Below, one piece after another: positions 1-64,000 of a DNA stretch of 64,000 nt (positions within the stretch are counted from its first letter, which is position 1; each line of letters opens with the position of its first letter). Source of the stretch: Selaginella tamariscina (lineage: Eukaryota > Streptophyta > Lycopodiopsida > Selaginellales > Selaginellaceae); NCBI GenBank assembly GCA_003024785.1, contig PUQB01000043.1, positions 682,001 to 746,000 of the forward strand, written 5' to 3'. The notes below the pieces were generated by a model, which ran no database searches, was not told where the DNA came from, and saw nothing but the letters and a program-made list of their open reading frames with translations. The position numbers and the translations under genes are program-made.

Positions 1-9
1 TTGATTTAG

Positions 10-933
10 TTATGCTACAATGGGAAGTGGATACATGTGCCATTTAATAGATCCATACTTGCATGGTCAAATGCTTCAAGAGATCTATGGTGTTCTGCTA
101 AACTTCCTGAGGGGTTCAAGTTTTACAACATTTATGGAACTTCATGTGACACTCCATTTGATGTGTGGTACTCTCTCTCTCTCTCTCTCCACACACACAC
201 ACACATACACACACACTAATGACGAGTGTTTATAAGCTATGGTAGCAAGGAGAATCCCATCATTGAACTGAAAGAGATTCTACACACGGAGGTATTGAGT
301 TGTTTAGAGTATTAATATTATTGAATATTTGTAAACACTATTATTTGCTCGGTATCACATTGCAGGCTGACTTTGTGTGTGTGGACGGCGATGGGACTGT
401 GCCTTCTGAATCTTCAAAGGTATTTGTTGTAGATACATACCTACGTATACACATGTATACGAACACATACACATAGTTTTACATTAATCCTAGTTATACA
501 TATATAAAGAAACTACATTGGTGTGTGTGTTGTGAATATGTTTTTAATAAATTGTTATTACAGGCAGATGGGTTTAATGCAAAAGGAAGATATGGTGTTC
601 CAGGAGACCACAGAGGGTTGTTAAGATCAAAGGAAGTGTTCTTAATTATCAAAGACATACTACAAATTAAGGGAGATAAACCATCTCTTAAAATTTGCTA
701 ATGCTTATGCCAGAGCAAGCTATACACGATGAGCAACACTTCTGCATTCCTGTTACAGATAAACTACATGACCACTTCAATAGTAATTGGGATGCAATAT
801 CTGAAGACAGTCAGGATTACAATAATACAGAGGTAATAATCATAATAACTCTCTCTCTCTCTCTCTCGCACACACACAGACACCTATGCATTATGCATGG
901 ACACGTTCAGGCATAATAATTTATATTTAATAC

Positions 934-976
<43 letters not shown>

Positions 977-1238
977 ATTTATTTATTTATTTATTAATGA
1001 TTATACTTATGAAAGTATTATTATACAGGATGCTGTGGTTGTGATACAAATGGAGAATGCTAGAGCTCAGGCTCGAACGAGCGCAGTACTACACGATTCC
1101 CACGAGGGTTTTGAGGAGTCGCATGTGAGGATTTCGACTGTTGGAGTGGGCGAAGGTGTAAACAATGAACAGGTTATTGCGGTACTTAAACAGGCTATGG
1201 ATTCAGCGGCTGCCAAGTTTAAACAAATGCACCTCTAA
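10..1238 (+). CDS. LCAT4-like lipase (phospholipase A1/LCAT family), 3' end of gene
   Basis: The last exons of a lecithin:cholesterol acyltransferase-like gene whose plant relatives act as phospholipase A1 on membrane lipids. Visible exons: 10-167, 237-291, 366-419, 564-832, 1029-1238; all introns are GT-AG and phases fit. The product shows FYNIYGT, then VDGDGTVP carrying the catalytic Asp, then GVPGDHRG carrying the catalytic His. The nucleophilic Ser lies upstream of the window. The C-terminal tail (WDAISEDSQ, then an Ala/Arg-rich end) resembles LCAT4 tails. Exon 4 changes frame at about 690-699: one base appears to be missing in the A-run before a TAA at 699. Either the protein ends at 701 or this is a consensus error; continuation of the LCAT4-like tail favours the error. 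Introns carry CT/CA and AT microsatellites. Confidence 0.85.
168..236 (+). repeat. (CT)n(CA)n microsatellite in lipase intron
   Basis: A CT run passes into a CA run and fills most of this 69-bp intron. The same CT-then-CA layout recurs in the next intron at about 849-880. Confidence 0.9.
935..1000. repeat. (AT)n and TTTA microsatellite
   Basis: An uninterrupted AT run followed by TTTA repeats in the last intron of the lipase gene. Confidence 0.9.
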
Positions 1239-1725
1239 ACACGTTGTTTAGACGTTAGGTTGTACATATTTATAAGGAATATAAAATTTAAAGAAATTAT
1301 CAAACTGTATTGTATAAATTTTTAATACAAGTAGGTTTTTAATATTGTTTGGTTATATATTATATACTATTTGTTATTAAGTTGAGTAAGTTATTCAATA
1401 AGTGTACTTAAAATCAAGTTATTAGTAGTATATTTAATTTTATATTATTATTATTATTTAAAAGTATTATACACATTTAGCATACGCGTGTACATTTATA
1501 TTATTTCTTGATACTACTTTACAAATGTATATATTTAAGTTTAACAAAACCTTAAACTGAAATATTTAATAATATATTAATTTACTTTTTTATCTTTATG
1601 TTTTAATCAGAATAGCATATATGCACTTTGATATTTAAGAACGAGATACATAAAAAAAATATAAGATATTTTCCATTGATCAACTGCATAAGGTTTTAGA
1701 GATTAGCAAACGAGAAGCAAAATCA
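1239..1725. other. AT-rich spacer between convergent lipase and RPL26 genes
   Basis: No coding signal seen. It should hold the two facing 3' UTRs; several AATAAA-like and ATATAA-like motifs are present but none is decisive. Confidence 0.5.
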
Positions 1726-2405
1726 TCAATCCACTTCCTGAAGAGGAGCAGCAACTTCATCGGAATTGAATTTACCCTTCCCCTTCTCCGCAGCACGGCC
1801 TTTGCCCTTCCTGTCCAAAAGGGCTTTCCTGTCCTTGTCCAGCTTCAACTTGGTTACCATCACCTTCGACGGATGTATCCCCACGTTCACAGTCGCACCT
1901 GCATAATTACAAACATTCAATCATATACACATTATGTAATGGAGCTGATATAGAAAGATCTAATATATAATAGTTTACGTGCATACCATTGACCTTCTCG
2001 CGAGTGACCCGTTCGATGTGGATAACCCATTTCTTGCGGTAAACCTGCACCACTTTGCCATCTCTGCCTTTGAACGAGCCCCGAACAATGTGCACCCGTC
2101 GTCCTTGCGTACAGGAACAGACCGCACCTGCATATTGTTCAAATATTATAAAAGAGATTCTTAGTTGATAAAACCCAAATCCTCACAATTCCACATATAT
2201 AGTATACTTGTGTGTGACGTACATTGTATTTGTTCCTCAGATCGGAGGAGAGTGGGGCGCTCATGAGGATGCGGCGGACGCTCGAAGGCGCAGAAAAATG
2301 CGCCTTGCGAGATTTGCGCCTGGAGCTGCTCACGGCTGCACAAAAAAGAAGCGTCAGAGACAAAAGAGAGAGAGGAGAGTGCGATTTACCTGGATTGAAC
2401 TTCAT
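1726..2405 (-). CDS. RPL26: 60S ribosomal protein L26 (uL24)
   Basis: A large-subunit ribosomal protein with a KOW fold near the peptide exit tunnel. Exons on the minus strand: 2390-2405 (MKFNP), 2223-2335 ([23 protein letters not shown]), 1987-2127 ([10 protein letters not shown], then [27 protein letters not shown]) and 1726-1898 ([22 protein letters not shown]). Splice sites are GT-AG. The exons sum to 443 nt, one short of 148 codons. The shift lies at the GGG run (2096-2098 region) between RKDD and HIVRG. The family needs one more base there, so this is a one-base loss in a highly constrained protein, best read as consensus error. Apart from this the gene looks intact, at the usual length of about 147 aa. 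Confidence 0.93.
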
Positions 2406-2439
2406 CGCTCTCTCTGTCGCCGCCGCCGCCGAAGAACCC

Positions 2440-2480
2440 TAGAAAATCGATTAGGGCTTAAAAGTATAAACCCTAACACT
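2440..2480 (-). promoter_or_regulatory. Telo-box cluster upstream of RPL26
   Basis: AACCCTAG at about 2436-2443, TTAGGGC at about 2451-2457 and AAACCCTAA at 2468-2476 lie 30-70 bp upstream of the RPL26 ATG. Telo-boxes are a known mark of plant ribosomal-protein and translation-related promoters. Confidence 0.75.
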
Positions 2481-2599
2481 AGTCTTTACTTCTCAAATCT
2501 GACGCGGCACGTTTTGAACCGTCAATTATATCAACGGCTGAAATTAAATATATTCATCAAATTATACTGTACATATATATATGCTCGAGTTTAGCTTGT

Positions 2600-2955
2600 T
2601 AATGTCGCTTCTTAGGTTCATTGCTCACTAAACAGTCAAATCGTTATCTTAGCCATACTTCCAATGAAACATGATATATACCCATTAAATTGCATATATA
2701 CATCTAAAAGTCAATATATGCATACAATATATATAATATATAGTAACAGACACCATATCTGTCACCACATGACTCTACATTCATATCCATACGCACATTG
2801 TCTATCATAATAAGAGTTTTAAAGTCAACATTTACTTTGATCACAAAGTCTACATCTACTCCTAGACTTTATCATATATATACAACAAGAGAAACACATT
2901 GACATCAAAAAACAAGAATTTATTTAAAACTTTATTAAATATTTCTCATTTCAAT
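2600..2955. other. AT-rich intergenic promoter region
   Basis: Lies between RPL26 (-) and the thaumatin-like gene (+). No coding signal and no repeat recognised. Confidence 0.4.
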
Positions 2956-2959
2956 CATC

Positions 2960-3553
2960 ATGAGATCCAATAAAACTTCTTTAGTTCTCATTCTCTTTTA
3001 TCATTGCTTCAGAGTATGTATATGTGAATCGAGCACAACAGACGCAATCCTTGGTTCGGATCCAGAACACTTGTCCGTATCCCGTGTGGCCCGTGTGGAT
3101 CTCCTACTCTAAAGATCCGGAAATCTCCGGGGCATCCGGTCGATCACTAGATAGTGGTGGCTCGTTTTACCTGTATGCACCGTGGGGATGGTACGGGAGA
3201 ATATGGGGAAGGACTGGTTGCAACTGGACAACTAATGGCCAGACTAGTAAGTTCACATGCAAAACAGGAGACTGTGGCGATTACAGTTGCGGTTCTCGGC
3301 GGGGGACTTCGGCAACTGTGGCTGAGTTTGTCCCTTTGGGAGATCCCAAGACTGACAGGACTATTACGACGTCTCCATAGTTGATGGTTTCAACTTTCCT
3401 ATCCAGATCTCTCCCTCGAACTCAAAAACTTCCTGTCCAAATGCTTTGTGTGCTTCTAAAGACGGTACTGCTGTAAGTCTGCCAAGTGTAAGAATGTTTC
3501 TTCGTGCCCTTCTGGACCAGATTACACTGTTAAGTTCTGTGCTTGATCTTCTA
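2960..3553 (+). CDS. Small thaumatin-like protein (PR-5 family), frame-disrupted
   Basis: A secreted defence-type thaumatin-like protein. The ATG at 2960 opens a hydrophobic signal peptide (SLVLILFYHC). The mature part reads RIQNTCPYPVWPVW, RIWGRTGCNW, FTCKTGDCGDYSCGS, TVAEF, then DYYDVSIVDGFNFPIQISPS, SCPNALC and a last segment GPDYTVKFCA before TGA (stop ends about 3553). These are family hallmarks in the right order. The central Cys-rich domain is absent, as in the small (about 16-17 kDa) thaumatin-like class. The reading frame changes about three times: after the signal peptide (about 3006-3030), at AGGAC near 3358 and near 3470. Two are best explained by one missing base. Pseudogene or sequence error cannot be separated here. 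Confidence 0.75.
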
Positions 3554-3739
3554 CAGGCATAGACTTTGAAGAAAAATAAATCAAAACTTCTTAATTTATG
3601 TTTAAGCAAGATTAGCCCAAATCTAATTATTGTAAAGCTTTCTCATCAACGCAAGTTCGGATAGTATTGCTTATTATACTTACTACTTACCACATCGCCC
3701 CAACAGCTAGCCTGATTCGCGCCATTCTTGCTGCCCAAA

Positions 3740-3800
3740 TAGAAATTAGGGTTATGCTCAAATAGAAATTAGGGCTCTTAAATTTAGGGTTCTTCATACG
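3740..3800 (+). promoter_or_regulatory. Telo-box-like motifs upstream of first PPR gene
   Basis: AATTAGGGTT, AATTAGGGCT and ATTTAGGGTT occur within about 60 bp, ending just before the presumed ATG at 3814. Confidence 0.55.
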
Positions 3801-3813
3801 TGGTTAAGATGTA

Positions 3814-5610
3814 ATGCGTGCACAGAGGCATGTTTTGAGAAGACTCCGTGAGGCCGGATCGAATGCAAGTACAGGTGAAGCTTTATGGGTTAATTCCTGC
3901 CCAATACGGTTGTTTTTGGAGGGTGGAGTTAGAAACAAGGATTTTAATAGCTACACTACAGTACAAGGAATACAAAAGAGTGCTTCCGAGTTTGTTGCTG
4001 CATTAAAGGAATGCGGAAAGACAAGGAGCTTGGAAAACGGGAGAAAACTGCATTCGGATGCTTAAGGCCGGCTTGCACACAGATAAACGTGTAGCTAGCG
4101 CTCTGATTGGCATGTACAGCAAATGCAGGAGCATTTCTCTTGCCAAGGAGGTGTTTCACAGCGCGGTCCATCGGGATGTCGTTATGTGGACTTCTCTTAT
4201 ACTGGGATACGTGGAGAATGGGGAGAGCTTTGTGGCTATGGAGCTGTTCATGAATATGGACTGTGAACCCAACGGCTTTACATTTGCTGCTGCACTCAAG
4301 GCATGTGCAGGTTTGGCTATCACCAAAGGGTCAGATAAGCAGTCTTGTCTGGAGAAGGGGATGGCCATTCATAGAAGTGTCAAGGAGAGCGGGCTCGGTT
4401 TGATGTAGTTATACAAACCGCCTTGGTAGACATGTATAGCAAGTGCGGAAGCATGGAGCGTGCGTACGGTGTTTTCAAGAAGATGACCCGCCGGAATGTT
4501 ATTACATGGACATGTCTCATTCTGGGATACGTGGAACATGGGGATAACGCTAAGGCTCTGGATTTGTTCACAAGAATGGATTGTCCACCGGACAATGTTA
4601 TATATGTTGCTGCACTCAAGGCGTGTTCAGGTTTGGCTACTGACAAGGAGTCGAATAAGCAGTCGTGTCTAGAGAAAGGAATAGGCATCCACGAGCAAGT
4701 CAAAGAGCATCGATTCGAATCAAACATAACCGTGGTAACTGCTTTGGTGGATATGTACAGCAGATGCGGGAGCATGCAACTTGCTAGAGAGATCTTCGAG
4801 AGGATAGTCCAGAAGAACGTTGTCACCTGGAACTGTCTCATTCTGGGATACGTGGAGAATGGGGAAAGCTCAATAGCGCTGGAGTTGTTCCTGAACATGG
4901 ACTGTGAACCGACACATGTCACATATATTGCTGCACTCAAGGCCTGCGGTTGTTTATCTGATCTACCAGTCGGACAGCAGATTCATGCTAGAATCTCTAA
5001 GCTCGGGTTAGAGCATTCTCAAGACCAATCGGTAGCAAGCACCTTGCTGGATTTCTATGGGAAGTGTGGCAGCGTAACTAGAGCTGAAGAGTTCTTTAAC
5101 AGTATGTACGCTCCCAATATAGTTTGCTGGAACGCCTTGTTAGCAGGGTACAGTTCAGTCGGGGACTCACCTCAGGTGTTTCATTGGGCAACGCAGTTAC
5201 AGGAAGCCGGTCTTGGAATGAACGGTGTCACGTTTCTATGTATTCTTACGGCTTGCAGTCACGCGGGGTTGGTGGATAAGGGGAAAATGTACCTCGAATC
5301 GATGCCAGAATATGGTGTATCCTCCACTGTGGAGCACTATAATTGCATGGTTGACATGCTGGGGAGAGCTAACAGACTGGAGGAGGCATTGTCACTTGCT
5401 AATGACATGCCATTTGGTGCTGACATTGTTACATGGAGGACTCTGCTTAGTGCGTGTAGGAAATGGACCAATGTAAGAGTGGGTAAAGCTGCATTTAATA
5501 AGTTAGTTGGTTTCAACCAAGGAGATGCACTTGCTTATGTAATGATGCGTGAGATATACGAGAAGCTTGGTTTGTGGCAAGACTTAGAACAGATCGATGC
5601 TACAAGATAG
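3814..5610 (+). CDS. PPR protein, PLS class with E domain, no DYW
   Basis: A pentatricopeptide-repeat protein expected to bind organellar RNA. It is intronless and about 600 codons long. Repeats follow a fixed style: MYSKCGSM, then LILGYVENGES, then a LFxxMDCEP segment, then AALKAC. Three frames carry it: 3814-4063, 4058-4408, then 4423-5610. The first change falls in LHSDA/LKAG at about 4060. The second is at GGTTTG near 4398, where one T is missing. The C-terminal part has GYSSVGD, HYNCMVDMLGRANRLEEA, MPFGADIVTW and an E motif ending EIYEKLGLWQDLEQ, with no DYW domain. An editing role would therefore need a DYW partner in trans (inference). The second PPR gene at 10,477 is a close paralogue. 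Confidence 0.85.
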
Positions 5611-6300
5611 ACACACATAGAGCAACTCAAAAACTCTTCTAAGTGTGTGTGTTTATGTAAACACACGCGCACACACACAAGGTAGAGGTTACAACTTTCC
5701 CGTTTACATAAACAGATATGTTGTTCATTGAATTCAGGTACTGAGTCACTGTTGCTAAAACGTTGTAGAAATAGTCCTATAATGTCATATATATAATATA
5801 TGTGCGTGTTGTTACGCCTATTATTGATACTTCGAATATTTAAACGTGGGCATATATTAGCCATCGGATCGGTCACGGAAGATCTAAGACCGTAGATCGC
5901 GGTGCATCGGACGGTAAGAGAAAAAAAAAGCGACGACCGTGGATTCGTTCCATCCGACGGTAGATTTTGATGTACGGACTTTTTTCACGGCAGGAGATTT
6001 TATATGTAAATAAGGGTAATCCCTATACGGACAGGCTAGGGTAGGAACCTAGCCCGAGATCTCTCTTAGTTTCGGGGATTTTGATTCATCGATCCGCCTC
6101 AGGTGTGCGCGGAGATCGAGAATTCTCTGTAGATTTCCTTCTAGGAGCAGCGCGGCGCTGTTCTTCCCTGTTCTAGGCGAGCGGAAATCGGTTGCGTGTT
6201 AAGAATTCTGTCTGCAGGGCAGCGGGGCGTCTACTTCCGTGTTGTGGGCGAGTGATTTTTGCCTGTGCATATTATTAGGTTTGAGGAAGCAGAAAGGAGA
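5611..6300. promoter_or_regulatory. Spacer and 5' leader of the charged-protein gene
   Basis: Begins with a GT/CA-rich inverted run at about 5641-5690 that can fold into a hairpin. GC-rich repeats of the type CATCGGACGG / CATCCGACGG lie at 5908-5960. A TATA-like TTTTATATG is at about 5998. The stretch 6060-6300 looks like transcribed leader. No ORF supported. Confidence 0.4.
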
Positions 6301-6303
6301 GGG

Positions 6304-7589
6304 ATGGTCGGAGGAGCAACGAAGAAAGACAATGGATTGCCGGTAAGCACCACGAACATCTTCGCTGCACTCGAGAGCCGCCGGCGCAAGAAGAAATCGA
6401 CAAAGGTAAGGATAAGGAGCGAAGAGCGAGGTGAAAGAGGAGCAGGCGGCTTCATTCTGGGCCCCTGCTCCTGTGACCGTCAAATCCTGGGCCGATGTCG
6501 AGGAAGATGATGACGATTACTATGAAACCACTGCCCCTTCCACCGACATGGCAGACTCAGGAGCAGCAGACAAAGGAGAGATTGACCTCTTAAGCCATGG
6601 CGAGGTAAGAATACACCAAATTTGCATGCGCGACATATAAAAGCTTTTAGAACACACAAATCTATTTTTAAAATTCGTTGTCCGTGTCCGTATCTATGTA
6701 TTCATTGTATTCATGTAACGTTGCATAAACAAACATACATTATTTATTTACCAGTTTGGAGTTTTATGTTATAAAGGTATATACTTTACTGCATAGGCAA
6801 ACATAGAACATGTACTATGTATTTGTTTTATATAGTTCATATATACAAAATAATTATTTACAGGAGAGCGAGGGTGATGACGACGTGGAAGATGACGGAG
6901 AAGACGAGGAGGCAGAGAACGAAGAGACTGCGGAAGAGGCTGCACCGGAAGCTGTTTCGAGGCTGTCTGCCCCACCGACGCCTGTTGTCCGTGAGCCTGA
7001 CAGGCAGCTCTCCAAGAAGGAAATGAAGAAGAAGGAGCTCGCTGAGCTTGATGCAGTTCTCGCTGAGTTGGGAATTGCTAAAGAGACAAGTAAGCATAAT
7101 CAGTCCTTTCTAGGAAGCACTATATATACATATTATGTATATAATTGTTTGTGATTCTATAAGTTGACTGTGATAGTCGTATGTGAACATACTGTTGCAT
7201 GAGCTTATACCAAGTCACTGTGCAGAACCCTTGGAACCGGTAGGCGAGGAGAAGACGGAGGGAGTGCCAGAGGAGACAAACGGGAGGTAGAGGGCGTCAA
7301 GGAGGAACTCAAGTCGGCTAAGAAAAAGAAACCGAAAAAGGAAGTCATTCAAGGAGCCGAGCACGGAAGCCGAGGCGGAACCGAGCTCGGTTAAGGAGTC
7401 CGGTGAGGAGGTGAACGGACAGGTCCAGGACCCGAAGGAGGTACTAAAGAAGCTTGCATCAATGAAGAAGAAAAAGTCTGCTAAGGAGGGAGACATGGCT
7501 GCAAAGGCAGCCGCTGAGGCTGCAGCGAGAGCACAGAAGCTAGCAGCGGCAAAGAAGGGAGAAACTACAACCAGCAGCCAGCACGATGA
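6304..7589 (+). CDS. Conserved plant Lys/Glu-rich coiled-coil protein
   Basis: A plant-conserved charged protein of unknown function; I recognise the family layout but no symbol. Exons: 6304-6604 (may contain a short unresolved break near 6406-6430), 6864-7089 and 7226-7589, with GT-AG introns. Marks in order: STTNIFAALESRRRKKKS; SFWAPAPVTVKSWADV followed by DDDDYYETTAPS; an acidic stretch; RQLSKKEMKKKELAELDAVL; a lysine-rich stretch; VLKKLASMKKKKSAKE; then an Ala-rich end AAARAQKLAAAKKGE. The family's usual end YNQQP.R-stop appears in a shifted frame at 7565-7589. At least five one-base losses (about 6406, 6428, 7288, 7352, 7565) break the frame, mostly in G or A runs. Splice sites and all conserved blocks survive, so I favour consensus errors over decay. 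Confidence 0.75.
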
Positions 7590-7639
7590 ACACACACGCA
7601 CACACAGGTGTTTATTACCACGGTTTTTGGACTCTTTTT

Positions 7640-7690
7640 TTTTCTCCTTTTTTTTTTTTTTTTTTACACCAGAGATTGGTAAAAAAAAGT
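7640..7690. repeat. Poly-T tract
   Basis: Two T runs (one of 17 T) separated by CTCC just downstream of the charged-protein gene; may be part of its 3' UTR. Confidence 0.8.
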
Positions 7691-8500
7691 GATGTTTTTG
7701 GTTAAACGCAGGCTTCGAAGCTATGGAGTGAAACTCCGTGTTTGGATGATCGGCGGATGTTAGGTGTAAACTTGGGAGTTTTTCTGTCTTCTTAGTGTTT
7801 GTTGCTTCTATAGACAGTGATGTTTCCTATATTTGATCATTATTCTTATCTATTCTGTAATAAAATGCTTAAGTATTTTTTGCAGTAACTTGGTGGCTGG
7901 CACTTGCATCTCCGTTGACAACTTATAAGGATGATAATGGTAAATGTTTTAAGGCCATTATTAACTTAACCTTAGCAAGGGATTACACCAATACGGGTAA
8001 TGCTTTCACACCATCCTAGCAATATATTATTTAATTGTTGCCATTTGGACTATTATTATTATTATATAATAAAATACAAATTATTTTATAATTTGATAAG
8101 AATAAATTGTAAAATAATATATATTATATATGACTATATATAAGTAAACATATATAAATACATGTCTATGTGTAATAAGCTTTATCTACAAAGTTTCCGT
8201 TATTTTTAAATTAACATTTTTATTTAAATAATTATCAAATAATGATAAATTAATATAGTATTAAACGATAGTTTCGAATTTGAAATTCTTTACGTATCGT
8301 AATTAATAAGAAATTATTACTAGGAAAATATTATCAAACGCAAACATATACTTTGATAGATTGTATATACTGCATGTGTGTGTGTGTGTGTGAAGACATA
8401 CCCTAAAACAAGATTGTAAGTATATAGTATATACTATATATACCACATACAGCACACACACACCTTGTATGGCCACCCACCAGTAAACTGTATATGTATG
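7691..8500. other. AT-rich spacer
   Basis: Likely 3' UTR, then AT-rich DNA with a TG microsatellite at about 8374-8392. No gene recognised. Confidence 0.4.
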
Positions 8501-8539
8501 TAGACACACAGACAAATCTCCGTGGCACTTGCAAATGCC

Positions 8540-9010
8540 AGACCTTGTGTTGTGTATAGGCATTTTGTCAAAGAGGAGCGTGTTCCATGATATGTAGTTG
8601 CGCTCGGCATTGAGTGTGAAAATGCCCATTTCGGCATATGCAGTAATAAGTGTGTTCCACGAGACGACGTCCCTGTGGGCATCCGTTTCGCAAATGACAG
8701 TTCACCAACCAAGTGCGAGGCCAGAGATCTCGTAGATTGCTTCGCCTTCATGCAAATGCCCCACTGAAAGCATTGAAGTCATGAAAATGCGTGTTCATGG
8801 GCATTTCTGAAGCACACACCGAGCAAGATGTTCCAAGAGTAGACATTCGGATAGAGAATCCGATCGAAAATAGGTTGTACCCATGTTGCCAAGGATTGCA
8901 TCAGTGCGGCATCCGTTGCATATATCTGTGCGTGGACAAGACGGGATTCCGCTGGCATCTCTCCAGTGTCTCATTGAACCAAATTCGTCCTGCATTTGTC
9001 AGACACGCTG
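8540..9010 (-). pseudogene. Degenerate PPR gene fragment
   Basis: On the minus strand two PPR-like segments are readable in different frames: HRDVVSWNTLITAYAEMG (about 8690-8635) and NYISWNTLLFDKMP (about 8610-8555). Upstream, 8800-9010 gives only weak PPR-like remnants. No start, no continuous frame and many stops. It is not an extension of either intact PPR gene, which are on the plus strand. Confidence 0.5.
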
Positions 9011-9210
9011 CTACATGAGTAGTATCTATGTCTGAATCCTTAAGAAAAAATTACATAATATATAACATATTTTTTATCTTTAATGCAAAATTATCCAGTT
9101 GTAAGGTGAGGGAATAACATTATATTTATTAATTAAAAATTATTAAAAAAAAATAAAAATAAAGGAATTATTTTTATTACAGAAACATCCAATTTAGGGT
9201 GATAATTTGG

Positions 9211-9369
9211 AGAGGGCCGCGCGAACGCGAGCCCTCAGCTTCCACAAATTATGACGTCCACACCTCCACTTGGAAGTTGGTAGGCGGGCCCAGCCGTAGT
9301 GCAATGGGAGAACCTCACCTAGGCTATCCGCCTTCTTTGATCACGGATTAGCCCCGTCCAGGTAAGTAT
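9211..9369 (-). ncRNA. U1: U1 spliceosomal snRNA
   Basis: U1 snRNA base-pairs with 5' splice sites. The minus strand starts ATACTTACCTGGACGGGG (9369 downward), the exact 5'-splice-site recognition end. Stem-loop I holds GATCAAAGAAGG (U1-70K site). Loop II holds CCATTGCACT (U1A site). The Sm site ATAATTTGTGG and the terminal GC stem (CGCGTTCGCGCGGCC) follow in order. The length of about 159 nt fits plant U1. A TATA element is positioned correctly upstream, so the copy could be functional. Confidence 0.95.
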
Positions 9370-9391
9370 GTTACAAAGCCTCAAATCCGCC

Positions 9392-9436
9392 TTATATAGT
9401 CCTCCCTGCCCGCCCGCAGCTCTTGCTTTGTGGTAA
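9392..9436 (-). promoter_or_regulatory. Pol II snRNA promoter (TATA and weak USE)
   Basis: On the minus strand TATATAA starts about 29 nt before the U1 5' end. TTACCACAAAG (9426-9436) matches the plant upstream sequence element RTCCCACATCG at 7 of 11 positions. Its centre is about 36 bp from the TATA, the spacing expected for Pol II snRNA genes. Confidence 0.55.
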
Positions 9437-9604
9437 TTGACCCCGACACGTGGCGCAAGGATTCGAGCGAATAAAGAATATACCGTATGTTTTGTCCTGA
9501 ATGGGCATTCGAAGCGAGAGTTCAAGTGAAATACTTTAGAATATGAAATGATGAGGCCATTTTATTTGGTGAGGAGTATGTCTACAAGAAAGTTATTGGC
9601 TTAA

Positions 9605-9695
9605 GATGAACAGAGTAGCTTGGACCATCTTAACCAGCGCATATGCCCAGAACAGGCAAAAGGCGTTAAAGAACATGTACTTTGATACTCTGATG
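9605..9695 (+). pseudogene. PPR motif fragment
   Basis: A short open stretch reads VAWTILTSAYAQN followed by a helix-like tail, typical of one PPR repeat. No PPR sequence flanks it. Confidence 0.45.
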
Positions 9696-9959
9696 AAGGC
9701 ATGATATATATAATACATCATATATAATCATTTGAATTATTTATTTGAAATATTATAAAATACTTAAATAGTATAATTCAAACATGGTCTATATTCTTTA
9801 TATAAATGTATGTAATATACTTTTATAAGTAAACCCTAATTTAAGTTAAGAGTTATTCATTACATAATAACTTATTATTGAATCAGTTAGTGTATTTATA
9901 TTTTATTCTCTACATTCATTATCATCATTTTATTTATTCTGTAGCAAAAATTCGAGTGT

Positions 9960-10035
9960 CTATACACACCACACACACACACACACGTCTGTGTGTGTGT
10001 GTATAGAGAAGAGAGAGAGAGAGAGAGAGAGAATA
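9960..10035. repeat. CA/GT/GA compound microsatellite
   Basis: A CA run, a GT run and a GA run in direct succession. It precedes a duplicated exon piece that in its source gene also sits beside a GA microsatellite. Confidence 0.9.
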
Positions 10036-10095
10036 GCGTTGAGGCACTTCCAAGAGTGACGACTTTGCTTGCTACTTTGATTCTGTATGTTTTAC
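10034..10095 (+). pseudogene. Duplicated exon fragment of the ATG27-like gene
   Basis: The segment encoding VEALPRVTT and its continuation matches the reverse complement of about 14,380-14,430 in the MRH/ATG27-like gene (VEALPGVTT), including the adjacent GA microsatellite. It is isolated from other exons, so it is a captured fragment. Confidence 0.65.
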
Positions 10096-10309
10096 TCATT
10101 TCTGGGTATGTTACGCAAAGTACATTGAGTTTTGTTAGTATTTATTATTTATTATATTAAATAATAATTAAACGGTAAATAGATAAGATCGATACTTTAC
10201 CAATAATTATTTCCAAGAGTCTTTGATGTTTAAAAATCTAATTTTAATTAATCTATTTTCTTGTTAACTATACTCTAGCATTTAATTAAAATAATGCCAT
10301 TTGGACATT

Positions 10310-10445
10310 GTAAAAGCTCTCACTGATAACGAACATGTTAGAAAGCTTGCGGAAGATATATTAGAGATGATATCTGAAGGGCTTGGTTTAAAGTCAAAAC
10401 ACATTTTTAAAACTCTGTATAACGAGGATGATATGTTAATACCAA
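10310..10445 (+). pseudogene. 2-oxoglutarate dioxygenase-like exon fragment
   Basis: An open stretch encoding VRKLAEDILEMISEGLGLK resembles the N-terminal helix of plant 2OG-Fe(II) oxygenases. The catalytic HxD...H part is absent. It is treated as a relic. Confidence 0.5.
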
Positions 10446-10476
10446 ACCGTATACATAGGTATGTACGTATGTATAG

Positions 10477-12746
10477 ATGATTCCAGCAGAGGAAACGCTA
10501 CAGGTTAATTCCCGTCCAAGATGGGTGCAAGGAAAGGTAGAGAACAGAGTTAAAGGAAAGAGTGTAATACTGGCTGCATTGAAAGAGTGCAGCAAGAAGC
10601 GCGACTTGGAAGCAGGGAAAGCATTGCATTCGGAAGCAGTCGAGGCTGGCTGTGACGCCCACGTATATGTTGCTACTGCTCTTGTCACCATGTACAGCAA
10701 GTGTGGTAGCATGCAGGACGCAAAGGCTGCATTCGATAAGATACCTCGTAAAGACGCCCCTCTTTGGAACAGTCTGCTTCTGGGATACGTGGAGAATGGG
10801 GAGAGCGTTCTAGCCATGGAGTTATTCACGAGCATGGACTGTGAGCCGAGCTCCGTCACGTTTCTAGCTGCACTCAAGGCGTGTGCGGACTCAGCAAAGC
10901 TGTTAGACACGGAGCTTTGTTTAGAGAACGGGATGGAGTTTCATAGACGAGCCGGAGAGCTTGGATTTGATACAGACCTGTTTGTGGCAAACACCTTGGT
11001 TCATATGTATAGCAACTGCAAGAACATGTTATGTGCACAGGCTGTTTTCGACAAGATGCTCCAGCGTGACTCTGTGTCGTGGAATAATCTCATTTTGGGA
11101 TATGTGGAGAATGGGGAAGGACTTGTCGCTCTGGAGATCTTCACGAGGATGGACCGTGAGCCGGACCGTGTAACTTTATTGCTGTACTGAAGGCATGTGC
11201 GGATTTGGCTAAGCAGTCCGACTGGCAGATTGGTTGGAGAAAGGCATGAGCATTCATAGACAAGCCAGGGAACGCGGACTGGATACGGATTTATTCGTGA
11301 CAAACACCTTGATAGACATGTATATTAAGTGCGGAAGCATGTTGCGTCTCGCGAATGTTTCAGCACAATGACACTCGTGACACTTGTCTCCTGGAACATC
11401 CTCTTCTGGGATACGTGGAGAATGGGGAAAGTGATGCTGCATTAGAGTTATTTAGAAGAATGGATTGTCAAAAAACTGCAATACGTTCGTTACACTACTC
11501 AAGGCATGTATAAACTTGGCTACTCAGAAGCCATCCGATAGAGAGCCTATTCTGAAACTGGGATGGCCATTCATGAACAATGTAAAGAACATGGATTTGA
11601 TACAGAGTTAATCCTGGTAAACACCTTGGTGGACATGTACAGCAGTTGTGGAAGTACAGATCATGCCCGAGCTGTGTTTGAGAATTGGAACAGTTCCATC
11701 ATGGGTTGCAAACGAAACTCTGCTGCAATAGTGTCTGCACTGAAGGCCTGCACAAACTTAGCTACTCAAAAGCAAGCAGAAAAACACATTTACTTGAAGA
11801 CAGGGATGGCTATTCATAGGCAGGCCACTGAGGCGGGCACATTCGTGTTGAACGCGCTGATAGACATGTATAGCAAGTGCGGAAGTATGACCCATGCGCA
11901 GTCCGTCTTCGACAGCATGAGTTACCGAGATGTTTTCTCCTGGACGAGTCTCGTATTAGGATACGTGGAAAATGGAGAAAGCTTTCTGGCTATGGACTTA
12001 TTTGTGAAGATGGACTGTGAGCCCGACTCTATTACATTCGTGGCTGCACTTAAGGCTTGTGGGAGTTCAGGAATAGTATCAGCTGGAAGAAATATACATC
12101 TACAGATATGCAAGCTTGGCATGGAAGGAGACCAAGTTGTAGCAAACAGCTTGGTGGATCTGTATGTCAAGTGTGGTAACATGGCTATGGCTGAGAGGGT
12201 CTTTGATGGGATGACGTTTTGGAATGTAGTGTCTTGGAACACATTACTTACGGGCTACAACTCAGTGGAGACAGTACTCGAGTTCTAAGTATGGTCGAGA
12301 ATATGCAAGAAACAGGTTTACAGATGGATGATGTTACATTTGTATTAGTTCTAACGTCTTGTAGTCAGGCTGGGATGGTGGAGGAAGGCAAACAGTACTT
12401 TAAATGCATCCCAAAGTATGGTATTACTCTGAATGTGGAACACTACCACTGTATGATTGACATGCTGGGGAGAGCGAACAGACTACAGGAAGCACTAGAC
12501 ATGATTGTAAGCATGCCTTTCAAGGACAAGAGTGTTGCGTGGACTACTTTGCTGGGAGCGTGTAGATCCACGAGTAACTTAGAAATTGGCAAGGTTGCGT
12601 TTGATTCATTGGTGGCTTGTAATGTGCATGATGCTGCTCCTGCTTACGTTTTGATGCGAGATATATACACTAAATTGGGTATATTGCAGGAGATTGATGG
12701 TTTAAATGAGTCTCTCAAGTGTGAACTGAACACCGTTCCACACTAA
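10477..12746 (+). CDS. PPR protein, PLS class with E domain (second paralogue), frame-disrupted
   Basis: Close paralogue of the PPR gene at 3814, same strand and same repeat style (LLLGYVENGES, MDCEPSSVTF, AALKACA). It opens with ATG at 10,477 and ILAALKECSKKRDLEAGKAL. Reading runs 10,477-11,190, then a stretch (11,190-11,560) where PPR motifs continue in several frames. Long open parts follow at 11,563-12,288 and 12,219-12,746. Conserved blocks persist throughout, including HYHCMIDMLGRANRLQEA and an E motif RDIYTKLGILQE, then a stop at 12,744. There is no DYW domain. At least four frame changes are needed, densest at 11,190-11,560, so this copy could be a true pseudogene even if the others are error-affected. 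Confidence 0.75.
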
Positions 12747-12896
12747 AGACGTGGGTACAAACGTATTGTGTGTGTACTTAAATAATATGATGGCATCTGC
12801 TAACTCTGTATAGAACTAGTTCATACTAATATAAGTTCAAAATGGTAATAATTCATTTAACTCATACAGTAAAACATACCTGCAGTATACAACCTG

Positions 12897-13937
12897 CTAG
12901 TTCAAGAGATCGTAATCGTCAAGCTTGTTGTTGTACTGCAGCACCTTTCTCTTGATCTTGGACGTGTCCACCCATGTGACAAAGTCCTCCATGTTTCTTG
13001 TCACAAGGAAAGCCGGGTCTGTGACCGTCTCTGGTCCTACTCTAATGTCTGTCGTAGCTAATTGTCAAGGAACCTTGAGTACACACAGACACATATTTAA
13101 AAGAGCAATATGTAAAAGGATACGTCCCTGCTCCACATATGTAACAGCATCCTTGACTGACTCAGCAAAGTGTAGCTTCACTAAAACCACTGATAACCTT
13201 CTTCTGCAAATGCAAATCAACATCCACTTCAGTAAATCCATACCAGATACACGGTTCTCAACACAAACGTATATGTGTCCCCCCCCAAAACACACACACA
13301 CATATAGATAGATAGATAGCAAACCATATATATATATATATACACCTGTGCACCCAACACTGCCCGATAGCTGATATTACTACTTTCATTCCACCAAGAT
13401 TATAAATCCCTCCCTCTACAGACACGCACATAAACACTAATACATGTAGAGTATATAGTTTTATATGTTTACGCGCGCGAACACACACAATGTACAAGTA
13501 CCTGCAGAATGCGGAGGCTGAAAGCTTATCACAAAGAGCTAAGCTTTTCTTGGTGGGAATGATGCCCATGTTGTATCTGCAGAAAGAACTTAAGAGAATA
13601 AGAAAGAACGAAAGAAAAAACTCACAATTTGTCCAGTAATTGATCAGTCATCTGTATACGAAATGGGTCCTTGGGATCGAGCTTCTTCAGAATGGTTGCG
13701 AGCTTGGTGATCATTCCCGTGAGCTTATTGTATCTGTTCAAAAGGAACGCATTCATCATGTATATGTACGCGCGTATATGTGTGGAGGGACTGAGAGGCT
13801 TACTGCTTGTAGTCGTCTCGACCAGTAATGTGGTAGAGGCGCATGACCTGAACCTCCCTGTCGCTCCTCTCCCGCTTCCATTGCAAGAAATTTACCTTCT
13901 TTAGCCGCCTCTGCTCATGGTACTTGAGCTTCCTCAT
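12897..13937 (-). CDS. IMP3: U3 snoRNP protein IMP3 (S4 domain)
   Basis: A small-subunit processome protein that binds U3 snoRNA and helps it pair with pre-rRNA in the nucleolus. Minus-strand exons: 13,804-13,937; 13,626-13,733; 13,502-13,576; 13,124-13,203; 12,897-13,048. They sum to 549 nt, exactly 183 codons with the stop, and need no frame correction. Motifs: start [50 protein letters not shown]4-like [20 protein letters not shown] and YVEQGHIRVGP; end [20 protein letters not shown]. The length of 182 aa matches the family. It is convergent with the PPR gene, leaving only about 150 bp between stops. Confidence 0.96.
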
Positions 13938-13945
13938 TCTTCTCT

Positions 13946-13990
13946 GTAAACCCTAAACCTATAAGGGAAATTTAGGGTTTAGGGTTTATA
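13946..13990 (-). promoter_or_regulatory. Telo-box array upstream of IMP3
   Basis: AAACCCTAAA and two copies of TTTAGGG (13,971-13,987) lie 10-50 bp upstream of the ATG, as in many plant ribosome-biogenesis genes. A TATATAAATA follows. Confidence 0.8.
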
Positions 13991-14171
13991 TAAATAATCT
14001 AGATAATAATTAATCTACATACGCTTTTAACTTTTAATAATAATTTGCTACACAAGCACAAATAAAATTAAGGAAAAAAAGAGGATAACAATGTATAGTT
14101 ACCAGTTTATTACAAGGTTGTGGTAAACCTAGTTATGCTTATTTAAATATATATAGAAGGTTACAGAAATA

Positions 14172-14456
14172 TTATACAGTTCCATACTTAGTGTCTGTTG
14201 TTCTTGGCCTAGTGCTACTGCGAGCTGCACCGTCCGAGTTTGGTACGTCCTCTGCAGGTCGATACCCATCTGAACGAGCTCGTCCACTTGCCTATAGTAA
14301 TAAGATAGTAAACTATAATCTCATTTTCTGAAGCTTAAAACACACACACACACACAACATATCTACATATCTTACAGAATCAAAGTAGTGTGTAAAAGTC
14401 GTCACTCCTGGAAGTGCCTCAACACCATACTGATATCCAGGAGAAAACTCGTCAGT

Positions 14457-14496
<40 letters not shown>

Positions 14497-16595
14497 GTAC
14501 CTTGTGCTCAACTCGAGTATTATAGCAGTAGCCAACACAACAACAGCAACTCACTGAGATAAGAATGCTGACAAAAGAAGAATCAGTTAAAATATAAATG
14601 TGCTCAAAACTTAAAGCTGTTAGCCTGTTAGGACTTCACACACACACACACACACTCAACTGTATACATGTGTATACTTACACAAGACAAATAACTCCGA
14701 AAGTTGCCCAGCCACTAGAGCCACCCTTGCCGTATTTTTGTTTGTGTTCTGCCATTCACGACCTCAGTACAAATATAAACCTGTGGAGTTTACGTAACAC
14801 ACACACACAGTTACCACATTCTTTTCCCAAATTGAAGATAATCGGATCAAAGCCTTCTGCTGGAACAGTGACAGTGACAAGGTAAGGACCCCCAGTGGAT
14901 TTCTCACCTGAAGGCAAGGAATAAATCAAACACAAGAGTATTATAATAAACAATAACAGTATACAATATAGAATATTAAATACATATCACTCCTTGACGT
15001 ACACTGCCATTCCACTCCTAACACTGTGGAGATTCTGTTGTTGGAGGTTCTCCATTTGCAGCAGATTCACTAAGTTTAACCTTTAACCCCTTATTGGGTT
15101 TCACCTGATAAAACGATTATTATACAATAGTTACGTGGTACGATTAACTTATATAATTGATATATTGGTAGTAAGATTAAGATCATAATATATGAACTTT
15201 GTATACTCACTGTGAATGATGGCTTCTTAACAAGTTTCGAGAAACTAGCGGGTGCTGTAAAGTAAAGTGATACGGCTCTCTGCTCCGTTGCGAAACTGAG
15301 AACAACAATGTGATTAGCATAGTATACACTACTCGACTGTCAAGTATATTAAAACCTGTAATCTTCGTGAAATTTATCGTAGCCCCATTGGGTGATGCCA
15401 TTATCCACCTGTTATCAAAAATAATAAGTTTAATGCGCTTTTGATATATGGTCTTTAATCAGAACTAACATGGTTTACTCCACTTTAATATGTGTCTTCC
15501 AAACGCATTTTGGTATCATGCATGCACACATACACATGTATACGCATACATACATCCTACGTAAGATACTTATCTAGGACGTACTTTCCTTTCCGCGTGG
15601 AGTGAAACCCACTGTGAAACCTTTAAGGACACGAGGACCTGCTTGGACGCATTTCACAGCAAGTATAATGTCTGTCCTGCAGGTTTACAAACATAAAAAA
15701 CATCTTCATAATAATAGATGAACTATCAGAAGTTATACTTACCTACAAGTTGAAGGATTTGTAGTCGCGTTGCAAATACATCCAAACTTATCTAAAAACG
15801 TTAAAGCACGCCATAAGAAAATTATATATATGTACAGGGAAAACTGTGTGTGTCTACCTGTGCATGACGAGCTGCCACTACAGCTTCCGCAAATTATAGA
15901 CACCTGAAAACAACGAGTTTATATATCTTAATTTTTAAGTGCATAACAAACCTGTGAATCTCGACCAGACATATCATGTGTGTTTTGACAACCGTGCAAA
16001 TCACCTTGGTCGTATTGCTGCGTAATTTGTAAAATGTGTAATGTATACACACACATTATGTATATTTGTAAATATATAGCTTACTTGATGAAAGTGTAAA
16101 CTCTCACTTGAGGAGAAAAGGACAGGCTCGAATCGACCATAGTTTGTGTATCCCTGCAAAACAGTATATGAGGACAATATACACCCATTGTTTAATTTGT
16201 TTTATGATAAGATTTATCTTTATATACATAAGTACAAACAACCTCATTAGCTCTCAGTTGGACATCTTTACAAAATCGCAACACAAGATCTCCACTCTGT
16301 ATATAACAATAACAATGGTTAACAATCATCAAACATAAATACTACTATTATACCTCAATGGTGTGTTCAAACTCGTGACCAATCCATTCTGTCTAAACAA
16401 ACCTCGTTAAGAATGCAATGTGAAGTAAATATAATATACTATAATGTGAAGTAAATATGACATAAATCAAGGATACAAAATCATGGAGCCGATAATCACT
16501 ATCCAACGCATAGCAATTCGATCTCGGAGGCGAGAATGCGATCGCCGGAGCAGCAAAAAAGCCAGAAACAACACACAACACAATGTCGGATCCAT
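14172..16595 (-). CDS. MRH-domain / ATG27-like type I membrane protein
   Basis: A multi-exon plant homologue of ATG27/cation-dependent mannose-6-phosphate-receptor-like sorting proteins, expected in the Golgi/endosome system. The ATG at 16,595 opens a signal peptide (MDPTLCCVLFLAFLLL). Readable exons downward: GHEFEHTIE (about 16,390-16,355), SGDLVLRFCKDVQL (about 16,300-16,247), a GRFEPVLF exon (about 16,155-16,083), a Cys-rich VSIICGSCSG exon, GCICNATTNPSTC, VKCVQAGPRVLKGFTVGF (about 15,660-15,595), FATEQRAVSLYFTAP, KPNKGLKVKLSESAANGEPP, and YLVTVTVPAEGFDPIIF. A transmembrane stretch ends in YNTRVEHK, followed by VEALPGVTT, then a polar tail ending TDTKYGTV. Frame changes occur near 16,545 and near 15,030, each about one missing base. 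Divergent from UBC2. Confidence 0.8.
14458..14494. repeat. (AG)n microsatellite in ATG27-like intron
   Basis: About 17 AG units. Other CA runs lie at 14,341-14,356, 14,638-14,655 and 14,800-14,808 in the same gene. Confidence 0.9.
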
Positions 16596-16835
16596 AAGAA
16601 CCCTAAACCATGACAAGAGCCCTAAACAGAGTATTAGGGTTTCAATCCATCCGACGACTGGGGCTGGTCCACGCGGCGCATATAGCCGTCATCTGGAATC
16701 TCATTATTTATTAGGTTAAAACCTATTCTGTGGAGGAAGAAGCAGGGCGATGGCTGGGCGCCTCTTGTTCTGATTGCTGATGTTCCTGTCCGGCGTCCAG
16801 ATCTAGCCTCGCACAGGGATCAACGTTCTCAGTCG
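16596..16835. promoter_or_regulatory. Bidirectional promoter of ATG27-like and UBC2 genes
   Basis: Only 240 bp separate the two divergent ATGs. ACCCTAAA (about 16,600-16,607), CCCTAAAC (about 16,619) and TTAGGGTTT (about 16,634-16,642) are telo-box motifs placed close to the ATG27-like side. Confidence 0.7.
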
Positions 16836-18017
16836 ATGTCTACGCCGGCGAGGAAGCGGCTCATGAGAGATTTCAAGCGCCTGCAGCATGATCCGCCCGC
16901 GGGAATCAGTGGCGCGCCGCAGGACAACAATATCATGCTCTGGAATGCTGTGATCTTCGGGTATGGAGAGAGAGAGGGAGAGTTTTTTGAAAATCTGACT
17001 TGGGTTTTGCCCCTTTTATGCAGGCCAGATGATACACCATGGGATGGAGGTAATTTAGTATTTTAAGTTACAAAGACCATGAAAAAATGATACCCATTAC
17101 AGGTACGTTCAAGCTTACTTTGCAATTCACAGAGGATTACCCAAACAAGCCGCCGACAGTTCGATTTGTCTCCAAGATGTTCCATCCCAACAGTAAGTTA
17201 TATATATAATATATAATATATATATATATTATATATATATATATATATATTATATTTATTATTTATATTTATTTTTTATGATGCTTATAAACGGAAATGT
17301 TTTGCAGTTTATGCAGATGGAAGCATTTGTCTTGATATTCTCCAAAACCAGTGGAGTCCAATTTATGATGTAGCAGCCATACTTACATCAATCCAGGTAT
17401 GTTAATTAATCCAATAGACTCCTTGAGGTCCTCTACTTTAAATAAAGTATGGTACATGCTTTAGATATTATACACCTAAAGAATATGTGTAGTGTGTTTG
17501 CTTGTGTATGATGCAAGTTATAGAGGATCCATTATATTGATTCTGTCCAGATTCCTATCCGCAGGCTTAATAGTATTATACTGTTCCTAAAGTACTACTA
17601 GTATTATACTGTTCCTAAAATATTACATATTTGTTTTTTTGTTGGTCTCAAAAGCAATACATTTTTGTTTTTTGTTTTTTACTTGTTGATGCATTTTTTG
17701 TTTCTTAACCCATATGACGCTCCCCCAACGCCGCCGTTGCTCTCTCTGTTCTCTAATGGGAGACGTGAGCAGGTTTAACACTATCACTGAACATTATTAT
17801 GTATTCTTGTTATGTATTTGGTAAATTTAGTATATACGGAAAGCCTGTGTATTGATGGGTGTGTATGATTTTTGTGTGGGTTTTGCAGTCTTTGTTGTGT
17901 GATCCAAATCCGAATTCACCAGCAAACTCAGAGGCAGCGCGGATGTACAACGAGAACAGGAGAGAGTATAACAAGAGGGTGAGGGAGATTGTAGAGCAGA
18001 GCTGGACAGCTGAATGA
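16836..18017 (+). CDS. UBC2: Ubiquitin-conjugating enzyme E2, RAD6 type
   Basis: An E2 enzyme that carries ubiquitin as a thioester and, with RAD18- or BRE1-type E3 ligases, modifies PCNA and histone H2B. Exons: 16,836-16,960; 17,024-17,049; 17,103-17,192; 17,308-17,396; 17,889-18,017. They sum to 459 nt, that is 152 aa plus stop, the exact RAD6 length, with no frame correction. Motifs: start [36 protein letters not shown], then [11 protein letters not shown] with the catalytic Cys; [18 protein letters not shown]; end [17 protein letters not shown] and EQSWTAE. There is no acidic yeast-type tail, as in plants and animals. It is in the RAD6 clade; UBC1, 2 or 3 cannot be told apart here. Confidence 0.96.
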
Positions 18018-18249
18018 ACATATTTGCACGGGGATTCTCTGCGACTTCTATATAAAAAAGTAGTTTGTCTCCTGTGTACCATGGTAAGAGAAGGTTTACT
18101 TTTCTTTTTAACTTTAAAAAACAACAAAAAACCACTGCAAAACTTCTTGTATTACTCTTCTCTAGATTTCAATATGTATATTGCATTGCCTGTTAGTTTA
18201 AATATGTTTTATGTCATATTATCTAAAGACATTTACTCTTTCTAACAGC

Positions 18250-19000
18250 TAAAACATTATAGTCGTCATTAAATTTAAATTTATGTAATATCAGAAAGCA
18301 AAATAATATTTCGTCTGTATTAAAATGGATTTTCTTTTTTGAGAAATGAAAATAAAATATATACTTGAAAGTAAAGAAACTCGGCATATGAATATATATA
18401 GTATATAGTATTATTAATTGGATGATTAAAAATTCTAAACTTTATTTAGAAAATAATAATAAGTGTGTAAGGTAACCTACGTATTTACCGTAGTTACCGT
18501 GCTATTTTTAAAATATAGTTTAACTGAAAGATTTAAATTTTATTTATGTTTAAATAAATATGCAAAATAATTTTTAATATAAATGTGCATATGTGTGATT
18601 TGTTATTTATAACAACCAATGTTAAAACCCAACTGTTGTAAGTTTTGTGTTGTAAGTTTTGTTTAGAAAAAATAATAATCATACGAGATCAAAATATTTT
18701 AATAACATTCAAAGTACTATATATAAATCACACACACACACATATATATATATATATAAACGTTATATGAAATATTTAACTAAATTAAAACTGCAAACAT
18801 GCATATTAACTAATTAATATAAACTGTAACATAAGGACGTTCAATCCGTTGTTGGGTGTGGTATGAGGTTGGACACACTGAAATATTTATATTAATTTAA
18901 GATCGAATTGAGATACCTGAGTTACATAAATATATTTCAAATATATTATTTTAATATGCTTAGTCTACATTAGAACTCTTCTCCCTATATTTAGTGTTTG
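18250..19000. other. AT-rich intergenic DNA
   Basis: Follows the UBC2 3' UTR. It holds a CA/TA microsatellite at about 18,729-18,758. No gene or element recognised. Confidence 0.4.
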
Positions 19001-19229
19001 CTCATCTAAATTAACCACAATCATTCCATTCTTCATGTACACCTTGTTGTTATTGGACTATCCATATTGGGGACTCACGAACTTGTCATTTAGGAGCACT
19101 TTGAAACATTCTAGTGGGAGCTTCACATCTCTTTCCCCCATGGCCTCCTCCTCAAAACTTAAAAAAAATACATGTGCACATGAGTAAATTTTAGACTCAC
19201 AAAAAAGTAAGAATAACACAAGATTAGTA

Positions 19230-21268
19230 CCTAAGGTGTGCCTTCATGAACATCATTTCTATTTGTCCGATTCAAATCTATAACACTAAGTATTAGCAGA
19301 TGAACCATACTTATAAATGTCATCATATATATGCCCTCTTCCAAAAGCATGCATAAGAATTGATTGAGGAGCACTAAATAATTGAAACCAAAGAATTTCA
19401 ACCATGCTACAGTACTCGTGCATAAGGTCCAATGTCTCCACGGTCCATCCAAAGCTTCTCCAATCGAAAATAACCCTCATTAACTTAGTAAGCAAGTAAG
19501 ATAACCAAAAGTGTTATGTGTCAAGAAGTTCGTCCAAGATGTATGTGTGGTATCATTGAATGTAATGTTGGTGTTCATGTGCTTTCTAGAAGCCCAAACG
19601 TGTAAGCGGATGGTTAGGTTGACAACCCTTTTTCATACAACTTGTGTTGTGGTTCAACAAAGAAGTCATTTGTGATGTCACAGTGCTTGAATGACCCCTA
19701 TCCTAAATTGCAAAGAATGTGTTCTCATTGAACACTTTCAAAACATTTAAGCACCAAAGGTGCATCATATCAAATGTTGATACATCTAGCAAGTTTAACC
19801 TAGTAATCACATTGAAAGCAAAGTAAAAAGTGGCTTACTAAATGAGAAATTGACTATTGCATACCTATAAATGTTGAATAGCCGATGGAGGCGGGTTTCT
19901 TTGCGTACTCCACTATCCCATTGTAACTTTTGCTTGTGAGATGCATTCGTGGTAATTCAAGCTCTGATATGGATGCATAAATCTCATTAAGGCTTCTTTC
20001 TTTCATGGGCTTCATTGAGTTGCGCAAAATATCATTGTGTTTCCCATAGGAGTTTTGCATTTCCTACAAGAAGATTTCCCACCTAGTATAAATAGTTAAA
20101 GGCATCCGTAAGTTGCTCAAGTAAGCAAACCACAAACATTAGAAATCTAAATACTTGCAAATAGTTTCAACAACTCGCACTGGGTTAGATGATCAACCGA
20201 AATGACAAGAACCAAAACTCTTTGTTTGAATTTTATGGGCAGACCACCATATTCTTGCAGATGAAGTGCATACTCCACTTCCACACCCTCGACAAACAAC
20301 TTGATCAACTCCTTCACAAGTAGGTCGAGGAATGCATCTAGATTGTCTATTCCAGCTTCGAATTCAAACATGATTGGTAGAGTCATGGTTGTTGCTAAAG
20401 TGCCCTTCAGCCTAGGATTCCAAACCTTCACATTCATTGCTCCAAAACTTCTTTGTTTAGTTCTTGCAAACTGAAAGCCATCCCAATGTAGTTGCATCAC
20501 TAGGTTCCGTGGATCTCCTATAAGCAACCAATGTGCTACCTAAAAGCTAGATAGATAATGTGGGCATCGAATGTTGTACATACCCTTGCCATCAGTTGAA
20601 GAGATTGCATGCAAGCATCTGTGACTGGCCACATGCGGATTTGTTCTTCACAAGATGGACATTGAATCGGTAATTCGTATTGTTGACCTGGGTCAAAGAA
20701 AGCTTGGTATTGCCTCCAAATACTTCCCTCCCAAATTTTGATATTCTAGGCGGTGCTTCAAAAAACAACCCTACCTCTCCATGCATCTCTTGCTCTCCAT
20801 GGACGGAGATCCTCCCAGTAGATAGATTTTACCTTCGATCTAAGGCGCAAACGTGATGCTATGGGGATGTAGTAGCAGGAGACTACACTGGTGATTCCCA
20901 CTCCACAAAATGTACACTCCTTGCAAACTGCACAACTTAGTCTTGGAACCCTAATTCGTTGCAAATAGTAAAGTAAAACTCAACAACACCAGTTTTTCAC
21001 TTACCTGCACTCCAATGATCAAGTCTATCTCCAAAAGTGTAAGCTAGCAAAAGTGTAAGCTGGCATGTTCTTGTGACAACACAGTGCATGTCTCATTGGC
21101 TTCGGCATTCCTAGATTGAGAAGCAAATGATCCAATGATCTGGAAGAGCAAGGCACCTTCAATTCCCCCAATCTACCACTCCATGAAGAACAAAATACTT
21201 GGCTTACTTCCCCTATCCCAAATAGAGCATATAGAATCTTAGACCGCAACACTTCTGAGACGTGACCA
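19230..21268 (-). pseudogene. Degenerate DNA-transposon-like coding relic
   Basis: Minus-strand fragments in several frames. The clearest is 20,527-20,147: LMLIGDPRNLVMQLHWDGFQ, then a segment NLDAFLDLLVKELIKLFVEG. The order of a short LHxDGF block, an NL..FL..LV.EL stretch and EGV resembles tnp2-type (CACTA) transposases, but this is only a layout match. Further pieces at 21,282-21,025, 20,786-20,592, 20,060-19,854 and 19,495-19,231 are unrecognised. The relic ends exactly where the Ty3 half-element F starts. A coherent fragment of about 370 bp at 43,560-43,928 is its predicted former neighbour before the inversion. Confidence 0.4.
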
Positions 21269-24200
21269 TTAGTGAGTTCCATGAGTGGAAGTACACGCTT
21301 GGAGAAGTCTTGTATGAATCGTCTATAGAAGTTTGCAAAGCCAAGGAAACATTGTATGTCTCAAATAGACTTGGGCCTCTCCCTTTCCACGATAGTCATC
21401 ACCTTGTGCATGTCCATGGAAACGCCAGCAGGAGAGATGATGTAGCCCAAGAACTCCACAATATCCCTGTCAAAAAACACTTCTCCAACTTTGTATACAT
21501 GTCATGCTTGCGAAGCTTCTGTAGAACTAGTCGTACATTCTTGTCATGTGTTGTCTGGTCCTTGGAGAAAATCAAAATGTCATCGAGGTAGATCACCACA
21601 AACTGGTCTAAGATGTCGCGAAAGATGTTTTTCACCATGTGTTGGAACATGGCTGGGGCATTTGTAAGTCTGAAAGGCATCACCGTGTACTCGAAATGTC
21701 CATACCTTGTACGAAAGGCAGTCTCCACTCATTGCCTGGATGAATCCGTACAAGATTATAAGCTTCTCGTAAGTCGATCTTTGTGAACACCTTTACTTCT
21801 CATAGCCGATCGAGAAGTTCCAGGATCAATAACAATGGGTATCGGTTTCGATGGTGACTTGATTCAAACCCCTGTAATCCACAACCAAACCCAAACTCTC
21901 ATCTTTCTTCTTGACAAAGAAGGTAAGTGCTCATGCAGGGATTTTCAGTGACGAATGAAGCCGGATGCCAAGTTGTCCTCAATGTACTGACGAAGAACCT
22001 CCAATTCTGTAGGTGACAGTGCATAAATTGGTCCGAACGGTGGAGTCTTCCCTTCCGCAAGATCGATAGGACAGTCGTAGGATCTGTGAATAGGAAGAAC
22101 TGCAGCCTTGTGCTTATCAAAAATGTCTGAAAGGAGTGATACTTAAATGGCAGGGAAGAAATAGGAGAAGGAGAAGGAGATTAAAAAATAGAAGAGTCAG
22201 ATACAGAAAAGGTAGAAGAGGATGTAGGAGTTACTTGAAAAGCAAAAAGATGAAAAGGAGCAGGATTAGTGGCAAGTTCATGCATAGTAGTGGTAAGAAC
22301 GCAGAGAGGAGAAGGAGGGAGCTATGAATGAAAAAGAGGAAGGATCATGGGAGATGGAACAGAAGCAGAGTAATGAAAAGAGACAGGATTGGAGAAAACT
22401 TGTGCTGATGTTGACGAGTGTACAGAATTGGAAGAGTGAATGCACAGGAATGAGGAGAGCCTGCGAATGTGCTAACAAACTGACAGGAGGTGAATCCTAT
22501 TGAGGAGGAACCTTCGACACTAATACAGGATTGAAGAACCATGTACAGGAATTTGTGAACTTACAGGAGTGGAGAGAGCCTGCGAATGTGTTGATGAATT
22601 GACATGAGGTGAATCCTGTCGAGGAGGAGTCTTCAACACTGATACAGGAATAGGCACGGTCAATCCTGTAGCTTGTACCACCTTAAACACTAAGGTCATA
22701 TCCTGCACACAGGAAGGTACAGGATTAATCCTGGCTGCCGAAGAGGAAAACATAAGTGTCTTAGACCTCCAGTCGATCTGAGGATTTGCAACCACAAACC
22801 ATAGCATGCCCAAAACGATGAGAGTCATCCGAGTCTTGATCAAGTTGAAGGAAATCGAATAGTTAAATGCGCCATGAGTGCAAGAGAAAGGTGTGGTAGC
22901 ATAGGTAACTGCACTAGAAGCAATCAGACGACCATCTGCAACCTTTATAGGAACTGCACGCTTCAACTTCACCACCGGAATGCCATGTTGAGTTGCAAAA
23001 GTGTCATCCATGAAGCATGCATTTGCACCAGTGTCCAACAGGGCAAACTCCTTGAGCTGTCAATTATTGAGGCGAATGTGTACAGAAAACTTGAGTGATG
23101 GAATGGTGTGAACAGCACTAATGGAGCCTGCACCTACGTCCAACTTCGCAACTCCTAGACGAAGTGGACATTCAAGTTTTCTGACTGAACTTCAGCTTTA
23201 ATTTCATGCGTCTTGAACTTCCTGACTTTAATAAGACATTTTGCCCGCCATAGGAACTACTCCAAAAGATGTCGTAGGAATATGTTTGCTACAGCTACAA
23301 GATTGGTTTGCAGGAACTGTTGATGGGATTTTTCCTGACGACGCTCGAACAAACGGTTATCGCAATGAACGGCATGTTGCATGATCTCCGCTAAGGTTTG
23401 GGCATCAGGTAACGTAAGGAGAAGGTCCTTCATGTCATCCCTCAACCCAAAATGGAAGTGTTCAATCAATGCAATCTCATCCCATGGAATGTTCATGCAA
23501 AGTTGCTGAAATTCGGATGCATAAACGGAAGTTAGTCGGAATCTTTGTGTGAGTTTCCTTAACTTCGTGCACGGAACAGTACTTATCAGGATCTCCAAAG
23601 CAGGCTTCAAAGGCAGCCACGAATCCTTCAAAGTCTTCCATCAATGGGTCATCACGCACCAGCAAAGGGGTAACCTAAGCCCGTGGGGATCCAATAGTAA
23701 GGATGTCAAAAGGCCAACCTTTTGTGCATCAGTCGAGTAGCGGCATGGTTACATGCGAATCAAAAGCCTAATATGATTAAGAAAATCTTAGAAATTGGCA
23801 CGATTGCCACTGAACTTCTCTGGCATGCTAATCTTTGGCTGAAGAAGAGTTTGATGAAGAAGAAACACGGATGCTTAAGAGAGAGCTTGCGCAGCAGCCT
23901 TGGAGGATGCATCAGCAGCTACATGCGCTGCGTTAGTGGAAACTTGCAGATTTATGACCACTTGGCGCAAAGTGGCCAGCTCATGAAGCAACATTTGGTG
24001 CTTGCGTTGAAATTGCTCAAAATTTGCCATGATCCATGAAAGAAAGAAGGAAAACAAGGGAGAAAAGTTAAGGAAAAAAAAGTAACTGAAAATCGAGGAG
24101 CTATGAAATCAATTACTATATCAAACTATCAAGCTATGATCCAAGAGTAAGGAGGCTTGACTCAAGAGCAGGATAAGAATTAGGAACAAGACGAGAACAT

Positions 24201-24518
24201 GAGGTAAGAAGCGAGATAAAAACAAGACAAGAATGATTGTAGAATGACTGATGTTGATAATAACTGATTGTACAACAATTAGGTCGGAGCTTTTATGCTC
24301 ACAACTCCAAGAGCTAATCTAAGCATGAGCTAAAAATATACTCCAAGAGCTAATCTAGTTATGAGTTAAAAATAATGTCCCTTATCCTATAGGCATATCC
24401 TGTATCCTGTATTGGGTTGTTGTAGGTATTTCCTGTAGGCATATCCTATATCCCGTATCTGTATCCTGTATCGGGTCGTGATGTATCCTGTATTCTGTAT
24501 CCTGTATTGGTCGTGACA
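21269..24518 (-). mobile_element. Ty3 chromovirus half-element F (5' LTR, gag, PR, RT)
   Basis: The 5' half of a Ty3/gypsy element on the minus strand: LTR 24,127-24,518, gag from about 24,031 to 23,260, protease about 23,050-22,760, proline/serine linker about 22,700-22,500, RT about 22,020-21,285 with [16 protein letters not shown]. The coding parts are interrupted by frameshifts and stops. It stops abruptly at about 21,270, at the RT/RNase H boundary. The missing 3' half matches element A at 43,929-46,406 (see findings). Confidence 0.85.
24127..24518 (-). repeat. LTR of element F
   Basis: About 392 bp, bounded by TATCAAGC (degenerate TGTCAAGC) and GGTCGTGACA in plus orientation. It shares the GAGCATAAAAGCTCC promoter-like block and GGATAT-type short repeats with the LTRs at 46, 49, 53, 56 and 62 kb. 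Its flank CCAACTTAGTGG belongs to the 73-bp array. Confidence 0.8.
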
Positions 24519-25320
24519 CCAACTTAGTGGCCTGTCGTGATGTATCCCATATCCTGTATCTTATATCGGGTCATGACACCAACCTTAGTGGCCTGAGTTT
24601 CATGTGTACAAGGTCTATTTAGGGTCTATTTAGGTAAAGACAAGTGCGCCAACCTTAGTGGCCTGAGCTTCATGGTTGTACACATGTGATCTGAACTTCA
24701 TGGTTGTACACATGTGATCAAGGGGTCTATTTAGGTAAAGACAAGTGCGCCAACCTTAGTAAACTGAGCTTCATGGTTGTACACATGTGATCGAGGGGTT
24801 TATTTAGGTAAAGACAAGTGCGCCAACCTTAGTAAATTGAGCTTCATGGTTGTACACATGTGATCGAGGGGTCTATTTAAGTAAAGACAAGATCGAGGGG
24901 TCTATTTAGGTAAAGACAAGTGCGCCAACCTTAGTAAACTGAGCTTCATGGTTGTACACATGTGATCGAGGGGTCTATTTAGGTAAAGACAAGTGCGCCA
25001 ACCTTAGTAAACTGAGCTTCATGGTTGTACACATGTGATCGAGGGGTCTATTTAGGTAAAGACAAGTGCGCCAACCTTAGTAAACTAAGCTTCATGGTTG
25101 TACACATGTGATCGAGGGGTCTATTTAGGTAAAGACAAGTGCGTCAACCTTAGTAAACTAAGCTTCATGGTTGTACACATGTGATCGAGGGTCTATTTAA
25201 GTAAAGACAAGATCGAGGGGTCTATTTAGGTAAAGACAAGTGCGCCAACCTTAGTAAACTGAGCTTCATGGTTGTACATAAGTGATCGAGGGGTTTATTT
25301 AGGTAAAGACAAGTTTGCTA
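24519..25320. repeat. 73-bp tandem array (about 10 units)
   Basis: The unit contains GGGGTCTATTTAGGTAAAGA, then CAAGTGCGCCAACCTTAGTA, then CATGGTTGTACACATGTGAT. Starts at 24,723 and 24,796 are exactly 73 bp apart. Some units carry an extra 28-bp sub-duplication (near 24,869-24,897 and 25,185-25,215). The array lies directly downstream (minus orientation) of a tRNA-Met-like primer-binding site and a 161-bp LTR. Related units occur at 42,650-42,780, 46,407-46,811 and 56,530-56,680. Confidence 0.9.
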
Positions 25321-25394
25321 ACCTTAATGGCTTGAGCTTAACTCACAAGTTCACCCTTGATGGAAATTGAACTTGAGACCACTCTAATATCAAA

Positions 25395-25555
25395 TGTTAG
25401 AACTTTTCCCTCTCCCCTTAAACCAGCTAGACAAAGGGCCAATTGGTGTTTATGAGAGGGCCCCTGGTCATGATGACCCAATTACACTTGAGTCTTTCCC
25501 ACATATCTCACAATCTTTACCCATGTGGTCAACCCACAAGGTTAGAACTATGACA
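25395..25555 (-). repeat. 161-bp LTR of TRIM-like element (5' LTR)
   Basis: In minus orientation it runs TGTCATAGTTCTAACC...GTTCTAACA. The next bases inward (TTTGATATTAGAGTGGTCTC) resemble the tRNA-Met PBS (TGGTATCAGAGC...GGTC). Its outer flank TCTAT pairs with TCTAG beyond the partner LTR at 63,052-63,212. Confidence 0.75.
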
Positions 25556-28500
25556 ATAGATGTCATAGGTACAAATGAATTCTTCCATCAATTAACATAG
25601 TCATTGTTACGGCTGATCAGTTCCGCTATTTTCATAACACCAAAGTGACTAGTAAGCGGAGTGTCATGATGAGATTACAGCACTTGAAGTCAAGCATCAC
25701 TGGTGAAACATAAACCAAGTCATTACGGAGAATCAAACTATTGACAATTTGAAACAAATCATAATCGAGTCATGAGACGGATGGAGTGTTACTTGCGAGG
25801 TGACTCAAGATATCCTGAGCTAGTGGATTAGAGACAAGTTCAGAGTAGATAGTGTTGAGAAGGCCAAAGCCAAAGAGTGCAACATGAACTGCAAGTGCTT
25901 GGAGGCGTTTAAGACTAAGTACCACTTGCTTTTGTTTGTCAAACTCAACGTCACTAGCATGTGGTGCCAAATACATTCATGGGAAAGCACGTCGGTTTGA
26001 ACTTGCTGAGTGCCGAATTGATATTTGACCTCAAAGTTAAACCCAGAGAGGATCTAATGGGTCCAACAAACTTAATGTCGATTCAAAACTTAAGCTTGAG
26101 AGAAATATATCAAGTTTTAGTGATGTTGGTTACTTGTGTGGGGAGCCTTTAAGAAACCTTCACCACTCTTGAAAGCAATCCACAAGAGTTAGAAGTTCTT
26201 TATCATGAATCTCATAATTAATCTCCATAGTTATGAACTTGCGTGAGTGGAATACTACAAGGTGTAGATCGCTATCAGAGCCGTACTAATAAAGAATACC
26301 ACTCAAAGCAAAATTAGATGCATTTGTCTTCATCACAAAGGGTTTGGTCGAGTCTGGGTGAAGCAAGATCAGAGCTGAGGTAAAAGCAAACTTAAGCGTG
26401 ATAAATGCGTTCTCAGCCTTCATAAACCACTTGAACAAAATCTTCTTCTTGATGAACTGATTCAATAAAAGCACAATTTTGGAGAAGTCCTTGATGAAGT
26501 GCCAGTAAAAATTGGCAAAGTTGACGAAATATTTGACCTAAATTCAATATTTCCCACTCAAGAATTGTGTGCACCTTGGCTAGGTCCATGGAGATTCCAA
26601 TGTGTGACACTATGTATCCCAAAAACTTGAATTGTTCATGATGAAACTGACATTTCTTCAACTTGGCATAGAGACCATGTTATCAAAATCTTTTCAGAAC
26701 TTGATGGACATTTTGCTGATGTTCCTCCTCCGTCTTTGACAAAATAAAAATGTTGTCCAAGTAGATAATCACAAACTAGTCAAGAAAGTCACGAAAAATG
26801 TTGTTGGCCATATATTAAAGGCATCACCGTGTATTTAAAATGCCCATAGCATGTACGAAAAGCAGTTTTTCATTCGTCACTAGGGCATAGATAATAAACA
26901 CCTTCATTGACAAGGTCAATCTTCATAAGTAATGGGCCCCATGAAGATGCTTAAGAATCTCGGAGATAAGAGATAAAGGATATTGATTATGAATGATGAT
27001 CTTGTTCAACTTGTAATAGTCAACCACCAATCAAAGAAAGCCATCCTTTTACGTGACAAAGAAGATAGAAGCGCTAGTTGGAGACTTGGAATGACGAATG
27101 AAATCGATAGCTAGGTTGTCGTTAATGTATTCTCGCAAAGCTTCAAGCTTAAGTGGAGAAAGATTATAGTTTGGACCAAACGAAAGTGTCTTATCTTTAA
27201 TAGTATCAATTGGACAATCATATAGACGATGTTCAGGAAGATGATTGGTTTGGACCTTGTTGAATACATTTATAAACTCATGGTACGCAGACAGTAAGGA
27301 ACTAAAAGCAAATGTCAAAAATGGAATCACCATCATGACAAAAATCGTGTTGGATTGAGTACGGCTAGCATAGATAAATTTTACCAAAGAAATAGTCGAG
27401 ATACTTATTGGGGATGTCATTGGAGTTGAATTCGAAGTTGATGTCGATCGAGATGCAAGACATTGCTAGGCTGAAGTCATGGCTAGAGCCAGAGATGGTG
27501 ATGAAGTCAGAATCAAAGTCGAAGTCAGAGTCAGAGTTAAAGTCAAAGTTGAAGCCAAAGATGGAGATACAAAAGTGTTGCTAGGAACTAGAGGTGCTAA
27601 AATGTGGTCAGGAGTCAAGTTGCAGAGGTAGTGCTAGCAGTTAGAGTTGCCAAGATACAACCAAGAGTTGGAAAGAACAGAAGCTAAAGCAAAAACAACT
27701 AAGCTACAAATTGCCCAATCATTATGTTGATTAAGGGTCTCAAACCAAGGAAGACCAAGAATAATAAGAGTGTCGAGAATTGAAGTGATGTTGAAGGAGA
27801 CCAAACACAAGATATTACCAAGGGTGACCATGAGGGGCACCATTTCTTTAGTAATATTGTCGGACGTCATTGGTCTTCCATCAATAACCATCAACTCAAT
27901 CAAATTGAACGTGAATGAAGCTTCAAATTATGTTGTTGGATGAAGAGGCAATCCATCAAGTTGCTAGTTGCACTATTGTCAAGTAGAGTTGCTACATTAA
28001 CTTGAATACCGTTAGATGTCGAGATAGTAATCAAACAAAGAAAGGGCTTGCTAGTGTTCATTGTCGTGATCACAGGTAAAACTACCATCAAAGAAGAAAT
28101 ATTTGGAGCAAACTTGTAACGGTTCAATTGGAATGCTCCTATTTGGACTGGACCTTCTCATTTTTCAACTTGGCCAAGGGACCATCCACTACCTTAGCTT
28201 GAATTCATTGTCAATTTGGGCACTTAACAATTTGGTGTTTGTCCTTACCATATTAAAACCACAAGTTTACTTGAAGATGTCATTGTCACTCAGCTTGTGT
28301 CAATGGTCCTCATGGTCGAAGAACATCCACTTGCATTGGTTTGGCATTAGAAGATAGAGTGGTCAGTGACTCTTGCACTATTAGAGTTGGAGTACAAAAT
28401 ATTTGTTAAGAACATTTCTCTTGACATCACTCAAAAAGTCAATTGTCGCAACGCTGCTTGAGCAACAGCTTTGTTTAAAGAATTTGAGTCTTCAAGAGTG

Positions 28501-28900
28501 AGTAGAAAATCCTTGATATTGTCACAAAGATCTTCCCTGAATTGATCACAAAGGGCAGTGTCATCCCAAATGATGTCACATGAAAATAAAAAGCATATTT
28601 GAATGCTATGCAGGAACCTTGCCGTAATTGTTGAAGCTTGGTTACCACCATGCACTCACGGTCAAGATCACTGAAGGTAGCTTCAAAGGCTTGGAAAAAC
28701 GTATCCCATGAGTTCAAGAGTGATGAGTCCTTCTCAAGTAAAGGTGTAAACCACTTTAAAGTTGCATTGGTGAGGAGTGTGCCTACAAGACCCACTTATG
28801 CTATAGTTGTAAGGTACCAATGCAATGTAATCGAAAGACCAATTAAACTTGATTCATAAAACCCCAAATTGTGACCTTGAGTCATCAAACTTGGCTAGTA
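25556..28900 (-). mobile_element. Old Ty3 element G, main part (gag to start of integrase)
   Basis: A diverged minus-strand gypsy element: gag about 28,860-28,430 (KWFTPLLEKDSS), protease region about 28,120-27,640 (VATLLDNSATSNLMD), RT about 27,420-26,600 (SFGPNYNLSPLKLEALREYI, FKFLGYIVSHIGISMD), RNase H about 26,474-26,286 (LLHPDSTKPFVMKTNASNFA), and the integrase zinc-finger region about 25,700-25,556 (HDTPLTSHFGV...FICTYDI). Many stops are present. The integrase breaks off at the 161-bp LTR and resumes at 63,213 on the plus strand. Confidence 0.8.
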
Positions 28901-28989
28901 AGTTGACTTTTGATTCTGAAACCCATGATGAGGATGACTGTTGCTATAGATTTTGTTGCAGTCATTGATTTGCAAGCTGTAGCTGTAGT

Positions 28990-29990
28990 TCAAATTGTTA
29001 GGAACCAAGCTGAGAAGACAGAAAGAAGTTGGATTACAAAGATTGGAATAAAATAAAAGGTTTAGCTCTTAAATTGGCGTTGAACCATAACCTTGATCAC
29101 GTCCACCCTTATGTACTTGGCTAACTTTAGTGACCCTTATCTATATCCATATTCTTATCCTAAACTTTAGTGATCCTTATCAATATCTGTATTCATAACT
29201 TTATAAGTATCTATATCCATGTGACGTAGTCAGATCATCACACCCAGTAGCTTTTGGGTACTTAAATTCAACCACACTAGAAATGGCTCTTAAAGTTAAA
29301 AAGAAAAGGTTTCATGTTGATTAACCAACCAAAACAATAGCTTTTCAAAACTATGTTTTTTGTAATGTTCATATATAAGAGTAGTCTCATCGGCAATATT
29401 AAAGTATGACATGTGATATATATGTAATCCAATCAGATGGCCATTTTGCTTATAAATGGTACTATAGTGTTCTTAGCATAGTCCCTTAGTATTACACATT
29501 ATATAATACACATCAGTGCAATTAGACACATGTAAGAATTTACATACTTATAATTACATAAAAGGGTCTCCCAAAACCATAGGAACCCTTCAAAGGGTAC
29601 TTTGCCCTTCAAATAGATGTAAAAAAATATTAAACCTTCAGTAAAGGGAAATGATATTTAATAAAACCTTCATTAGGAAAAACATTTAAATTACAACCCT
29701 TTAAAAGAATGGCTAAGTAATTATAAAAATATTAAGGCTAATTTGGGTTTAATTAGTGAATAAATAATTTTGATTAAAGAAAATAAATGAATGACTAAGA
29801 TTAGTTTCAATTTAGAGGAGCGACAATGCCTGCATCGTGTGCCACACCCAACAATGACACAATGCCCAAAAGATGGGGAGGCCTAAAAAGGACACCATGC
29901 ATGCTGATTTGAGTAAGTTTTTTAGCTCTAATAGCTTAGTTAAAGAAAGAAGATAGAGAAAGGGAAAAGATGAATTAGTCACTAAGAAGC
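28990..29990. other. AT-rich DNA, possible decayed LTR of element G
   Basis: It contains imperfect repeats of CTTTAGTGA(C/T)CCTTAT with TATCTATATCCAT (about 29,120-29,220), which could be remains of an LTR. No gene recognised. Confidence 0.3.
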
Positions 29991-30900
29991 CTATAAGATT
30001 TAAGAAGACTTGATTGATTAGTTATCCATGGCTTCAACAAGTTGACATTTATCCAAATGAAAGAATGAAATGCTCTTATTACTTGAAGCAAAAATGGATA
30101 ATGTGTTCATTAAAGAGGGATGCAAGAAAGGAGTTATGAGGACCCATGCAGACTCAGAAAATCATAAGAGAGCAACATTTCTTCATCAAGCTAAATCTAA
30201 AGCACTTGCAGAGAGAGCTGTTCCAAACTATTTAAAGACCATGAATTTACAAAAACAATAACAGGTCATTGCTTTATTAAGATAGCTTATCAAGTTACTT
30301 AACAACGGGATTCCTTGGAAAGATTTTTAATGGATTGTTTTTCCATAGATTCATGGAGACTCATGTGATACTCAGCTTATACAAATACAAAAGCAAGTAA
30401 AGCTTTTCTATTTGTTGCACACATGGCTTATTATCAAAAATTAAGTCCCTTCTTTGGTTTTTAGTGGATGACTCCACTAATAATAGGCTGGAACACCATT
30501 TGATTTTCTACGTGAGATTTTTATTAGATGATAAGGAAGTACTTGAAGCTTGTAGCTTATAGCTTGTGTAGATGGAACAACAAGTACACTTTATAATAAA
30601 ATGCTTTCATGCATTGAGGAGTCGGGGTTATCTATGGAGAAGTTTATTGGTATTGCTATAGATGGTTGTAGCACCATGTGAGGTCAAAGAGCAGGTTTGG
30701 TTACACTATTGAAGCTCATCTTGTGATAATGCATTGTGTGGGTCATAAGGAAGCTTTAGTTGCAAACGATTCTTCCAACTTCTTTCTAATTTTCAAGCAA
30801 CTTGAAACTTTAGCATGAAAAGTAGGAAGCTTGGTTGGCAACACAAAGGCTATAGCTTCTTCATTCTGCTCAACAAATCTATAAGCTTAAGAAGTTGAAC
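29985..30900 (+). pseudogene. hAT/ZNF862-like transposase relic
   Basis: Plus-strand fragments in shifting frames give a TTF/BED-like finger region (MDNVFIKEGCKKGVMRTHAD then a His/Cys context at about 30,060-30,200), AVPNYLKTMNLQKQ, then a DDSTNNRLEHHLIFYVRFL block (about 30,465-30,530). A CVGHKEALVAND block (about 30,733-30,770) corresponds to the conserved VHCxxHRxxLA of hAT transposases. Order and spacing fit the ZNF862/C17orf113-type hAT family. Stops and frameshifts show it is dead. Confidence 0.6.
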
Positions 30901-30999
30901 TTACTTCAGATACTCACGTGTGATGACTTTCAACATAAAAGACAAAGTTAATTCAATCCTTAAAAAAACAAAAAACTACAAGCTCTTCCAAGTTGGAGC

Positions 31000-33400
31000 A
31001 TGCCTAAAACAATGTTAAAGGAAATCAATTAGTAAGAATAACCCCTTATTAAAATTAATCTACTTTTACCAATATTAGTGATACTATTTACCATAAAAAT
31101 GTAAAATAAAATAATATTTTCCAAAATTAAATCAAATTACCAAAAAATAGAATTATAATTTACATTTATAATTTTTAATAAATTTGAACTTCATGAGAAG
31201 AAAATCATATATATAAGTTTAGTTGGAATGGGGAATATTTTAAGAAAAACTAAATTTTACTAACTTTAAAAGATTTTAAAGATAATGATTAATTAACTAA
31301 TTTAAACCTAATCTTTTAAATAATCAGTTCACTAATCTTTTTAGAAACTTTTTTGAATATAACCTTTTTTTCCCCTATAAATACATAACATGTATTATGG
31401 TTGCGTACTAAGATGGATGCATATGTACCTGCTATAGTAACATGTGGTTTGGTTGGATTTTGGTTTTCTTTAAGTGTTGAATGATAAGCATGAGAAGATA
31501 AAGATGATGGATCTATACAATATCGAAGCAGATAAATGTTCTAAGGACGCAAAGAGGAAAATTAAAAAAATAAAAGAAATCGAAAAGAAATATAAGATGT
31601 TGGAGTTAATAGTTTTAGAAGTTCCAGTTTAAAATATATAATATTTAAAAATATGTTCTAATAATTATAATTTTGTTTAAGATTTTTTTTAAATGGTCTT
31701 AACTATTTATCTTAAATGTTATTAATAACAATAAATTTAAAATTATTAATAATATGGTAAAAGTTATTTCTTAGCCTAAGTATATTAATTGTGTATCATC
31801 AAACCACCTTTAATATATTACTTTTAATTAATAAGATTTGTAAAAACATAACTTTAGAAATTTGCATGTGCATTTATATATTTTTTAGTATTACACTAAT
31901 TACACCTATACATAGTGTGGATTATATATATAGTATTCATAAACAAAAGAGACACACTCGCACAAGACAACCAAGATAGCCTAAGTTTGTCAAACAACAC
32001 ACACACTCAAGTCCATATATTTGAACATGTACATAGAGCATATATCACATTATAATGGGCTAAATTCACACATGGTCAAAATTATTAAATTTCTAGATTT
32101 ATTTATTTTCTTAAAACACATCTAAAGGAAACAATTCTAAATGCATTAATGATTCTATTAATTCTAATGCATTAACATATTTGTTTCACATACATGGGTT
32201 TAGACTCAAATTTTTAAAAGATTCTATATATTTAATACAATGGTGATATCAAATTAAATAATAAATTTTAATGAATAAGTTGCCGATGCAAACCTACTTA
32301 ATATGAAAATTTATAAGAGCAATATACACACACACACACACATATAATAGATACACACACAAAGGTTTTATTCTGGGTAGTTTTTATAACTCTTAAATAC
32401 CCAAAATAATTTTAGTAAATGTATACCCTTATGATATTTCATACCAATTATTTTTTTAAATTTTTAATTTTTAATCTAAACAGAAGATTGTTAATATAAT
32501 TAATTGAAGGTATAAATAAAAATCTTTTATAAATTTTAATTTCACATTAATATCTTAATAAGTGTAAGGAATTTTAATTTGTAATATCTTTAATCCTTTT
32601 ACATTATATGGCCATTCAAATATCATACCTAACTATATTGTATATACTTCTAAAGTATCGTATTCATAAATTTAATTTTATATACCTTAGTTATTAAGTA
32701 CAGTAAATATTATTTTTATAATTAAAAAAAACCCTTGAAATGCACCCACCTACTCTATACACCTTAACATAATGAATTTCCTCAAAATAGATTGTGTCAC
32801 AAATCACCAGAATATATCAATGATAACACTATAATATGTCTTGGGAACTAATACCAAAATATGCTTTGGGAGTTGATACTAGAATATAGCTTAGGATATT
32901 CATTGTATAATAAATTTACATAACAGTCTCAAATCTTGTTATACATGCAATTTACCATGTCATACATGCAATATAGCATATGCCTTGGGGTTCATTTATC
33001 CCATATTAAAAGGAATGACCTAAAAGCAATATATAAAGATACCCAGAATAAAGATAAAAGCATTTTAATTCAACACAAGTTATGGATTGTTATTGTGTTT
33101 AATTAATTATTTTTTATTATCTTTTCTGTTTATAAAAAGATTTGATATTCTAATTCATATTCTTTTTTGGTTCAGCCTTAACAGTTTATATTGGAATTTT
33201 AAAAATCAAATTAAATTTTTATTACTAAGGCATTGATTATAATAATTTAACAAGATTATAATCGTATGATTTCCAAATTGGATTATTTGCACACCAAGTT
33301 TAATGGTTTAGAATAAGACAATTAACAATTCATGGTACAAAAAAAGAGTTACAACTCATTCACATCAAGGAGTGGCGAGATTAAAAGAGTTAAAAATTGA
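31000..33400. other. AT-rich DNA without recognised genes
   Basis: Long A/T-rich stretches. A CA microsatellite is at about 32,322-32,345. No coding signal, LTR or terminal inverted repeat seen. Confidence 0.4.
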
Positions 33401-33469
33401 TTAGGTTAGTAGAGGAGCTATCAAAACAAGTGTGACAACTTCAAGGTAAGCCCTCAAACTTGGGTGCTA

Positions 33470-34310
33470 TTACAGGCACATGTGAGTTTAAGGTCAGCTT
33501 ACCAGAGAAGTTCAATGATAATAAGTTTCATTTCCGTGAATTTATAAATTAAATTTGCTTGATTATCCAAATGAATCTTAATTGTTACTTTGACAATCAA
33601 TTAAAAGTAGGCTTGGTCAATTTATAGCTCATTAGGACTGCACAATCATGGTTCATCCCCTTTTAGAAAAAAAGTTTCCCCTACTGGACAATTTTGAGAA
33701 ATTTGTTTAAGAGATGAAGAATTACTTGGTAAAACCTATAATGTTCACACTATAGTCAACAAAATCTATCAATTCACCTAAAGTAATCATTATATATTTG
33801 TGTATGTTTTCTTTTAACATGTGATATACTATAGAGTGAGGAAGTCTAGATGGATTAGTTTCAAAAAGAATTATGTAATAATGTGAAAGACTTTCTATTA
33901 ACATACATGAGAAATCAAAGTCCCTTATTAAAGTCATTAATCATGTCGTTCAATGTGATTTAAGTATTACTTAAAATCTCAATTAAAACTTGAATATACT
34001 TATGTAACAGTAGTAGCATCACCATTAGTACCACAAATGGTAGCTCATGCCCCAATGTTCAGTTCCCAGAATGCTATAAACCTTTAATTGTAACCAAGAA
34101 GGAACATTGTAAAATTAATGTTGGTGGTTTTGGTTACATTGTGATAAATTGCCTCAATAAGCCAAACACACAATCAACTCTACCCTAGGGACCTAGACAT
34201 GTTTATGTTGTAACCCACCATAGAAACATGCCTTGCCCATATCTCCATGATATAGTTAAGGCATCATGACCCCTTGAGGAATCACCCTCATTCAGGAGTA
34301 CAAGGGTACC
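33470..34310 (+). pseudogene. Ty3 gag fossil
   Basis: FKVSLPEKFNDNKFHFREFI at about 33,489-33,548 aligns with the gag start of the intact family (PEKF.GN...FQGF). Next comes a region matching the SPRAWVAPLLE segment (AQSWFIPF), and about 34,110-34,160 retains a broken zinc-knuckle-like region. Heavily mutated; no LTR or pol found beside it. Confidence 0.6.
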
Positions 34311-34319
34311 TTAACCCAT

Positions 34320-35460
34320 GATTAATTCTTAAAAATTTATGAGACTAATGCCTAAACTAGGGTTAATATTTAATAACAACGTGGGTGTACGTCTAAGATA
34401 AACTTAAATATTGTGTTAAGACTAAGTTTAAACAACCTTAACTATATATATCTTAAAAACGACTCTTGTTAACGAACTCAAGTTCTTCACATATTCATAT
34501 ATTCCTAATAAGAACACTCTTATCCAAGTGTGCCAATTATATGAATGTATTATAATTAAAGAACATTATAAATCTGAATACAACAATTTTTAAGTATTTT
34601 AAATTGTGTGAAAAGGTGCTTATAAAAAAGATTCTTTTTTACTATGGATATTTTTAATTAAATAATTACAAAAAGCAAACTAATTACAATGGTAAAGGAT
34701 TACGAAAAATGTAATTAATAAAAAAAAATGAAAAATGTGTTAAAAATAATAATTACTTATAGGTATAAGACACACATAGAGTTAAAGATGAAAGTAGAAA
34801 ATTAGAAATGTGACAATTTTAAACTTAAAATAAACAGTAAAACAAAAATACAATTTAATAAACAACTATAGGAATTGCATGTTCCACAAATTAATGTTTA
34901 AAAGTCTAACGTCTTCGTATGTACAAAAATCAAATATCCTTTTTGTTATATTTAAACATTATAATTTGGATGTTTGGTTATTAAAGATATAATTTTTAAA
35001 CTCAAGACTTATTCAATAACTGAATGTTTAAAATTTAAAACGTTAAATTTTTAAACATTAAATTGTTAAACATGTAATTGATTATAATTTATTGAATTTA
35101 ATTACGTTTGTTTTTTGAATACCTTTATAACTACTTTTAAATTTGAAAGCTTAAAGACTGACATCCCATTTCTTTATTTTTGTTTTGACTTTTATTTCAA
35201 CCATATTCCATTGTGTGTTTTTCACTTAGCATGTTATTTAATTATTTTCGTTAAGTCTTTACCACTACAACCATGCTATTGCTTTTTGGTTATGAACATC
35301 AGATTCATTCCTCATTGACTTTGTTAGATGAATATGCCCCCCCCCCGCCACACACACACATATACTTTACATGACCTTCATCGTCGCAACATTCATTGTG
35401 TGCGTATATACATAAGAAACTTTTGCTAGTTATAATATAGTACATCAAAGATGGAAGGCT
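34320..35460. other. AT-rich DNA upstream of HSP70-17 3' side
   Basis: No gene recognised. A C8 run followed by CA repeats is at about 35,337-35,361. Confidence 0.4.
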
Positions 35461-35537
35461 AGTTACGTATGTCAATAAAATATGAAATGAAAATATGTCC
35501 AAATATATTCTTCTTTGTGTCCTACAAAAAGCATACC

Positions 35538-38040
35538 TCAAAGCTCATCTCGGACAATTTCGGCCTCATCCTCCACTGGAACTTCTCCTGCTGTGATTGT
35601 TCTTTGCTAGCTTCAGACTCCTTCTGTGGAGCATCAGACTCGTTCCCAACCTTCGTAGCCTTCTCCACCTTCGCCTTGGGCTTCGGCTGCTTACCAGTCT
35701 TCATAACAACCAACCTGAGCTTCTCAATCCTGTCGTACACTTCAGTAGATGAAAACACCGGTTCATCATAGTTAGAAAGCTGATTCTGCACTCCCTCCTT
35801 GGTGTTCAGCCACTCTTTAAACCCATCTATGTCCTTTCTAACCTCACTGTCGGATATCCACGGCTTGTTCTGTTTCCAATCCTCAATACTTGCCTCAGCC
35901 TCAGTTATCGACTTCCTAGCCGCTTCAACAGCAGCCGGTCTAGCCATCATCTGCTCGAGTCTGAAGAACATCGGATCACCCACCGCTTTCAGCTCCTCAA
36001 GTCGTTTCTGAAACTCCCAGCACCGGCACTCTCCCCATCCGAGTACAACCACTCCTCAGCATCGTTCAGCTTCGACATGAAGTCCTCCCTCTGCTGTGCC
36101 GTGGACACTTTGGATAGATCCTCGATGCTGTCCAGCATCTCCTTGGTTGTGTATATAATGACTCCAGGTTGTTCTTCGACTCCTCAGCCAGCCTTCTCAT
36201 CGTCTATCAGCTTCAGCTTAAGCAGCCGGCTCCGGAAGTGAGTAACCTCCTTCTCAGCAGCTGCACCGGGTCCCTGAGCACCTCAATCTTCAGGGGAACT
36301 CTGATTGTCCTCTTCCTCAGCTTCTTCTCAACTTCCGGAGCTTGCTCTTTCTCGGTCGAGTTGCTTGTATTCAGATCCTCTAGAGTGGAGTTGCTCGTCG
36401 AGTTGTTCTTGGGTGGAACAACTTCTACCCACCCATGACTTCAACCACTGCTTCCGCTCGCTCTAAGGAAATCACACCACTTCGGCTCAGTCCGAAGTGG
36501 AGCACGGACTTGATGGGAGCCGAGAGATTGTAAGTCGTGTATCTGGAAGCAGCTTCTGTGAGGCCCGTGATTTTGAAGGCAGCGATCTCTCCCTCTCGAA
36601 TCCCAGGGGGCAACTCACCCTCGGGATCGTAAAACAGGGACACCTGATAATCCTCCTGCTTCTTCACCGCTCTTGCTAACTTGATTCCCAGCCTCTTTAA
36701 CCTTGGAACCACGAGCTCGTAAGAGTCCTCGTCCACCTTCATAACCAGCCCGTATGTAGCTCCATCAACCATCCCAATCTTCCTGTTTAGCTTGATTCCA
36801 TCACTGATATTGGCAGCGTGCAATGCAGCTCCAAGAGTGATAGCCTCATCTGCATCAAGGTGCCTCTCCAAGCCTTTCTTACCAGAACACTAGTCAGAAC
36901 CTGTTGCACCTTTGGTACCCGAGTTCCCCACCGAGCAACTCCACGGCATAAAGCTGGTCAGGAGTAACAGAAACGTCCGCGAGTACCTTCTTCAGAGGAA
37001 CAACAGCTCGTTCCCATATATCGCTGCAGAGCTCCTCGAATGCCTTCCTTGTGATATGGCTCTTGAAGTCCCGGTCGTCATGGAGAGAGTCGGCGAAGAA
37101 CGGGGCCTCCGTGTTGGCACTAAGTATCTCCTTCGTTCTCTTTGCTTGCTTCTTCAGCTTGGCCATAGCTTTTGGAATCCCTCACATTGATCCCGGTCTG
37201 CTGCTCAAACTCCTTTGCAAAATGCTCCACAATCGCATTTCAATCGTCTGCCCACCAAGCTCTGCATCCCATCTAATCCCTTGGAGCTCAAATGCATTGT
37301 GTGAGACGTTCTTCCCGAGCTCCTTCACCGTGTAGGAGAAGAAACGAACCACAGCAGCAAACGTGTTACTGGAACCCATGTCATAGAAGAGAACCAACCT
37401 AGACTCCGAGGAGAAATCCTTGTCTATACCGTACTGAAGAGCAGCAGCAGCATGCTCATTCATGAGAGACAACACGTTGATCCCGCAGCCTGAGCAGCAG
37501 CTAGAACCGCCCGTCTCTCGGAGTGTCCAAAATATGGCGGGACAGTGATTACCGCGTCCTTGACAATGGATTTCGTATTTGCCTCGGCCAGATCCTGGCA
37601 GTAGCCCAGTATCATACCCAGAAGCTCCTCGGATCTGTATGTCTCCTGATTATCAACACGGATGCTCCACGAGCCGGATTCCTCTACAAACTCATACGGA
37701 AGTGCGCTCCGCGTTGCAATCTCTTGTGCAGAATCCAGAGGCTTGCCAACCATGTCCTGATTCTTGAATAGACCCTTTCCGGATACCTGGCCGCAATTCC
37801 TATAGCCTCTTCAGCAAGCAGCCGGCTTCCGCCTGAAAAGCTACGACCGATGGAGATTTCCGCTTGGACATCTCGTTGAGGGCTACACTGATCGGACTCT
37901 GCCCAGGCTTCACGTCTACAACTGCGACTTTCATCCATTCCGAGCCGAGATCGACACTGAACACAGCTGAATGACCGACTGTATGAGTGCCAGACCGAGA
38001 ATCACGAAGAACACTGCTGTTTCATGGTGATCTGCTCCAT
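35538..38040 (-). CDS. HSP70-17: HSP70-17 / GRP170-like ER chaperone, intronless copy
   Basis: A large ER-lumen HSP70 relative (GRP170/HYOU1/Lhs1) that acts as co-chaperone and nucleotide exchange factor for BiP. In order: ATG at 38,040 or 38,025; signal peptide core [149 protein letters not shown]; a Lys/Pro tail. It ends VRDEL-stop, an ER-retention signal, at 35,540-35,538. About 2.5 kb encode about 830 residues with no intron. At least nine frame changes occur, mostly one missing base (near 38,005, 37,845, 37,762, 37,480, 37,232, 36,935, 35,573) with at least one extra A near 37,170. It could be a retrocopy pseudogene or an error-affected gene. Confidence 0.85.
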
Positions 38041-38059
38041 TCTCGTGGAAATTTCTCGA

Positions 38060-39050
38060 TCTAATCTGTATTACATTACCTTGTGATCGCGCTTCGACGA
38101 AGAGGGCGCTCTCCGCAGCTCGGGAGTTCTTCCCTAACCCTTGAAAAACCTAACTCTTGAAAACCCACGAGCGTCAATCTGGAACGTCCCTTTTCTAAGT
38201 ACTCCAATCCATGCCGTCCGAAGATTTAGAATCCAACGCTTAATACTTTCCGAGCCACGTCACAGTGACCGTGTTCTCAGCCGTCGATTTGTTAGAATAT
38301 AACTTAACCTTTAAGGTTGCCCTTTAAAATCTTTATCGGTTGCCCTAATTTTAACTGAAACACATCTTAAACATCCCATAGTGTAGATTAAGCATGTTAA
38401 AATAAAATATTTTAAAATTATTATACATATTCCATGTGTCACACTCAGTTTGATTGTATATCTATATATAATATATTTATATATAAAGTATGTGTATTTA
38501 TATATAGTACTTTGAATATTATTTAAATATTTTGATCTCATTATTATTTTTCTAAACAAAATTTACACACGTAACATAATCATAAATATTAATTGGGTTT
38601 TAACCCAGGCGCACATCACAAGTAGAGTGCGCACATCAATGTCTGTACAGCCGTATTAACATTCCCGTACATGATTCTTAACATTTTTAATAAAATTTAT
38701 GTATTATAAGACTACATATTTAAACAATGTTGTCCAATGTATTTGTAATGATGTCATCTTTAATGTCAAGGATATGTATATTATGTAAAAACATCAATTA
38801 CATATTTTAAATGATAAGTGGACTTACATACCAATATATTTATGTTCTAAGAAAAACAAAAGAGAATGTTTATATAAATCATATTTAACAAAAGTAAAAA
38901 TAAAAAAATTATGTTTTATGTTGCTTTTGATTCAAAATAAAATTTTAAATCCCACATATGCACTCATGTCAAGTTGCCTCTTGTCATCTTAATAAAAAAA
39001 TTAATTATACTTGACATTGAGGATGTTATATGTAAATGTGTATAATCTAA
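38060..39050. other. HSP70-17 upstream region and AT-rich spacer
   Basis: GC-richer leader/promoter to about 38,290, then AT-rich DNA. No further gene seen. Confidence 0.4.
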
Positions 39051-39059
39051 TTTATTCTT

Positions 39060-39965
39060 CCACCCCAAAGGATGGTGCATATACAAAATCGAACCTCGTT
39101 GCGGTCATGCATAAATCTTTTATTAAAAAGGGGATTAAACTCAAACATGTAAGACTAGAAGGTTGTGAGTTCGAACTTTGTTGAATTATGAATTAATCTT
39201 TTACTAAAAAGAAATCGAAAAGACTTTTAAATTTGGGCCATGTATTAACCTTTTACAAAAAGGAATGAATTTGCACCTTATAGGGGCATGCACCATCCTC
39301 AACATTGAAGATTGAGGCATGGCTCCATAAGGTAGAGTTCAAACTTCTCTGGCTTCATAAAGTGTGAGTTCAAACTTTGGCTCCAAAATGTCAAGTTCAA
39401 CTTCTCTAAATATATACACTAACCTTTATTAAAAGTAATTTAATGTGCAACTTTTTTATTAAAAAAGAATTGAATTTGCACCTTATGGAGTTATGCATCA
39501 CCTTTTATTAAATAAGAACCGAAGTTACACCTTATGAAGCCATGCACAATCCTCAACATTGAGAATGATTCATGGCCCCATAAAGTTATGAGTTCAAACC
39601 TTTTTAGGCATATACATCAACCTTTGCTAATGAACTTGTAACCTTATTAATTTTTTATTAAAAAGAATTGAACTTGCACTTCACCATCCTTGGTCAACAT
39701 GCACCTTATAGGGCTATGCATCATCCTCGGCACCAAGGATGATGCATTGCCACGTAAGGTGCGAGTTTAATTCTTCATTGAAGCCATGTACCACTTTTAT
39801 ATAAAAAAATCAAATTCACACTTTATGAAAACATACACCATCTTTGGCATCGAAGATGATGTATTGCCTTATAAAGTGCAAATTTGAACCTCTTTAAACA
39901 TATGCATCAACTTTTTGTTAAAAAGGAATTAAACTTGTAACCTTTCAATGCATCCTCAGCATTAT
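39060..39965. repeat. Array of imperfect palindromes
   Basis: At least four units (about 39,275-39,335; 39,525-39,600; 39,700-39,775; 39,825-39,900). Each pairs GCACCTTATNGGGC.ATGCA with its inverse TGCAT.GCC..(A)TAAGGTGC around CATCCTC..CATT/CACC..GAGGATG. Between units lie TTTATTAAAAA(G)GAATTGAA stretches. The units could form hairpins of about 30-bp arm length. Confidence 0.7.
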
Positions 39966-39969
39966 TGAT

Positions 39970-40830
39970 GTATAACACTATATTTACTATATAGAACATC
40001 ATAATAGTAGCCATAAGATGAACTAGTTTATTTTACATTGACAATATTGTTATTAATATCACAAAATAATGCATGATTATGTTTGCATGATAGTCAATAT
40101 TCTCATCAATAATACCATCATTAATATTTTTGTTTTAATTCCTCTGACTAAATTCATTTCTTAATTCACTATCAACTTTATCATTTCATATGACAGTATT
40201 TATGCCATGTTGAATGCCTTTTTCAAAGAACATTATGTAAACCACTACATGGTCACTCTTAAAACCAATTAATTTCACTTTTAAAATATCGTTGCAAAAT
40301 ACTAGATTAAATAACTCACAAAATCCAACTAGTAATTGTCACATAAAAGTAGCATTAGTAGTGGCTCCATAATTAGTATTTATAGTGTTCTTGAAAGTAC
40401 TCCCTATTGAGGCCTGTGAACATAGACATTGGAGATCTCAAACCGTTTGGTCTCCCATGCATCTCCATGTATCTTTAGAACACCTTTTTTGATTGCTCGA
40501 CTTGAGGATATATGCAATAGCGAAGTACTTCACAACCTTCAGAAAGAGTGCCAATACATGTGTCTCTAAGAACATGGTGGCCAATAGCTTCAAATCCTAT
40601 ACTTTCATTTCTTTCAACCTGGCCTCACAATCTTTGGGTAACTGAAGAAAGACAAGCACCGATTATATGTTATGCAGACAAAAACCTAAAAGAGTGTCTA
40701 ACTTTATAAATATCATTGACCATATCAGTTGTTTTCTCCTTCTTGACATCCTCCTTTTTTTTATTTTAAAACACAAGTTATTCCTTGGAGTACAACAATA
40801 TTTCCCAACTTACTTTTAAACTTTTGTCCT
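39970..40830. other. AT-rich DNA
   Basis: No gene or element recognised. Confidence 0.35.
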
Positions 40831-40839
40831 CACCATCAC

Positions 40840-42300
40840 AGCGGGATTCTCTTCAGGCACGTCTTGGAAAATGTTTATAGTAAACTTTAATAATCGTCGC
40901 AGAAAAAAGGAGTTCAATACCTGGGTTGCATCATCATCCTTCAAAAATGCATTCAAGTCTTGTGTTTCTAAGTCTGACTTGGATAAGTCCCCAGCCTCTG
41001 TATAAAAGAAAGTAAATCAAGGCTTTCAATTAGGTCTACCAAACAAGCATATATAAGCCTACTTACCTTCTTTGAGGTATTGGGGCCATATCTTTGAGGG
41101 CAGTAGCCCTGGCTACTTCATTAGACCAATTTGATTTGTCTACTTGCATGTTGTTTGCTTTAGAATTTATATTGTTACTCCCAGATTCAATAACCTCTTT
41201 CAACAAACAAAAAACGTGAAGAAAACTATTTATTTTGAAGAGAACTAGCAAATACTTTAACTCTTTCTTTTCTCCTTCCTCACAACCTTCATTTTTTGGA
41301 GTCTTAGAACAATTGCCTCTATTGGTATTGTTGTCACTCAATCCTCCAGCAAAGTGCAAATCAAAAATATTTACAAACTTAACTTATACAAAATGGAAAA
41401 TAATACTTACATAATCAAGCTTTATATTGAGTTTTAGTCTTTTGAAGGAGGTGCAACACATATAGACTGTTGATGGTTATCATTGTCCTCCTCATGATTG
41501 GAAGTTGCAACAAGCTCATCTTTGTCTTTCAACCTTGTACAACATTCCGGCCACCATACAATTCCCTACAACAAGAGTAATAAGCATGTGTGACAAGGCA
41601 AAAAAAAAGCTAACTTAAACATAATTGAACAACTTGTGTCGATTTGCAAATGATGGATGGTCAGGCTCAACAACAGTTAAACCATTCTTAAAGGAATATG
41701 TAAGTCTTTAGCTAGTTGCACTTTGCTTAGTATTTTTAGCCGAAGTAGGGGGATAAGAATTTTCTTCTTCCATCCAAGAACAACCACTGTTCCAACTTAT
41801 GAGCAAGCGACATGTAAAAAAACATAACAAAATGGTCTAAATAGTAAAAGGAGTCACTTACCTTCCTTTCCTGATACCATTGAGGCTCTATCAAATGGGC
41901 AACATGTAAATGCTTGAAGAAATCGATGTCTCTAGCTCTCAAAATTCGACCATAAGCATGCAAGTCAACAATGGAATTATCCCAATCGTCGCTCTTATTA
42001 AGCTCACCATCTTCTTCAAGTGTTTGTATCTTTTGTGTTATAAAAACGCCTCATACTTGTCAGCTTCAGTCCTAATTCTTTCTCTACATGGGTGCAGGTT
42101 TCTTTTGAGCAGTCTACACCATAAAGCTGTTTTACGATCTCTGTTCACTTGGGAAGATACCTGGAAGCATTCTTCCCCTTAAACTTTACAACCCAGAAGT
42201 TGGGGAACTCAGCCCTCAAAGCTGCTCGCATTTCCTTTGCAAAAACAACCTTCGGCTCTTTGCTTTTGTTGTTGCCAGAACCCTAGCCTGATGAAATGCT
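40840..42300 (-). pseudogene. Unrecognised coding relic
   Basis: Minus-strand pieces such as EMRAALRAEFPNFWVVKFKG (about 42,240-42,180), DIDFFKHLHVAHLIEPQWYQ (about 41,930-41,870) and a lysine/glutamate stretch at 41,300-41,240 look protein-derived. They lie in different frames with stops. I do not recognise the family; a transposon-associated gene is likely from context. Confidence 0.35.
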
Positions 42301-42324
42301 TTGTTGCTACTGCCCCTTGGCTGT

Positions 42325-42566
42325 TTTGTTCTCACTAGTTGGAAGATGAATTTCATTGACCTCTACCACCTTCAACCGGAGCCATCTATCTTCTCATTGT
42401 GTACCAAGTCTTTAAATCAATGCCAAATGCAACATTGATGTCACTCTCCATTGTTCTCACTAGTTGGAAGATAAATTTCAATGCCTACCGCCTTCAACTA
42501 GAGCCATCTATCTTCTCATTGTGTACCAAGTCCTTGAAATCAATGCCAAATGCAGCATTGATGTCA
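42325..42566. repeat. Tandem duplication, period about 122 bp
   Basis: Two copies, each with TTGTTCTCACTAGTTGGAAG, then CCATCTATCTTCTCATTGTG, then AACATTGATGTCACTCTCC/GCATTGATGTCACTCTCC. Confidence 0.85.
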
Positions 42567-42996
42567 CTCTCCGCCCATTTGAGAAAGTGGATGCCCTCAT
42601 CCACAGACTCAAGGGTTGCTACTATGCCTTCCTCCAGAAGGTGTGCAGTTGTGATCGAGGGGTTTAGTTAGGTGCCAACCTTAATGCCTTTCTCCAGAAG
42701 GTGTGCAGTCCTCCGCTTGGATGTACACATGTGATCGAGGGGTTTAGTTAGGCAAAGACAAGTGTGCCAACCTTAATGGCGTGTCAAAGTTCATCCCTTG
42801 ATGAGAATCAAACTCGAGACCGTTCTGATACAAATGTCACAACACCTTATGCCAACTAGGCAAAGGGCTAATTGGTGTTTATGAGAGGGCCCCTGGTCAT
42901 GATGACCCAGTTACGCTTGAGTCTTTTTGTCTACATATCCCACATATCCCACAATCTTTACCCAGGTAGTCAACTCACCAGGTTAGAACTATGACA
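42566..42996 (-). mobile_element. TRIM-like short-LTR element, second copy (3' LTR missing)
   Basis: In minus orientation: 161/162-bp LTR (42,835-42,996, TGTCATAGTTCTAACC...GGTGTTGTGACA), then a tRNA-Met-like PBS (TTTGTATCAGAACGGTCTCG), two partial 73-bp units, and an internal end (GCATAGTAGCAACCCTTGAG, then CACTTTCTCAAAT) that matches 62,990-63,050. The internal region is only about 270 bp and has no coding capacity. Confidence 0.7.
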
Positions 42997-43408
42997 ATTG
43001 AGCTTTGAGTTGGGAAAATCGCCCAACTCATCCACGTCCATCGCTAGCACATAACATACCTTTCTTTTGAGTGAGTCATGCGTGCCCAACGATTAAAAAA
43101 ACACAAGGAGGAAATGAAAACCCTGAAAAGCTACAACCCTAAACACCAATCTGAATAAGCCTAGCTGCAAACCCTACAAGCAAATTCCAAAGTCTAAGTG
43201 GGATTTTCACATTGAATAACGGTTTGTGAATGTGGCAAATACCAAATTGTGTATCTTGAAATGGTGCTAAGCATCCTTCGGTTAATGAACTAGCCGCTAG
43301 CCTTCATTAGCATCTATGATTACACAAGAACACCACTAAAACTCAAAATTTATATCTTTATTTAAAATGACTAACAAGCGGAGATAATACATTGTCGATA
43401 GGAAACAA

Positions 43409-43512
43409 GTGATTAGGAGTGCCTAGTGATGGCATCAATAGTGAAAACCACCTATTGAAACAAGTGATTAGGAGTGCCTAGTGATGGCATCAATAGTGAA
43501 AGCCACATATCG
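43409..43512. repeat. Direct duplication of about 51 bp
   Basis: CAAGTGATTAGGAGTGCCTA then GTGATGGCATCAATAGTGAA occurs twice back to back with two base differences. Confidence 0.9.
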
Positions 43513-43559
43513 ATCCAGCTCAAGCTATGTTTGTCAATGTTAATTCTGCATAGAAAGTC

Positions 43560-43928
43560 ATGGTATGGAAGGTAGATTTTTCAATAAATCTAGTTTCTAT
43601 AGGCACCTTCATGCAACACATACTTTCCAACTTGCAAATGTTGAAGCCGAGAAGGCAGAAGAGTGCCACATTTTTATTTAGCCTGAAATGCATCAAGGAG
43701 GTGGTGAGGGTGTGGGGCATATCATACAAGCAATCAACAATTTCACCATATACTTCTCTAGTGAAAATGTCAATGGTCCTCTAGATTAGGAGTTCAAAGA
43801 TCTTTTGTCAAATTCAGATCCCCAAAACGTCAAAGAGATAGAAGAGGAGCGTGTTGTCTTTGAAATTAGTGGATCAACAACAACGCCCCCTTTAGAAACC
43901 ATAGCGTTGAGGTCCTTGTTCTAATGTG
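43560..43928 (+). pseudogene. Coding relic flanking the inversion breakpoint
   Basis: A largely open stretch containing INNFTIYFSSENVNGPL, EFKDLLSNSDPQNVKEIEEE and STTTPPLETIALRSLF. Not recognised. It ends exactly where the RNase H half of element A begins. Before the inversion it should have joined the minus-strand relic that ends at 21,268. Confidence 0.4.
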
Positions 43929-46406
43929 TAAGCGCACATGGGATTTCTCTTGGTCCAATAAGGCGGAACGTGCATTCACAACACTTAAGAACGCCATCAC
44001 GACAGCTCCAATTTTAGCACATCTTGATCTTTTTGTCCATTCTTCGTTGAAGCATATGCTTTGGACTTTGTAGTAAGTTTTATTCTATTACAAGTTGAAG
44101 AAAACAAGTTACTCCATCATATAGCCTTTCACTCTCATAAGTTCCTTTCGGCAAAGATTAATTACAAGATTCATGATAAGGAACTCAAGGCCATTATGGA
44201 TTGAGTGGCGGCACTTCCTGGAAGGTGCTATACATCCTGTACAAGTTTTTACGGATCACAAGAACCTGGAGTTTTTTCAAACGGCTCGAGTTCTCAATCG
44301 GCGACAGACTAGGTGGGCAGAATTCCTATCACGTTTTGATTTTCATTATCTACAGGCCTAGTTTTCGGAATGGCAAAGCGGATGTATTATCTAGGCACTT
44401 TTACCTTGCATCGACCTCGGGCGATTCTGCATATGACTATCAAAAGCAAGTGTTGTTGGGTCCTGATCGATTTCGGCTTGCGGCACTACAGGTTCATCAG
44501 GCTCCAGCAAATTCAACACTTTTACAGGACATCTATTTGCAATTGGCTACAGACGACTTGGCAAAGAATGTGTTCTCACACATTAATCCTGACATCGCAA
44601 GCTCCTCTTCCTCCAGTTCCCATACAGATTACAAGTTGTTTGCCATATAGGACGGACTTCTGTACCGGGAAGGTCTCCTGTACATTCTTCTTGGTGTTAT
44701 AGGACTCGTGTGGTACAGGATTGTTATGATACCCCAGCTACAACATTTGGTGCGGCCAAGACAGTTGATTTGGTGACTCACAACTATTGGTGGCTGGGTT
44801 GCGAGGTTTTGTAGAAAAGTTTATACAGATTTGTGACACCTAACAGGTTGAAGATGCCTCGTCACGCACCCTCTAGTCTTCTTCGCCCTCTTCCTGTTCC
44901 CTCTGCTCTTTGGAAATTTATTTCTATGGATTTCCTCACAGATCTTCCTCCTTCTCGTGGATTTGATGTAATTTTTGTGATGGTTGACCATTTCACCAAA
45001 CATGCTCATTTCCTACCATGTAACAAGACGGCTACATGCCATATAACTATTGAGTTGGTGATCTGCGAAGTGTTCCAACATCATGGTCTTCCTGAGAACA
45101 TTGTTTCTGATCGAGGCCCATAATTCATGTCTAGATTTTGGCGAGAGCTTCTCCGGAGTTTACAAGTTAAAGTGAATCTTTCTTTAGGATATCATCCGCA
45201 AACTGATGGGCAGTCAAAATGCACCATTCAGACCTTGGAGTAGTATCTTTGCTACTTCATCAGTTACTAATAGGACAATTGGTTGGACCTTCTTCCTATG
45301 GCGGAGTTTGCTTACAACAACTCCGTTCACGCATTTACAGGCCAGACACCTTTCTTCGCTCTTACAGGCTACCATCCACATTTTGACTTTGCTCCTCATG
45401 CTTCTCCTTCTTCCCCTCCTACAGTACAGATCGTCTCCAACATCTTCGTTAGGTACAGGATGATCTCCGAGTTCATCTTCAGCAAGCACAGGAATGGTAC
45501 AAACGTTATGATGATGCTCATTGTCAGCCGGCACCTATATACAAGATTGGTGATCTCGTGTGGCTTCTTCGTCGACATATTTACACCAACAGGCCTTCTT
45601 TTAAGTTGGATTTTCAACGATTGGGCCCTTACAGGATTGCGACTGAGGTCAATCCTATAGTTTTTTGACTAAAGCTACCATCTACTATGAAACTTCATCC
45701 TATATTTTACACCTCTTTGTTGGAACCGTATCATCCTTCTTCTCTTCCTGGTCGTGCTTCTTCTTCCTCCCCTTCATGTGGTCATTGACAATGAACCTAA
45801 ATACAAAGTTGCAGCCATCTTGATTCTCGTCTTCATCGCGACCAACTTTAATACTTGGTGGATTGGAAAGGTTATTTGCCTACCAATCGCACTTGGGAAC
45901 CTGCATTAATTTACTCCATGCTTCTTCTAAGGTTGCTGCCTTTCATCGATGTTATCCACTAAACCAGGTCTTAGGACTCGTGGAACTCATCCTTAGGGAG
46001 GAGGTGCTGTCATGACCCAATACAAGATACATGATACGGGATACATGATATGCCTACAGGATATACCTACAATGACTTAATACAGGATACAAGATACGAA
46101 GATACAGGATATGCTTAAAATATACTTACAGGATATGCTTACAGGATATAAGGGACATTATTTTTAGCTCATGACTAAATTAGCTCTTGGAGTATATTTT
46201 TAGCTCATGCCTAGATTAGCTCTTGGTGTTGTGAGCATAAAAGCTCCGACCTAATTATTGTACAATTAGTTACTATCAACACTAGTCATTCTATAATCAT
46301 TCTTGTTTTGTTCTTGTTTCGCTCCTTGCCTCCTATTCTTATCTTGTTCCTAGTTTTTATATTGCTCTTGAGTCAAGCCTCCTTGCTCTTGGATTATGGC
46401 TTGACA
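43929..46406 (+). mobile_element. Ty3 chromovirus half-element A (RNase H, integrase, chromodomain, 3' LTR)
   Basis: The 3' half of the chromovirus family: RNase H about 43,950-44,400 ([32 protein letters not shown]), integrase about 44,600-45,600 (SMDFLTDLPPSRGFD), then a GPY-type module and chromodomain remnants about 45,610-45,960, polypurine AGGGAGGAGG, LTR 46,008-46,406. Stops and frameshifts are present. The 5' part is missing; element F is its match. Confidence 0.85.
46008..46406 (+). repeat. LTR of element A
   Basis: 399 bp, TGTCATGACC...GGCTTGACA. Followed by ATTGGCGCACTTG, a 73-bp-array flank that continues the GTTGG flank of element F. Confidence 0.85.
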
Positions 46407-46811
46407 ATTGGCGCACTTGTCTTTACCTAAATAGACCCCTCAATCATATGTGTACAACCATGCGTCTCTAAGATCGCTTTTGGCCTAACCATGGTGCACT
46501 TGTCTTTACCTAAATAGACCCCTCAATCACATGTGTACAACCATGCGTCTGTAAGATCACTTCTGGCCTAACCATGGCGCACTTGTCTTTACCTAAATAA
46601 ACCTCGATCACATGTGTACAATCATGCGTCTCTGAGATCGTCTTTGGCCCAATGGTAAGGATTAAGAGTTTGATATGTTTGTATTTACGTAAACGGCCGC
46701 ATTATGTGCATTACATACTTGTATGTGTGCTTGTTTATATATTTGTGCTCGATGCTCAATCACATGTGTACAACCATGTGTCTTTGAAATTGCCTTTGGC
46801 CCAATGGTAAG
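46407..46811 (+). repeat. TRIM-like internal repeats (73-bp and about 151-bp units)
   Basis: Three 73-bp-type units in reverse orientation to 24.6 kb (GCGCACTTGTCTTTACCTAA and CACATGTGTACAACCATGCG), then a longer unit of about 151 bp from AAGGATTAAGAGTTTGATATG to GGCCCAATGGT. The outer element splits the next longer unit, which resumes at 56,530. Confidence 0.8.
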
Positions 46812-47685
46812 TGTCACGACCCGATACATGATACAAAATTCCGGATACAAGATACATGATACATGATACAGGATATGCCTTCAGGATATTCCTATAGGAT
46901 ATACCTACAGAGTATTCTTAAAGATATGCCTACAAGATATTCCTACAGGATATACTACAGGATATGCCTAGAGGATAAAGGACATGTAGATTCGTTTTAG
47001 CCTCTACATGCATATAGCCACTTTTAGATGCATGCAACCACTTTTAGCACTCATGCCTAGATTAGTTCTTGGAGTTGTGAGCATAAAAGCTCCAACCTAA
47101 TTGTTGTACAATTAGTTACTATCAACACTAGTCATTCTACGATTATTCTTATTCTTTGTTCTTATCTTGTTCTTGTCTTGCTCTTGTCTTATTCCTGGTT
47201 CCCATCCTACTCCTAGTTCCTGTTCCAGTTCCTATCCTGCTCCTTGTCCTGCTATCCTGCTCCAGTTCCTATCATGCTCCTTGTTTTGCTATCCTGCTCC
47301 AGTTCCTATCCTGCTCCTTGTCCTGTTATCATGCTCCAGTTCCTATCCTGCTCCTTGTTTTTACTATCCTGTTCCAGTTCCTATCCTGCTCCTTGTTCTA
47401 CTATCCTGTTCCAGTTCTTATCTTGTTCCAGTTCCTATCCATGCTCCTTGTCCTGCTCCTAAGTTCTTAGTTCCTGTCCTGTTCCTTGTCCTGCTCCTGA
47501 GTCAAGTTCTCTTGTCCTACTTCTGATTCCTGAGTTCCTAGTTCCTGTCATGCTCCTAAGTTCCTAGTTCCTTGTCCTCCTCCTGAGTTCTTAGTTCCTG
47601 TCTTGCTCCTTGTCTTGCTCCTGAGTCAAGCTCCCTTGTCCTCAAAATCCTGCTCACTTCCTTGTTCCTGGATCATGGCTTGACA
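46812..47685 (+). repeat. 5' LTR of outer element (874 bp)
   Basis: TGTCACGACCCGATAC...GGCTTGACA. It has a GGATAT-type short-repeat zone, the block GAGCATAAAAGCTCC, AGTTACTATCAA at 47,114-47,125, and an expanded C/T minisatellite at 47,200-47,480. Confidence 0.92.
47200..47480. repeat. C/T minisatellite in LTR (unit about 37 bp)
   Basis: Repeats of TCCTGCTCCTTGT(C/T)(C/T)TGCTATCATGCTCCAGTTCCTA-like units. The partner LTR has the same zone at about 56,080-56,300. It is stop-free in all three frames, which yields spurious Leu/Pro/Ser-rich ORFs. Confidence 0.85.
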
Positions 47686-49339
47686 GTTTGATAGTAATTG
47701 CTTTCATAGCTCTCTGATTCCCAGTTATTTTTTTTCCCTTCTTTTTCCTTTCATAGATCATGACCAATTTTGAGCACTTTCAATGCGAGCACCAAATGTT
47801 GCTTCATGAGCTGGCCACTTTGCGCCAAGTGGTCACAGATCTGCAAGGTTTCACTAACGCAGCGCATGCAATTACTAATGCATCCTCCAAGGCTGTTGCG
47901 CAAGCTCTCTCTCAAGCATCCGTGGTTTCTTCTCCATCGAACTCTTCTTCAGAGCCAAAGATCAGCATGCCAGAGAAGTTCAATGGCAATCATGCCATTT
48001 TCCAAGGTTTCCTAAATTTGATCAGGCTTTTGATCCGCATGCAACCATGCCACTACTCAATTGATGCACAAAAGGTTGGCCTTTTGGCATCCCTACTAGT
48101 TGGATCTCCATGGACTTGGGTTGCCCCTTTGCTGGAGCATGACGACCCTTTGATGGAAGACTTTGAAGGATTCGTGACTGTCTTTGAAGCCTGCTTTGGA
48201 GATCCTGATAAGTACCATTCCGCATGCACGAAGTTACGCAAGCTTACACAAGAATCCAGACTAGTTTCTGTCTATGCATCTGAATTTCAGCAACTTTGCA
48301 CGAACGTTCTATGGGACGAGACTGCATTGATCGAACATTTCCATTTTGGGTTGAGGGATGACGTGAAGGACCTTCTCCTTACGTTACCGGATGCCCAAAC
48401 CTTAGCGGAGATCATGCAACAGGCCGTTCGCTATGACAACCGTTTGTTCGAGTGTCGTTAAAAAAAAATCCCGTCAGCAATTCCTGCAAGTCAATCTTGT
48501 AGCTGTAGCACATGTTCCTGGACACCTTCTGGAGTAGTCCCTATGGAGGTTGAGAAATACAAGCATGGACCACTTTCAGATGCGGAAAAGCAACGCCGTC
48601 GCAGTGAGAACTTATGCTTGTATTGTGGTGAAGTAGGACACAAGGTGGCGGAATGTCCTGCTAAAGCCAGGAAGTTCAAGATGTGCGAAGTTGAAGCCGA
48701 AGTTCAATGTCCACTCCATCTAGGAGCTGCGAAGTTGGACGTAGGTGCAGGCTCCATTGGTGTTGCTCATACCATTTCATCACTCAAGTTTCCTATACAC
48801 ATTCGCCTCAACAATCGAGAGCTCAAGGAGTTTGCCCTATTAGACACTGGTGCAAATGCATGGTTCATGGATGACACTTGTGCAACTCAACATGGCATTC
48901 GGTGGTGAAGTTGAAGTGTGCAGTTCCTATAGAGGTGGCCGATGGTCGTCTAATTGCTTCAGGCGTAGTTACTCATGCTACCACACCTCTCTCTTGCAGT
49001 CATGGCGCATTTAACTATTCGATTTCCTTTAACTTGATCAAGACTCAGTCGACTCCCATCATTTTGGGCATGCCATGGTTCGTGGTTGCAAATCCTCAAA
49101 TTGACTGGAGGTCTAGGACGTTCATGTTTTCCTCTCCAGTAGCCAGGATCAATCTTGTACCTTCCTACATCCTTAGTGTCCGAGGCAGTACAAGCTACAG
49201 GATTGATCGTGCCTGTTCCTATATCAGTGTTGAAGACTCCTCCTCAACAGGATTCACCTCATGTCAATTCCTTAGCACATCCACAGGCTTTCTCCACTCC
49301 TGTTTCACCTCATGTCAGTTCCTCAGTACATCCACAGGC

Positions 49340-49886
49340 TGTCAAGCCACGATCCAGGAAACAGGAAGTGAGCAGGATTCCAAGAGTAGGAAGGCTTGAC
49401 TCAGGAGCAGGATAGGAAACAAGACAGGAACTAGGAACTCAGGAATAAGACAAGACGCAGGACAGGATCCAGGAGTAGGACAGGAACAGGAGGATCTAGG
49501 AGCAGATAGGAACAGAAGGATCCAGGAGCGAGACAAGAGAGGAGGCAAGGAGCAAGACAAGACAAGAACAAGACAAGAACAAGAATGATCGTAGAAAGAC
49601 TGGTGTTGATAGTAACTGATTGTACAACAATTAGGTCGGAGCTTTTATGCTCACAACTCCAAGCTAATCTAGTCATGAGTCTAATCTAGTCATGAGCTAA
49701 GAATAGTGTCCCTTATCCTCTAGGCATATCCTGTAGCATATCCTATAGGCATATCCTATAGGAATATCCTATAGGATATCCTGCAGGCATATCCTGTAAC
49801 CCGTATCCTGTATCCGATCCTGCATCCTGTATCCTGTATCCGGAAACCTGTATCCTGCATCCTGTATCCTGTATCGGGTTGTGACA
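49340..49886 (-). repeat. 3' LTR of element C
   Basis: 547 bp; plus-strand ends TGTCAAGCCACG and GGGTTGTGACA. It contains TTGATAGTAACT (49,606-49,617), complementary to the family's priming site. Confidence 0.92.
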
Positions 49887-51424
49887 GCACCTCCTCCCTA
49901 AGGACGAGTTCCACGAGTCTTAGGCCTGGTTTAGCAGGATAATGCCGATGGAAGGCAGCAACTTTGGAAGAAGCATGGAGTAAGTTGGATGCAGGTTCCC
50001 AAGTGCGATCGGTAGGCAAATAACCTTTCCAATCCACCAAGTATTGAAGTTGGCGGCGATGAAGACGAGAATCAAGGATGGCTGCAACTTCGTACTCAGG
50101 TTCACCAGCAATGACCACAGGAGGGGGAGGAGAAGAAGCACGACCAGGAAGAGAAGAAGATATACGGCTCCAACAAGGAGGTGTGAAACACAGGATGAAG
50201 TTTCACCGTGGATGGTAACTCGAGTCGGAAAGCTACAGGATTTACCTCCGCCACGATCCTGTAAGGGCCCAATCGTTGAAAATCCAACTTAGAAGAAGGC
50301 CTGTTGGTGCGAATGTGTCGACGAAGAAGCCACACGAGATCACCAATCTTGTATGCAGGTGCCGGCTGACGGTGAGCATCAGCATGATGCTTGTACCGTT
50401 CCTGTGCCTGCTGAAGGTGAACCTGGAGATCATCCTGTACCTGCCGAAGATGCTGGAGACGATCCTGTACTGCAGGAGCGGAAGAAGGAGAAGCGGAGGA
50501 GCAAAGTCAAAACGTGGATGGTGGCCTGAAGAGCAAAGAAAGGTGTCTGGCCTGTAGATGCGTGAACGGAGTTGTTAGGCAAACTCCGCCATAGGAAGAA
50601 GGTCCAACCAATTATCCTGTTGGTAACTGATGAAGCAGCGAAGATATTGCTCCAAGGTCTGAATTGTGCGTTCTGACTGCCCATCGTTTGCGGGTGATAT
50701 CCTGAAGAAAGATCCGCTTTAACCTGTAGACTCCGAAGAAGCTCTCGCCAAAACTTGGACATGAATTGTGGACCTCGATCGGAAACAATGCTCTCAGGAA
50801 GACCATGATGTCGGAACACCTCGCGGATCACCAACTCGCAGTTGTCTGACCTGTAGCTGTCTTGTTGCAGGGTAGGAAATGAGCCTGCTTGGTGAAACGG
50901 TCAACCACCACAAGAACTGCATCAATCCACGAGAAGGAGGAAGATCTGTGAGGAAATCCATAGAAATGGATCTCCAAGGAGCAGAAGGAACAGGAAGAGG
51001 ACGAAGAAGACCAGAGGGTGCATGATGAGGCATCTTCGACCTGTTGCAGGTGTCACAACTCCGTACAAACCTTTCCACAAAACCTCGCAACCCAGGCCAC
51101 CAATAGTTGCGAGTCACCAACTCAACTGTCTTGGCCACACCAAAATGTCCTGTAGCCGGGGTATCATGACAATCCTGTACCACACGAGTCCTGCAAACAC
51201 CAACAGGAACGTACAGGAGACCTTCCCGGTACAGGAGTCCGTCCTGTATGGCAAACAGCGTGTAGTCTGAACGGGAACTGGAGGAAGAGGAGCTTGCAAT
51301 GTCAGGACTAATGTGTGAGAACACATTCCTTGCCAAATCGTCTGTAGCCAACTGCGAACGGATGTCCTGTAGAAGTGTTGAATCTGCTGGAGCCTGATGA
51401 ACCTGTAGTGCTGATGAACGGAAA

Positions 51425-51830
51425 GAGGTGAATCCTGTCGAGGAGGAACCTTCGACACTAATACAGGATTGGAAGAACCCTGTACAGGAATCCGCGACCT
51501 TACAGGAATGGAGAAAGCCTGCGGATGTGCTGAGGAACTGACATGAGGTGAATCTTGCCGAGGAAGAGTCTTCAACACTGATACAGGATTGGAAGAACCC
51601 TGTACAGGAATCGCGAACTTACAGGAGTGGAGAAAGCCTGCGGATGTGCTGAGGAACCAACAGGAGGTGGATCCTGTTGAGGAGGAACTTTCGACACTGA
51701 TACAGGATTGGAAGAACCCTGTACAGGAATCCGCAAACTTACAGGAGTGGAGAGAGCCTGCGGATGTGCTGAGGAGCTGACATGAGGTGAATCCTGTCGA
51801 GGAGGAGTCTTCAACACTGATACAGGAACA
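51425..51830 (-). repeat. Linker tandem repeat (about 120 bp, about 3.5 units)
   Basis: Units start with GAATCCTGTCGAGGAGGA-type sequence near 51,430, 51,553, 51,672 and 51,791. They encode repeats of DSPHVSSSAHPQA followed by PVQGSSNPVSVSKVPP between protease and the deleted RT. Confidence 0.88.
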
Positions 51831-53387
51831 GGCACAGTCAATCCTGTAGCTTGTACTGCCTCAGACACCAAGGATGTATCCTGCACGCAGGAAGGTACAG
51901 GATTGATCTTGGCTGCTGGAGAGGAAAACGTGAGCGTCCTAGACCTCCAGTCGATCTGCGGATTTGCAACAACGAACCATGGCATGCCAAAAATGATGGG
52001 AGTCGACCGAGTCTTGATCAAGTTGAAGGAAATCGAACAGTTGAATGCGCCATGACTGCAAGAAGAGGTGTGGTAGCGTGGGTAACTGCGCCAGAAGCAA
52101 TCAAACGACCATCGGCCACCTCTACAGGAACTGCACGCTTCAACTTCACCACCGGAATGCCATGCTGAGCTGCAAAAGTGTCATCCATGAAACATGCATT
52201 TGCACCAGTGTCTAACAGGGCAAACTCCTTGAGCTCTCGGTTATTGAGGCGAATGTGTACAGGAAACTTGAGTGATGAAATGGTATGAGCAACACCAATG
52301 GAGCCTGCACTTACGTCCAACTTCGCGGCTCCTAGACGGAGTGGACATTGAACTTCGGCTTCAACTTCGCACGTCTTGAACTTCTTGGCTTTAGCAGGAC
52401 ATTCCGCCACCTTGTGTCCTACTTCACCACAATACAAGCATAAGTTCTCACTACGACGGCGTTGCTTTTCCGCAGCTGAAAGTGGACCACGCTTGTATTT
52501 CTCAACCTCCATAGGGACTACTCCAGAAGGTGTCACAGGAACATGTGCTACAGCTGCAGGATTGACTTGCAGGAACTGCTGACGAGATTTTTCCTGACGA
52601 CGTTTGAACAAACGGTTGTCACAGCGAACGGCCTGTTGGATGATCTCTGCTAAGGTTTGGGCATCCGGTAACGTAAGGAGAAGGTCCTTCACGTCATCCC
52701 TCAACCCAAAACGGAAATGTTCATCAATGCAGTCTCATCCCATGGAACGTTCGTGCAAAGTTGTTGAAATTCGGATGCATAAACAGAAACTGGTCGGGAT
52801 CCTTGTGTGAGCTTGCGTAACTTCTGCATGCGAATGGTACTTATCAGGATCTCCAAAGCAGGCTTCAAAGGCAGCCACGAATCCTTCAAAATCTTCCATC
52901 AATGGATCGTCACGTTCCAGCAAAGGGGCAACCCAAGCCCGGGAGATCCACTTAGTAAGGATGCCAAAAGGCCAACCTTTTGTGCATCAGTCGAGTAGCG
53001 GCGTGGTTGCATGCGGATCAAGAGCCGGATCTGATTCAGGAAACCTTGGAAATCGGCACGGTTGCCACTGAACTTTTCTGGCATGCTGATCTTTGGCTCG
53101 AAGAAAAGTTCGATGAAGAAGGAACCACTGATGCTTGAGAGAGAGCCTGCGCAGCAGCCTTGGAGGATGCATCAGCAGCTGCATGTGCCGCATGGGTGGA
53201 GCCTTGCAGATCGGTGACCACTTGGCGCAAAGTGGCCAGCTCATGAAGCAACATTTGGTGCTCGCGTTGAATTGCTCAAAAACGGCCATGATCTATGAAA
53301 GAAAGAAGGAAGGAAACAAAGGAGAAGAACCAAGGGGAAAAAAAAATAATCGAAAATCGGGAGCTATGAAAGCAGTTACTATCAAAC

Positions 53388-53908
53388 TATCAAGCCACGA
53401 TCCAGAAACAGGAAGTGAGCAGGATTCCAAGAGTAGGAAGGCTTGACTCAGGAGCAGGATAGGAAACAAGACAGGAACTAGGAACTCAGGAACAAGACAA
53501 GACGCAGGACAGGATCCAGGAGTAGGACTGGATCTAGGAGCGAGATATGAATAGGACAGGATCCATGAGCGAGACAAGAGCACGAGGCAAAGGAGCAACA
53601 CAAGACAAGAACAAGAATGATAGTAGAAAGACTGGTGTTGATAATAACTGATTGTACAACAATTAGGTCGGAGCTTTTATGCTCACAACTCCAAGCTAAT
53701 CTAGTCATGAGTCTAATCTAGTCATGAGCTAAGAATAGTGGCCCTTATCCTCTAGGCATATCCTATAGCATATCCTATAGGCATATCCTGTAGGAATATC
53801 CTGCAAGCATATCCTGTAACCCGTATCCTGTATCCTGCATCCTGCATCCTGTATCCTGTATCCGGAAACCTGTATCCTGCATCCTGTATCCTGTATCGGG
53901 TTGTGACA
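53388..53908 (-). repeat. 5' LTR of element C
   Basis: 521 bp; plus-strand ends TATCAAGCCACG (one change from TGTCAAG) and GGGTTGTGACA. The priming site lies just outside at 53,374-53,385. Confidence 0.92.
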
Positions 53909-55660
53909 CAGGCTTTCTCCACTCTTGTGAATTTGCGGATTCCTGTACAGGGTTCTTCCAATCCTGTATCAGTGTTAAAGACTCCTCCTCAACAGGATTC
54001 ACCTCATGTCAGTTCCTCAGCACATTCATAGGCTTTCTCCACTCCTGTAAGTTTGCGGATTCCTGTACAGGGTTCTTCCAATCCTGTATTAGTGTCGAAG
54101 GTTCCTCCTCGACAGGATTCACCTCTTGTCAATTCATCAGCACTACAGGTTCATCAGCTCCAGCATATTCAACACTTCTACAGGACATTCATTTGCAGTT
54201 GGCTACAGACGACTTGGCAAAGAATGTGTTTTAACATATTAGTCCTGACATCGCAAGTTCCTCTTCCTCCAGTTCCCGTACAAACTACAAGTTGTTTGCC
54301 ATACAGGACGGACTCCTGTACCGGGAAGGTCTCCTGTACGTTCCTGTTGGTGTTTGCAGGACTCGTGTGGTACAGGATTGTCATGATACCCCGGCTACAG
54401 GACATTTTGGTGTGGCCAAAACAGTGAAGTTGATGACTCGCAACTATTGGTGGCCTGGGTTGCAAAGTTTTGTGGAAAGGTTTGTACGGAGCTGTGACAC
54501 CTGTAACAGGTCGAAGATGCCTCGTCATGCACCCTCTGGTCTTCTTTGTCCTCTTCCTGTTCCTTCTGCTCCTTGGAGATTCATTTCTATGGATTTCCTC
54601 ATAGATCTTCCTCCTTCTCGTGGATTTGATGCATTTTTTATGGTGATTGACCGTTTCACCAAACAGGCTCATTTCCTACCTTGCAATAAGACAGCTACAG
54701 GCCAACAATGGCGAAGTTAGTGATCCGTGAAGTGTTCCAATCATGGTCTTCCTAAGAATATTGTTTCTGATCGAGGCCCATAATTCATGTTCAAGTTTTG
54801 GCGAGAGCTTCTCCGAAGTCTACAAGTGAAAGCGGATCTTTCTTCAGGATATCATTCACAAACTGATGGGCAGTCAAAATGCACCATTCAGACCTTGGAG
54901 CAATATCTTTGCTGCTTCATCAACAGGACAACTAGTTGGACCTTCTTCCGATGGCGGAGTTTGCCTACAACAACTCCGTTCATGCATCTACAGGCCAGAC
55001 ACCTTTCTTCGCTCTTACAGGCTACCATCCACATTTTGACTTTGCTCCTCCTGCTTCTCCTCTTCCGCTCCTGCAGTACAGATCGTCTCCAGCATCTTCG
55101 TCAGGTACAAGATGATCTCCGGGTCCATCTTTAACAGGCACAGGAATGGTACAAGCATCATGCTAATGCTCATCGTCAGCTGGCACCTGCATACAAGATT
55201 GGTGATCTCGTGTGGCTTCTTTGTCGACATATTTGCACCAACAAGCCTTCTTCTAAGTTGGATTTTCAGCGATTGGACCCTTACAAGATTGCGGTGAGGT
55301 CAACTCTGTAGCTTTCTGACTCGAGTTACCATCCACGGTGAAACTTCATCTTGTGTTTCACACCTCTTTATTGGAGCCATATCATCCTTGTTCTCTTCCT
55401 GGTCGTGCTTCTTCTCCTCCCCCTTCTGTGGTCATTGACGATGAACTTGAGTACGAAGTTGCAACCATTCTTGATTCTCGTCTTCATCGCTGCCAACTTC
55501 AATACTTAGTGGATTGGAAAGGTTATTTGCCTACCGATCGCACTTGGGAACTTGCATCCAGCTTACTTCATGCTTCTTTCAAAGTTGCTGCCTTCCATCG
55601 ACATTATCCTGCTAAACTAGGTCTTAAGACTTGTGGAACTCGTCCTTAAGGAGGAGGTGT

Positions 55661-56529
55661 TGTTATGACCCGATACAGGATACAAAATTCCGGATACAAG
55701 ATACAGGATACGGATACAGGATATGCCTGCAGGATATTCCTATAGGATATACCTACAGAATATTCCTAAAGGATATGCCTACAGGATATTCCTACAGGAT
55801 ATACTATAGGATATGCCTAGAGGATAAGGGACATGTGGATTCGTTTTAGCCTCTGCATGCATATAGCCACTTTTAGATGCATTCAACCACTTTTAGCACT
55901 CATGCCTAGATTAGCTCTTGGAGTTGTGAGCATAAAAGCTCCAACCTAATTGTTATACAATCAGTTACTATCAACACTAGTTATTCTACGATTATTCTTA
56001 TTCCTTGTTCTTATCTTATTCTTGTTTTGCTCCTTGCCTCCTGCTCTTGTCTTATTCTTGGTTCCCATCTTGCTCCTGGTTCCTAGCTCCTGTCCTGCTC
56101 CAGTTTCTATCCTGCTCCTTGTCATGCTATCTTGCTCCAGTTCCTATCCTACTCCTTGTTCTGCTATCCTGCTCCAGTTCCTATTCTGCTCCTTGTCCTG
56201 CTATCATGCTCCAGTTCCTATCCTACTCCTTGTTTTGCTATCATGCTCCAGTTCCTATCCTGCTCCTTGTTTTACTATCATGTTCCAGTTCCTATCCTGC
56301 TCCTAAGTTCTTAGTTCCTGTCTTGTTTCTTGTCCTGCTCTTGAGTCAAGCTCCCTTGTCCTACTTCTGATTCCTGAGTTCCTAGTTCCTGTCATGCTCC
56401 TGAAGTCCTAGTTCCTTATCCTCCTCATGAGTTCCTAGTTCCTGTCTTGCTCCTTGTCTTGCTCCTGAGTCAAGCTCCCTTGTCTTCAAAATCCTGCTCA
56501 CTTCCTTGTTCCTGGATCGTGGCTTGACA
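55661..56529 (+). repeat. 3' LTR of outer element (869 bp)
   Basis: TGTTATGACCCGATAC...GGCTTGACA, preceded by the polypurine run AAGGAGGAGG. It has the same minisatellite expansion as its partner, supporting the pairing. Confidence 0.92.
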
Positions 56530-56814
56530 GTAAGGATTAAGAGTTTGATATGTTTGTATTTACGTAAACGGCCGCATTATGTGCATTACATACTTGTATG
56601 TGTGCTTGTTTATATATTTGTGCTCGATGCTCGATCACATGTGTACAACCATGCGTCTCTGAGATCGCCTCTTGCCCAATTGACATTTGATGTGAGTACA
56701 GACATGCAGTCACACAATGTGTGGACACCTCTAAGCTGCACCTTGTGGAGGAAAGCATAGTAGCAACCCTTTGTCTATACTCACACAATGTGTGGACACC
56801 TCTAAGCTGGGTGC
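56530..56814 (+). repeat. TRIM-like internal sequence between two insertions
   Basis: Resumes the about 151-bp unit cut at 46,811 (AAGGATTAAGAGTTTGATATG), then two copies of CACACAATGTGTGGACACCT with CTCTAAGCTG. It continues after element E at 62,943. Confidence 0.8.
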
Positions 56815-57351
56815 TGTCACAACCCGATACAGGATTCTGGATTCCGGATACAGGATACATACAGGATACGGGTTACAGGATATACCTACAGAATATGCAT
56901 GTAGGATATTCCTACAGGATATACCTACAGGATATTCCTACAGGATATGCCACAGGATATGCTTAGAGGATAAGGGACATGTGGACTCATCTTAGCCTCT
57001 GCATGCATGTAACCACTTTTAGCACTCATGCCTAGATTAGCTCTTGGAGTTGTGAGCATAAAAGCTCCGACCTAATTGTTGTACAATTAGTTACTATCAA
57101 CACCAATCTTACTACGATCATTCTTGTTTTGTCTTGTTCTTGTCTTGCTCCTTGTTTCTTGTTTCACTCTTGGATCCTGTCCTGCTCCTGTCTTGCTCCC
57201 GGATCCTATCCTGATCCTGTCTTGCTCCTGGATCCCGTCATGTTCCTGTCTTATTCCTAGTTCCTGTCCTGCTCTCGGTCCTGCTCCTGAGTCAAGCCTT
57301 CATGTTCTTGGAATCTTACTCTCTTCCTGGTTCCTAGATCGTGGCTTGACA
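56815..57351 (+). repeat. 5' LTR of element E
   Basis: 537 bp, TGTCACAACCCGATAC...GTGGCTTGACA. TATA-like CATAAAAG at about 57,056-57,063 and AGTTACTATCAA at 57,089-57,100. Confidence 0.93.
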
Positions 57352-57353
57352 GT

Positions 57354-57365
57354 TTGATAGTAACT
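57354..57365 (+). promoter_or_regulatory. Putative self-priming site of element E
   Basis: TTGATAGTAACT lies 2 nt after the LTR end, where a tRNA primer-binding site would normally be. It is complementary over all 12 bases to AGTTACTATCAA at 57,089-57,100 in the LTR. Confidence 0.7.
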
Positions 57366-57447
57366 GCCTTCATAGCTCTCCGTTTCCAGCTAATTTTTTT
57401 TTCCTTGATTCTTTTCCTTCATTTTCCTCCTTTCTCTTTCATAGATC

Positions 57448-58410
57448 ATGGCTGATTTTGAGCACTTTCAACGCGAGCACCAAATGTTGCTTCATGAGCT
57501 GGCCACTTTGCGCCAAGTGGTCACCGATCTGCAAGGTTCCACCAATGCGGCACATGCAACTGCTGATGCATCCTCCAAGGTTGCTGCGCAGGCTCTCTCT
57601 CAGGCATCGGTGGTTCCCTCTTCATCGAACTTTTCTTCGGAGCTGAAGGTTAGCATGCCAAAAAAGTTTAGTGGCAATCGTGCCGATTTCCAAGGTTTCC
57701 TGAATCAGATCCGGCTCTTGATCCGCATGCAACCACGCCGCTACTCGACTGATGCACAAAAGGTTGGCCTTTTGGCATCCTTACTAAGTGGATCTCCACG
57801 GGCTTGGGTTGCCCCCTTGCTGGAACGTGACGACCCATTGATGGAAGACTTTGAAGGTTTCGTGGCTGCCTTTGAAGCTCTTTGGAGATCCTGATAAGTA
57901 CCGTTCTGCATGCACGAAGTTACGAAGCTCATCAAGGATCCCGACCAGCTTCTCTATGCATCCGAATTTCAGCAACTTTGCACGAACATTCCATGGGACG
58001 AGACTGCATTGATCAACACTTCCGTTTTGGGTTGAGGGATGACGTGAAGGACCTTCTCTTACGTTACCGGATGCCCAAACATTAGCAGATCATGCAACAA
58101 GATGTTCGTTGCGATAACCGTTTGTTTGAGCGTTGTCAGGAAAGATCCCGTCAGCAGTTCTGCAAATCCACAGCTGTGGTACATGTTCCTGCACCACCTT
58201 CTGGAGTAGTTCCTATGGAGGTTGAGAAATCCAAACGTGGCTCTCTTTCCGCTGCTGAGAAGCAACATCGCCACAGTGAGAACCTATGCTTGTATTGTGG
58301 TGAAGCAGGACACAAGGTGGCAGAATGTCCTATCAAAGCCAGGAAGTTCAAGACACGTGAAGTTGAAGCTGAAGTTCAGTCGAAAAACTTCAATGTCCAC
58401 TTCGTCTAGG
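57448..58410 (+). pseudogene. Gag of element E
   Basis: Opens ATG then ADFEHF and LLHELATLRQVVTDLQ (helical, possibly coiled coil), an Ala/Ser-rich hinge, capsid-like PKKFSGNRADFQGFLNQIRL and VGLLASLLSGSPRAWVAPLL, then a zinc knuckle. Frame changes near 57,884, 57,940, 58,015 and 58,165 relative to the nested copies. Confidence 0.85.
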
Positions 58411-59539
58411 AGCCGCGAAGTTGGACGTAGGTGCAGGCTCCATTGGTGCTGCTCATACCATTCCATCACTTAAGTTTCCTGTACACATTCATTTTAATAA
58501 TCGAGAGCTCAAGGAGTTTGCCCTGTTAGACACTGTGCAAATGCATGTTTCATGGATGACACTTTTGCAACTCAACATGGCATTTCGGTGGTGAAGTTGA
58601 AGCGTACAGTTCCTGTGGAGATGGCCGATGGGCGTCTGATTGTTTCTGGCGCAGTTATCCATGCTACCGAACCTCTCTCTTGCAGTCATGGCACATTCAA
58701 TTGTTCAATTTCCTTCAACTTGATCAAGACTCAGTCAACTCCCCATCATTTTGGGCATGCCATGGTTCGTTGTTGCAAATCCGCAGATCGACTGGAGGTC
58801 TAGGACGCTCACGTTTTCCTCTCCGAGCAGGATCAATCCTGTACCTTCCTGCGTGCAGGATACATCCTTAGTATCTGAGGCAGTACAAGCTACAGGATTG
58901 ACCGTGCCTGTTCCTGTACCAGTGTTGAAGACTCCTCCTCGACAGGATTCACCTCATGTCAGTTCCTCAGCACATCCGCAGGCTCTCTCCACTCCTGTAA
59001 GTTTGCGGTTCCTGTACAGGGTTCTTCCAATCCTGTATCAGTGTCGAAGGTTCCTCAACAGGATCCACCTCCTGTTGTTGTCAGCACACTCGCAGGTTTT
59101 CCCACTCCTGCGCAACCACGGACTTCTGTACAGGATTCTTCCAATCCTATACATCGTCAATATCCACACAGGTTTTTCCCAATCCCGCCTCTTTCTGTCA
59201 CTCTGGTTTTCTTCCACCCCCAAGATCCTTCCTCTTTTTCATCACAGCTCCCTCCTTCTCCTCTCCGAGTTCTTACCACTACCATGCATGAACTTGCCAC
59301 TGATCCTGTTCCTTTCCACCTTTTTGCCTTTCAAGTAACTCCTACGTCCTCTTCTACCTTTCTTGTGTCTGACTCTCCTGTTTTTCAATCTCCTTCTTTT
59401 GCTCATTCTCTCTCCTTCTTCCCTACCATCCAAGTATCACTCCTTTCAAGACGTTTTTGATAAGCACAAGGCTGCAGTTCTTCCTATTCACAGGTCCTAC
59501 GACTATCCTATTGATCTTGCGGAAGGAAAAATTCCACCG

Positions 59540-60720
59540 TTCGGACCGATTTATGCACTGTCACCCACAAGTTGGAGGTTCTTCGTCAGTACATCGAGGA
59601 CAACTTAGCATCCGGCTTCGTTCGTCACTCAAAGTCCCCTGCAGAAGCACCTATCTTCTTTGTCAAGAAGAAGGATGGGAGTGTTGTGGACTACAGGGGT
59701 TTGAATTAAGTCACCATTCGGAATCAGTACCCGTTGCCATTGATCCCGGAACTTCTCGATCGGCTACAAGGAGTAAAGGTGTTCATGAAGATCGACTTAC
59801 GAGGGGCCTAAACCTTGTACAGATTCGTCCAGGCGATGAGTGGAAGACTGCCTTTCGTATAAGGTATGGACACTTCAAGTACACGGTGATGCCCTTCGGC
59901 CTTACCAATGCCACAGCCGTGTTCCAACACATGGTGAACGACATCTTTCGTGACTTCTTGGACCAGTTTGTGGTGATCTACCTCGACGACATTTTGATTT
60001 TCTCCAAGGACCAGGCGGCACATGACAACATGTATGATTAGTTCTACAGCGGCTTCGCGAGCATGGCCTGTATGCGAAGTTGGAGAAGTGTTTTTTTTGA
60101 TAGGGATTCTGTGGAGTTCTTGGGCTACATCGTCTCTCCTGCTGGCGTTTCCATGGACATGCACAAGGTGAAGACCATCGTGGAGTGGGAGAGGCCCAAG
60201 TCTGTACGAGATGTACAATGTTTCCTTGGCTTTGCAAACTTCTACAGGCGGTTCATATAGGACTTCTCCAAGCGTGTACTTCCACTCACGGAACTCACCA
60301 AGCACAGGGTTTTCTCTTGGTCCGACAAGGCGGAACATGCATTCACAACACTCAAAGATGCTTTCACGACAGCTCCGATTTTAGCACATCCTGATCCTTC
60401 TCGTCATTTCTTCGTTGAAGCAGATGCCTCAGATTTTGCAATAGGATCCGTCCTATCACAAGTTGGAGAAAACAAGTTGCTTCATCCTGTAGCTTTTCAC
60501 TCTCATAAGTTCCTTTCGGCGGAGTTACGAGATTCACGACAAGGAACTCAAGGCCATTGTGGATTCTTCGAGGAGTGGTGGCATTTTCTGGAAGGTGCTG
60601 CGCATCCTGTACAAGTTCTTACGGATCACAAGAACCTGAAGTATTTTCAAATGGCTCGAGTTCTCGTCGTGACAGGCTAGGTGGGCGGGTTCCTATCACG
60701 TTTTGATTTCGTCATCGTCT
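59540..60720 (+). pseudogene. RT and RNase H of element E
   Basis: RT motifs [35 protein letters not shown] and the catalytic YLDD. Then [37 protein letters not shown], and RNase H with TDHKNLKYF. Stops at about 59,708, 59,809 and 60,040 and other shifts inactivate it. Confidence 0.85.
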
Positions 60721-60999
60721 ACAAGCTTGGTTTTCGGAATGGCAAGGCGGACGCATTGTCTAGGCACTCTTACCTTGCACCAACCCCGGACAATCCTGCA
60801 TATGATTATCAAAGACAAGTGTTGTTGGGTCCTGATCGATTCCGGCTTGCGGCACTACAGGTTCATTAGGCTCCAGCAAATTCAACACTCCTACAGGACA
60901 TCCATTCGCAGTTGGCTATAGATGACCTGGTAAAGAATGTGTTCTCACACATTCATCTTGACATTGCAAGTTCCTCTTCCTCCAGTTCTTGTTCAGACT

Positions 61000-62310
61000 A
61001 CAAGTTGTTCACCATACAGGATGGACTCCTGTACCGGGAAGGTCTCATGTACATTCCTGTTGGTATTTTAGGACTCATGTGGTACATGATTGTCATGATA
61101 CCCTAGCTACATGACATTTTTGTGGCCAAGATAGTGGAGTTGGTGACTCGCAACTATTGGTGGCCTGGGTTGCAAGGTTTTGTGGAAAGGTTTGTACGGA
61201 GCTGTAACACTTGTAACAGGTCGAAGATGCCTCATCATGCACCCTCTGGTCTTCTTCGTCCTCTTCCTATTCCTTCTGCTCTTTGGAGATCCATTTCTAT
61301 GGATTTCCTCACAGATCTTCCTCCTTCTCGTGGATTTGATGCAGTTCTTGTGGTGGTTGACCGCTTCACCAAGCAGGCTCATTTCTACCCTGTAACAAGA
61401 CAGCTACAGGTCAGACAACTGCTAAGTTGGTGATCCGTGAAGTGTTCCAACATCATGGTCTTCCTGAGAGCATTATTTTTGATCGAGGTCCACAATTCAT
61501 GTCCAAGTTTTGGCGAGAGCTTCTTCGGAGTTTACAGGTTAAAGCGGATCTTTCTTCAGGATATCATCCGCAAATTGATGGGCATTCAGAACGCACAATT
61601 CAGACCTTGGAACAGTACCTTCGTTGCTTCATCAGTTACCAACAAGACAACTGGTTGGACCTTCTTCCAATGCGGAGTTTGCCTACAACAACTCCGTTCA
61701 CGCATCTACAGGACAGACACCTTTCTTTGCTCTTACAGGCCACCATCCACGTTTTGACTTTGCTCCTCCGCTTCTCCTTCTTCCGCTCCTGCAGTACAGG
61801 ATCGTCTCCAGCATCTTCATCAGGTACAAGATGATCTTCGGTTCATCTTCAGCAGGCACAGGAACGATACAAGCATCATGCTGATGCTCACCGTTAGCCG
61901 GCACCTGCATACAAGGTTGGTGACCTCATTTGGCTTCTTCGTCGACATATTCGCACCAACATGCCTTCTTCTAAGTTGGATTTTCAATGATTGGGCTCTT
62001 ACAAGATTATGGCAGAGGTCAATCCTGTAACTTTCCGACTCGAGTTACCATCTACAGTGAAACTTCATCTGTGTTTCACACCTCCTTGTTGGAGCCATAT
62101 CATCCTTCTTCTCTTCCTAGTCGTGCTTCTTCTCCTCCCCCTCCTGTGGTCATTGCCGGTGAACCTGAGTACGAAGTTGCAGCCATCTTTGATTCTCGTC
62201 TCCATCACCGCCAACTTGGAACCTGCATCCAACTTACTCCATGCTTCTTCCAAAGTTGCTGCTTTTCATCGGCATTATCCTGCTAAACTAGGTCCCAAAA
62301 CTCGTGGAAC
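61000..62310 (+). pseudogene. Integrase, GPY module and chromodomain of element E
   Basis: HHCC-type finger region (NTCNRSKMPHHAPSG), core SMDFLTDLPPSRGFDAVLVV, VFQHHGLPESIIFDRGPQFM and [12 protein letters not shown], then a GPY-type stretch and the chromodomain start [17 protein letters not shown]. About 57 bp of the chromodomain core are missing at about 62,213 compared with the copies at 50.0 and 55.5 kb. Confidence 0.85.
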
Positions 62311-62331
62311 TCGTCCTTAGGGAGGAGGTGT

Positions 62332-62937
62332 TGTCACAACCCGATACAGGATGCAGGATTTTAGATACAGGATACAGGTTACAAGATATACCTATAGGAT
62401 ATGCCTGCAGGATATTCCTACAGGATATACCTACAGGATATTCCTACAGGATATGCCACAGGATATGCCTAGAGGATAAGGGACATGTGGACTCATCTTA
62501 GCCTTTGCATGTATGCAGCCACTTTTACATGCATGCAACCACTTTTAGCACTCATGCCTAGATTAGCTCTTGGAATTGTGAGCATAAAAGCTCTGACCTA
62601 ATTATTGTACAATCAATTACTATCAACACCAGTCTTACTACGATCATTTTGTTTTGTCTTGTTCTTGTATTGCTCCTTGTTTCTTGTCTCACTCTTGGAT
62701 CCTGTCCTGCTCCTGTCTTGCTCCCGGATCCCGTCCTGTTCCTGTCTTGTTCCTGGATCTTGTCCTGCGCCTTCCTGTCTTGCTCCCGGATTTTATCCTA
62801 ATCCTGTCTTGCTCCTGGATCTCGTCCTGTTCTGTCTTATTCCTAGTTCATGTCCTGCTCTCGGTCCTGCTCCTGAGTCAAGCCTTCTTGTTCTTGGAAT
62901 CCTACTCTCTTCTTGGTTCCTGAATCGTGGCTTGACA
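62332..62937 (+). repeat. 3' LTR of element E
   Basis: 606 bp, preceded by polypurine AGGGAGGAGG. It has AATTACTATCAA at about 62,616-62,627, one change from the 5' LTR copy. Confidence 0.92.
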
Positions 62938-62942
62938 GGTGC

Positions 62943-63212
62943 GAGTCATGATGAGTAGAAACACCTCTAAGCTGCACCTTGTGGAGGAAAGCATAGTAGC
63001 AACCCTTGAGTCCATAGATGAGAGCATCCACTTTCTCAAATGAGTGGAGAGTGTCATAGTTTTAACTTGGTGAGTTGCCCACCTGAGTAAAGATTGTGGA
63101 ATATGTGGGAAAGACTCAAATGTAAACTGGGTCATCATGATTAGGGCCCTCTCATAAACACCAATTGGCCCTTTGCCTAGTTAACTTAAGGGGAGAGGAA
63201 AAGGTTGTGACA
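62943..63212 (+). mobile_element. 3' end and 3' LTR of TRIM-like element
   Basis: Internal end (AAGCTGCACCTTGTGGAGGA, CACTTTCTCAAATGAGTGGAGAG as polypurine end), then the 161-bp LTR 63,052-63,212 (TGTCATAGTTTTAAC...GGTTGTGACA). It is followed by TCTAG, matching TCTAT outside the 5' LTR at 25,555. Confidence 0.75.
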
Positions 63213-64000
63213 TCTAGGCTCGCTCTAAAATTCCTCATTATCACCCATATGGTCTCTTCTAGCCACTTCTAGCTCCAATAACCCATTGGTTTTCCATCTC
63301 AATGGACTTTGTGACTAATTCGCCCCATAGCTCGCTTGCTATCATGTACGAAGATTATCTCTAACAAAGAGACAATTAACTTGGATATGAAGGATGTTTT
63401 TTAGTTACATTGACTCCCTAACAACATTGTCAACAATTGTTTATCACCAAGTTTTAGCAACGACTTCCAATATCAAGAGGTTGTTATCTTTGAGTTATCA
63501 TTCAGAATACAATGATTACACTACCCTTAGTTGAGATCTCCTACAACAACTCCAAGCATGCATCAACTGGTATGTCACCCTTCTATGCCTTGACATGTCA
63601 ACATCCACGGAGTTTTAATACGTCCAAAGTTTAGTAAATCCATCTACCAAAGATCGACTTGACCATCTCCAGTCTATCTAGGTTATTGCTTCATCAACAT
63701 CTTTTGAAGGCATAGGAACATTAGAAGACATATGTTGATCGGTATTGTAAGGATAGTCCAGTTTATTAGGCTGGTGAGCAAGTATGACTTCTTCGATGCA
63801 ACATCAAGACTATACAACCTTGTGAGAAGTTTGATTATCAACACCTTAGTCCGTTTTCAATGGCATCCCATATCAATGATGTGGTCTATCGGTTGGAGCT
63901 TCCTTCCTCGATGCACATCCATCCGGTATTCCACGTTTTTCTTCTTGAGCTGTACTATTCGAACACGCTCCTTGGTTAAACTTCATCACCTTCAACTTTA
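63213..64000 (+). mobile_element. Continuation of old Ty3 element G (integrase)
   Basis: ARSKIPHYHPYGLF at 63,218-63,259 continues the integrase finger cut off at 25,556 without gap. Next come SISMDFVTN (about 63,294), EISYNNSKHASTGMSPFYAL (about 63,532-63,591) and DVVYRLELPSSMHIHPVFHV (about 63,879-63,938). Many stops; it runs past the window end. Confidence 0.8.

Follow-up and report, generated by a model that had tools for sequence, protein, structure and literature searches.

A chromovirus family in the window

The window (the whole 64-kb stretch of Selaginella tamariscina DNA analysed here) appears to hold one family of Ty3/gypsy chromoviruses, present in several decayed copies. Self-comparison assigned to this single family copies A (a 3' part), B, C (nested in reversed orientation inside B), D and F (on the minus strand). 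Their features are as follows.

56815..57351, + strand: 5' LTR of D (TGTCA...TGACA), of an LTR pair with the 5-bp TSD GGTGC at 56810-56814 and 62938-62942
57057..57064, + strand: TATA-like box of D, CATAAAAG, with the primer word 32 nt downstream
57089..57100, + strand: putative self-primer word of D, AGTTACTATCAA, the predicted RNA 5' end
57291..57298, + strand: U5 inverted repeat of D, 5' arm GTCAAGCC
57343..57350, + strand: U5 inverted repeat of D, 3' arm GGCTTGAC, at the LTR end
57352..57353, + strand: 2-nt spacer GT of D, from LTR end to PBS
57354..57365, + strand: putative primer binding site (PBS) of D, TTGATAGTAACT, the complement of 57089-57100
57445..57894, + strand: piece of the D gag reading frame, first ATG at 57448
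62332..62937, + strand: 3' LTR of D, where the word is AATTACTATCAA (62615-62626)
46812..47685, + strand: 5' LTR of B, TSD GTAAG, with U5 enlarged by 37-nt tandem repeats
47114..47125, + strand: putative self-primer word of B
47688..47699, + strand: putative PBS of B, TTGATAGTAATT, with one G-U against the B LTR word
55661..56529, + strand: 3' LTR of B
53388..53908, - strand: 5' LTR of C, nested in B, TSD GCCTG (from the flanks)
53638..53649, - strand: putative self-primer word in the 5' LTR of C, AGTTATTATCAA, with one U-G against the C PBS
53374..53385, - strand: putative PBS of C, TTGATAGTAACT
49340..49886, - strand: 3' LTR of C, with the word AGTTACTATCAA at 49606-49617, 12/12 against the C PBS
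49759..50202, - strand: open frame of C that encodes a chromodomain of group I, with cage residues Y, W and Y kept
46268..46279, + strand: LTR word of A, in its remaining LTR
24254..24265, - strand: LTR word of F, AGTTATTATCAA, with a PBS remnant at about 24111-24124 that carries a 2-nt insertion

The LTR ends are fixed by the TSDs (GTAAG in B, GGTGC in D and GCCTG in C), and the PBS therefore starts 2 nt past the LTR end. The LTRs end in ...TGACA in B and D and in ...TGATA in the 5' LTR of C, and the TATA-like box is identical across eight aligned window LTRs. The distance from the word to the PBS start is 574 nt in B versus 265 nt in D, because the 37-nt repeat, present in five to six copies (47218-47429 and 56096-56304), enlarges the U5 of B.

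Open-frame pieces of the copies match models for gag, protease, reverse transcriptase, RNase H, integrase and chromodomain. The piece of B that is homologous to the gag frame of D matches Retrotrans_gag, Ty3_capsid and DUF4939. The chromodomain aligns with HP1-type domains and, judged by eye, keeps the cage aromatics Y24, W45 and Y48; three such aromatics define group I chromodomains in the available text of PMC3350952. A search with RNase H retrieved 175 proteins, and among the matches listed (120) too few are named for a clade assignment.

Other repeats accompany the copies. A 120-nt tandem repeat (51408-51827 and 53910-54143) is found on the downstream side of the protease region of C and next to the site at which C is inserted in B; related tandem repeats with units of 73-83 nt adjoin F (24622-25326) and A (46409-46649). 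An inverted repeat, CTAATTGT..ACAATTAG, lies at the predicted transcript start of D (57072-57090), and several other copies carry ACAATCAG in its place.

An LTR word complementary to the site past the LTR

The original prediction held that a 12-nt word inside the LTR pairs with the sequence just past it, and this was confirmed copy by copy. In D the two words are complementary over all 12 bases. For B, 11 of 12 had been claimed, and the exception is a G-U pair; in C the PBS matches the word of its own 5' LTR at 11 of 12 positions and that of its 3' LTR at 12 of 12. The motif is also present in A, and F is eroded as described. The TATA-like sequence, said to lie about 33 nt before the word, is found 32 nt upstream of it. 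The longest complement to the D LTR within the first 17 nt past that LTR is this 12-nt stretch; the maximum was 11 both among 1000 dinucleotide-shuffled LTRs and among 700 other 17-mers from the internal region.

A tRNA-type site had been predicted to be absent, and indeed no TGG occurs in the first 12 nt past the LTR in B, C or D, nor in the seven relatives described below. According to the available part of a 2019 survey, self-priming is called where at least 10 nt complementary to the element's own LTR start 0-5 nt past the 5' LTR (PMC6317226); here 12 nt start 2 nt past it. A tRNA-Met PBS, used here as a mark of the Galadriel clade (Galahad of Selaginella), is not seen in the window family. 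The contrast originally drawn with a neighbouring TRIM-like element bearing a tRNA-Met-like PBS was not reproduced in the window: no such element was found there, and a window search for TGGTATCAGAGC gave only two matches, each with 2 mismatches, where 5.3 were expected by chance. A different Ty3/gypsy element of the genome (G000:C1281:715870-723203, spanning L040-L041), with LTRs of about 980 nt that are 99% identical, does carry a tRNA-Met-type PBS, TGGTATCGGAGC, and thus at least one other element of this genome looks tRNA-primed.

Copies across the genome

The genome searched comprises 300,702,823 bases in 1391 contigs. A DNA search with the R-U5-PBS of D gave 40 scored matches among 4998 candidates, of which 28 were taken (8 as loci and 20 by place); a further match lies inside L004, and L001 is D itself. 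The genome and window copies together supplied 36 LTR ends, 27 of them (D counted twice) with the 12-nt word on both sides. Among these 27, 21 pair at 12/12, four have one G-U and two have one mismatch; TATA and word are 32 nt apart in 25 of them and 30 nt apart in the other two. The remaining nine LTR ends are five without a PBS, the 3' LTR of C, for which the match is false, and three with indels (L019, L022 and F). L013 and L018, which were missed by the word pattern, show an indel and a mismatch. The inner arm GTCAAGCC is present in all 31 rows (D again counted twice), and 29 of these have GGCTTGAC at the LTR end; the U5 around these conserved arms varies greatly in length. Since these copies were the best matches to D, their likeness alone is little proof. 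The exact word formed by LTR end and PBS occurs at 1500 places in the genome, and its reversed control at none.

A scan of 264 kb (200 kb of genome plus the window) for complementary pairs of 11 nt accompanied by a TATA box was set aside; it returned 14 matches versus 8 for the decoy. Three of the 14 came from this family (D twice, and L045); those inspected from outside the family were a local inverted repeat (L046), a duplicated stretch (L031) and a simple repeat (L042). In a genome search with gag (140 scored among 6978 candidates), many matches had identical scores and 326-aa open frames, a pattern suggesting that one subfamily underwent a recent burst. A single gag match sits in an open frame of 1966 aa.

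Compensatory change inside the family

The original prediction had proposed looking for compensatory changes between the two 12-mers, and such changes were found both within the family and between families. Inside the family, a linked change was first hinted at by L022. The variant PBS TTGATTGTAACT, searched together with the LTR end, occurs at 62 exact places in the genome, and the variant LTR word AGTTACAATCAA, in its context, at 191; the reversed control of each gave 0. The variant PBS could be checked at 37 of its 62 places (LTR words among the matches listed, on contigs up to C694). At 30 of these 37, AGTTACAATCAA precedes the PBS on its strand by 200-512 nt (0.009 expected by chance). 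By comparison, among 100 listed places of the 1500 with the common PBS, AGTTACAATCAA lies upstream at 1, and at the distance of the 3' LTR at 2 more. The variant word is thus found in cis at 30/37 variant versus 1/100 common sites (Fisher P=1.9e-22). Seven of the 37 places are without the exact variant word, and L022, in which the word has an extra base, is one of them.

The change that defines this subfamily turns a T:A pair into A:T, and the compensation within this genome may be a single event inherited by a spreading subfamily. The insertion in L022, AGTTACTAATCAA, was dropped as a separate variant: it occurs at only 2 places in the genome and is therefore read as the AGTTACAATCAA word plus one base. 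No compensation was credited to the wobble changes of the window copies, because C-to-T keeps the pairing through G-U.

Co-variation between families

Searches of viral contigs for relatives, with an integrase piece and with the gag alignment, found none. The gag alignment did find five contaminant contigs in prokaryote assemblies, and a second search of the two assemblies that contain such contigs yielded ten distinct gag-bearing contigs among the loci taken. Seven of the ten show the layout of LTR word and PBS, with a TATA box at -31 to -33. The other three are L062, in which only about 71 nt precede gag by the contig end, L063, which is decayed, and L057, a weak match. The words of the relatives are as follows.

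L049: AAGGTGAACAA
L051, L052, L053 and L055: AAGGCGAACAA
L061: ACTCTTGATCAA
L050: CAGTCTCGACAA

All four words differ from that of the window family, and each matches its own PBS. When the seven relatives and D were aligned, all 91 cells paired and 9 of 12 pairs were doubly changed, a 100% pairing that, like the 2-nt spacing, is partly built in because the words were located by complementarity (in some scans also by TATA and CA). None of 500 shuffles reached the observed value, and slid versions were paired at 30-46%. Throughout this alignment the word ends in an invariant CAA. The layout scans required a TATA box as well as a CA placed 2 nt ahead of the PBS; a search of five contigs that required neither TATA nor LTR end recovered the same pair as the longest in each. 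Decoy searches with TATA on the relatives' contigs gave 0.

Six of the seven relatives (L049, L051-L053, L055 and L061) come from the Trichormus bin ERR2144891. This bin has 16 PPR matches, against 0 in the other cyanobacterial bin and 14 control genomes, and so contains land-plant DNA. Trichormus is a cyanobacterium known from Azolla ferns; the land-plant DNA is probably that of the fern host, and the relatives are probable fern elements. In L049 and L053 the order is chromodomain, LTR, PBS, gag, as in a collapsed assembly or a one-LTR circle.

Folding of the leader and a second helix

Folding of the leader was also proposed originally. When longer leaders were folded, the 12-mer:PBS helix reached a probability of up to 0.85 in D, of about 0.24 in B and of 0 in C. 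Mean predicted pairing probability was 0.92-0.96 in the seven relatives and 0.94 in D. The 8-bp inverted repeat at the LTR end reached significance in D alone (P=0.01); on the same test the relatives ranged from 0.06 to 0.93.

In the folded leaders of the relatives, the LTR end is paired with a stretch of R that lies a few bases past the primer; in L049, for instance, GTTACGGAG faces CTCCGTGAC. In the window family, by contrast, the partner of the LTR end is a copy that lies within U5. In either case a stem may sit beside the PBS. The helix between R and LTR end in the relatives has 89.7% of cells paired and 4 of 9 pairs doubly changed, which is weaker evidence than the first helix offers because the structure was taken from the fold of L049.

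A predicted self-priming mechanism

The co-variation of both words is strong evidence that their pairing matters. With compensatory changes inside the family and between families, the reading originally proposed gains support, and we predict with high confidence that the family primes its own reverse transcription, as Tf1 does. The elements are very probably Tf1/Sushi-type self-primed chromoviruses with a group I chromodomain, and the clade is most likely Tcn1.

In Tf1, the 11 nt at the start of the RNA anneal to the PBS, and RNase H releases them to serve as the primer, as described in the available text of PMC7175516, and the part of PMC4600332 at hand reports for Tj1 of Schizosaccharomyces japonicus a PBS complementary to the mRNA 5' end. 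For the window family, sequence evidence supports the scheme as far as the pairing; the transcription start, RNase H cleavage and priming proposed here are modelled on Tf1 as those texts present it. Transcription would start at the first A of the word, and the leading 12 nt of the transcript would loop back to anneal with the PBS. After cleavage behind ...CAA by the RNase H of the element, minus-strand DNA would be primed from the released 3' end, through the 2-nt spacer and on into U5. Such minus-strand cDNA is then expected to have its 5' end joined to AGUUACUAUCAA and not to a tRNA. The stem at the LTR end, formed with GTCAAGCC in U5 here and with R past the primer in the relatives, may hold the structure, like the U5-IR of Tf1 and of retroviruses; a U5-IR-like stem is reportedly required by Tf1.

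Should the primer, still attached, be copied during plus-strand synthesis, a mutation of the LTR word would be written into the PBS in one cycle, and the two words could therefore change and yet stay complementary. In this way word and PBS could evolve as one unit, with lycophyte and fern families having swapped the word, except CAA, several times while complementarity was kept; self-priming would then be an old and stable trait of non-seed-plant chromoviruses and not an oddity of mosses and club mosses. We hold this wider proposal to be about evenly poised between right and wrong.

Alternative readings

The complementarity might serve another RNA job, such as circularising, dimerising, packaging or translational control, with the minus strand primed otherwise. 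Long-range 5' pairings with such roles are known from retroviruses, and co-variation shows that a pairing matters, not what it is for. However, the downstream word stands in B, C and D at the very position that a minus-strand primer requires, the TGG of a tRNA-type site is missing there and in the relatives, and the 3' end of the primer side, CAA, does not vary; we therefore consider this reading improbable.

Still less likely is priming at the site by a tRNA fragment or half-tRNA, with the LTR match secondary. The site is where a PBS belongs, and such PBSs exist in some plant Ty1/copia lineages, as far as the available text of PMC6317226 describes them. Yet there are five PBS words among the families, in addition to the variant within this genome, each matching its own LTR, which argues against a tRNA primer, since a tRNA would keep the word constant. 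Chance or an assembly artefact can practically be dismissed, given 0 of 1000 shuffles, the 1500 genome places and seven contigs from two other assemblies.

Relation to known elements

The self-priming predicted for the window family follows the scheme of Tf1 and Tf2 (Schizosaccharomyces pombe) and Tj1, in which the PBS pairs with the RNA 5' end; it is predicted here from sequence, and differs in its 12-nt word and plant host. The 2019 survey that predicted self-priming of plant Tcn1 elements is reportedly the work of Neumann and others. In its available text (PMC6317226), most Tcn1 elements of mosses and club mosses are predicted to be self-primed, while no other group of plant chromoviruses is; this kind of element was thus already known. 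Self-priming has also been proposed for the fungal Tcn1 of Cryptococcus (PMC7175516, in the part available). Predicted self-priming is shared with the Tcn1 clade, and so is the group I chromodomain, which the accessible text of PMC3350952 describes. The LTR is separated from gag by a T-rich leader, a feature also known from SM-Tcn1 of Selaginella moellendorffii; the available part of the 2010 paper (PMC2864245), however, detected neither tRNA priming nor self-priming for SM-Tcn1. The Galadriel-type SM-Galahad of Selaginella resembles the window family in its lycophyte host, group I chromodomain and Ty3/gypsy membership, but SM2-Galahad has a tRNA-Met PBS (both from the accessible text of PMC3350952), which the window family lacks. 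The TAR lineage of plant Ty1/copia (Houba, Osr-1) is likewise predicted to be self-primed in the available text of PMC6317226, but belongs to a different superfamily.

What is new here is probably the co-variation evidence, together with the probable fern relatives. The word 'fern' is absent from the available text of the 2019 survey (PMC6317226), and a literature search by listings found no further paper on fern self-priming or on compensatory change. That survey, in the text available, called self-priming from an LTR complement of at least 10 nt (PMC6317226); here co-variation was tested at two depths and is present at both, which makes a strong sequence-based case for self-priming outside fungi. 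The analysis also points to relatives in DNA that is probably from a fern, and the 1500 exact PBS places offer ample material for mapping RNA and cDNA ends.

Other sequences in the window

The window also contains pieces of PPR proteins, thaumatin and HSP70, with weaker matches, below Pfam cut-offs, to an E motif and a ubiquitin-conjugating enzyme. The PPR open frames at 4375-5607 and 10477-12743 are similar to each other and lie near the thaumatin piece at 2985-3377.
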